Below are positions 1-46,598 of a stretch of DNA of 46,598 nt, piece by piece. The position numbers and the translations under genes were made by a program. Position 1 is the first letter of the stretch. Each line of letters begins with the position of its first letter. Below the pieces are notes generated by a model. It did not search any database. It was not told where the DNA came from and saw only the letters and a list, made by a program, of their open reading frames with translations. The DNA is taken from NCBI GenBank assembly GCA_018652595.1, contig JABIBU010000018.1, positions 1 to 46,598 of the forward strand, given 5' to 3'. This stretch comes from Candidatus Magasanikiibacteriota bacterium (lineage in GTDB: Bacteria; Patescibacteriota; Patescibacteriia; Magasanikbacterales; UBA922).

Positions 1-2120
<2,120 letters not shown>

Positions 2121-2192
2121 CTGCGAAAACACAAAATTGTGCTTTTATTATGAAACCACCCGAAAAAAAATGGTTTCATATATTTGTACTTG

Positions 2193-2311
2193 CCACATTA
2201 TAGATGACCGTAGCCATTTATATGTGGTATGCCACGCGATGACCTTAGCCATCTTGCGTGGTCTTTTCCTCTATATCCACGATTATCCAATGTCGGTCGA
2301 ATAATACGTGG
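2193..2311 (-). promoter_or_regulatory. 23S rRNA leader with three consecutive CCAC...GTGG stem-loops
   Basis: Inverted repeats at 2193-2227, 2232-2261 and 2277-2311, each closed by CCAC(N)/(N)GTGG. The first two share the internal motif GATGACC(G/T)TAGCCAT. Confidence 0.55.
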
Positions 2312-2445
2312 TCTGCTTTTAAACTTGAACTCTATTAAATTGTAATGAACCAATTACTTTCCAAAGCTTTCGTTACATATCACACTGATATATTCCACTG
2401 AAATGAAATGCATTAGTGTAATCTGTTTTGATTAATTCTATAAAA

Positions 2446-2471
2446 AAAGACTGCTAGCAAGCAGTCGGGTA
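2446..2471 (-). terminator. Rho-independent terminator between the M23 gene and 23S
   Basis: Reverse complement GACTGC-TTGCTA-GCAGTC-TTTTTTT. Confidence 0.75.
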
Positions 2472-2674
2472 ACAATAAATTGTCTGCCCTAATTGCTTGG
2501 AATCTGCGAGTATAATTTTATAGAAGTAAACATTAGCTTGGTTGTTATGTTTATCTAGTGTTTTATACCCAGAGGTCCAAACGAAGTTAGGACTTGGTCG
2601 TCTTATTAGACGCTCAGCCATTTTACTATATTAATAGAACCTTGTCAAGCGAGTGGGTGTGGATAGATTGTGGG

Positions 2675-3862
2675 TTAATTCAACCTCTGATCCAACCCTC
2701 TCATAACCATCTCAAATTCTGCCTTTTTCTCCTCTCTAACCGGGTCTCCTGGAGGCAGATCTACTTGGGCTGGATTGACCAATGTACCATGTTTTCTAAT
2801 CTGATAGTGCAAATGCGGTCCAGTAGACCAACCAGTAGACCCCACATAGCCAATTACTTGCCCCTGAACGACTTTTGAGCCGTATCTGATACCTTTTGCG
2901 TATGCCGATAGATGCGCGTACTGAGTCTCATAAACATCATTGTGATGAATATCTATATAATTTCCATAACCAGTTTTCCAGCCAGCAAAAGTAACGGTCC
3001 CATTGCCCACTGCCATGATAGGTGTACCAGCAGATGCAGCATAATCAATTGCTCTGTGCGGACCAGTATTTTGAGTTACAGGATGAAAACGCGCATAAGT
3101 AAATCCAGATGAAATATATTTATATTTAAGTGGTGCTTTCAAAAACTGCTTGATCATAGCCTCGCCTGCTTCATTATAATAAACAAGTTTTCCTTCATCG
3201 TTTTCAAATAAATATGCTTTGAATTCTTCACCAGCATTGGTAAAGCTTCCTGCCAAGACTTTATTTATTCCAACATACTCACCATCACGATACCTTTCTT
3301 CAAATAAAACTTTGAAACTATCACCCTTTCTCACTTCTACAGAAAAGTCCACTGTCCATGCAAAAATGTCGGCAAACTCCAAAATCAATTCTTCGGTGAG
3401 CCCAGCATCAAGCCCAGCCAACCATAAAGACTCTTCAATTGTTCCAGATAATTTATTTGTTTTTATTTCATATTCAATATCGATTTTCTCACTTTTATAT
3501 TCTCCATTTTCTAATGAAACGTGCACAATTTCTTCCTTGTCTTTTTCGTACTCAAAATATTTTAACTGGCCAAGATCATCATAAGCAAATCGAAGTGGTT
3601 GACCAAGTCTAATGCTAGTAAAGTCATATGTAGAAGATGAGGAATCTAATATCTCCAGCATATCTGCATAGCCAATTCCATAGTCTTCCAAAATGGTAGC
3701 AAATGTATCGCCATCTTCCACCTGGCAATCCTTGATTTCAAACTGTGGCTCAGACGGCAATAATATTTCTTCTTCTTTTTGCAAATCTTCCACACTCAAA
3801 ATACTACATCCGGACAGAAATACTGAAAAAACCAAAATTGTTAAAATAAAAACTTTATTCAT
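2675..3862 (-). CDS. M23-family metallopeptidase lipoprotein
   Basis: LSGC lipobox; C-terminal HRAIDYAASAGTPIMAVGNGTVTFAG...YAHLSAYAKG...GSTGWSTGPHLHYQI is the M23/LytM signature. Confidence 0.92.
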   Translation of the reverse strand: MNKVFILTILVFSVFLSGCSILSVEDLQKEEEILLPSEPQFEIKDCQVEDGDTFATILEDYGIGYADMLEILDSSSSTYDFTSIRLGQPLRFAYDDLGQLKYFEYEKDKEEIVHVSLENGEYKSEKIDIEYEIKTNKLSGTIEESLWLAGLDAGLTEELILEFADIFAWTVDFSVEVRKGDSFKVLFEERYRDGEYVGINKVLAGSFTNAGEEFKAYLFENDEGKLVYYNEAGEAMIKQFLKAPLKYKYISSGFTYARFHPVTQNTGPHRAIDYAASAGTPIMAVGNGTVTFAGWKTGYGNYIDIHHNDVYETQYAHLSAYAKGIRYGSKVVQGQVIGYVGSTGWSTGPHLHYQIRKHGTLVNPAQVDLPPGDPVREEKKAEFEMVMRGLDQRLN

Positions 3863-3910
3863 AGTTTGTATATTCTACCTGAAGATGAAAAATATTTCAA
3901 GAATACAAAA

Positions 3911-3964
3911 TTGACCTAGTCATAATGTAGCGATGTAATGCTACATCGCTACAGACTATGTCAA
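3911..3964. repeat. Long near-perfect palindrome
   Basis: TTGAC-C-TAGTC-ATAA-TGTAGCGATGTA-ATGC-TACATCGCTACA-GACTA-T-GTCAA. Confidence 0.8.
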
Positions 3965-4030
3965 TTATCATTTTTTCCAAAGCAATTTAAAATAAGCTCT
4001 ATAATCATCTAAGATTTTTCTATACCCCTC

Positions 4031-4059
4031 TTGATAAATTTTAAATAAAGTGTTACATT
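4031..4059 (+). promoter_or_regulatory. Sigma70-like promoter of the 4106 gene
   Basis: TTGATA (4031-4036), 17 nt, TACATT (4054-4059). Confidence 0.55.
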
Positions 4060-4105
4060 ATCCTTGATGCCGGCTCTAACATTAACTGATAACTAGGAGG
4101 ATACA

Positions 4106-4441
4106 ATGTGTGCGACACTACAACAAGAACCACGACTGCATCAACCGGTGAAATTCAAGCGGGTACGTCATGCTCTAGACATGGTTACTCTCGCTACAAT
4201 CACCACAGATGGATCACGTCTCAAGATGTCACACAAAAACATGGAACTGTGTAGCTGCATTCATCTAACCAAGGCCCAACTGTTCGAGATGATGAGTAGA
4301 GCCCAACGAGGCACAAACAAAAAGCTGGGGGTGCTCTATCTCTACAACGAACACAATGAGATCTTCTGGAACATGTTTTATCACTTCGGTTCCTACAAGA
4401 AGTGTCTCCTGGCTTTCCGTGCCCATCAAATGGCACAATAA
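4106..4441 (+). CDS. Hypothetical protein (111 aa), composition outlier
   Basis: Strong Shine-Dalgarno AGGAGG just upstream of ATG, plausible promoter and a terminator hairpin downstream. No recognised domain. Confidence 0.65.
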   Translation: MCATLQQEPRLHQPVKFKRVRHALDMVTLATITTDGSRLKMSHKNMELCSCIHLTKAQLFEMMSRAQRGTNKKLGVLYLYNEHNEIFWNMFYHFGSYKKCLLAFRAHQMAQ

Positions 4442-4510
4442 GGAGAACCCCTCCAACCATCGTGTTCCGTTCTCGCTATCGCTAGAATATCAGCATGGTT
4501 GGGGACAGAA

Positions 4511-4545
4511 CAAAAACAACCTAAAAAGGTTGTTTTTGTTTTATT
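4511..4545 (+). terminator. Terminator after the 111-aa ORF
   Basis: AAAAACAACCT-AAAA-AGGTTGTTTTTGTTTT. Confidence 0.8.
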
Positions 4546-4640
4546 AAATAACCCCATCACCATCACGGTGCCAACGGTATAGCTCTTGTATGTGGATAAA
4601 TGCTATTGCGTTAATATTAAAAGAAGACAGTGATTTGATT

Positions 4641-4793
4641 ATCCCCTCTTGAGGGGGGTGCCCGACCTGCCCGCCATTGCCTGCAAGGCATGGCAGGCGG
4701 GAGGGTGGGGTGTGTTCGTCAACGCTGACTTACACCAACCAACACACCCCAAGCCCCGATGCGAATCGGGGTCTTACCCCTCTCAAGAGGGGA
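4641..4793. repeat. Nested inverted-repeat (MITE/REP-like) element
   Basis: Outer TCCCCTCTTGAG at the left end and CTCAAGAGGGGA at the right end are exact reverse complements. Contains inner GGGGTGTGTT/AACACACCCC and the CCTGCCCGCC...GGCAGGCGGG palindrome (4666-4701). Confidence 0.6.
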
Positions 4794-4795
4794 CA

Positions 4796-4823
4796 AAAAA
4801 TCGCCCATTAGGGCGATTTTTGT
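4796..4823 (-). terminator. Terminator of the copA unit
   Basis: AAAAATCGCCC-ATTA-GGGCGATTTTT. Confidence 0.75.
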
Positions 4824-4838
4824 GATATGTGATATGTG

Positions 4839-7034
4839 TTATAATTTCCTCCTCTTCAACAACAACGAATTCAAAACAACTGATACACTACTCAGCGCCA
4901 TGGCTAGCCCAGCAAACTCAGCGCGAAGTAATCCCAATGCGGCAATTGGAATGCCAACACTATTATAAAACAAAGCCCAGAATAAGTTTTGTTTTATTTT
5001 GCTCATCGTCTGACGACTAAGCCTGATTGCTTTGCCCACATCTTGTAAGTCATTTTTGACAAGTATTACTCCACCAGTTTCAATTGCCACATCAGTCCCA
5101 GCTCCCATTGCAATCCCGAGATCAGCTTGGGCCAAAGCCGGAGCATCATTGATACCATCACCGACCATTACTACTTTTTTATTTTGTCCCTGCATCTCTT
5201 TTATAATCTTAAGTTTTTCTTCCGGACGCACGCGAGCTCGCCATTCTTTTATACCCAATTCATCTGCAATTGCCTCGGCGGTTTTATTATTGTCCCCCGT
5301 CGCCATGATTGGAATCAGGTTTAAGCCAATTAAATCCTCGATTGCTTTCTTGCTAGTTTCTTTTACTTTGTCAGCCAAAGACATGTAACCAGCAAATTCA
5401 TTAGCAATCGCAATCATTAGAACCGTTCGACCCTGTTCTTCTTCGGCGATCATGTCGTCTTTTAATTCTGCGTAAGAAACTTTATTTTCTTTCATAAATT
5501 CGCCATTACCAATCAAAACCTTCTTTCCTTCTACTGTCGCACTTACACCCCTTCCAACTTCAGCTGAAAAATTCTCCACTGACAAAAATTCCAACTTTTC
5601 TTCTTTTGCCTTTCTAACAACAGACTCAGCCAACGGATGCTCTGATTTATTTTCCACAGAACCAACAATCTGTAATATTTGTTCCGTTTTCCATTTTCCA
5701 TACTCTCTGATATTCATTACTTCTGGCTTACCCTCAGTCAAAGTCCCTGTCTTATCAAACACAACAGTATCCACTCCTCCAGCAATTTCCAAGGCTTCTC
5801 CGCCCTTGATCAAAATTCCGTTCTCCGCCCCCTTGCCAGTTCCGACAATAATCGCGGTCGGTGTAGCCAACCCCAATGCACACGGACACGCAATCACAAG
5901 CACAGCGGTAAATGTCATTAGTGCAGTGACAAAAGGTGCCCCTACAACAAAGTACCAAATTACAAAAGTAATAATAGCAATCGTCACAACACTTGGCACA
6001 AATATAGAGGAAACTCGGTCAGCAAATCTCTGGATTGGTGCTTTTGATCCTTGGGCCTCTTCTACTACTTTTATAATATGAGACAAAACAGTATCCTTTC
6101 CAATTTTGGTCGCTTTGAAAGTAAAACTACCCGTCTTATTTATCGTAGCCCCTACTACTTTTTCGCCGACAGTTTTTTCTACTGGAATACTCTCACCAGA
6201 TATCATAGATTCATCTACACTGGAGTGACCTTCTGTCACCACACCGTCTACTGGAATTTTTTCTCCTGGACGAACCACAACTAGATCCCCGACCTTAACT
6301 TCTTCAATTGGCACATCGACTTCTTTACCATCTCTCACAACACGTGCAGTTTTGGCTTGCAGGCCAATTAATTTCTTTATCGCATCACCAGCCTTGCCTT
6401 TTACACGTGCTTCTAGCCACTTGCCAAGAACTACGAAAGTAATTAGAAGTGCGGAAGTCTCAAAAAATACTTCGCCCTCTACTAGATAAGTAGTAGCTAG
6501 AGAGTAAAAATAAGCCGCACTTGTTCCTAGTGCAATAAGCGTATCCATGTTGGCAGTTTTGTTTTTGAGTCCATACCAAGCACCACGATAAAATCTAAAA
6601 CCAATAAAAAATTGCACAATACCGGCAAGTACCGACTGGATTACCTTGCTCATAAATGACATGTCCATAAGCACCATGGCCAAAACCAAAACAGGCAAAC
6701 TCAAAATCAATCCCAAAATAAATTGGTTTCTTTCTTTTTTTATTTCTGCTTCTTTTACCATAGCTGCGTGATCGTGCCCCCCACCAGACATCTTATGGCC
6801 ATCGCCGTGTTCCATTTTTTTCATATCTTCAATAACCTCGTAACCACTATCTTTGATTACTTTCTTGACTGCCACATCATCTGCCTCATTTTCAAACTCA
6901 ACCGTAGCTTTCTCTGTGGCATAATTTACATTGGCATTTTTGACGATAGAAGTTTTGTTAAGTTTTTTTTCTATTGTCAGAGCACACGAAGCACAGTGCA
7001 TGCCTTTAATTTTGTATTCTTGTTTATTTGTCAT
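4839..7034 (-). CDS. copA: Copper-translocating P1B-type ATPase with N-terminal HMA domain
   Basis: GMHCASC HMA motif, [12 protein letters not shown] (CPC), [37 protein letters not shown]. Confidence 0.95.
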
Positions 7035-7048
7035 AAGCTAATATTAAT

Positions 7049-8377
7049 TTATTCAACTATAAACTTGCCCCTCACCATCCCCATCCAACAACTAAACCCA
7101 ATCGTACCGACTTCGTCAGGAGTAAACTCAACTATATTTTCACCACGTACAATCTTTTTGCTTATTCCAAAGTCTGGAACAATAATTTTGTTTGTACATC
7201 CAGTAGCACCATCACCATCAATAATCCATTTTACTGGCACATCCTTTTTCAACTTTATCACCTGTGGTTCAAATCCGTAGTAGCCAATCTTTGTTTTTAC
7301 AACCTGCTCATCACCACTTATCTGTGATTCCGAAGTGTTACCACTATTAGCAGTGACACCACTACCAACTCCCAACATTGCTAGGCCTGATTGTAGCGTA
7401 TAAAAGGCAAATACTACTATTAGTATACCAATTATTAGCTGAAAAACAACCTTTTTTTTGTTTTTTGCACGACTACTAGCAATGCCAAGTGTCAAGAGTA
7501 TTGGCAAGGTACCGAGAGCAAACAAAAACATAGTAAATGCCCCGACCCAAAAACTACCAGATGACAAAGCAAAAAGTTGCATACTCTGAGTAAAACCACA
7601 CGGCAAAAAGAAGGTTATTCCACCAAGTAAAATTGGTGCCAGTTTATGTTCAGATTCTTTTATCCTGTTCCAAGTCTTCATTATTCCACGCGGCATTCTA
7701 ATTCCGACTGAAGATATAGAAGGAAACAAGCCAACAATATTCAATCCCAACCATGCCAAAATTACAGCCAAAACAACAGTCATTATAGCTGTGACTCTGA
7801 GCGAAATACTAAACCAACCACCAACCATTCCCAAAAGCCCACCCAGAACGAAGAAGGTTGCTAGGCGACCCAGATGAAATATCAAATGCGGTCTAACACT
7901 GGCTTTGTAAAAACTACCCTGCGTCTTATACTTGGAAGCAAATGACATCACCACCGCACCCACAATTGCCAAGCAAGTGGACATAGACGCTACAATTCCC
8001 ACTACAAAAGCCATACCAAAACTAACCTCGCTTGCATCAATTTCAAGTAATCTCATCACACCAATCCATTTCAAATACTTAAACACTATATAGATTCCCA
8101 AAAGCGACAAAAAAGCATAAAACCATTGTGTTTTATTAGCTTTTAGCTGCTTTTTTATAGGCTCTTCCGAAGCATCATAACCTAATTTTTTTATCTTTTC
8201 TATCACCTCAGGAATGTTCAGGTTGCCCCTATAACTAATTTTGGCTGTTTTCTTTTTGCTACACACAACCACATGATCTATTTCTTTAATTTCATTTAAT
8301 TCATCAGTTATTATTATTTCACACGAAGTGCAGGTCATACCCGCAATATGTACTATTTTTTTATTTTTCTTAGACAT
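7049..8377 (-). CDS. HMA domain - TauE/SafE-like (UreH/CcdA-type) membrane domain - C-terminal cupredoxin-like domain fusion
   Basis: GMTCTSC at the N-terminus; six-TM-like core with LPCGFTQSMQL; C-terminal GYYGFEPQVIKLKKDVPVKWIID...FTPDEVGTIGFSCWMGMVRGKFIVE. Confidence 0.85.
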   Translation of the reverse strand: MSKKNKKIVHIAGMTCTSCEIIITDELNEIKEIDHVVVCSKKKTAKISYRGNLNIPEVIEKIKKLGYDASEEPIKKQLKANKTQWFYAFLSLLGIYIVFKYLKWIGVMRLLEIDASEVSFGMAFVVGIVASMSTCLAIVGAVVMSFASKYKTQGSFYKASVRPHLIFHLGRLATFFVLGGLLGMVGGWFSISLRVTAIMTVVLAVILAWLGLNIVGLFPSISSVGIRMPRGIMKTWNRIKESEHKLAPILLGGITFFLPCGFTQSMQLFALSSGSFWVGAFTMFLFALGTLPILLTLGIASSRAKNKKKVVFQLIIGILIVVFAFYTLQSGLAMLGVGSGVTANSGNTSESQISGDEQVVKTKIGYYGFEPQVIKLKKDVPVKWIIDGDGATGCTNKIIVPDFGISKKIVRGENIVEFTPDEVGTIGFSCWMGMVRGKFIVE

Positions 8378-8389
8378 AAATTAATTAAT

Positions 8390-8845
8390 TTAAGTAGATA
8401 CTTTATACTTTTCGTCAATTATTTTTTGAATTTCTTCCAGGTGCTCAAGTCCGACTTCTTCGGCAATTGCTGGTGCAAAATACTTTTTCAAATATTTATT
8501 ACCATGACCCTCCAATATTTCACCAATACACTCGCCACATGGATGTACGCCATTTACAATGTCTTCTAGACAACTACAGGTCGCACCCTCACCATGTCCA
8601 GGTGTCTTTTCAATACAATATGTACAAGGTGTGACTAGACAACACGCATAATCACCCTGAGCAATTAGCTTACTTATAATAGAATCCCGTTGCTCTAAGA
8701 AAGACAACCTCTGCCCTTCCATGTCCATCTCGCCCATCAATATATGGCCAAAACTCATCATACCCATTATCAGGAATGACGCAGTTAGTAGCACTGATAA
8801 AACTATTATAACACGTAATTGCCATTTTTGTTTCTTATTTTCCAT
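8390..8845 (-). CDS. Membrane-anchored Cys-rich protein of the copper cluster, unknown function
   Basis: N-terminal TM followed by DYACCLVTPCTYCIE...ATCSCLEDIVNGVHPCGECIGE. Confidence 0.8.
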   Translation of the reverse strand: MENKKQKWQLRVIIVLSVLLTASFLIMGMMSFGHILMGEMDMEGQRLSFLEQRDSIISKLIAQGDYACCLVTPCTYCIEKTPGHGEGATCSCLEDIVNGVHPCGECIGEILEGHGNKYLKKYFAPAIAEEVGLEHLEEIQKIIDEKYKVST

Positions 8846-8862
8846 AATTTATAGTTTTAATT

Positions 8863-9339
8863 TTAGTAAAGCCCAAATACTTCAGTCCCGGTGGCAGTGA
8901 GGGAATAAATTTTGAATGGCTCTATTTTTTTACCAGGCATACCTGGAGACCCGGCTGGCATATCTGGCAAGGCTATTCCAGAAATATCTGGCCTGTCTTT
9001 TAGTAGCTGATCAACAACCTCTATAGGAATGTGACCCTCGACCACATAATCATCCACTATCGTAGTGTGACAACTTTCCATGTTGACAGGAACACCATAT
9101 TTTTCCTTTACACTATTCATATCCTTTGTGCTTTTTACTTCCACATCATAACCATTTTTTTCTAGATAAGAAATATACTTTACACAACAACCGCACAGAG
9201 GTGATTTGTAAACTACAGCCTTCTTTAGGTTTTCAGTGTCTTTGTTGTTTCCAGAATTATTACCCGCCAAAACAAAACCTATTCCCAAGAGTAACAAACT
9301 AAAGATAACAAGACCTATTAATAATTTATTTGATTTCAT
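8863..9339 (-). CDS. DUF411-family metal-associated protein
   Basis: VVYKSPLCGCCVKYISYLEKNGYDVEV...VPVNMESCHTTIVDDYVVEGHIPIEVVDQLL...ALPDMPAGSPGMPG. Confidence 0.88.
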   Translation of the reverse strand: MKSNKLLIGLVIFSLLLLGIGFVLAGNNSGNNKDTENLKKAVVYKSPLCGCCVKYISYLEKNGYDVEVKSTKDMNSVKEKYGVPVNMESCHTTIVDDYVVEGHIPIEVVDQLLKDRPDISGIALPDMPAGSPGMPGKKIEPFKIYSLTATGTEVFGLY

Positions 9340-9343
9340 AAGA

Positions 9344-9895
9344 TTATTTTATTCTACATATCCCTGGTGTACATATTTTTTTTGACACTTTATGAATAGA
9401 ATATAGTAATATCAAAATTGATACCAAACTAAATTCTACTCCACGCAAAGGTAGCCACGATAAGACGGTGGTCGCTGTACTCAACCCAAGTACAGTAGAC
9501 AAAACTACCGACCCGCAAGAAGCACAACCCACACCCAAAAATCCCAAAAGAATCCCTGAGGCTCCCACCCCTCGAATTTGCTGAGTCTTCGCTCGATTAC
9601 GAAAATAATATACAACCAAAATGACATTAATAGAGGACAAAAGAGCCAGTATGATAAGCAAAAGAAATGACAAGGGGGTAAAATTTTCATTAAATTTTAT
9701 GAATGAGTAAAATAATATTTTACTCCCCTGACCAAAACTATACACATCTGAATTAAAAACTACATTCCACAAAGTCATGTTCGTTAGCCAGTGTGCAACC
9801 AACACAAATAGCAACACAACACCAAGACCAACAAACCAGTAGGTCTTAATTTTATAGATTCTCTGTAGTGATTGCAAAATGTAATCAATCCTCAT
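9344..9895 (-). CDS. Multi-TM membrane protein with conserved GVGCASCGS motif
   Basis: Hydrophobic ORF, LGFLGVGCASCGSVVLSTVLG; packed between cluster genes. Confidence 0.75.
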   Translation of the reverse strand: MRIDYILQSLQRIYKIKTYWFVGLGVVLLFVLVAHWLTNMTLWNVVFNSDVYSFGQGSKILFYSFIKFNENFTPLSFLLLIILALLSSINVILVVYYFRNRAKTQQIRGVGASGILLGFLGVGCASCGSVVLSTVLGLSTATTVLSWLPLRGVEFSLVSILILLYSIHKVSKKICTPGICRIK

Positions 9896-9906
9896 ACTTT
9901 CTCAAT

Positions 9907-10683
9907 TTATTTCAACAACGGATCAATCATTGCTTTCAATTGTCCGAATGGATAAGCACCTGATACTGGAATAGTCTGCCCATCTTCAGTAATGATCACA
10001 GAATAAGGAGTACCACGCAAACCAGCAGCGGTAGCCTCATTCAAATCAGACTGAACTTTATCTGCATACTTACCAGACTCAAGACAATTTTCAAACTTGC
10101 CAACATTCAAACCAACATATTCAGCAATTTTGGGTAATTCAGCAATATTTAACCCATCATTGGATGGTGTGATCTCATACAAACGATCTGCATATTTCCA
10201 AAAACCATCATTACCACCTAACTCACTAGCGCATTCCATTGCCTCAGCTTCTTTTCTGGCTTTTCTATGAAGAGAGTCCAATGGTGCGTGTTTATACACC
10301 CAACGAACCTGATCTCCGTACCCATCCATTACCTCAAGCATAGAGTCATGAAATCTTTTGCAAAATGGACATTCTGAATCAGAAAATTCTACAATTGTAA
10401 TTGGAGCGTCTACATTTCCTCTGATGTGATCGTCTGAAGTAATTTCAGCTAGAGCAATTTTTGTATTGCCCACACTCGGAGGTGCTGTAGGAGCTTTTGC
10501 CACTTGTGTTGGTTTGGCATTACCAGCCAAATCTGCTTCATAATTTTCGGCATCTACTGAACTCCCATTCATTACAATCCCCAACAAGATAAAAAATCCA
10601 ATTGCAAACATTACCAGGAGTCCACCCATCATTCCACCCACAAAAGTTAGTTTTGGTGATAATTTACTTAATTCTTCTTTCAT
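9907..10683 (-). CDS. DsbA-family thioredoxin-fold protein, membrane-anchored
   Basis: N-terminal TM; DAPITIVEFSDSECPFCKRFH (CxxC) ... GLRGTPYSVI cis-Pro motif. Confidence 0.92.
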   Translation of the reverse strand: MKEELSKLSPKLTFVGGMMGGLLVMFAIGFFILLGIVMNGSSVDAENYEADLAGNAKPTQVAKAPTAPPSVGNTKIALAEITSDDHIRGNVDAPITIVEFSDSECPFCKRFHDSMLEVMDGYGDQVRWVYKHAPLDSLHRKARKEAEAMECASELGGNDGFWKYADRLYEITPSNDGLNIAELPKIAEYVGLNVGKFENCLESGKYADKVQSDLNEATAAGLRGTPYSVIITEDGQTIPVSGAYPFGQLKAMIDPLLK

Positions 10684-10689
10684 ATTTTT

Positions 10690-10758
10690 ATTTTTTAGAT
10701 ATTAAAAAGACCTTACTTAAATATCCACTAGCATACTACTAATAGAAAAAGTAAGGCC
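10690..10758 (-). terminator. Possible attenuator/terminator between the 10761 gene and the dsbA-like gene
   Basis: GGCCTTACTT...AAGTAAGGTC with T-run on the - strand. Confidence 0.5.
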
Positions 10759-10760
10759 TC

Positions 10761-11153
10761 TTAAAAAACCTTAGGATTTAGTATTCCCACACTAAATAAA
10801 TTTATAAAATAATCAAACACACTAAAACCTCCGTACCTACCTCTAATATTTCTAAAATAATAAGTTATGTCGTTCTTTTTTACAGTTACAAAAAATACAA
10901 TTGATAACAAAACTGTAAGGGCTAAGAAAAAGTTTCTAAAAGAATTAACCAGAGACGCCGTTGTCATATAATTGGTAGACCCACCACTGTCCCCCGCCAT
11001 ATCACTCATACCACAAGCACTATGTCCGTCCATACTACTATTTGCACTAGACAAAACATTGTGCCAAGCTGCCCCACAACAAAACAACAAACTAAAACTA
11101 ACCGCTCCAATGAGCAGGGTCGAAAGAAAATTTTGTCGTTTAATCCAATTCAT
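10761..11153 (-). CDS. Small membrane protein of the copper cluster
   Basis: 130-aa ORF with two TM segments and a Met/His/Cys-containing loop (MDGHSACGMSDMAG). Promoter-like TTTGCA-N18-TATAAT just upstream on the - strand. Confidence 0.65.
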   Translation of the reverse strand: MNWIKRQNFLSTLLIGAVSFSLLFCCGAAWHNVLSSANSSMDGHSACGMSDMAGDSGGSTNYMTTASLVNSFRNFFLALTVLLSIVFFVTVKKNDITYYFRNIRGRYGGFSVFDYFINLFSVGILNPKVF

Positions 11154-11206
11154 ACTAAATTTGTATTTATATTATACATATATAAATAAAAAAATGCAAA
11201 TAAACA

Positions 11207-11237
11207 AAAACCACCATGTAAAGTGGTGGTTTTTGAA
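11207..11237. terminator. Bidirectional terminator splitting the copper cluster
   Basis: AAAAACCACCATG-TAAAG-TGGTGGTTTTT. Confidence 0.75.
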
Positions 11238-11251
11238 ACAGTATTTAGGTT

Positions 11252-11695
11252 TTATTTTTCCATACCTCTGAAATATTTTTTGTTTTTAAACATTTTACCT
11301 TTGTGTTCTGGAAAACCCAATTCATCAGCAATCACCTTCGCACCCTCATGGTCACCGGCCTGCTTTAGATTGTGCATTTCTACTAACCTATCAAAATTGT
11401 CTTCATTTATTACATCGAGAATATTAAATCTCTCAGCTTGTTTGACTTCTGTATAAGCTCTCCAAGTGTTGTAATCACCTCTTTCCATTATCTCTTGCAT
11501 CTCTGCGTGTTTGGCTTCCATCTGCTCTTTCATTTCAGAGCGCTTTTCTTGCATTTCAGCCTTTTTGTCTGGGTCTAAATTAAGACCCATACCCCTACCT
11601 TCTTCACCCCTAAAAGCAGCATTGGTTGCCAGCACACCAGTCAACAAAACTGCAAAAGCAACGAATGAGCTAGCTATAATATATTTTTTGTCCAT
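11252..11695 (-). CDS. Exported helical protein, possibly CpxP/heavy-metal-sensor-like
   Basis: Signal peptide, then a Met/Glu/Lys-rich helical region (DPDKKAEMQEKRSEMKEQMEAKHAEMQEIMERGDYNTW). Analogy only. Confidence 0.65.
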   Translation of the reverse strand: MDKKYIIASSFVAFAVLLTGVLATNAAFRGEEGRGMGLNLDPDKKAEMQEKRSEMKEQMEAKHAEMQEIMERGDYNTWRAYTEVKQAERFNILDVINEDNFDRLVEMHNLKQAGDHEGAKVIADELGFPEHKGKMFKNKKYFRGMEK

Positions 11696-11757
11696 ATATT
11701 TATTATTAAGTTAATTATCTTGGATCGATCACAATGTAATACGCAAATAATTAAATT

Positions 11758-12501
11758 TTATTTCACTTTGCAAAACCCTCCACCCAAACAAGCTGGTTTT
11801 CTTAGTCCGCGCTTCTGCCATAGCATGATTCGTTCTGCTTCAAAAGTACTAGAACTAATCCTTTCCCCCAAAATCTTAATCATACTACCATCTTCTAAAA
11901 TAACTATTGGCATTATTTCTGCTTCAGTAGTTAGTACTTTCCATTTCATCTTTTTGAGATCCTCAAGATCTAATTCACCTTCTCTTACTTCTAAAACTCT
12001 TCCAGCCATCGCACCTTTGTCAGCTCTATCCCACATCAATTCTCTTTTGTGTTCCATACCTTTATAAAAAGGAGCTTTTCTAACTAAGCTATTTTCTAAT
12101 TTCTCTCCAAAACCTACAGAATAAGCAAAACCACCCAATAGTAATGTCGCCAGTAGACTAATACTGATTATTGTAAAAATATTATATTTATAGCCTTTTT
12201 TAGTATGCTTCAGATTATAGTATGCCACCAAAATAAAAGCTGTAAAAATCAACAACCAAAAATATGATAAAGTCATTATAAGAAATTTGATCGGCCCGCC
12301 AGCCAATTGCCTATGCATATCCCAATCACTTATTTTTATTCCAAAAATAATTACGGCTACTGCCAAAGCACCGACTATAATGCTAAAAACAAACAAACCC
12401 CAGACAAAATAATCTTTTAACAAAAATTTCCATTTTGCTTCTGGTTTTATATCTTCTTTTTTTATTTTTTCCAACACTCTGCTGGTAATTTCTTTTTTCA
12501 T
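11758..12501 (-). CDS. Membrane protein downstream of an ECF sigma factor, candidate anti-sigma factor
   Basis: Short cytosolic N-terminus, several TM segments, soluble C-terminus; position immediately after the sigma gene. Function inferred from context. Confidence 0.6.
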   Translation of the reverse strand: MKKEITSRVLEKIKKEDIKPEAKWKFLLKDYFVWGLFVFSIIVGALAVAVIIFGIKISDWDMHRQLAGGPIKFLIMTLSYFWLLIFTAFILVAYYNLKHTKKGYKYNIFTIISISLLATLLLGGFAYSVGFGEKLENSLVRKAPFYKGMEHKRELMWDRADKGAMAGRVLEVREGELDLEDLKKMKWKVLTTEAEIMPIVILEDGSMIKILGERISSSTFEAERIMLWQKRGLRKPACLGGGFCKVK

Positions 12502-12639
12502 ATTTATTTTAACTAATCCCGAGACTACACGGAGCTCGCAGATTCGGCGAGCGAAGTGAGTGAGGGATCTGCCGAAGGATATATTAAGTGAATTACATAA
12601 TTAATATGTAAACCACTACACTATCCTCCGAAAGATTCC

Positions 12640-12741
12640 TCACCCTCTCGAGAGGATTCGGAATTCATTATGCTTAGCTTCTAATTTAATATTTTGTTTT
12701 TTTATTTTTTCCAACACTTTTCCAGTAATTCTATCAACCAT
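12640..12741 (-). pseudogene. Truncated duplicate of the N-terminus of the 11758-12501 gene
   Basis: Translates MVDRITGKVLEKIKKQNIKLEAKHNEFRILSRG*, paralogous to MKKEITSRVLEKIKKEDIKPEAKWKF. Confidence 0.65.
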
Positions 12742-12743
12742 AC

Positions 12744-13337
12744 TTATAATTTAATATTTTGTTTTTCTATCTCTTGTCTTAATTTTTTCTTGGCTCTATT
12801 TATCAAGGTTCCAACCGTCCCAGCCGGTTTTTTTAAAATATCTGATATTTCTTTGTAATCACGCTCTTCCAAAAATTTTAAAATTAAAACTTCTCTGTAC
12901 TTTATATCAATATTGTCTATTACTTTTAACAAAACTTCTCTATTTATTTTTTTGTCTAATTCTTTTTCAATATTAAGTTCTGAGACAAAGGTGCCCCACT
13001 CTTCGTCTACCAAAAAGGCCTCCCCCCTGGATTTTTTCTTTCTAAATTCGCTTATTACATAATTACGAGTGATACGATAAATCCAAGAAGAAAATTTTAA
13101 ATTATTATCATAAGAATTAAGGTTTTTATAAACCTTTATGAAAACCTCTTGCAATACATCTTCTGCATCTTGAATATTTGCACCCGAAATTCTTCTGATA
13201 AATCTGATCAATTTGTCCTCGTAATTTTTCATTATACAAACAAAATAGTCTGGATTTTTCAAAGCCAGTTGGACCAATTCAATATCATTTTTCCCTTCAC
13301 ATTTTACAATTTGTGCCATACCCTTTGTATTACGCAA
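12744..13337 (-). CDS. RNA polymerase sigma factor, sigma-70/ECF family
   Basis: GANIQDAEDVLQEVFIKVYKNL...FSSWIYRITRNYVISEFRKKK (region 2) and YREVLILKFLEERDYKEISDILKKPAGTVGTLINRAKKKLRQEI (region 4). Confidence 0.93.
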   Translation of the reverse strand: MRNTKGMAQIVKCEGKNDIELVQLALKNPDYFVCIMKNYEDKLIRFIRRISGANIQDAEDVLQEVFIKVYKNLNSYDNNLKFSSWIYRITRNYVISEFRKKKSRGEAFLVDEEWGTFVSELNIEKELDKKINREVLLKVIDNIDIKYREVLILKFLEERDYKEISDILKKPAGTVGTLINRAKKKLRQEIEKQNIKL

Positions 13338-13353
13338 AAACCTCTATTTTATT

Positions 13354-13620
13354 TCAAAGCAAAACCAGACAACTACCACCCTCCTCTACCACATCTTCTA
13401 TAAGAGGATGTTTTTGTAAATAATTCAAAACTTCCTTGCGCAAGACTCCTGTGCCACCACCATAAATAATCCGGCCGGTATCTTGTTTATCTTTATGCAT
13501 TGCAAAAACAAACGGTTCTACTTGTTCCAGAGCTTCGCTTGGGTACAAACCGTGCAAATCTAAGACTGGAATATCTGCTCCGATTTCTGCTGCAAAAATT
13601 TTAGCTTGTTTATTATCCAT
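13354..13620 (-). CDS. Smr-domain protein
   Basis: LDLHGLYPSEALEQVEPFV...GRIIYGGGTGVLRKEVLNYLQKHPLIEDVVEEGGSCLVLL. Confidence 0.85.
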   Translation of the reverse strand: MDNKQAKIFAAEIGADIPVLDLHGLYPSEALEQVEPFVFAMHKDKQDTGRIIYGGGTGVLRKEVLNYLQKHPLIEDVVEEGGSCLVLL

Positions 13621-13676
13621 AAAAAGATTATATCATATTTACAAAAAAACTGCTTTTATGCAGTTTTTTTGTGTGT

Positions 13677-13756
13677 GCCGCGGGAGAGACTCGAACTCTC
13701 ACGCCCGAAGGCACTGGTTCCTAAAACCAGCGTGTCTACCATTTCACCACCACGGC
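13677..13756 (-). tRNA. tRNA-Leu (anticodon TAG)
   Basis: Cloverleaf GCCGTGG...GCTGGTTTTAGGAACCAG...GAGAGTTCGAGTCTCTCCCGCGGC. Confidence 0.93.
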
Positions 13757-13804
13757 TTATTTCTGGTCAATATAATACCATAGGAATACTTGCTTGTCAA
13801 GCAA

Positions 13805-13832
13805 ACAAAACCCCCGACGCTAGTCGGGGATA
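13805..13832 (-). terminator. Terminator downstream of pnp
   Basis: CCCCGAC-TAGC-GTCGGGGGTTTTG on the - strand. Confidence 0.65.
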
Positions 13833-13870
13833 ATCAGTGTGATCATCTTTAAATCAGTAAAATCAATGCT

Positions 13871-16282
13871 TTACTTAGACTTTCCAAATAGACTAAATTT
13901 CTTCTTTGGAGCATCGTCTTTTTTTAATTCAGGTCTTGGTGGCACAGCTGGAGAAGCTGCTTTTGCTTTTTTATCCATCATCTCATTATAAGAAGAAGTC
14001 TTAGGAGATTGAGGACCACTGTTTCTTCTATCGTTTCCACCTCTGTTTCCTCCACCACCTCTTGGACCACCTCTGTGTCCTCCGCCGCCGCCTCTAGGAC
14101 CACGATCTTGTGGAGGTCTATCTACAAAGCCTTCTGGTTTTTCTAGCAAAGATTTCATAGAAAGATTGACACGTCCCATACTATCAATTTCTTTTACAAT
14201 AACTTTTACAGTATCACCAAGTTTCAAAACATCACCCGGCTTGTCTACTCTCTCATAGCTAATTTCACTCACGTGAACTAGGCCATCTTTTCCAGGAATA
14301 AGATTTATAAAGGCACCAAAGTCTTCTATACGAACGACTTTGCCATCAAAAATTTCACCAGCTTCAATCTCCCTGGTAAGTTCTTCGATAATCTTTCTAG
14401 CTTTTTCCATTGCTTCACCATCGTTTGTTGTGATCATCACACGACCATCTTGTTCAATATCAATGGTAGCACCAGTCTCTTCGGTAATCTTCTTGATTGT
14501 CTTACCACCTGGACCAATAATATCACCAATTTTTTCTGGATCAATCTTAATAGTCTCAATTCTTGGAGCATACTCTGAAAGCTCAGCTTTTGGCTCGGCA
14601 ATAGCACCCTTCATTACATCTAGAATTTCTGCGCGAGCTTCTTTTGATTGTTTCAAGGTTTGTTCTACAATATCCCAAGTAATTCCATGTGTTTTTGTAT
14701 CCATCTGCATTGCAGTAATACCATCAATTGTACCGGTGATCTTAAAATCCATTCCACCAGGACCGTCTTCTACATCTTGTAAGTCTGTTAAGACTTTCCA
14801 CTCTGTAATATTACCGTTTTCATCTGAGCGAGATGATAGGCCCATAGCCATACCAGCTACTGGCTTCTTTAGAGGTACACCAGCTGCCATAAGAGACAGA
14901 GATGAACCGCAAGTAGATGCCATTGAGCTAGAACCATTTGAGCTAAATACTTCTGACACTACACGAATAGCATAAGGAAAATCTTCTTCTGCTGGCAATA
15001 CGCACTCCAAAGCTCTCTCAGCCAAAGCACCGTGACCAATAGCACGTCTGCCAGGTCCTCTCATAAATCCAGTCTCACCATAGGTATATGGACCATCATT
15101 ATAGTGATGCATATAACGCTTGGTAGAATCATCTTCCATAGTGTCTAAAGTCTGTACGTCCCCTGGAGCACCCAAAGTTACAATTGAAAGCACATGAGTG
15201 TCACCACGCATAAACATTCCTGAACCATGAACACGGGGCAATAAATCAATTTCAGAATGTAAATCACGAATGTCTGTCATCTTTCTACCGTCTAGTCTCT
15301 GTTCTTTTTCTAGGATTCTTTTGCTAATTTCATTGGAAACATAAAGCTTGATGTTTTTTAATCCTGCTTTTTGTTCGTCTTCTGTGTATTCTTTTCCATT
15401 CAAGAATTCTACCAATTTTTCTTTGATAGTACTCACCATTTCAGTACGTTCTAATTTTGTAATTTTTGGAGAGTTGAAGATCATGCCTTCGGCACTGTCA
15501 GCTACAAACTTTTCGCAAAGCTGTCTTACTTCCTCTTCTTTGTTGTCTCCTACACTATCCAAATCATCAGCCAAAGCAGGAACAGCTTCTTTTTCCTTCC
15601 CAACTTCTGATTGAATTTTCTTGATAAGCTCTAATACTGGAGTTAATTGCTCAGAACCCCATTTCATAGCCTTGAACATTGTGTCTTCATCAACTTCTGA
15701 TGCACCGGCTTCTACCATGACAAGTTTTTCTGGAGTACCAGCAACCATTACATCAAGTTTGCCATTTTTTATTTCTTCATGTCCAATATTTAATTTGAAT
15801 TCGCCATTTTCATCAAGACCAATTCTAGAACCTGCTAGTGGTCCATTCCAAGCAATTGGAGATATCGCAATGGCAATACTAGCAGCAATAAGACCAACAA
15901 CAGCTGGATCATTTTCACCATCAATTGAGAGTGCCGTTACAACAATTTGGATATCATTACGAACACGCTCATCAAACAAAGGTCTGACAGCCCTATCAAT
16001 CATACGACTAGTCAAAATTGACTCATCAGTTGGACGACCTTCGCGTTTCATAAAACGACTGCCTTTTATTTTTCCAGCAGCATAAAGTTTTTCCTCAAAC
16101 CCTACCATTAGAGGAAAATAATCAATACCTTCTCGCACGTTTTTTGATTTGATGACTGTTGCGAGAATCACAGTGTCACCATAGCGCACGGTACAACTAC
16201 CATGTGCTTGAGGAACATACCTACCAGTTTCAATGGTAAGAGTACGGCCACCCCACTCGGTGGACCAATTCTTTACTTCCAT
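13871..16282 (-). CDS. pnp: Polynucleotide phosphorylase
   Basis: Two RNase PH domains (FMKREGRPTDESILTSRMIDRAVRPLF; FMRGPGRRAIGHGALAERALE), KH (GDIIGPGGKTIKKITEETGATIDIEQDG) and S1 domain. Confidence 0.98.
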   Translation of the reverse strand: MEVKNWSTEWGGRTLTIETGRYVPQAHGSCTVRYGDTVILATVIKSKNVREGIDYFPLMVGFEEKLYAAGKIKGSRFMKREGRPTDESILTSRMIDRAVRPLFDERVRNDIQIVVTALSIDGENDPAVVGLIAASIAIAISPIAWNGPLAGSRIGLDENGEFKLNIGHEEIKNGKLDVMVAGTPEKLVMVEAGASEVDEDTMFKAMKWGSEQLTPVLELIKKIQSEVGKEKEAVPALADDLDSVGDNKEEEVRQLCEKFVADSAEGMIFNSPKITKLERTEMVSTIKEKLVEFLNGKEYTEDEQKAGLKNIKLYVSNEISKRILEKEQRLDGRKMTDIRDLHSEIDLLPRVHGSGMFMRGDTHVLSIVTLGAPGDVQTLDTMEDDSTKRYMHHYNDGPYTYGETGFMRGPGRRAIGHGALAERALECVLPAEEDFPYAIRVVSEVFSSNGSSSMASTCGSSLSLMAAGVPLKKPVAGMAMGLSSRSDENGNITEWKVLTDLQDVEDGPGGMDFKITGTIDGITAMQMDTKTHGITWDIVEQTLKQSKEARAEILDVMKGAIAEPKAELSEYAPRIETIKIDPEKIGDIIGPGGKTIKKITEETGATIDIEQDGRVMITTNDGEAMEKARKIIEELTREIEAGEIFDGKVVRIEDFGAFINLIPGKDGLVHVSEISYERVDKPGDVLKLGDTVKVIVKEIDSMGRVNLSMKSLLEKPEGFVDRPPQDRGPRGGGGGHRGGPRGGGGNRGGNDRRNSGPQSPKTSSYNEMMDKKAKAASPAVPPRPELKKDDAPKKKFSLFGKSK

Positions 16283-16300
16283 ATATTTTTTCTTTGTGGG

Positions 16301-16381
16301 TTGACCTAGAAGCGGTAGATCTGCGAAGCATCTTACACCAAGTGTGATGTAGAGCCGGAGACCTAATAGTCTCTAGGACAA
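16301..16381 (-). ncRNA. Structured 5' leader of pnp, candidate cis-regulatory RNA
   Basis: Closing helix TTGTCCTAGA/TCTAGGTCAA (9 of 10 bp) encloses GAGAC-TATTAG-GTCTC and CATCACAC-TTG-GTGTAAGATG hairpins. Confidence 0.6.
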
Positions 16382-16398
16382 CGCCGTTAATAAATTTT

Positions 16399-16971
16399 TT
16401 ACTTTTTTTTGTTTTTTACTACTTTTTTTGTACTATAACCTCTACCGGCAATCAAAAATCTTTCCTTTTCCTTTCCTAGATCAATGAAACTATCGGCCTG
16501 ATCAATAAGCTTATGAGATGAAGTGTCACCAAAGGCAACCACCTCAACCTGCTTTCCAGTTGCTTGCAAATATTCTACCAAAGGCAAATAATCACCATCA
16601 CCTGAGACAATAACTACTGCATCCAAGCTGGGAGCAAGACGAATAGCATCCACCGCTAGACCCACATCCCAATCAGCTTTCTTAAAACCAGAGGAATAGA
16701 CTTGTAAATCTTTTTCTTGTGTCTCAATACCCAGATTGTACAATGCATCAAAAAATGGTTTTTCATCATTGCTTTCAGTACGAACCACATAAGCAATTGC
16801 GCGAATTAGTTTTCTATCAGCCACAGCATCTGTTACAATATTACCAAAATTAACCTTTTGGCTATAAAGATTTTTTGCGCTGTAGTACAAATTTTGTACA
16901 TCAATAAACACCCCAACGCGCTGATCGGGGTGCTTAAGAGGATTTTTATTGTTTTCCTTTTTCTTGAACAT
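16399..16971 (-). CDS. NYN-domain (PIN-like) putative nuclease
   Basis: [19 protein letters not shown]...[32 protein letters not shown]. Confidence 0.9.
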
Positions 16972-17284
16972 CTTGTTTCTTTTCAGCTTCTTCGGCTTCC
17001 TTCCTAAGAAGAGCCTTTGCTTGTTTTAATTTTAATTTTTTGACCAAATCTTCGTAAGATTTATTGTCTTCTTTTTTCAAATAGGTCAATAACTTACGTC
17101 TTTCACCTACTTTGCGTAGTAAACCACGACGAGATGAATGGTCTTTGTGGTGAGCTTTCAAATGCTCAGCCAACTCCTTTAGTTCCTCAGTCAGAATTGC
17201 AATCTGCACCTCGGTAGAGCCAGTATCACCTTCGTGTGTCTGATACTTTTTAATTATTCGCTTCTTTTTGTTCTTGTCCAACAT
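16946..17284 (-). CDS. rpsO: 30S ribosomal protein S15 (start trimmed from the track ORF)
   Basis: [69 protein letters not shown]. Confidence 0.96.
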
Positions 17285-17289
17285 ATATT

Positions 17290-17390
17290 GTTGTGTTACC
17301 GGGCCATAGCTAGCCAAAATTTAGCCGACAATGGTCTAGTCCCGATTATTTATCCGCCTTGGGCTGGAAATCGGGATAATTAATATGTGT
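17290..17390 (-). promoter_or_regulatory. Candidate rpsO leader structure
   Basis: ATCCCGATT...AATCGGGA inverted repeat and further G/C-rich segments just upstream of rpsO. Confidence 0.35.
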
Positions 17391-17482
17391 AGAGTATACA
17401 TTATATAGGAGGGTTTGTCAATAGTAGTACTTGCCCCCACATACAAAAACAGCTATAATACCCCTATTCTTAACAAAATCTT

Positions 17483-17935
17483 ATGAAAATCGACTTTCCT
17501 CTATATATTGCCTCTGATCACGCTGGGTATCAGCTAAAAAAGCGATTGGTCAGATATTTTAAAAATGAGCTAGAGATTCCTTTTGAAGATATGGGACCAC
17601 TTGAGTTTGACGAACTAGACGACTTTCCAGATTTTACCATTCCAACTGCCAAAAAAGCAGTCGAGACAAACGGTCGAGCTATTTTTATCTGTGGATCTGG
17701 CATTGGAGCATGTATCTCCGCCAACAAAGTGAAGGGTATGTATGCCGGATTTGGTTACAATATAGAGGTAGCAGGACTGATGCGCCAGCACAACAATACT
17801 AATGGGTTATGTCTAGCTGGACGAGCATTGAGCGAAGACCATGCTATGGCAATTGTAAAAAAATGGCTAGAGACTGAATTTCTTGGTGATGAAAAATATA
17901 TGAGAAGAAACGATAAAATAAAATCCGAAGAATAA
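17483..17935 (+). CDS. rpiB: Ribose-5-phosphate isomerase B (RpiB/LacAB family)
   Basis: IASDHAGYQLKKRL...FICGSGIGACISANKVKGMYAG...RQHNNTNGLCLAGR. Confidence 0.95.
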   Translation: MKIDFPLYIASDHAGYQLKKRLVRYFKNELEIPFEDMGPLEFDELDDFPDFTIPTAKKAVETNGRAIFICGSGIGACISANKVKGMYAGFGYNIEVAGLMRQHNNTNGLCLAGRALSEDHAMAIVKKWLETEFLGDEKYMRRNDKIKSEE

Positions 17936-17940
17936 TATAT

Positions 17941-18591
17941 ATGATTCAAATAATACCATCTGTACTAGTAAAATCAAAAGATGAATTCATCAATCAAGTT
18001 TCTGGTTTAGAAGATTCAGTCACTATGATCCAACTCGATATTGCCGATGGTAAGTTTGTGCCTAATACTACCTGGGCTGATCCAGAAATTGTAAAAAAAA
18101 ATTGTGATTTAAGTGTTGAATTACACTTGATGGTGTCTGATCCTTTGGAAGAGTTGAAAAAATGGAAAAAGGTGAAACAAATAAAACGAGTATTGGTCCA
18201 CTTTGAATCAGTAAATGATTTTCGAGAGGTTATTTTTGAATTAGAGAATGAAACTGATTGGCAACTTGGTATAGTTATCAACCCCGACACACCATATGAA
18301 AAGATTGAACCATATTTGAATGAAGTTGCGAGTGTCATGTTCATGGGAGTTATTCCCGGTAAGCAAGGCCAGGGATTGATTTCTGAGGTTTTGGATAGTA
18401 TTACCAATTTTACTATTGATTACCCAGACATGCTTACCGAAATAGATGGAGCTGTAAACGAAGAGACGCTGCCTGCCATTGCCAAGACTGGCGTAAAAGC
18501 TATTTGTCCTGGTAGTGCCATATTTGGAAACGATAAAAGCCCGAAGGAAAACGTAGAGAAGATGGAGGATATTATAAATAAACTCGCATAA
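17941..18591 (+). CDS. rpe: Ribulose-phosphate 3-epimerase
   Basis: IIPSVLVK...IQLDIADGKFVPN...VELHLMVSDP...VMFMGVIPGKQGQ...EIDGAVNEETLPAIAKTGVKAICPGSAIFG. Confidence 0.93.
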   Translation: MIQIIPSVLVKSKDEFINQVSGLEDSVTMIQLDIADGKFVPNTTWADPEIVKKNCDLSVELHLMVSDPLEELKKWKKVKQIKRVLVHFESVNDFREVIFELENETDWQLGIVINPDTPYEKIEPYLNEVASVMFMGVIPGKQGQGLISEVLDSITNFTIDYPDMLTEIDGAVNEETLPAIAKTGVKAICPGSAIFGNDKSPKENVEKMEDIINKLA

Positions 18592-18607
18592 TTTAAATTA
18601 TATAACT

Positions 18608-19603
18608 ATGGCAAACGAAAAAATACTTGATTTAATAATAATAGGCGCTGCAGCCGCTGGAACGACTGCATCTATTTATGCTGCCAGACGCAATCTAGAC
18701 TTTATTGTAATTACCAAAGACATTGGTGGTGAAGTTGCCCTGTCTGGTGAAGTTGGCAATTGGCCTGGAGTAATAAAAACTACTGGTTTTGAATTGGCTC
18801 AGGAATTCAAAAAACATGTAGAGTCTTATAATGTAAAGATTGAAGAAGGCTGGGAAGTAAAGACACTAAAAAAAGAGGGTAATATACATATTGTATCTAC
18901 CGAAAACTCAATCGGTGAGAAAAAAGAGTATAAAACCAAAGCAATCATCATTGCTAGCGGAATTCACCCCAGACACCTCGGAATTACTGGCGAAGAGGAA
19001 TTTATTGGCAAAGGTATTACTTACTGCACCACTTGCGACGGTCCGCTTTTCAAAGGAAAAAACACTGCAACTATCGGAGCTGGAAATGCTGCTCTAGAAT
19101 CAGCACTGATGATGGCTGGCATTGCTGAAAAGGTTTATCTGATAACCAAATATACCGACACAAAAAAAAATAATGGTGGCTTTCCTCGTGGTGAAAATAT
19201 TTTGATTGACAAGATCAAAGCAATGAAAAATGTAGAAATTATTTATGATGCCAATACCACAGAAGTAACAGGAGACGGAATGGTAAGTGGAATAAAATAT
19301 ACCGAACACTCGTCCTCCGTAGCTTTAGCGAAGGGGGAAACGAAGGGAGAGGAAAAAACATTAGATGTTCAGGGTGTAATGGTACACATTGGTATGATCC
19401 CAAATTCTGACTTTGTAACTTGTGGCAAAAAAAATAAGCTAGGCGAAATAGAAGTAGATCTAAAATGTGCCACCGACTGCTCTGGAGTCTTTGCTGCCGG
19501 CGATGTCACCAACATACCATACAAACAAATCGCCATCGCTGCTGGTCATGGAGTAACCGCCGCACTCTCAGCCATTGATTATATTAATAAGTGGGAAGAA
19601 TAA
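18608..19603 (+). CDS. trxB: Thioredoxin-disulfide reductase-like flavoprotein
   Basis: IIGAAAAGTTASIYAARRN, GKGITYCTTCDGPLFKGK (redox CxxC), GVFAAGDVTNIPYKQIAIAAGHGVTAALSA. Confidence 0.93.
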   Translation: MANEKILDLIIIGAAAAGTTASIYAARRNLDFIVITKDIGGEVALSGEVGNWPGVIKTTGFELAQEFKKHVESYNVKIEEGWEVKTLKKEGNIHIVSTENSIGEKKEYKTKAIIIASGIHPRHLGITGEEEFIGKGITYCTTCDGPLFKGKNTATIGAGNAALESALMMAGIAEKVYLITKYTDTKKNNGGFPRGENILIDKIKAMKNVEIIYDANTTEVTGDGMVSGIKYTEHSSSVALAKGETKGEEKTLDVQGVMVHIGMIPNSDFVTCGKKNKLGEIEVDLKCATDCSGVFAAGDVTNIPYKQIAIAAGHGVTAALSAIDYINKWEE

Positions 19604-19637
19604 GGAATAACGATTAAGGAATAAAGAATAACTTAAC

Positions 19638-19671
19638 AACCAAACCAACTCTCCGATTCGGCAGGTTGGTT
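19638..19671 (+). terminator. Terminator after trxB
   Basis: AACCAAC...GTTGGTTTTTT. Confidence 0.65.
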
Positions 19672-19778
19672 TTTTCTTTACTCCTTAATCCTTATTCCTT
19701 TGTTTATCTTTTTTATTCTTGACTTTTTTAATTTAATATTATAAGCTACAAATAACCCGAGACCACTGGAGGAAGACC

Positions 19779-19952
19779 ATGCTAATCCTTAACATTTTAG
19801 CCACAAGCGGTATCCACGACTGTGATAGTGTTGATGAGTTTGGTGACGCCATATGTCCCAGATGCGATGGAAGGGGGTATATTTTTATTGTTCTGTGGGT
19901 CAAGACAAAAACCTGCCCAGAATGCGACGGAAGTGGCAAAAGACACAACTAG
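19779..19952 (+). CDS. 57-aa protein with two DnaJ-type CxxCxGxG zinc-binding motifs (not in supplied track)
   Basis: MLILNILATSGIHDCDSVDEFGDAICPRCDGRGYIFIVLWVKTKTCPECDGSGKRHN*. GGAGGA Shine-Dalgarno upstream, TTGACT promoter-like element at 19719, terminator downstream. Confidence 0.7.
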   Translation: MLILNILATSGIHDCDSVDEFGDAICPRCDGRGYIFIVLWVKTKTCPECDGSGKRHN

Positions 19953-19998
19953 CATCGCACTACTCAAGACTAAAAATCTGGCGGTCGCGGTAAACTTC

Positions 19999-20063
19999 AA
20001 AAACTACCCCTGCCATTTAAGTGTTTAACTTATTAAATATTTAAATGGGAGGATGGGGTAGTT
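19999..20063 (+). terminator. Long-stem terminator after the CxxCxGxG ORF
   Basis: AAAAACTACCCC...CCATTTAA...TTAAATGG...GGGGTAGTTTTTT. Confidence 0.75.
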
Positions 20064-20130
20064 TTTTGATTAAAAAAATGATATAATTACAACGTAATTA
20101 AATACATCTGTATAATCATTTTTTAATCGG

Positions 20131-20166
20131 CCTGCCCGCCAGGCCTTGCCAAGCATGGCAGGCGGG
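20131..20166. repeat. Dispersed GC-rich palindrome, copy 2
   Basis: CCTGCCCGCCAGGCCTTGCCAAGCATGGCAGGCGGG; compare 4666-4701. Confidence 0.75.
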
Positions 20167-20181
20167 TGAAATCAATGTTTT

Positions 20182-20490
20182 ATGTTACTCGAAAACCTTC
20201 TCCCCAATCTATCCGCTGACATAAACAGTATAATCATACACGTCATTGCAATCGTAGGAATTATTCTACTTGTCTACGCCATATTTTTGGAAACAGAAAA
20301 ACGTCAGGATATTATTTTTATGTTATCAGGAATCTGTTTGTTTATTTATGCACTCTTTATAAACAATCTTATCTTCATGATTGCTACCGGAGGCTTAGTA
20401 CTTGCGTCTCTAGTTGAATTTATTGAAATACTTCTCGGCATTCACAAAGACACAAAGTACAACTTAAAAAAACTAGTGCGTAAAAAATAA
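20182..20490 (+). CDS. Small membrane protein, unknown
   Basis: 102-aa ORF with TM segments directly upstream of the PfkB gene. Confidence 0.7.
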   Translation: MLLENLLPNLSADINSIIIHVIAIVGIILLVYAIFLETEKRQDIIFMLSGICLFIYALFINNLIFMIATGGLVLASLVEFIEILLGIHKDTKYNLKKLVRKK

Positions 20491-20526
20491 ACTTTCTACT
20501 TTATACTTTTAACTTTCTACTCATTT

Positions 20527-21495
20527 ATGTTCGATCTAATCACAATTGGCGACTCTACAGTAGATACAATAATTACTATTGATGAGGCAGAAGTAAAGTG
20601 TGGCCTAGACAAGGAAGAGTGTCTATTGTGTTTTAATTACGCAGAAAAAATCCCAATAAAAAATAATGTGTACTCTGTGGGTGGTAATGCTGCCAATGTC
20701 GCAGTAGGATGCAAAAAACTGGGAATAAAAACAGCAATTGTAACTGAACTAGGAAAAGATATGAATGGCTTTGCGATAAAACACGAACTAGAGCAGGCTC
20801 GAGTCGACACAAAATATGTAAAAGTATTAAAAGGAAAAGAAACCCGCTATGCCATTGTTCTAAACTACCAAGGCGAGCGCACTATTCTCTCTTATCACAC
20901 TGATAGAAAGTACTCACTACCAAAATTACCAAAAACAAAATGGATTTATTACACATCTCTAGGAAAATCTTTTGAGGGATTACAAGACCAAATATTAAAA
21001 TATTTATTTGCTCACCCAGAAACCAAGCTGGCCTTTAATCCAGGCTCGTATCAGATGAAAAATGGACTAGCAAAAATAAAAAGAATACTACCTCATGTAA
21101 ATTTACTATTTGTGAATAGACAAGAAGCTGAAAAACTTGTTGGCAAAAAGAAAACAACTAAAGCACTAATAAACGCATTGCTTAAAAAAGGAGTGTCACA
21201 AGTAGTGATGACCGATGGAGTAAAAGGATCTTTTGCTACAGAAGGAAAAGATATTTACTTTATGAAATCATTCCCACTGAAACCAAAAGCAAAGACTGGT
21301 GCTGGAGATGCTTACTCTAGTGGCTTCTTATCAGCCATTCTAAGCGGAAAAACAGCCCCACAAGCCATGGGATGGGGCACTTCTAACTCTAGTGGCGTAA
21401 TAATGAAAGTTGGCGCTCAAAAAGGACTTTTGAACAAAAAACAAGTATCTTCGATAATAAAAAAATACCCAAGAATCAAGCCTCAAATCATATAA
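20527..21495 (+). CDS. PfkB-family carbohydrate/nucleoside kinase
   Basis: GGNAANVAVGCKKLGIKTAIVTELGKD...KAKTGAGDAYSSGFLSAILSGK. Confidence 0.93.
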   Translation: MFDLITIGDSTVDTIITIDEAEVKCGLDKEECLLCFNYAEKIPIKNNVYSVGGNAANVAVGCKKLGIKTAIVTELGKDMNGFAIKHELEQARVDTKYVKVLKGKETRYAIVLNYQGERTILSYHTDRKYSLPKLPKTKWIYYTSLGKSFEGLQDQILKYLFAHPETKLAFNPGSYQMKNGLAKIKRILPHVNLLFVNRQEAEKLVGKKKTTKALINALLKKGVSQVVMTDGVKGSFATEGKDIYFMKSFPLKPKAKTGAGDAYSSGFLSAILSGKTAPQAMGWGTSNSSGVIMKVGAQKGLLNKKQVSSIIKKYPRIKPQII

Positions 21496-21541
21496 GCAGG
21501 CACTTGACTTTTTGGATTACTTTAGTTACAATGTGGCTACT

Positions 21542-22492
21542 ATGAAAAAACAAAATGTAGTTATGGTTTATAGTGGGGACGACTGGGATAGCGAAACTCC
21601 ATACAAAAATCTAGACACCAAAAAATATTATGAGAGCACACTGCCCCTTTTTGAAAACAAGGGTTTTAAGTTTTATAAGGTTTCTGCTCGTTGGTATGAT
21701 GAAAAAAAGGACACCTTCAAAAAGGCTTGGAAATTTGACAATGGCACATGGACAAAAACAAATAAATCTATAAAACCAGATATTTATTGGGATGCAACTG
21801 AAACTATAAAATTTTATAATAGGTACAAGCTTCTCTCAGAGATAAAAAATAAAATTCCAGTGATAAACAATCCTCATTTTCGTTATATCATGTCAAATAA
21901 GGTTTTCCAGTACGCAATTTTCAAAAAATTCATGTCACCAACCTGGATTGTACACAGCAAGGCAGAACTCAAAAAACATATCAGAAAAACAAAAGGTGAT
22001 ATAGCGGTCATAAAGCCGATTTATGGCCATGGTGGAAATGGAGTCGTAGTAGAAAACAAATCCAAAATACTAAAAAAGAGAATTGAATACCCAGTTCTTT
22101 TGCAAGAATTTATAAACGGTGAAGATGGTATCCCTGGCAGAAAAGAAAAAGCATTTTCTGATTTGAGAATTGTGTTTGTAAACCATAAGCCAATTTATGC
22201 CAACACCAGAACCGCCCACGGAAATTATATTACAAACTTCCATGCTGGTGGCATAGCAAGAGAATTTCCACTAAAACAAATTCCTAAAAAAACCTGGGTC
22301 TCAATAAAAAAAATCCAAGAAAAAATAAAACATTTTGACAACTGTCACTACTCACTAGACTTTCTCTTCACCAAGACCGGCAAACCTGTTTTGGTAGAGC
22401 TAAACTGTAAACCTGGGGTAGACCTGCTAAATAAAATTGGTAACCTAAAAACTAATAAAAAATACTTAGAAGCTTTACTCAAATCAATTTAA
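21542..22492 (+). CDS. ATP-grasp domain protein
   Basis: IAVIKPIYGHGGNGVVV...VLLQEFI...DLRIVFVNHKP...YSLDFLFTKTGKPVLVELNCKPG. Start chosen at MKKQNVVMVYSGDDW. Confidence 0.85.
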   Translation: MKKQNVVMVYSGDDWDSETPYKNLDTKKYYESTLPLFENKGFKFYKVSARWYDEKKDTFKKAWKFDNGTWTKTNKSIKPDIYWDATETIKFYNRYKLLSEIKNKIPVINNPHFRYIMSNKVFQYAIFKKFMSPTWIVHSKAELKKHIRKTKGDIAVIKPIYGHGGNGVVVENKSKILKKRIEYPVLLQEFINGEDGIPGRKEKAFSDLRIVFVNHKPIYANTRTAHGNYITNFHAGGIAREFPLKQIPKKTWVSIKKIQEKIKHFDNCHYSLDFLFTKTGKPVLVELNCKPGVDLLNKIGNLKTNKKYLEALLKSI

Positions 22493-22496
22493 AATT

Positions 22497-23435
22497 ATGC
22501 TTATTCACATACTAGTCTATACTAGTGAAGCCAGGCCAAGCCCTGTTCAAAAGATGGACATAGCGATGCTTGCTGAAGCCGCAAAAAAACAAGGGCACGA
22601 AATAGAAGTGATTTACTCTCCAGATTGCCAACTTGGCTTTACAAAAAAACCACATATTTTAGTAAAAAACAAACGTCCAAAAAATATTAATATTTTATTG
22701 ATAAAAGCAAGCTTCTTGGGGACTGATCTAGACCTACACAGCAATGTTATAAAACAATTCCAACTATCTGGAATATCCGTAGTGAATGATCACCTATCTG
22801 TAATAAGAGCAAAAAACAAAGTGCGCACAATGCAGGTACTAAACCGAAATGGTGTTCCTACTCCCAAGACTTATGTGGCTCGCTCTTCTAGATACATCGA
22901 AGATGTGGTGGAGCGTATTGGTTCCCTGCCTGTAATTATAAAAAATATTTCTGGCTCTCACGGATCTGGAGTATCAATTGTTGAAACCAAAAATGGTCTG
23001 CGTTCTATAGCTGAGATGATCATAGAAAATATGAAAAGTGGATCATTAATCGTCCAAGAATATGTAAAAGAATCAAAAGGAAAAGATATTAGGGTATTCG
23101 TAGTGGGTGGTAAAATTGTCGCAGCCATGCAAAGAATTGCCGCCAACAGAGATGAGTTCCGCTCTAATTTTAAACTGGGGGGCAAAGTCAGAATTGCAGA
23201 GCTAACGGCAAAAGAGAAGAGGATGTCACTTGCCGCCACAGACGCGTGCGGCCTAGAAATGGCAGGGGTAGACATACTACGCACCAATAGTGGCCCCAAA
23301 GTGTTAGAGGTAAATGCCAATCCCGGCCTAGAAGGTATAACCCAAGCAACTGGTGTAGATGTCGCAGGAGCAATAATAAAATATACGGCGACAAAAGCCA
23401 AAAGAGAGATGGGAAAGAAGAAGAAAAAATCTTAA
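22497..23435 (+). CDS. RimK-family ATP-grasp ligase
   Basis: VIIKNISGSHGSGVSIVE...LIVQEYVKESKGKDIRVFVVGGKIVAAMQR...GVDILRTNSGPKVLEVNANPGLEGI. Confidence 0.92.
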   Translation: MLIHILVYTSEARPSPVQKMDIAMLAEAAKKQGHEIEVIYSPDCQLGFTKKPHILVKNKRPKNINILLIKASFLGTDLDLHSNVIKQFQLSGISVVNDHLSVIRAKNKVRTMQVLNRNGVPTPKTYVARSSRYIEDVVERIGSLPVIIKNISGSHGSGVSIVETKNGLRSIAEMIIENMKSGSLIVQEYVKESKGKDIRVFVVGGKIVAAMQRIAANRDEFRSNFKLGGKVRIAELTAKEKRMSLAATDACGLEMAGVDILRTNSGPKVLEVNANPGLEGITQATGVDVAGAIIKYTATKAKREMGKKKKKS

Positions 23436-23443
23436 GAGAAAAT

Positions 23444-23470
23444 AAAAAACGGACTAATGTCCGTTTTTTT
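23444..23470 (+). terminator. Terminator after the ATP-grasp pair
   Basis: AAAAACGGAC-TAAT-GTCCGTTTTTTT. Confidence 0.8.
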
Positions 23471-23486
23471 AATACATCACAATCTG

Positions 23487-24188
23487 TTACATCCCGAAAT
23501 GTTTTTTGAGCTCTCTTCTTTCTTTAAAATAATCTTCGGTATTAACAATTTCTTCATGTCTAGCATTGGGACCAAGCAGACATAGTCCATATTCAAAATC
23601 TCGCACTCTCTGTCTAATTTCTGTGGCCAATTCAGGATGTTCTTCTTCGTCTTCTGCTAGCATACGCAGGGAGTCTAGTCTTTTTTCGATATCATCCAAA
23701 GTAACTTGAAAATCCAAAATTAATTTCTCGTATTTTACCCTCTCCATACTAAGAACTGACTGACGAGTATGCTGTTTTATATCCTTGTCTACATCGACAA
23801 AAGCTCCTGTCAAAATTTGTCTCTCCTCTGTCTCAAAGAAAACTATCGGACCCCCACTTCTCAAATCATGATAGCTTCCGCCATGCTCTTTGAATTCTTT
23901 ATATTTATTTTTTAATTCGAGTGGTAATTTTCCAAGTAAAAACTTTTCTCCCATGCGCCCCTGTTCCATGTCATAAAACTCAAAAAATGCTTTCCAATAT
24001 GGCCAGACTTTTTTTCCAAGAGATATCATCATGCTTTCTGCTTCATTGATCCCCACCAAATAATCATCTCGCAAATGCTCCAATGAATGCTCCAGCTCTT
24101 CTCCCACCTCTTTTGGAACCAAGGGAGGAAGGTTTTTATAAATCATCTCAAAGATTTCAATTGTGTGTTTTACTTGTGAATGGTGCAT
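23487..24188 (-). CDS. Conserved-looking hypothetical protein (233 aa)
   Basis: Long ORF with normal coding composition; no recognised domain. Confidence 0.75.
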   Translation of the reverse strand: MHHSQVKHTIEIFEMIYKNLPPLVPKEVGEELEHSLEHLRDDYLVGINEAESMMISLGKKVWPYWKAFFEFYDMEQGRMGEKFLLGKLPLELKNKYKEFKEHGGSYHDLRSGGPIVFFETEERQILTGAFVDVDKDIKQHTRQSVLSMERVKYEKLILDFQVTLDDIEKRLDSLRMLAEDEEEHPELATEIRQRVRDFEYGLCLLGPNARHEEIVNTEDYFKERRELKKHFGM

Positions 24189-24224
24189 ATTTTTTGTTTA
24201 TAGCTACATTATACCAAATATCAG

Positions 24225-24911
24225 CTAAAATTGCATGTAGTCCCGCCAACGAAGATAAAGTTCGCGTGTGGCCCACAGATCACCTGCACAATATCTTGCA
24301 ATCTTTTCGTACTCCCCACTCTCAAATAGAGGTTTTACGTCGTGCCCTGTAACCCCACTGGACTTGGGAGATTCAATTCCAAACGCTTTACAATAAAAAT
24401 CCAAATTAAATTTGCGAGACGCACTATAAAAAGTCATCTGCTCTAATAAATCCACATGAAAATCAGTTTTATAACGATATGGCATCAAATTCCTAGTTGG
24501 TTTTACATTGTTCATTGCAGACCTCAGCATCAAAACAGGGCAATCAAAACCACGGCCATTAAAAGTTACAAATCTATTAGCATATGAAATTGCCTTCCAG
24601 AATTTTTCCAGAATTTCCTTTTCACTACCGCAAGAATATTTTATTTTGCCTTCCTCAAAATCTTCCCTGTCCTGAGCATCAGCCGAAGGATTTTCTCCTG
24701 CTTGGAAGTAGACCGCACCTCTCTCACCTTCCACCGACAACATCCCTATTGCCACAATTCTGTTTGTCGGAGCCCACAAGGCCATTCTTTCTTTGGCTTT
24801 TTCTTCGTCTTCTTCGTTCTCTGCAAATTTCAAAAGGTACTTCTTTTGTGCCTCGTCCAAGGTATCAAAATCAACTGGAATTGTTTCGATATCAAAGACT
24901 ATTGTTTTCAT
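24225..24911 (-). CDS. DnaQ-like/PolB-type 3'-5' exonuclease
   Basis: TIVFDIETIPVDF...FVTFNGRGFDCPVLMLRS...KSSGVTGHDVKPLF...IARYCAGDLWATREL. Confidence 0.87.
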   Translation of the reverse strand: MKTIVFDIETIPVDFDTLDEAQKKYLLKFAENEEDEEKAKERMALWAPTNRIVAIGMLSVEGERGAVYFQAGENPSADAQDREDFEEGKIKYSCGSEKEILEKFWKAISYANRFVTFNGRGFDCPVLMLRSAMNNVKPTRNLMPYRYKTDFHVDLLEQMTFYSASRKFNLDFYCKAFGIESPKSSGVTGHDVKPLFESGEYEKIARYCAGDLWATRELYLRWRDYMQF

Positions 24912-25372
24912 AAAAATCTCTTAATTTGATATAGCGCAACTCCAGCCGCAACTGAAACATTTAAACTCTCCTTCTTGCCATACATTTCAATATGAACTAC
25001 TTCATCACATAAATCTAATATATCATCTGTAATCCCATCTACCTCATTCCCAACTATTAGAGCAATATTTTTATCAGTTTTTAATTTTAAATCTTCAATC
25101 TTGACACTACTCTCATTCTTCTCCAAACCAACGATTAAAATACCCTTCTTTTTCAAAGCTTTTATTAATCTTTTCAAATCTTTCCTGTGTTCCCAGGGCA
25201 TCCACTTTTCTGCTCCCAGAGCCACCTTATCTATCTGGATCTTTGGTGGTGTGGCTGTGTAGCCTACCAAGTAAATTTTATCTACACCAAAAGCATCGGC
25301 TGTCCTAAACATAGAACCGACATTATGACACGATCTGATATCTGGCATTATTAAATAGAATTTATTTTTCAT
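24908..25372 (-). CDS. SpoU/TrmH-family RNA methyltransferase
   Basis: LIMPDIRSCHNVGSMFRTADAFGVDKIYLVG...ALIVGNEVDGI...IEMYGKKESLNVSVAAGVALYQI. Start trimmed to MKNKFYLIM. Confidence 0.92.
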   Translation of the reverse strand: MKNKFYLIMPDIRSCHNVGSMFRTADAFGVDKIYLVGYTATPPKIQIDKVALGAEKWMPWEHRKDLKRLIKALKKKGILIVGLEKNESSVKIEDLKLKTDKNIALIVGNEVDGITDDILDLCDEVVHIEMYGKKESLNVSVAAGVALYQIKRFL

Positions 25373-25410
25373 AGCGACTCTATTATAGAATATTTGATAC
25401 TTAAATTCAA

Positions 25411-25445
25411 CCAAAAATGCAAACACCGTCTTCCTCCAGAGACGG
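25411..25445 (-). terminator. Terminator of the 25450 gene
   Basis: CGCACCGTCTCTGGAGGAAGACGGTGTTTG on the - strand. Confidence 0.6.
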
Positions 25446-25449
25446 TGCG

Positions 25450-26181
25450 TTATCCCCCAAAGAGCCTATAGACTATCACCATAGCTACCGAACTGGTGGC
25501 AGGGATAAGGAAGTTGTCCAACTTCCAATCATCTATTAGCTCAAAGAACGAAGCCGTTATTGCACCTACAAAATAGACAAAAACGGCCAAAGTTGTGGAA
25601 ACATCTGGTGGAAGAATTGGATGTGAGGTTGCATCCAGATAGAGCATGATACCACAACTTACCATACTTGCCATGACCCCATAAATGAAGCCCCCCCACG
25701 ACTTACCAGAATCAAGCCTCCTGATTGGCCAAATCTTGCCGAATTTGGCAAAAGGATCAGCTGACCCAAAGATCATGCAGACCGCACCGGCAATCCACGG
25801 AACATCTACTAGCCAACAAACGAGCCAGGCCGTACTAAGCCCCAAAAAGCTCTTAACGGTGTTCCCGAATTTGTACTTCTCACTATCACGATACAACTTA
25901 CTAGTGAGAGTTCTACTCAACCAAGAAAGAAATCCTCTACTATTTTCAATCCCAGAACGAGTCAGGTTTCGTCGCCAATATTCAAAAACAAAAACAATAG
26001 AACTAACGGAGACTATGATCAGGCCCATTAGCCCCAGACTGATACGGACGATCTGAATCATCCACCAGCCGGCAGTTCCTACCAAGTAGTGGAATAACCC
26101 CCTAAAAAATTCTCTTATGGGTTTGAACTCACCCCAATCACCCATGCTCCTACGAAGGAGCTTGTGGTTTTGTTTAACCAT
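25450..26181 (-). CDS. Membrane protein resembling the Sec59/dolichol-kinase/CDP-DAG synthase superfamily
   Basis: GSADPFAKFGKIWPIRRLDSGKSWGGFIYGVMASM...FFELIDDWKLDNFLIPATSSVAMVIVY pattern. Confidence 0.7.
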   Translation of the reverse strand: MVKQNHKLLRRSMGDWGEFKPIREFFRGLFHYLVGTAGWWMIQIVRISLGLMGLIIVSVSSIVFVFEYWRRNLTRSGIENSRGFLSWLSRTLTSKLYRDSEKYKFGNTVKSFLGLSTAWLVCWLVDVPWIAGAVCMIFGSADPFAKFGKIWPIRRLDSGKSWGGFIYGVMASMVSCGIMLYLDATSHPILPPDVSTTLAVFVYFVGAITASFFELIDDWKLDNFLIPATSSVAMVIVYRLFGG

Positions 26182-26249
26182 TAGCCCCCCCTCTTGTTTG
26201 AAAATTGGAAAAAACGAACATTAGTATAATCATGCCATATTTTGTACAA

Positions 26250-26281
26250 AAAAACAACCCCCTTTCTTGAGAAAGAAAGTA
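26250..26281 (-). terminator. Terminator for the small ORF on the - strand
   Basis: AACCCTACTTTCTTTCTC-AAGAAAGGGGGTTGTTTTTTT on the - strand. Confidence 0.6.
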
Positions 26282-26322
26282 GGGTTACATGAACTTTATA
26301 TACACCAAATTATTTTAAATCT

Positions 26323-26457
26323 TTAGCCCACCGCTATCCTAGGCAAGAATAAAAAAACAGCCACCAAAAGCGAGATGCCTGCCAAGAGATAGTAATAAAC
26401 CAAAGAATAGTCAGAGTTATTTTGGGAGCTAAAAGCTTCCCTACCTGGGTTTTGCAT
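26323..26457 (-). CDS. Small single-TM protein (44 aa, MQNPGREAFSSQNN...FLFLPRIAVG)
   Basis: Downstream of a consensus promoter and followed by a terminator; hydrophobic helix LLAGISLLVAVFLFL. No clear SD. Confidence 0.45.
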   Translation of the reverse strand: MQNPGREAFSSQNNSDYSLVYYYLLAGISLLVAVFLFLPRIAVG

Positions 26458-26560
26458 ATTTTTGTTTTTATTTTTGTTTTTGACACCAAATTCACATATT
26501 TTGGACACAGAACAACAAAATCTGAGTTTAAATTTGTACTTCTTTGATGTTTATAATTAC

Positions 26561-26589
26561 ATTATAGCACATTTTTACCCTTTTGTCAA
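26561..26589 (-). promoter_or_regulatory. Consensus sigma70 promoter
   Basis: TTGACA-AAAGGGTAAAAATGTGC(17)-TATAAT on the - strand. Confidence 0.85.
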
Positions 26590-26609
26590 GTCCATTTTTT
26601 GTAAAATGA

Positions 26610-26638
26610 TTGACTATTTTGTCTAAGTGTCGTAAAAT
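26610..26638 (+). promoter_or_regulatory. Divergent sigma70 promoter for the 26667 gene
   Basis: TTGACT-N17-TAAAAT. Confidence 0.75.
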
Positions 26639-26666
26639 ATAAGTAGAAATAAATTAATTTATAAAC

Positions 26667-27332
26667 ATGAACTTCTACGCCCTATCAGCTTTGGTCAATA
26701 TAATAATATTAACAATTTTAATTATTGTGATCTTGATAAAAAGAAAAGAATCACGACCGTTAAATTATTTTAATATTTTTAATCTATTTGCTTTGGGTTG
26801 GTCAATTGGCTATTTCTTTTGGCAAATATCTGGTAGCTACGAAACTGCTTTGTTTTGGGTAAAGTTTCTTATGTTTTCCGCCATGTGGGCATCTCCAGCC
26901 TTCTTCCACTTTACAGCTGTCATTGCGAACAAGGAATCTAGGCTACTTAGTTGGATCATACTATCCTACATGATAAATATTCCTTTTGTTTATCTAAATT
27001 TTACCTCCCCCCTCTTTATATCACACCTTGAAACAAAGTTAGACATATCATTCTTTCCAACCGCTGGAATATTCTTTAGTGTTTTTCTTTTTCAATGGGC
27101 CGTCTGGCTACTCTGGGGATTTTCAGAACTATTCAGAGCATGGAAGTCTACCTACGACGAAAAACAAAAAAAACTATTGAAGAATTTATCTATAACAACC
27201 TTCGTTGCAATATTGGCTGGAAGTGTTAACTACTTTTTGTGGTACAATATCCCCGTACCACCAATAACCATGATAGTATTTGGCATTTACGGGATAGTCG
27301 TCGCCTATTTACTTCTAAAAAAGAATTTGTAA
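26667..27332 (+). CDS. 7TM protein resembling the N-terminal 7TM sensor of histidine kinases, without kinase domain
   Basis: Seven hydrophobic segments; WSIGYFFWQ...FWVKFLMFSAMWASPAFFHFTAVI pattern; ORF ends after the TM region. Confidence 0.7.
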   Translation: MNFYALSALVNIIILTILIIVILIKRKESRPLNYFNIFNLFALGWSIGYFFWQISGSYETALFWVKFLMFSAMWASPAFFHFTAVIANKESRLLSWIILSYMINIPFVYLNFTSPLFISHLETKLDISFFPTAGIFFSVFLFQWAVWLLWGFSELFRAWKSTYDEKQKKLLKNLSITTFVAILAGSVNYFLWYNIPVPPITMIVFGIYGIVVAYLLLKKNL

Positions 27333-27335
27333 TAT

Positions 27336-28343
27336 ATGTCTCAAAAACTAATAAAAAAATACTTACAAGATTTTTTGGAACATCTAGAGATTGAAAAAAA
27401 TCGAAGTGAAAAGACGATTCAAAATTATGATTTTTATTTGAATAGATTTGTTGGTTGGCTTGGGGACAAAAAGCCAGAAGCAATAACCGGAGAAAAAATG
27501 CGCAAATTTCGTCTCTGGCTCAATCGACTAGTAGACGTACATGGTGATCCCCTGAAAAAAAACACCCAAAATTACCATCTTATTGCCTTGCGCTCGTTTT
27601 TGAAATACTTGGCAAAAAGAGATGTAGACACCCTAGCTCCAGAAAAAATAGAACTAATGAAAATGCCAGACAGAGAGGTCAGCTTTCTTGAAGGTGGCGA
27701 CTTGGATAGACTACTGGAAGCTCCTTTCAAAAATATTAATAATAAAAGTCTAGAAAAAAATGAAAAAAAAGCATCCAACACGGTCTTGATTGCCTTTCGA
27801 GATAAGGCCATATTGGAACTGCTCTTTTCTGCTGGCTTGCGTGTATCAGAGCTATCCAAATTAAAAATCCAAAATATAAATTTGAAAAAAGAAGAATTTA
27901 CTATATTGGGAAAGGGTGGCAAATCAAGAGTAGTCTTTTTATCAGAACAATCTAAATATTGGCTAAAAAAATACTTAGAAGCCAGAAAAGACATGAACCC
28001 TTATATGTTCATCTCCCATGACAAAAGATCTGGTAATTCTAAGACAGTAAAAGTAAAAGGTAAGCGAGTTGAGGTAGATGACCGGCCCATCACACCACGC
28101 TCTGTACAACGCATGGTACAAAAATACGCTCGTGCTGCTGGCATTACCAAACCAGTAACCCCTCATACCCTGCGCCACTCTTATGCGACTGATCTACTAC
28201 AAAATGGGGCCGACATCAGGAGCGTACAGACCATGTTGGGGCATTCATCAATAACGACAACCCAACTGTATACCCATATTACTGATAGAGGGCTAAAGAA
28301 TATTTATAAAAAATTTCATGGCAAAAAGAGAGGAGAGGGTTGA
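27336..28343 (+). CDS. XerC/D-like tyrosine recombinase
   Basis: N-terminal SAM-like domain; RDKAILELLFSAGLRVSELSKL; HTLRHSYATDLLQNGADIRSVQTMLGHSSITTTQLYTHI. Confidence 0.93.
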   Translation: MSQKLIKKYLQDFLEHLEIEKNRSEKTIQNYDFYLNRFVGWLGDKKPEAITGEKMRKFRLWLNRLVDVHGDPLKKNTQNYHLIALRSFLKYLAKRDVDTLAPEKIELMKMPDREVSFLEGGDLDRLLEAPFKNINNKSLEKNEKKASNTVLIAFRDKAILELLFSAGLRVSELSKLKIQNINLKKEEFTILGKGGKSRVVFLSEQSKYWLKKYLEARKDMNPYMFISHDKRSGNSKTVKVKGKRVEVDDRPITPRSVQRMVQKYARAAGITKPVTPHTLRHSYATDLLQNGADIRSVQTMLGHSSITTTQLYTHITDRGLKNIYKKFHGKKRGEG

Positions 28344-28387
28344 CAAAGACAAAAAAATGTAGTATTATTGTTGCATTGCGACATCAT

Positions 28388-28459
28388 GGGCCTGTAGTTC
28401 AATGGATAGAATAGAAGCCTTCTAAGCTTTAGATCGAGGTTCGATCCCTCGCAGGCCCA
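28388..28459 (+). tRNA. tRNA-Arg (anticodon TCT)
   Basis: GGGCCTGTAGTTCAATGGATAGAAT-AGAAGCCTTCTAAGCTTTA-GATCGAGGTTCGATCCCTCGCAGGCCCA. Confidence 0.92.
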
Positions 28460-28506
28460 CAATTTAATAATTCTCTAGGTTCTAGGCCCAAGGCCCACCA
28501 GCCCTG

Positions 28507-28532
28507 GGCTGGGATCCCTCGCCGGGACACAA
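28507..28532 (+). repeat. Degenerate copy of the tRNA-Arg 3' end
   Basis: ggctgggatccctcgccgggacacaa aligns to tRNA 3' ggttcgatccctcgcaggcccacaa. Confidence 0.4.
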
Positions 28533-28560
28533 AAATAACCACCCACAAGGTGGTTATTTA
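28533..28560 (+). terminator. Terminator after tRNA-Arg
   Basis: AAATAACCACC-CACAA-GGTGGTTATTT. Confidence 0.7.
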
Positions 28561-28959
28561 CTTTTATACAAAATTACTACAAATAATAACACAAAACAAC
28601 AAAGAAGAAACTAGGGGGGTTTGGGGGTGGCAAGTGTTTGAGCCCCCAGTGTATTGTAAATGATTACTTACTTAGTGGCTATGGGGCGAGTTTTGCACCC
28701 CCAAAACTTTTTGTTACTTTTTGGTTACAAAAAGTAAAGGCAATTCTGTCACAACGAAAATAATTTAAGCCGAACTATTGTTTAGATTATTATACACAAG
28801 CATAAGAAAATATCTTAACAGACTCTTGCCAAAAAAGCTAAAAAACCATATAATACTTATATAAAATCATTTAATTTAAAGAAAGGGATCCCTCCGCTCC
28901 ATCCTGGATTTCATCAGGACTCCGGTCGGGATGACAACACCCTTCATAACCAAAAAACT

Positions 28960-29703
28960 ATGGAACTCGTAACACCAATATTGGTCGTCGTTGCTGTAAT
29001 TATCCTCATCAGCATCCGCCAGGTGAACCAATACCAAAGAGGGGTAAAGTTTATGCTTGGAAAATATACCAAAACTGTCGAACCGGGCTGGAGACTTATT
29101 TTCCCTATTATTCAGAGCATGACAAAAGTAGACATTAGGACCAAAGCTGTAGATGTACCTTTTCAAGAAGCTATTACAAAAGACAATGTAACAACAAAAA
29201 TTAATGCTGTTATTTATTATAAGGTCAATGATTCGGCTAGGGCAATCTTGGAAGTAGAAAATTTCTGGTTTGCTGTAAGCCAATTGGCCCAGACAACCAT
29301 GAGAAACATAGCTGGTGAATTAGAGTTGGACGAACTACTGGCCAACCGTGACGAGGCGGCTAAACGCATCAAAGAAATAGTCGACAAAGCCTCTGACCCT
29401 TGGGGGATAAAAGTGGAAACAGTGGAACTAAAAGATGTAATCTTACCAGAAGACATGCAAAGAGTAATTGCCAAACAAGCCGAAGCTGAACGAGAAAGAA
29501 GGGCTGTGGTGATCAAATCCAGAGGCGAAGTTGAGGCTTCAGAAAATCTAGCCCAAGCTGCTGGCACACTATCAGCACAACCTGGCGCACTACACCTTAG
29601 AACTTTGAACACACTAAACGATCTAAGTTCTGATCAATCCAACACTGTTATTTTTGCAATGCCACTGGAAGTACTGAGAGCATTCGAAAAGATGGGGAAA
29701 TAA
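28960..29703 (+). CDS. SPFH/Band-7 protein, slipin-like
   Basis: RQVNQYQRGVKFMLGKYTKTVEPGWRLIFPII...TKAVDVPFQEAITKDNVTTKINAVIYYKV...QAEAERERRAVVIKSRGE. Confidence 0.95.
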   Translation: MELVTPILVVVAVIILISIRQVNQYQRGVKFMLGKYTKTVEPGWRLIFPIIQSMTKVDIRTKAVDVPFQEAITKDNVTTKINAVIYYKVNDSARAILEVENFWFAVSQLAQTTMRNIAGELELDELLANRDEAAKRIKEIVDKASDPWGIKVETVELKDVILPEDMQRVIAKQAEAERERRAVVIKSRGEVEASENLAQAAGTLSAQPGALHLRTLNTLNDLSSDQSNTVIFAMPLEVLRAFEKMGK

Positions 29704-29705
29704 AA

Positions 29706-29740
29706 AATAAAAAACATTTACACTACGCGAATGTTTTTTA
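29706..29740 (+). terminator. Terminator after slipin
   Basis: AAAAAACATT-TACACTACGCG-AATGTTTTTT. Confidence 0.7.
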
Positions 29741-29816
29741 TTATTTTATTAATAGTACGGACAGATCCTATTGAATTTGGTACTTCAAATAAAAGACTAA
29801 TTTAAATCATAATTTT

Positions 29817-30587
29817 ATGGTAAACCCAGACACAAAATCACACAGTGGAGAAAATGAGGGACAAAGTGATTCTCACACACCAGAATCACCAGAAAGAGAC
29901 AGGGGTATAAAAAACTTGCAAGAATTAAGAGATGATTTCAAAAATTCGGGTGATGATTTTGACAGTATCCGTGCTCAAACCATGTCCACCTATGATGAGT
30001 GGGATAGGATAAATAAATTATTGGAGGAAAAGGAAGCTGAGTACAATGAAGCCAAACAAGGGAATGATCCTGGAAGAGAATCACAAGCATCTTTGGCTTT
30101 AGACACAACCTTAAAAGATTTAAATGAAATCAGCAAAAAACTTGATGATCTGGACGAGCAAGCAAATCTTGCCTGGACAAAATATGACAACAACCACAAA
30201 GAAATGAGAAACGGAATGGAAGAACGCTACAAAAACTTGCCTTTTTGGAAGATTCACGAAACAAAAGCAGACCAAAGCACACTAGATAACAATAACTATA
30301 GGACAGAGAACATTGGTACAAGCTCCAAAAATGCTCTGGAAGAAATCATACAAAGAAAAGGATCTGGCCAAGATATTATTGTTTTAAAAAGAGAGGGTGA
30401 GTATATAATCGCCATTAAGCAACCATTGGACAACAACACTGCCGAACTTCTTATTAAAACTGGCTACAAAGAAACGCTTTCCGACACCTCAGACCCTTTT
30501 ACCTTCAGAGAGCAGCTGGATAGCCTATTGTCGCAAGGCAAAAAGTTTGAATTCACAACCGACAAAAGACTCTTTGTCAAAGAATAA
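29817..30587 (+). CDS. Hypothetical hydrophilic protein (256 aa)
   Basis: Uninterrupted ORF with coiled-coil-like composition, followed by a terminator. Confidence 0.7.
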   Translation: MVNPDTKSHSGENEGQSDSHTPESPERDRGIKNLQELRDDFKNSGDDFDSIRAQTMSTYDEWDRINKLLEEKEAEYNEAKQGNDPGRESQASLALDTTLKDLNEISKKLDDLDEQANLAWTKYDNNHKEMRNGMEERYKNLPFWKIHETKADQSTLDNNNYRTENIGTSSKNALEEIIQRKGSGQDIIVLKREGEYIIAIKQPLDNNTAELLIKTGYKETLSDTSDPFTFREQLDSLLSQGKKFEFTTDKRLFVKE

Positions 30588-30602
30588 CTATATTTCGTAG
30601 AA

Positions 30603-30635
30603 TAAAAAAACAACCTCGTAAGGTTGTTTTTTAAT
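30603..30635. terminator. Terminator at the edge of the putative mobile element
   Basis: AAAAAAACAACCT-CGTA-AGGTTGTTTTTT. Confidence 0.75.
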
Positions 30636-30644
30636 TTTGCAAAT

Positions 30645-32246
30645 TCACTCTGGGGTGGCCAACGGGGGCTGACCCAAGACTTTCTGTTGAGTTAAGAATA
30701 AATCTTTGAATTCATCGTGTGGTTCTATTGCAACTACTTTCTTACCATTTACCCAAATTCTTTTGATAACCATCAAAATCCACTCTCTCTGGTCTTCTGG
30801 TGTGCTGTTAATCCGCCAAAATTTGCCGAAATTCTTAAGAAACTTCTCAGTCTGGCGTAATCTATCCTTTACCAGTTTATCTTTGTTTTTCGCGGTAATT
30901 CCTTGTTTTTCAAATTGTTTTATTTTTCTCTGAATTTCTCCAACATCTCTTCTGTATTTATCATCGTCCAATTCTCCCATCTCATACATAGTGTTAAGTC
31001 TTTTCCGCCTACCCTCTAATTGATTAACCTCTTTTTGTAAATCGCTAGAACCCAAGTATTCTTTTAGACTAACCTCAAGATTTTTTAATACTTTCTCTAT
31101 AATATCATCAGGTAGTTTTAACCCCTCCATAAAGTCTAAAACCTGTTTATCAATAATATCACAAGATACCGATGGTTGTTTGCAGTCTTTGTATTCCCTC
31201 CTAATTTTACAACCATAATTCAAAACTTCACCAATCTTACGACCAGATCTCTCACAATACATTTTGGGAAGCATCTTAGTATTGGGGTTATCAGTTTTGT
31301 TCTTATCAAAATGTTTCCTACATTTGTTACAATAAAGTAATCCTTGAAGCAGATAAAATCTGTGTTGGGCTACTGGTCTTCCATTAGTATTACGGCGCTC
31401 CTCAATTTTTTCTTGAACCTTATCAAAAACGACTTTTGAAACTATGGGCTTATGTGCGCCCTTTAGTTCTGGGTAACCCCTACGAGGAGAATATATAAGA
31501 CCAATATAGGTTTTATTTTTCAAAATGTCTTTTATGGAGCCGTAGCCGAACGGATTTCCATTTTTTGTTTTTATTCCTAGTCTGTTTATTTCAAAAGCTA
31601 TATCAGCGAAAGACTTTTGCCCTGTGGAATATAAATTAAATATGCTTTTAACTATCTTAACCTCTTCTTTGTGTACCCTCCACTCATCTTCATAAATAGG
31701 TCTGTCTTTTGTTGCGTCAAATCCTAATCTTTTTTTATAATAACCAAAAGGTGGATTACCTACCGGCTTTCCCTGTCTTCTTTTTTCCTGTAAAGCATCT
31801 TTTACCCAAAAACTTAATTGCTTGGAATAGTAGGCATCAAACAATTCGTTTATGCCCTCATTCAAAAAAGCAGACGGTTTTCTCCAGTCTCCAAAGGGTT
31901 GGGTAACCGATATGACATCAATGTCCAACTTTTCACGAAGATTTTCTTTATTTTTTCGTGCATCACTAACATTACGAGCAAAACGAGAAGTATGGTATAC
32001 CAAAATAACACCAAATTTCTTTTTTTGAGCATCATCCATCATCCTCAAAAAGTCGCTTCTCTTTTTCGTTGAAGTACCAGAAATTAGATCTTTGTATTGA
32101 TCTACTATATTTAACCCTTCTCGTTTAGCGTATTCTCTTATAACCCTCTCTTGATTTTCTGGCGAAAAACCCTTGTCTTGTTCTTCCGTGCTTTCACGAA
32201 TGTAATAGACGGCTTTTAATTGTTTATGTGAAATTTGTTTTTTCAT
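30645..32246 (-). CDS. Large serine recombinase (site-specific integrase)
   Basis: AVYYIRESTEEQDKGFSPENQ (catalytic Ser), YHTSRFARN, Recombinase domain, zinc ribbon GLLYCNKCRKHF, coiled coil. Start MKKQISHKQL chosen because the -10 box lies at 32273-32278. Confidence 0.95.
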   Translation of the reverse strand: MKKQISHKQLKAVYYIRESTEEQDKGFSPENQERVIREYAKREGLNIVDQYKDLISGTSTKKRSDFLRMMDDAQKKKFGVILVYHTSRFARNVSDARKNKENLREKLDIDVISVTQPFGDWRKPSAFLNEGINELFDAYYSKQLSFWVKDALQEKRRQGKPVGNPPFGYYKKRLGFDATKDRPIYEDEWRVHKEEVKIVKSIFNLYSTGQKSFADIAFEINRLGIKTKNGNPFGYGSIKDILKNKTYIGLIYSPRRGYPELKGAHKPIVSKVVFDKVQEKIEERRNTNGRPVAQHRFYLLQGLLYCNKCRKHFDKNKTDNPNTKMLPKMYCERSGRKIGEVLNYGCKIRREYKDCKQPSVSCDIIDKQVLDFMEGLKLPDDIIEKVLKNLEVSLKEYLGSSDLQKEVNQLEGRRKRLNTMYEMGELDDDKYRRDVGEIQRKIKQFEKQGITAKNKDKLVKDRLRQTEKFLKNFGKFWRINSTPEDQREWILMVIKRIWVNGKKVVAIEPHDEFKDLFLTQQKVLGQPPLATPE

Positions 32247-32272
32247 ATAACCATTGACTATTTGCATCATCC

Positions 32273-32301
32273 ATTATATTATACAACCTACTTTTAATCA
32301 A
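32273..32301 (-). promoter_or_regulatory. Sigma70 promoter of the serine recombinase
   Basis: TTGATT-N17-TATAAT on the - strand. Confidence 0.7.
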
Positions 32302-32310
32302 CTAAAATAT

Positions 32311-33549
32311 ATGTTTTTCAATAAAGATTTTGGCTCTATAAATTTTGAAGATATAGAGTACTTGGTAGACAACAAAATACCTGAAAATAGTAGACTAGAG
32401 TATAAGCAAGTTGTTTGGGGTGGAAAAGATGAAGATGTAAGGGAAATGTTGAGAGACATAACCTCAATTGCCAACAGTTATGGTGGTCATATAATTTTAG
32501 GTATCAAAGAAAACAATACTGACGGATCAGCCGAAGAAATCGCGAACATAGACAAGGCAGAGGAGGAGATGGATAGAATACAATCAATTTGTTTATCAAG
32601 TGTCCAGCCTAGAATAGGTGGTTTGCACATAAAAATCTTAAGTAAAGAAGGTGTCAGTATAATAATTATTAAGGTTCCATACAGTTTTAGAGCCCCTCAT
32701 CTTATTACTTACAAGGGTCTCAACCAATTTTGGATTAGACACGATAAACAAAAATCAAAAATGGCCGTTGAGGAAATTGGAGGCTCCTTTATCAAAAAAG
32801 AGGGTCTTTCTAAAAGTGCAAATGATTTTTTAGAAGAAAGGAGAAGAAAAATCACCAAATTATCGGAGGGCCAACCATATCTCACTATGGCTGTATATCC
32901 AATAGAACAGAGAGGAGATTTTCTAGACACACAAGACCAAGAACTGAGAGAAATAATGAAAAAACAATCTGAGGCAAGATATGGCGGTGTTGGTTTTGAT
33001 TTTACATACACGAATGTACATCCAACACATAATGGTTTAGAAATAAACGATCTCAACAATGATTGGAGAAACCTTGAGGTTTTTAGGAATGGCTATATTG
33101 AAGCGCGTATCAATGGTGGTGAAATAAGCTTTTCAGATATAAAAAAATTTGAGGAACAACAGGAGGAAGGTAAAACCAAAGTCACCAATTTTAATGTATT
33201 AAGCACTTGGTGTGTAATAGAATATATTCATAGTTTTCTTAAACAGGTAGAAAGGGTCTCTAAGCACTTGGGCTATGATGGACAATATCTTGTATTTGTA
33301 GATCTCCTAAATATAAAAGATTATGGGCTCCCAAAATATAAAGAAGGTTCACACTTTGGAATTAGAGATAAATATGATTTGGGTTTTTGGAATGAAGAAA
33401 ATTTAAGACTAGGCGTATTCTCTCTTGATCAGATAGACCCAGATAAAAACACTAATTTCTTATGTGATAGATTATGGCAATCTTTTGGACACGAGAACCA
33501 TCCGTATACTATAGAGGGTGGCAACATCAAGGAACTTTTGGAAAGATAA
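32311..33549 (+). CDS. AlbA_2/Schlafen-like putative ATP/DNA-binding protein
   Basis: LVDNKIPENSRLEYKQ...VREMLRDITSIANSYGGHIILGIKE...FWIRHDKQKSKM. Confidence 0.85.
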   Translation: MFFNKDFGSINFEDIEYLVDNKIPENSRLEYKQVVWGGKDEDVREMLRDITSIANSYGGHIILGIKENNTDGSAEEIANIDKAEEEMDRIQSICLSSVQPRIGGLHIKILSKEGVSIIIIKVPYSFRAPHLITYKGLNQFWIRHDKQKSKMAVEEIGGSFIKKEGLSKSANDFLEERRRKITKLSEGQPYLTMAVYPIEQRGDFLDTQDQELREIMKKQSEARYGGVGFDFTYTNVHPTHNGLEINDLNNDWRNLEVFRNGYIEARINGGEISFSDIKKFEEQQEEGKTKVTNFNVLSTWCVIEYIHSFLKQVERVSKHLGYDGQYLVFVDLLNIKDYGLPKYKEGSHFGIRDKYDLGFWNEENLRLGVFSLDQIDPDKNTNFLCDRLWQSFGHENHPYTIEGGNIKELLER

Positions 33550-33552
33550 AAA

Positions 33553-34632
33553 TTAACAATTCCCAGCCATAGTCCACCCAGCACCAACAGCTTCCTGCTG
33601 AGTACAAAACCACTTCTCACCTTTTGTTTCATCTATTTTAGTTCTACTGTAACTGGGGCAATCTGGTGTGTGATACAGCTTTCTATCATCAGAACTGATA
33701 TTACCTTTTATAACACAACCTTCCGCAGGTTGTGTTTGTATAACAACAGGTTCTTGGGTTATAACGGGCTCCTCAATAACATCTTCGGTTTCTTGTAAAT
33801 TAAAATTGTCACAGACATTATCAGCCCACAAACCTAACTTATTATTTTGGGCGTCTTTCTCTGCACCCTTAAATTCTTGTTGGTATTTGTATGGGGTATC
33901 GTATGTATATTCGTGTGCATATCCATTTTGGATCATCCATTTATTAAAAAACAGCCCATCTTCCCTAATAACATATCTCAATAAACGATTATATTTGTCC
34001 AATTCTCCTTGTGTTGGGTCAGTCTCTAGTCTAACTTTTTTATTTAATAATAATTTCACTGCCTGATCAGATGCTTCTTGCCCAAAACACTGTACAGGCT
34101 TTCGAGGATCTTTAGTTTCAGGTGTGTCTAACCCTATTAAACGCAATCTTTGTGAAGTCCCGTTTATATTTACATCAATTGTGTCACCGTCTACTACATT
34201 CGTGACTAAAAATACTTCGGTCGCACCACTCACTTTTTCTTCCTCATCATTTCCTTGATAAAAAGCCTCCTCTACTTGTGTTTTATCTAATTCACCGCCT
34301 ATACCAACAACACCCTGCTCTTCTGAATTATTATTTGCTTCATTCTGGATTATGTTATCATCATCTAAATTTTCTTTCTTTTGTGTTTCGTTATCTGTTA
34401 TTGTAACTGTTTTATTTTCAAAATCGTTATAAGTAATTGGCTCGGCTGTCAAACCAATCATAAAAAAAGAAAAAAACATCAAACCACCGATAGAAAGACT
34501 AACAGTTTTTCTAGTGAGTTCTTTCTTAACCAATTTTGATATAATTCTAGGATCCAAAAGTCCGATAATTAGTGTAGGAATACTAAAAAAGAAAATAAGT
34601 ATAAATAGTGTATCCATATTTATACTTTCCAT
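33553..34632 (-). CDS. Membrane-anchored thermonuclease (SNase-like)
   Basis: VTNVVDGDTIDVNINGTSQRLRLIGLDTPE...RLLRYVIREDGLFFNKWMIQNGYA...EKDAQNNKLGLW. Confidence 0.93.
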   Translation of the reverse strand: MESINMDTLFILIFFFSIPTLIIGLLDPRIISKLVKKELTRKTVSLSIGGLMFFSFFMIGLTAEPITYNDFENKTVTITDNETQKKENLDDDNIIQNEANNNSEEQGVVGIGGELDKTQVEEAFYQGNDEEEKVSGATEVFLVTNVVDGDTIDVNINGTSQRLRLIGLDTPETKDPRKPVQCFGQEASDQAVKLLLNKKVRLETDPTQGELDKYNRLLRYVIREDGLFFNKWMIQNGYAHEYTYDTPYKYQQEFKGAEKDAQNNKLGLWADNVCDNFNLQETEDVIEEPVITQEPVVIQTQPAEGCVIKGNISSDDRKLYHTPDCPSYSRTKIDETKGEKWFCTQQEAVGAGWTMAGNC

Positions 34633-34799
34633 TTAAGCCCACATTCTTCACATCTTTTATGTCTAGGCCAGAGTGGATAAAAAATTATAGGAAGACCCAG
34701 GTTTACCATAACCCAAAACCAGTAAAAACGCGGAGCTTTAAGATTTCCTCGTTTTACTTGTGTACTTTCACACTTGGGACACTCATTCTGATATGTCAT
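34620..34799 (-). CDS. 59-aa zinc-ribbon/TM protein (not in supplied track)
   Basis: MTYQNECPKCESTQVKRGNLKAPRFYWFWVMVNLGLPIIFYPLWPRHKRCEECGLKWKV*; overlaps the SNase start by 13 nt, suggesting translational coupling. Confidence 0.75.
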   Translation of the reverse strand: MTYQNECPKCESTQVKRGNLKAPRFYWFWVMVNLGLPIIFYPLWPRHKRCEECGLKWKV

Positions 34800-34837
34800 A
34801 TTTTAATGGTTAAAAATAAAATTATATAACAAAAAAA

Positions 34838-34965
34838 GGCAGGCGAGGTTCACCTACAAAAGACATCCGGAAAGGAGCCTAATTGTAGACTCGCACTGCC
34901 TATTTTTACCTGCAATCAGGCGAAAAGACAGTTTCCTTTCCAGAAAATGTTTTTTGTAGGTGAAC
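34838..34965. repeat. Complex ~128-nt inverted-repeat element with mutually exclusive pairings
   Basis: 34848-34866 pairs with 34947-34965 (19 nt, one G-U); 34869-34876 with 34934-34941; 34877-34888 with 34910-34921. Alternatively 34838-34847 pairs with 34890-34900 followed by TATTTTT. Confidence 0.75.
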
Positions 34966-35176
34966 ATCATAATTATACCCTTTTTCGCTATTTTCAGCAA
35001 GTTTGATCTATATTTGTGTTCATATTTTTGTACACATAGTGACGTAATACAGAGAAAGTGGTACTAAAACAAAAAACCACCTTTATTAGATGATCTTTTG
35101 AACTTCCCTCCTTGAAGTCCTCCTGTTGAAGTTTTTGTATAAATGAGCGTGGGTGGGTTTTTGCGACAGAACGTCG

Positions 35177-36019
35177 CTAGAGAAGTGTGTCGACCAGGTC
35201 GATCACCTCGGGCAGAGTGTGGATGAGGCGTGCGCGCTCGGGGTATCGTACGATCCATTCACGCTCGTAGCCAGGAGTGTTCTCGTTGACCATCAGGCCG
35301 ATCTTGGTACCGAGGGTGTGAGGTAGGATGAGATCCAATTCCCAGATGTCGCCGACGACCAGAAGGTCTTTCCAGGTAGCGTGATGGCGCAGGCGAATTT
35401 CGTCAAGCACCTTGAAGTAGTGGGAGCGCCTGAGGAAGATTGGGCGTTCGAGACCGGAAATATCCATCTCCGCTGGGATAGTGTCCGGTGTTTCCCCGAT
35501 CATATACTTCTTGGCTCCTCCTATCACGTGGTCTGCTGGTAAGTCGATGCCGAGCTCGACAATCTTGCTCTGCACCGCCTCTGTGTCGCTGTTTGTCACG
35601 ATGTAGACCACGATCTCCGAGTTCTGGAGTAAGGTGTTGAAGACTTCCAGAGCCCCCTGCTTGAACACCTTGCCCGAGAGAGGGTAGTTCTTCCTGTAGA
35701 GGTACTCCAGGAGGCACTTCCTGTCTTTGGGATCAAGGAACAGCCCCATTTCCTCGAAGAGCTCTTGTGCCACCGCCTTCATTCGAAGGTAAGGATCAAC
35801 ACAAGCCGGTGCCACGATAACACCGTCAAAGTCCCAACCCTTCTTGAGTTCCGTCCTGATCAACTCTTCGATGCGATCAAGTGTTTCGATGGCGGTCTCA
35901 CCATTCAGACCACAGAGGATTTTCAGATCCTCCCTGTAGGCCTTTACGAAAGGAACACCTTCAGCCTCCGCATCAGTCACTGTTCCATCGAAGTCGAAGA
36001 CTACGATCTTCTTTTTCAT
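35177..36019 (-). CDS. HAD-superfamily hydrolase
   Basis: KIVVFDFDGTVTDAE...VVYIVTNSDTEAVQSKI...KDLLVVGDIWELDLILPHTLG. GGAGAAT-type SD upstream; visibly GC-rich. Confidence 0.9.
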   Translation of the reverse strand: MKKKIVVFDFDGTVTDAEAEGVPFVKAYREDLKILCGLNGETAIETLDRIEELIRTELKKGWDFDGVIVAPACVDPYLRMKAVAQELFEEMGLFLDPKDRKCLLEYLYRKNYPLSGKVFKQGALEVFNTLLQNSEIVVYIVTNSDTEAVQSKIVELGIDLPADHVIGGAKKYMIGETPDTIPAEMDISGLERPIFLRRSHYFKVLDEIRLRHHATWKDLLVVGDIWELDLILPHTLGTKIGLMVNENTPGYEREWIVRYPERARLIHTLPEVIDLVDTLL

Positions 36020-36036
36020 CCGAATTCTCCTTGCCC

Positions 36037-36072
36037 TATCTTTGGGCGGTTTGTAAATCCTAAAGATAGGTT
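36037..36072 (-). promoter_or_regulatory. Stem-loop in the 5' UTR of the HAD gene
   Basis: CCTATCTTTAGG-N-CCCAAAGATAGG on the - strand. Confidence 0.5.
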
Positions 36073-36108
36073 AAACTATTTTATTGATTTTGTCAATGTG
36101 GAGACCAC

Positions 36109-37260
36109 TTAAAAAAGTTTATCTTGACGTTTTGTGTCTATATCAAAAGTTTTTAATAATCTGTCTACCACATCTCTAGATGTGACATTTTTGAGTTTAT
36201 TAAAATCAACATATTTAGATAGTTTCTGTAATCTATTTCTGTAATTATAATAAGTCGTTCTACTTTTATACTTTGTCATAAAATATCTTTTTACATATTG
36301 TAACCCACCTTCTTGTAACAAAGCTAATGCCATAATAATTTCACTTTTAACAGTTATATCTTTGCAGTTTTTATCTAAAAAGGCATCGATGACGGGCTTA
36401 TTATTTTGCGATAAAAATACGTAGTTTTTTAGAGGATGATTATAGATTTCGTCTATCTCTTTTTGAAGTATTTTCTTCCAAAAATGTTGGTTAAAAATAT
36501 TTTTTAAGGTGGGCTCATCCCCGTTTAAGTATGGCTTAAATTTTTGTTTAGTGGCTTGTTTACCTCTCATCGTCAATTCACATCTTAATACTTCAGACAC
36601 CAACACACCTTTTTTATTTTTATATCTGTTAGCTCTGTATGCTTTTGCTATGTCTAGCTCTTTTTGAGTTACTGCATTATTAGCAACCTCAGGTAGTTTA
36701 GAATATAATTTGAATGTTGTGGCCTTATTACTAAAATATATTTCTTTACCACCATTTTCTGTGTCTTTCATAGCCACACACCTTTGTTTAGATCTAAAAC
36801 GATCATCAAATGGTGTCAAAGCTTCTAGCGCAAGATTACAACTACATAAGTCCGTGAGATTAACAATACCACCAATTGCAACAACAGTAGGAATTGAACT
36901 TAAGATTTGATCTCTAAAAATAACTACACCAATTTCCCTGAAAAACTGGAGTAATTTATCTACAAATACATCAAGCACATCGCCTGATATAATTGTTACA
37001 TTTTCTCCAATTAGAAACTTAGGTACGGACAATTCTATTACGAAATAAGTTATCTCTGGATAGATAAAATGTTCCTCTATCCAGTATTTCGGCATATACC
37101 TTCTTTGCTCTTTTTGTTCGTTTCTCCAAGTATTATTTGTGCAAACAACCCTGTTTCTTTTAACATCCCGATCAATATCTTTTATATTTATATTTTCCTG
37201 AAAATAAAAACTACCCTCCGGTCTATCATATCTAAATTTTAGTTTTAGGGTATCTATCAT
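36109..37260 (-). CDS. Phage/plasmid replication protein of the gene II/X type (rolling-circle initiator-like)
   Basis: MIDTLKLKF N-terminus, FVIELSVPKFLIGENVTIISGDVLDVFVDKLLQFFREIGVVIF, later VLRCELTMRGKQATKQKF; family recognised by overall pattern only. Confidence 0.65.
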   Translation of the reverse strand: MIDTLKLKFRYDRPEGSFYFQENINIKDIDRDVKRNRVVCTNNTWRNEQKEQRRYMPKYWIEEHFIYPEITYFVIELSVPKFLIGENVTIISGDVLDVFVDKLLQFFREIGVVIFRDQILSSIPTVVAIGGIVNLTDLCSCNLALEALTPFDDRFRSKQRCVAMKDTENGGKEIYFSNKATTFKLYSKLPEVANNAVTQKELDIAKAYRANRYKNKKGVLVSEVLRCELTMRGKQATKQKFKPYLNGDEPTLKNIFNQHFWKKILQKEIDEIYNHPLKNYVFLSQNNKPVIDAFLDKNCKDITVKSEIIMALALLQEGGLQYVKRYFMTKYKSRTTYYNYRNRLQKLSKYVDFNKLKNVTSRDVVDRLLKTFDIDTKRQDKLF

Positions 37261-37261
37261 A

Positions 37262-37365
37262 CTGGAGGAGACTTTTATCAGAGATAATCAGGTGGCTGAC
37301 TTAACGACAGGACAAGCCTCCTCCAAGAGGGAACCTGAATGTAAGACAGCCGTCTCATTATCTCT
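37262..37365 (-). other. Structured region upstream of the replication gene: candidate replication origin or RNA regulator
   Basis: AGAGATAAT/ATTATCTCT outer pair, GGCTG/CAGCC inner pair, local CCTC..GAGG hairpin; CTCCTCCA next to the start codon is complementary to TGGAGGAG in the structure. Confidence 0.5.
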
Positions 37366-37527
37366 ATTATCTTGTTTTTTCCAGTATTCTAAAAAGAACT
37401 CCGTTATTCGTTCGGCTATTAAGTCCGTATCATTTTTCTTGTTCTTTTTTGAATACATAAAAACCGTAGCTTATAACTACAGTTTATATCTTGTGGAATA
37501 AATTGTATAAGAAATAACCGAGTACGC

Positions 37528-38322
37528 TTATTTCCTACTCTCCCTGCGTTTAATTGCTAAACTTCTTAATTTGCCAATCTCCCCATCATCTAATAATTCC
37601 CCAGTCTTCTCATTAACTAATCCTCTTAGTAACTTGAGAGAAAGAGATCTGTTGTCATACACCAAATCTTCAATTTCTTTTGACTTGGTTTTTCTACTTC
37701 TTATTTTTGCTAAAGATATTTTTTCTTTTGCGAAGACTTCTATACGCCCTCTTTTCTCAAGATCAACAAAACACATTTGTATATAATCCCACCGTTTTTT
37801 AATTAAATCAATTGCCTCATTTTGTGTAGCATAGGGTGATATACCGATCATTATGGGGTATTTTTTTGATGTTTCGTCCATAAAATCTTCACAAACTTTT
37901 ACATCACAGTCACAACATCCTCTCCTTTCTAAAAAATCTAGACGATACTCATTAAACGAAACTGTATCTTCGATACTGTTATAAAATTGAGTGAACACAT
38001 CGTACTTCCTTTCATTGTATAGAATAAAAATATTAATAAATAATATAATATTCACATTCTTGTATATTTCTGGTATTGGCTCAAGTATCTCACTATATAT
38101 TTTTGTTCTTTGTTTTGGAAAAGTTAAATAATTTGTGTTTTTATATTTGATACCAAAAAGAGACGCTGGTAATCCACGGATAACACGACCAGAAAGATTG
38201 GGCATTTTGATACCATTTTTAGGTATGCCAATTTCTTTTCTAATCTCTAATACCCTATCTATAAAATATCTTTCACGAGTGTATGTTTCAAGATAATTTT
38301 TTAATTTATCAGTAGATTTCAT
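37528..38322 (-). CDS. Hypothetical protein of the putative mobile element
   Basis: Uninterrupted ORF; start trimmed to MKSTDKLKNYLE because the upstream extension runs into the tRNA-His terminator. Confidence 0.7.
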   Translation of the reverse strand: MKSTDKLKNYLETYTRERYFIDRVLEIRKEIGIPKNGIKMPNLSGRVIRGLPASLFGIKYKNTNYLTFPKQRTKIYSEILEPIPEIYKNVNIILFINIFILYNERKYDVFTQFYNSIEDTVSFNEYRLDFLERRGCCDCDVKVCEDFMDETSKKYPIMIGISPYATQNEAIDLIKKRWDYIQMCFVDLEKRGRIEVFAKEKISLAKIRSRKTKSKEIEDLVYDNRSLSLKLLRGLVNEKTGELLDDGEIGKLRSLAIKRRESRK

Positions 38323-38339
38323 TTTTATATATTTATAAC

Positions 38340-38366
38340 AAAAAGGCCGTGATAGGCCTTTTTGTT
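38340..38366 (-). terminator. Terminator downstream of tRNA-His
   Basis: AAAAAGGCC-GTGATA-GGCCTTTTTG. Confidence 0.75.
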
Positions 38367-38388
38367 TAGAGACGATGAGCCCCACTTA

Positions 38389-38465
38389 GGGGTGGCTAAC
38401 GAGAATTGAACTCGTATTGCCGGTACCACAAACCGGAGTAATAACCATTATACCATAGCCACCCC
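38389..38465 (-). tRNA. tRNA-His (anticodon GTG), intact
   Basis: GGGGTGGC acceptor pairs over 8 bp (G-1:C73) with GCCACCCC; CCGGT-TTGTGGT-ACCGG anticodon arm; CGAG-TTCAATT-CTCG T-arm. Confidence 0.93.
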
Positions 38466-38487
38466 TAAAAGGGTCTCTATTTTTATT

Positions 38488-38892
38488 TTATTGTAAATCT
38501 CTCTCTTCTTCAATACTTCCTTTGAATAGGCCTGTATTAAATCCAAGGGTTGTTTTTCTTTTTCTTTTGATATCAGGAATTTCTTCTTTCTCTTTTTCAT
38601 TTACAACTGGTTGTTCATAATCGCTTTCAAGCATATCTATTAGATTTTTGAGGGCATCTTGCTTCTTGTCTAAATGATTGATATACATTTGGTGTGCTCT
38701 AACACTACTAGCATAAGAACTTATTACTAGTACCCCTGTAAAAATCTTTATCATCTCCTCATCTAAACACTTCTTTAATAATCTCTCAACCGATGTATTC
38801 CAAATCTTATATTTTGCAGAATAAGCTGGTTCTTGTGCCAGACTATCTACTTCCTCCAATTTTTGTTTTAGTTTTTGAATAATTTCTTCCAT
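38488..38892 (-). CDS. Hypothetical coiled-coil protein (134 aa)
   Basis: ORF between intact and decayed tRNA-His copies; helical composition. Confidence 0.6.
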   Translation of the reverse strand: MEEIIQKLKQKLEEVDSLAQEPAYSAKYKIWNTSVERLLKKCLDEEMIKIFTGVLVISSYASSVRAHQMYINHLDKKQDALKNLIDMLESDYEQPVVNEKEKEEIPDIKRKRKTTLGFNTGLFKGSIEEERDLQ

Positions 38893-38951
38893 ATGGTGAA
38901 TTTACATTATTCTTATTTTGTTCCAGATCTCTATTGTATCCGACAGAAAGT

Positions 38952-39027
38952 GTTGGGTCAAGAGGAATTGAACCCGTATTGTCGGTACCACAAACCGAAG
39001 TAATAACCATTATACCATGGCCACCCC
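38952..39027 (-). pseudogene. Decayed tRNA-His copy (intact 5' half, broken T-arm/acceptor)
   Basis: GGGGTGGCCATGGTATAATGGTTATTACTTCGGTTTGTGGTACCGACAATAC conserved; the 3' GACCCAAC no longer pairs with GGGGTGGC. Confidence 0.75.
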
Positions 39028-39081
39028 GCAATGAATTTGAATTTGAAAGAAAAATTTCGGCCCGAGGCCGATCAGCCTTGA

Positions 39082-39180
39082 GCAGAGAACCGGTATTGTC
39101 GGTACCACAAACCGAAGTAATAACCCGCCCGCAACACTTGCGCTAGCATGGCGGGCGGACCACTATACCATGGCCACCCC
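39082..39180 (-). pseudogene. Second decayed tRNA-His copy with a palindrome inserted in the D-loop
   Basis: GGGGTGGCCATGGTATAGTGGT-[CCGCCCGCCATGCTAGCGCAAGTGTTGCGGGCGGG]-TTATTACTTCGGTTTGTGGTACCGACAATAC. Confidence 0.78.
39124..39158. repeat. Dispersed GC-rich palindrome, copy 3 (inside the tRNA-His pseudogene)
   Basis: CCCGCCCGCAACACTTGCGCTAGCATGGCGGGCGG. Confidence 0.75.
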
Positions 39181-39236
39181 GATTGAGACTTTTTATAGAA
39201 CGGGCATATTATATACCAAAAAAGCTTTTTTGTCAA

Positions 39237-39953
39237 CTATTTATGGCCAGACAAAGTATTTTTATATGGCCTACCAAAAAGACTCATCTTAAAAAAATTA
39301 ACAGCATAAACAAAAAGTCTTTTATCAAAAACAAATCTCCTTACAGAAACATGGCATTTTAAATTCATATCAAGCCTTATTCTACCAAACCTACTTAATT
39401 TTCTACACATATCCATGTCTTCGCCATACTTTAAATCACCGTTAAACCCGGAAGTCTTATTATAGATATTTTTTTTAAATGTCATATTATTTCCCATTGC
39501 TCCAATCTTTCCCAGAGAGACTATGCGCGAAAAAAACCACAGACCCCAGTGAGAAAAAAACCGCAATATGTTTTTCCAGGGCGATGCATCATAAAAATAA
39601 AACTGCCCACCCAAGCAAACTAATTTTGGATCATTATCAAATCTTTTTTTAACTTGCAACAAATAATCTTCTGGCAAATGTGTATCTGCATCAATATGTA
39701 GTACATATTCACCTCGGGCCATCTCTGTGCCGGTCTTTCTAGCTTGTCCTACGCCCTTTCTAGGCTCATCAACGACTAAAACACCCAAAGACCTGGCTAT
39801 TTGACCAGTCTTGTCTGTAGAGGCGTTATTTACCACGATTATTTCAGTATCAAAATCACCTTGTTGTTTTTGAACAGACCTGATACTCTCCGAGATATAT
39901 TCTTCTTCATCAAAAGCAGGGATGATAATTGAAAATTGTATAAATTCTTTCAT
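39237..39953 (-). CDS. Glycosyltransferase family 2
   Basis: FSIIIPAFDEEEYISESIRSVQKQ...EIIVVNNASTDKTGQIARSLG...YVLHIDADTHLPEDYL. Confidence 0.93.
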   Translation of the reverse strand: MKEFIQFSIIIPAFDEEEYISESIRSVQKQQGDFDTEIIVVNNASTDKTGQIARSLGVLVVDEPRKGVGQARKTGTEMARGEYVLHIDADTHLPEDYLLQVKKRFDNDPKLVCLGGQFYFYDASPWKNILRFFSHWGLWFFSRIVSLGKIGAMGNNMTFKKNIYNKTSGFNGDLKYGEDMDMCRKLSRFGRIRLDMNLKCHVSVRRFVFDKRLFVYAVNFFKMSLFGRPYKNTLSGHK

Positions 39954-40057
39954 ATGAAATAATTATAACAGAAAAACAGTAAAAACAAAATCTACCAGAT
40001 AGGCAGATTTAAATATCATAATTATTAATTACAAAAACAGCAACAATGAAATATGGA

Positions 40058-40627
40058 CTACTCACCAAAATCCCACATATCATCTGGAGCAACGCTACCT
40101 TCTGGCCCCCAAACACTTTCGTAGCCGGGCACAACAACACTTTCACCAAGAGGGTCTGTGGGCGGGTAATAATCCGTCATATCTTTTTTTACACCCCACT
40201 CGGCCTGGAAAAATCCTCCTCCCCCAGGAGAGTCTATATTTTGCGCTTCAAATAAAGCGTCTTGAACAAAAATAGTAATACTATATGAACTCAAAACTAT
40301 AAGAGTACCTATTACAGCATATTTTATTGTTTTTTGAGCACTCTTTATTTTTTCTTCATCACCACCAGCTGTCATCCAAATAAAGCCAGAGTAGAATATA
40401 TAAACCAAAAATATTGTACCCAAAAGAGATAGGGCGATTCTTATAATATTAACCACAATCATGCGTGGGTCTTCTGCCTGACCAAACGACGCCCCCCTTT
40501 CACCTGCTACAGCCTGTAACTGCGATCCAATCTCTCCAGTGTCTATACCATCACCAGTAGCCAAAACTAACCCCGCGAAAAAAAGCCCTAGCAAGATTAG
40601 AAATATAGAAAAAAATATTTTTTTCAT
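40058..40627 (-). CDS. VirB2/TrbC-like pilin-type membrane protein
   Basis: Signal peptide + IALSLLGTIFLVYIFYSGFIWMTAGGDEEKIKSAQKTIKYAVIGTLIVLSSYSITIFVQ. Confidence 0.85.
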   Translation of the reverse strand: MKKIFFSIFLILLGLFFAGLVLATGDGIDTGEIGSQLQAVAGERGASFGQAEDPRMIVVNIIRIALSLLGTIFLVYIFYSGFIWMTAGGDEEKIKSAQKTIKYAVIGTLIVLSSYSITIFVQDALFEAQNIDSPGGGGFFQAEWGVKKDMTDYYPPTDPLGESVVVPGYESVWGPEGSVAPDDMWDFGE

Positions 40628-40639
40628 AAATACTTACTA

Positions 40640-41035
40640 TTATTGTATATTAACTTTTTGCCCCGTAGCCTGTGTCCCAACAAAAAGAGTGACACTGTAA
40701 GAAAGCAAGATGATGGTCAAACCAATTATGGAGCCCACTATTATCTTCTGTGCTTTTTTTACTTGTTCCTCATCTCCGCGTGAATTGACATACACAAAAC
40801 CACCGTACACAACCAGGGCCAAAAATATTGAGCCAACCACACCCAAGGCTATCTTTAGCACCTCTACTATTATTATTTGTGGTGATGTTGGATTGCCCAG
40901 ACCAGCTGTGTCAGCACCTTCTTTTATCTGTTCTACTACTTGATTTTTTAAGTCTACAGACTGTGTGGTATCAAATAAAAAAAATACACCCAAAAAAGAC
41001 AAGAGTAGCAAAAAGATTGTAAGTTTTTTTTTCAT
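40640..41035 (-). CDS. VirB2/TrbC-like pilin-type membrane protein
   Basis: IALGVVGSIFLALVVYGGFVYVNSRGDEEQVKKAQKIIVGSIIGLTIILLSYSVTLFV. Confidence 0.85.
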   Translation of the reverse strand: MKKKLTIFLLLLSFLGVFFLFDTTQSVDLKNQVVEQIKEGADTAGLGNPTSPQIIIVEVLKIALGVVGSIFLALVVYGGFVYVNSRGDEEQVKKAQKIIVGSIIGLTIILLSYSVTLFVGTQATGQKVNIQ

Positions 41036-41044
41036 AAATTATGA

Positions 41045-41437
41045 TTATACAGATCCACTAGCAGTTCTGGATAGAATAGCCAAAACTACAAAATTGGTAA
41101 TACTATAGGAGGCCAGCACTATCACCAAGCCTATGATCGATGATATTATAATTTTTTGAGCTTTTTTTATTGTCTCTTCTTCACCACGAGCGGTCATCCA
41201 GAGATAGCCCGCGTAGACCATTAGAACCAAAAACACAACACCCACCATGGACAAGGCCCCCTTTACAGCAACTCCTATAGTCTCCGCCAAAGTGGTATCC
41301 GTAGCCCTTTCATAGCCCGCTTTAGTGGCCGCACTGTCTACCAGACCGACACCAAGAATATCTTTTCTTTGGGCCAAAGCCGGACTCACTAATAAAAACA
41401 CCACCAACAGACTGAGAAAAAAACTTTTTATTTTCAT
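41045..41437 (-). CDS. VirB2/TrbC-like pilin-type membrane protein
   Basis: ALSMVGVVFLVLMVYAGYLWMTARGEEETIKKAQKIIISSIIGLVIVLASYSITNFV. Confidence 0.87.
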   Translation of the reverse strand: MKIKSFFLSLLVVFLLVSPALAQRKDILGVGLVDSAATKAGYERATDTTLAETIGVAVKGALSMVGVVFLVLMVYAGYLWMTARGEEETIKKAQKIIISSIIGLVIVLASYSITNFVVLAILSRTASGSV

Positions 41438-41479
41438 ATTAATTATATTGTTATACTATTATGTATCTATTTTTTTACT

Positions 41480-41839
41480 CTAAAATCTGCCTGTTACAAA
41501 CTTAGTTATTGCATAGGCACTCAAAGTAATAATTAGACCAATTATTGTACTTATTATAATTTTTTGAGCTTTTTTTATTGTCTCTTCTTCACCACGAGCG
41601 GTCATCCAGAGATAGCCCGCGTAGACCATTAAGATCAAGAATATAAGCCCAACCAAACTAAGAGCAGCATTTATTCCAGTACCGACCACATCTTCTATAT
41701 TTTTTTCTGTTACACCAGCCTTGCCTGCCACTGAGCCCGCAACACTGTTGGCGCTACCTAGCCCTGCTGCAAAAATAGGAGTGACACAAGAAAACAAAAC
41801 AAATGCAATCGTGGTCAATAAAATAATTTTTTTCATAAT
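41480..41839 (-). CDS. VirB2/TrbC-like pilin-type membrane protein
   Basis: ALSLVGLIFLILMVYAGYLWMTARGEEETIKKAQKIIISTIIGLIITLSAYAITKFV; start trimmed approximately to MKKIILL. Confidence 0.87.
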   Translation of the reverse strand: MMKKIILLTTIAFVLFSCVTPIFAAGLGSANSVAGSVAGKAGVTEKNIEDVVGTGINAALSLVGLIFLILMVYAGYLWMTARGEEETIKKAQKIIISTIIGLIITLSAYAITKFVTGRF

Positions 41840-41859
41840 TTTAAATTTAATAATTATAA

Positions 41860-42573
41860 TTAGAAAGGGTTCCATTCAGCATTTTCCCACTTATCACTAA
41901 ATTCCCATTCGCTATTTTCTATTTTTATTTGTACTGCCTTTTGGCATGCCTTTTCACCTTCATCGCCCTTTAAATCAGGCACCCACTGACCATCCTCTGG
42001 AATACTTATATCTTGAGTCGAATAATCTTTTATTTGTACCAGCACATCACATTGTGCTTTTGTCAGTAAGCTTCCTGTCCAACCAGACTGACCAACCCCA
42101 GCAAAACCACCCTCTGTCTCCCACCTGTCGAGACAGCAACCGGTTGGGTCTCCCTCAACAGCATCTGGAACGTCCTTGTCCGTGGTAGATGATCCAGACT
42201 GTCCAGATATTATTCTACTTGTTATAAAATTAGTCATCGCATATGCACCCACAACTATTAATAACCCTATTATAGCACCAATTACAGTACTTTTTGCTTT
42301 TGTAATGCTTTCTTCATTTCCTCTGGCAAGCAACCACTTGAAACCACCATAAAAAATAATTATAAAAAATACTATTGCCACGAGAGCTAGAGCGGCCTTT
42401 AGTACATAACCACCTACAACTGTTATATCAGACTCTACCACCCCAGTCTTCGTCACAGCCTTGCTAAGCTCATCTTGAGCATCTGTGGCTTTCAATTTTT
42501 GGGCAAAAGCAAATGAAGGTAGTAATAGCACTATCATTGCTATAAAAATTATAATTGTTTTTTTTATTTTCAT
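41860..42573 (-). CDS. VirB2/TrbC-like pilin-type protein with C-terminal ectodomain
   Basis: ALALVAIVFFIIIFYGGFKWLLARGNEESITKAKSTVIGAIIGLLIVVGAYAMTNFI followed by ~100 aa with GCCLDRWE; start trimmed to MKIKKTI. Confidence 0.85.
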   Translation of the reverse strand: MKIKKTIIIFIAMIVLLLPSFAFAQKLKATDAQDELSKAVTKTGVVESDITVVGGYVLKAALALVAIVFFIIIFYGGFKWLLARGNEESITKAKSTVIGAIIGLLIVVGAYAMTNFITSRIISGQSGSSTTDKDVPDAVEGDPTGCCLDRWETEGGFAGVGQSGWTGSLLTKAQCDVLVQIKDYSTQDISIPEDGQWVPDLKGDEGEKACQKAVQIKIENSEWEFSDKWENAEWNPF

Positions 42574-42577
42574 AATT

Positions 42578-43426
42578 TTATTTTTCTTCCCAAACACACA
42601 CACCAGTTTGGGCCTGCATTTCTTGGCAGTCTTCTTTGTCTTTTAGACTCCAGCACTCTACTTCATTATCAATATTCGGATTTTTTAAAATACATTCGTC
42701 TTCGTTAATTGGAACACAGTACAGTTCACAAACGTCGTTTTGAACATCATTACCAATAATACCACACACATCACCAGGAAACGGAAAGCAGGTGCCAGTA
42801 CATATCTCAGACAATCCTACACCAGTCGCATGACAACCATCTTCATCTTCATCTTCATCTTCACCATCTTCATCTTCACCATCCGCACTCTCCACCTCAC
42901 CACAACACATCTCATCACTAACAGAACAAAGTTTCTTTTCCCAGGTATCTCCCTTGTTTTCTATATCCTCATACTCACCTGGTATGGTACATTCGGTAAT
43001 TTTCTTACACTCCCAATCAGGATGCTCAGTAGCACAAGTTTTTGCCTCTGTATTACCAGTATTAGTCTCGCCCATTATACCTGTAAAAACAAAGTTGGTA
43101 ATGGCATAGGAGGCCACCACTATTATAATACCAATAATGGCTCCAGTAATAGTGTCCATTGCTTTCTTTTCCATTTCTTGATTTCCCCTGGCCAACATCC
43201 AAGTGACGCCACCAAAAAGCATGAGGGCAAAAAACAAAACACCAATCATTGATAGACCTGCACCTATTAAATTTCCCACTATATTTGTTATCTCACCAGA
43301 CTTAAGCCCTGCCGCACCACCAGTCGCCTTATATCCATAGTCAGTCGCCAACACAGGAACAACAAAAAAACTAATCACACCAAACATAACCAGGAATATA
43401 ATTAATTTTTTATTTATTTTTGACAT
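42578..43426 (-). CDS. VirB2/TrbC-like pilin-type protein with acidic, Cys-rich C-terminal ectodomain
   Basis: GLSMIGVLFFALMLFGGVTWMLARGNQEMEKKAMDTITGAIIGIIIVVASYAITNFV, then CATEHPDWECKKITEC...DEMCCGEVESADGEDEDGEDEDEDEDGC...; start trimmed to MSKINKK. Confidence 0.88.
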   Translation of the reverse strand: MSKINKKLIIFLVMFGVISFFVVPVLATDYGYKATGGAAGLKSGEITNIVGNLIGAGLSMIGVLFFALMLFGGVTWMLARGNQEMEKKAMDTITGAIIGIIIVVASYAITNFVFTGIMGETNTGNTEAKTCATEHPDWECKKITECTIPGEYEDIENKGDTWEKKLCSVSDEMCCGEVESADGEDEDGEDEDEDEDGCHATGVGLSEICTGTCFPFPGDVCGIIGNDVQNDVCELYCVPINEDECILKNPNIDNEVECWSLKDKEDCQEMQAQTGVCVWEEK

Positions 43427-43437
43427 AACAAATATTT

Positions 43438-44247
43438 TTATTCCCACTTACACAGATTAGTTTTATCTTCTACTAAAACACAGTTATCCTCATCCACAAC
43501 ACATACTTCATCCATGTTTATACCATCTTTCACCTGACAAAAGTCCTCTTTTACACAGTATTGACTACAGAGAGCATTAACAAAACTATCTTCCGCCTCA
43601 CAATTATCAGCAGTACAATCTTGTAAACAAAAATCATTAATTGATTTGGTCCCAGCCTGACATGATGCTTTTGCCTTACAGCATTTTATCTCGTCACCCT
43701 GACCAGGAGCATTGCACAGGTCATCATCTGCTTTTTCACCTTCTGCAGTGCTACAGTCGACCGAAATCCTACAAGACCAATCATCACTTTTTTGTGTGGT
43801 CGCACAAGTATCACAACCAGCAAAAGTGCCGGATTTACCAGAACACTTGGAGGAATCACTGGAAGACCCACCAGATGAATAAGAGCTACCCTCTATTCCT
43901 TTGAAAACAAAGTTGGTAATTGCATAAGAAGACGCCACTATTATAATACCTATGATAGCTCCGGTAATAGTATTGAGGGCCTTTTTTTCCATTTCTTGAT
44001 TGCCTCTGGCCAACATCCAAGTAATACCACCAAAAAGCATGAGAGCAAAAAATAAAATTCCCACCAGAGTAAGGCCGGCACCAATTAAATTTCCTACTAT
44101 AACAGGAATTGTGTCTGATGTCGTAAGTCCTGCCTTATCGCTTGTTGCCTTTAGGCCCAGATCGCCCGCCAGTGCAGGGGTAACAAAAAAACAAATGAAC
44201 CCAATCGCTATAAAAAAAATAATTAATTTTTTATTTATTTTGGACAT
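43438..44247 (-). CDS. VirB2/TrbC-like pilin-type protein with Cys-rich C-terminal ectodomain
   Basis: GLTLVGILFFALMLFGGITWMLARGNQEMEKKALNTITGAIIGIIIVASSYAITNFVF, then CDTCATTQKSDDWSCRISVDC...DEIKCC.... Confidence 0.88.
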   Translation of the reverse strand: MSKINKKLIIFFIAIGFICFFVTPALAGDLGLKATSDKAGLTTSDTIPVIVGNLIGAGLTLVGILFFALMLFGGITWMLARGNQEMEKKALNTITGAIIGIIIVASSYAITNFVFKGIEGSSYSSGGSSSDSSKCSGKSGTFAGCDTCATTQKSDDWSCRISVDCSTAEGEKADDDLCNAPGQGDEIKCCKAKASCQAGTKSINDFCLQDCTADNCEAEDSFVNALCSQYCVKEDFCQVKDGINMDEVCVVDEDNCVLVEDKTNLCKWE

Positions 44248-44267
44248 GAATATTTTTAAAACTATTT

Positions 44268-45305
44268 TTACTTATACTCGCAAATTTCTTCCGCATTGGG
44301 ACAATCAAACTCGTCTAATGTTTGGCAAAGATCAGAGTCAGGACCAGAATAAACACAGGATCCTGATTCACCAGAACACCACAACTCTACATCAAAATCT
44401 AATAGGCTTATTGGAGATACCTCCCCACAAGCCTTACTTGGCGCAAGAGCACTGTTGGACTGACACTTTTCACTTAACTTTTCACTTGCTTTCGCTTTAC
44501 AAGTTGCCTCGCTCCCACCTTCTGTAGCAGTACAACAAATCTCATCGTTTGCATCGCATTTATTTTTTATCCAGTTCGTACCTGGCCCAACCCCCAGAGC
44601 ATTATAATCCGACAAGCCACATGCGGTCAACTTCTGACAGCTCCAATTGGGATTATGCTGTTCACACAAACCTAGCGTTTTTGGTTCAGTGCCATCATCT
44701 TCATCCTCTTTTGGTTTTTCGCCATCACCTTCTATGGCCGTACAACAAATCTCATCGTTTGCATCGCATTTACTTTTTATCCAATTCATACCTGGCCCAA
44801 CCCCCAGAGCATTATAATCCGACAAGCCACATGCGGTCAACTTCTGACAGCTCCAATTGGGATTATGTTTTTTACACGGACTCACTATTTTTGGTGAGTC
44901 TATATCTGTGACAGAGGACGAAGAGGATGAAGGAGTATTTAAGTTCTGACCAACATTACTAAAAAGAAAGCCAACCAAGACATAAGAAGACAACACTATT
45001 ACCACCCCAATAGTTGCCCCAATCATTATTCCTCCGGCTTTTTTTTCTCTTTCTTGATTGCCCGCAGCACTCATCCATACGACACCACCATAGACCATTA
45101 GTGCGAAAAATAAAATACCAACCAATGACAAAACAGCACCAAGCAGTTCACCTATCATTGTTTGCAAAGAAGCACCCTTAAAATTAGTTATGGGTGTTTG
45201 GTCAGCTGTAACATCTATTCCATACTGAGCATGAACAACAAAAAAAGGTGTAAATAGTATTACAATAATTATTACGAGAAGGTAAAACTTTTTTGACATA
45301 GCCAA
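44268..45305 (-). CDS. VirB2/TrbC-like pilin-type protein with duplicated Cys-rich modules
   Basis: VLSLVGILFFALMVYGGVVWMSAAGNQEREKKAGGIMIGATIGVVIVLSSYVLVGFLF, then two near-identical HNPNWSCQKLTACGLSDYNALGVGPG(M/T)NWIK(S/N)KCDANDEICCTA modules. Confidence 0.9.
   Translation of the reverse strand: MAMSKKFYLLVIIIVILFTPFFVVHAQYGIDVTADQTPITNFKGASLQTMIGELLGAVLSLVGILFFALMVYGGVVWMSAAGNQEREKKAGGIMIGATIGVVIVLSSYVLVGFLFSNVGQNLNTPSSSSSSVTDIDSPKIVSPCKKHNPNWSCQKLTACGLSDYNALGVGPGMNWIKSKCDANDEICCTAIEGDGEKPKEDEDDGTEPKTLGLCEQHNPNWSCQKLTACGLSDYNALGVGPGTNWIKNKCDANDEICCTATEGGSEATCKAKASEKLSEKCQSNSALAPSKACGEVSPISLLDFDVELWCSGESGSCVYSGPDSDLCQTLDEFDCPNAEEICEYK
44530..44657 (-). repeat. Intragenic duplication, copy A (128 nt)
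   Basis: gtacaacaaatctcatcgtttgcatcg...ctccaattgggattatg; differs from copy B at about 3 positions. Confidence 0.95.
44740..44867 (-). repeat. Intragenic duplication, copy B (128 nt)
   Basis: Same 128-nt block offset by 210 nt (an in-frame multiple of 3). Confidence 0.95.
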
Positions 45306-45319
45306 TAAATATCTACTTC

Positions 45320-45724
45320 TTATTCCACATCACTATACTGAAATCCCCCACCTTTGGTTGCCTCCAAAATACGAGTAGTCACAAAACGAGTAATAGAATA
45401 AGCTGTTAAAATAATAACTAAACCTATTACCGCTGCCATTAATATTTTTTGTGCATCTTTTACATTTTCTTCATTACCACCAGCAGTCATCCATTTGAAC
45501 CCTGCATATAAAACTATCACCAAAGCGATCGTACCCAAAAGCCCCAAAACAACTCTAACCATCATCGCCACTGTAAACCTAACATCCTGACTTCCAAGAC
45601 CTGAGTGCGCCCCATAGTCCAGACCTATATAGGGCCCAGTTCCTGCCTTTACTGCTGACAAGAAAAAAAACATTCCTACTACAAAAAATAGTAGAAACAA
45701 CCCAACTACGATTCCTTTTTTCAT
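45320..45724 (-). CDS. VirB2/TrbC-like pilin-type membrane protein
   Basis: VLGLLGTIALVIVLYAGFKWMTAGGNEENVKDAQKILMAAVIGLVIILTAYSITRFV. Confidence 0.87.
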   Translation of the reverse strand: MKKGIVVGLFLLFFVVGMFFFLSAVKAGTGPYIGLDYGAHSGLGSQDVRFTVAMMVRVVLGLLGTIALVIVLYAGFKWMTAGGNEENVKDAQKILMAAVIGLVIILTAYSITRFVTTRILEATKGGGFQYSDVE

Positions 45725-45798
45725 ATTGTGTATATTAATAATTACTTTGCTCCACCCCCGAAGAGGCGGAACATAATAATAATTACTATAAAGCAGTC

Positions 45799-46242
45799 TT
45801 ATTCTACTGGAAATTCGCTATATGCGTCAAACTCAGAAGTAGCCGTATAAAGTTGCATCAATACGAATCTAGCGATGGCGTAGGCACTAAGAATAATGGC
45901 CAAACCAATAACACCAGAAAATATAATTTTGCGAGCTTCACCAACCTTTTCTTCGTTACCACCAGCAGTCATCCAACGAAAGCCACCCCAAAGTACGATT
46001 ACTACAGCTACGATACCAAGAAGCCCTAAAGCTACGTTGATAATACTAGCTATTGTAGTTCTCACATCTTCCTTTCCAAGACCTGTCTCATCTGCATAAC
46101 CAATACCAAAAGGGTCTACAGGTGCCACAGGATCATCATCAGCTACTACTGGCAATGCAGGGACAAATAATAATCCCATCACAAAAACAGCAGCAATAGT
46201 CATTACAATTTTATATTTAACTAATTTTGTCAATAAATACAT
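45799..46242 (-). CDS. VirB2/TrbC-like pilin-type membrane protein
   Basis: ALGLLGIVAVVIVLWGGFRWMTAGGNEEKVGEARKIIFSGVIGLAIILSAYAIARFV; GGGGGTGAG SD upstream. Confidence 0.87.
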   Translation of the reverse strand: MYLLTKLVKYKIVMTIAAVFVMGLLFVPALPVVADDDPVAPVDPFGIGYADETGLGKEDVRTTIASIINVALGLLGIVAVVIVLWGGFRWMTAGGNEEKVGEARKIIFSGVIGLAIILSAYAIARFVLMQLYTATSEFDAYSEFPVE

Positions 46243-46292
46243 GTTCTCACCCCCTTTCTTTTAAAGGATCTCATATTTTATTTTTTATACTT

Positions 46293-46598
46293 TTATGGAA
46301 TATTAAGACCTGTCGTAGGACCAGAACTTCCTTGTTCTCTCGCACCAATTCCTTCTAGTACCAACCCTAGTATAGCATAACTACCAAAAATTAGAAACAG
46401 TCCAATGACTGCCCACATCATAGTTTGGCTACCTTTTTTTACCTTTTCTGCACTGCCGGCAGAAGTAAGCCAAAGGAAACCACCATAGACAAAAACCAAT
46501 AGTGTAACTGATCCCAAAATACTCATTCCTTTAGAAACTATTTTACCAAGCAAGATTCTAATATCTGTAGTACCAAGAGGATTGTCCAATTTTACAAA
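46293..46598 (-). CDS. VirB2/TrbC-like pilin-type membrane protein, N-terminus cut by window edge
   Basis: GMSILGSVTLLVFVYGGFLWLTSAGSAEKVKKGSQTMMWAVIGLFLIFGSYAILGLVL; reading frame open to the window end. Confidence 0.82.
   Translation of the reverse strand, partial: FVKLDNPLGTTDIRILLGKIVSKGMSILGSVTLLVFVYGGFLWLTSAGSAEKVKKGSQTMMWAVIGLFLIFGSYAILGLVLEGIGAREQGSSGPTTGLNIP

Follow-up and report, generated by a model that had tools for sequence, protein, structure and literature searches.

A tandem array of eleven pilin genes keeps its subunit order among related Patescibacteria

Comparison of core sequences indicates that eleven tandem pilin genes at the end of a patescibacterial contig are an old, differentiated set, whose subunits are orthologous position by position within their family of genomes. 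Reciprocal best BLAST hits were used to pair the pilin cores of 16 family arrays, one from the window and the others from 15 genomes in 14 genera, and of seven arrays from the rest of the order. The window was perfectly colinear with each of the 15 other family genomes (Kendall tau 1.00, one of the comparisons comprising three pairs only), and mean tau was 0.99 over 118 family pairs and 0.83 between families. For 161 of the 187 pilins of the family, the best hit lay in another genome and not in the pilin's own array. On this positional orthology we rejected recent amplification of a single pilin; positions 5 and 6, with 78% core identity, reflect a recent local duplication. We favour, with moderate confidence, the reading that the genes specify a surface apparatus of multiple, ordered subunits that is tied to the patescibacterial type IV secretion system (T4SS).

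The window analysed here is a whole contig (C18) of 46,598 bases, from an assembly of 964,590 bases in 27 contigs that is 95% complete. The alignment of position-2 orthologs yielded 79 named loci, mostly from Ca. Magasanikbacteria with some from Uhrbacteria, Falkowbacteria, Komeilibacteria and Buchananbacteria, and the window was therefore placed near Ca. Magasanikbacteria. We take all of these groups to belong to class ABY1 of the Patescibacteria. This placement agrees with the episymbiont-type lineage proposed in the first-pass annotation, and the source organism is an ultrasmall bacterium that is probably attached to a host. The same annotation had described eleven successive minus-strand open reading frames (ORFs) of one architecture in an array that continues past the window, and reading the ORFs bore out both points: eleven consecutive ORFs, spaced by 4–74 bp, occupy 40058–46598 on the minus strand, ten of them complete and one truncated where the contig stops (Table 1). 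All have two hydrophobic helices and a Y/F-G/A-G-x-x-W motif followed by an E-x-x-x-K-A loop, and the N-terminus is hydrophobic wherever it is present. Some of the listed ORF starts were too long, and the likely starts of four genes are 45299, 43426, 42573 and 41836. Long C-terminal extensions (119–230 aa) are carried by four proteins and are very cysteine-rich in three.

Table 1. Members of the pilin array and associated features, in order from the contig end.
Feature	Coordinates	Strand	Length (aa)	Description	PF18895 (bits)
Pilin position 1	46293..46598	-	101 seen	5' end cut by contig end; without extension; position-1 orthologs in 15 family genomes	32.0
Pilin position 2	45799..46242	-	147	Most conserved subunit	44.5
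Pilin position 3	45320..45724	-	134	Plain	34.7
Pilin position 4	44268..45299	-	343	230-aa C-terminal extension, 20 Cys	35.9
Duplicated 70-codon unit inside position 4 extension	44516-44895	-		Recent 210-bp repeat, DNA 94% identical over module	
Pilin position 5	43438..44247	-	269	154-aa extension, 18 Cys	29.6
Pilin position 6	42578..43426	-	282	168-aa extension, 16 Cys and acidic linker	32.0
Pilin position 7	41860..42573	-	237	119-aa extension, GCC motif at its start, 4 Cys	28.5
Pilin position 8	41480..41836	-		Plain	35.1
Pilin position 9	41045..41437	-	130	Plain	38.7
Pilin position 10	40640..41035	-	131	Plain	27.9
Pilin position 11	40058..40627	-	189	67-aa charged C-terminal tail without Cys	27.5
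Terminator-like hairpin and T-run	39988..40010	-		After last pilin gene; consensus scan only	

Core identity of position 2 was 63–81% with its family orthologs and 70–78% with those of other families of the order, and invariant columns were present in both of its alignments (A1 and A3). On this conservation, position 2 is a candidate scaffold or major pilin. AlphaFold2 predicted a confident helical hairpin for it (helices 60–92 and 97–142, core pLDDT about 90) and a similar core hairpin for position 6. The extension of position 6 was modelled with low confidence, so we claim no fold for the extensions.

The C-terminal extensions changed far faster than the cores. Among orthologous extended pilins, median core identity was 57.5%, while the z-score of the extensions against shuffled sequences had a median of 1.0 and exceeded 5 in 8% of 151 ortholog pairs, which makes them almost unalignable by a test that has low power for short cysteine-rich sequences. 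The N-terminal extensions of first pilins exceeded the same value in 51% of 152 pairs, and the extension of position 7 could be aligned with its orthologs in L059 and L063. Relaxed constraint could account for the divergence. Cysteine counts were almost always even: among 750 distinct, complete pilin ORFs in the loci retrieved, cysteines after the core were absent in 555, even in number in 192 and odd in three. Since 192 of the 195 cysteine-bearing C-termini were even, against 228 even and 138 odd counts in control ORFs, the extensions are probably disulfide-bonded, hence extracytoplasmic. A Pfam scan of ten extensions returned an SH3_3 domain and a sub-threshold DUF7107, both in one relative. 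We also considered whether a six-cysteine module (C-x8-C-x5-C-x20-C-x6-CC) might be defensin-like or cell-wall-binding and rejected the idea, as it had no Pfam match; its sole PDB match, a CIR protein (E 0.017), was partial and unconvincing. A related remark on cysteine-rich surface proteins in the candidate phyla radiation concerns other large proteins in Peregrinibacteria (PMC4736985).

The first-pass annotation had called these proteins VirB2/TrbC-like pilins and proposed a profile search of each. They are indeed pilins of a T4SS type: PF18895 ("Type IV secretion system pilin", T4SS_pilin) matched the ten complete proteins at 27.5–44.5 bits and the truncated one at 32.0 bits, all above the curated cut-off of 26.6 bits and far beyond chance. 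Direct similarity to VirB2/TrbC, however, was sub-threshold in every window protein. Four of ten matched PF04956 (TrbC/VirB2) at E 0.0011 to 0.04, but none reached its cut-off of 27.9 bits (best 19.6 bits), and a PF04956 search of the organism's own genome gave zero matches. In hhalign comparisons, position 2 scored no better than shuffled controls against a small profile of five R388-type VirB2 proteins; the position 6 alignment gave a weak match to VirB2 in the second helix only (E 0.0039, a value obtained without a control). Foldseek returned zero PDB matches at E ≤ 0.001, and because a hairpin is a weak query we read this as neither for nor against VirB2. Direct VirB2/TrbC membership was rejected on the missed PF04956 cut-off; the R388-type profile and the PDB fold search gave no help in deciding it. 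A remote kinship is plausible, because 12 of 16 position-2 orthologs matched PF04956 at E up to 0.05 (best 9.5e-6). With conjugative pilins of the VirB2/TrbC type (PF04956; R388 TrwL) the array proteins share a signal peptide, a two-helix hairpin, a charged loop and this weak profile similarity. No conjugation system that we know of has a dozen decorated subunits in a set order. A plasmid search with position 2 as the query gave zero matches, and a scan of genome contigs with position 4 gave zero confirmed loci.

We looked for T4SS genes in the window and in the rest of the assembly. The absence of an ATPase gene from the window, pointed out in the first-pass annotation, held among the window ORFs scanned, none of which was of virB4 type, but the ATPase is not missing from the genome: a VirB4 lies on contig C6 (G000:C6:16159-17070, PF19044 99.8 bits). 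By ORF reading, a PrgI/VirB3-like protein precedes this virB4 and a ComF-like gene follows it. There was also a VirD4-family match on contig C3 (37.3 bits). The array on C18 is therefore not next to virB4 on C6. As a pilin lay near virB4 in 1135 of 1948 assemblies (PMC12102498), such a separation does not exclude T4SS membership.

Pilin domains were also found fused to larger proteins on contigs C20, C10 and C4 (L018, L019 and L017) and in relatives, one of them with a Big_5 Ig-like domain, so the domain can serve as an anchor outside any filament. Relatives have adjoining pairs of frames, of about 650 aa and several thousand aa. On C4, RecG-like and RadA-like ORFs, recognised by eye, adjoin a pilin-domain protein (L017:2542-3864) that is cut by the contig end; its C-terminal part resembles by eye a cysteine peptidase or cell-wall hydrolase, and Pfam reports the pilin domain only.

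The fusions, the distance from virB4, the null PDB fold search and the weak VirB2/TrbC homology all count against a T4SS-linked apparatus. The first three would suit membrane-anchored display proteins, in which the two-helix domain is a mere anchor and neither a filament nor a T4SS is needed. Yet at least five of the eleven proteins (positions 1-3, 8-10) would bring hardly anything to display, the order of the subunits and the strong conservation of position 2 favour co-assembly, and the family takes its name from T4SS pilins, arrays of which form part of the T4SS cluster in Ca. S. epibionticum (PMC10633639). We regard mere display as unlikely, though it is the chief alternative to the apparatus.

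The surroundings of the array were conserved as well. Reading ORFs in L050, L052 and L053 gave the order galU, solute-binding lipoprotein, pilin array, and in some relatives a pilin with a cysteine-rich N-terminal extension also lies between galU and the array. Among 57 genomes of the order, 51 yielded the SBP-type lipoprotein, and pilins adjoined it in 25 of the 26 loci retrieved. A search for it in the organism's own assembly gave no match; as the contig ends inside the array, we take this as an assembly gap. Judging from the relatives, one to three further pilins, the lipoprotein and galU probably lie beyond base 46598. A conserved solute-binding lipoprotein might mean that the locus is an import conduit or a DNA- or nutrient-uptake pilus and not a contact organ; ABY1 T4SS genes are accompanied by comF, recG and radA (PMC12102498), and uptake from the host has been speculated on (PMC12857230). 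However, we recognised no ABC permease in the locus stretches read, and uptake would not predict unalignable cysteine-rich extensions, which leaves this alternative improbable.

Under the T4SS-linked surface apparatus that we favour, the pilins would be Sec-inserted so that the two termini face outwards and the charged loop inwards. Position 2 would form the main scaffold, the other plain pilins would be structural or specialised minor subunits, and the VirB4 ATPase would drive assembly. Positions 4–7 may present domains, stabilised by disulfides, that make contact with a variable partner, for which the host-cell envelope is the simplest candidate, and the fast change of the cysteine-rich domains is as expected for parts touching a partner cell. 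Granted such an apparatus, its physical form is somewhat likely to be a heteromeric pilus or pilus-like stub. The first-pass annotation had proposed a multi-subunit filament with a major subunit and decorated minor ones; positional orthology upholds the differentiated subunits, including the decorated ones, whereas the filament and its plausible role in host-cell contact are inferences. We advance tentatively, and consider rather doubtful, a more specific version: a heteromeric T4SS pilus of about a dozen non-interchangeable, ordered subunits, in which receptor-binding domains on the decorated pilins, fast-evolving and disulfide-bonded, determine the host cell to which an ABY1 patescibacterium attaches, and the conserved gene order reflects an assembly or stoichiometry programme.

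How ordinary such arrays are can be judged from their spread. PF18895 proteins occurred in 144 of 145 genomes of the class, commonly in around ten copies per genome; the position-2 profile matched 267 of 291 genomes across the phylum, and the loci of individual relatives held about 12 (G108), 13 (G130) and 15 (G027) pilins. A published survey counted 441 arrays of 2–11 pilins in 383 patescibacterial assemblies (PMC12102498), and one pilin array is essential in the cultured epibiont Ca. S. epibionticum (PMC10633639), so the bare finding is already known. The paralog number, singled out at first as far beyond one major pilin, is correctly so described but is not exceptional. The surveyed arrays resemble ours in Pfam family, phylum, tandem divergent pilins and a VirB4 in the genome. 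They differ in that relatives of the window have up to 15 consecutive pilins, where the published maximum is 11, and in that our array is placed by galU and the solute-binding lipoprotein, not by virB4. In the main text of that survey we found neither cysteine-rich C-terminal extensions nor a conserved order described. The Ca. S. epibionticum cluster also belongs to an epibiotic patescibacterium and likewise comprises several predicted T4SS pilins, six according to PMC12857230, but it sits inside a T4SS gene cluster in another class. In open papers, supplements aside, we found no description of a conserved subunit order with a galU/lipoprotein locus and fast-diverging, even-cysteine extensions.

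The multiplied VirB2 and VirB5 of the Bartonella Trw system, as cited in PMC12857230 and PMC12102498, offer a further likeness, in that several sequence-variable VirB2-type copies have a proposed role in host-cell binding; those copies are described as amplified variants, whereas the window pilins are positional orthologs kept across genera. Variation through amplified copies, proposed for Bartonella, has been applied to Patescibacteria in PMC12102498. That our copies are versions of a single major pilin that can stand in for one another, serving antigenic or host-range variation, is very improbable and largely refuted for the whole array, since the many tandem copies, the recent pair at positions 5 and 6 and the duplicated module in position 4 are outweighed by positional orthologs in a kept order across genera, which are not lineage-specific expansions. 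The conserved order is also an argument for regarding the "pilin arrays" of the literature, in this lineage at least, as differentiated machines instead of a reserve of copies for antigenic variation.

The array bears on host recognition and attachment in patescibacteria. Should contact be made by the decorated positions, genomes would directly reveal which parts are host-specific: the conserved core and order would identify the proteins to be compared, and the variable extensions would be the binding candidates. Even without a filament, the array defines surface proteins that are shared throughout the lineage and divide clearly into conserved and variable parts.

Elsewhere in the window, next to the array, 36112–39181 encodes a replication protein of G2P-like type (PF05144, E 7e-5) along with two unknown ORFs. 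These lie beside a tRNA-His gene (38389–38462), and partial tRNA-His copies are present at 38963–39044 and 39080–39181; the stretch resembles a small tRNA-associated element of inovirus or satellite type. Other traces of mobile elements are a tyrosine recombinase (27336–28340) beside tRNA-Arg (28388–28460) and a large serine recombinase (30648–32270). At 4842–10683, one cluster comprises a P-type ATPase with a heavy-metal domain, a DsbD_2-cupredoxin protein, a DUF411 protein and a DsbA-like thioredoxin, and is probably a copper and thiol-redox unit.
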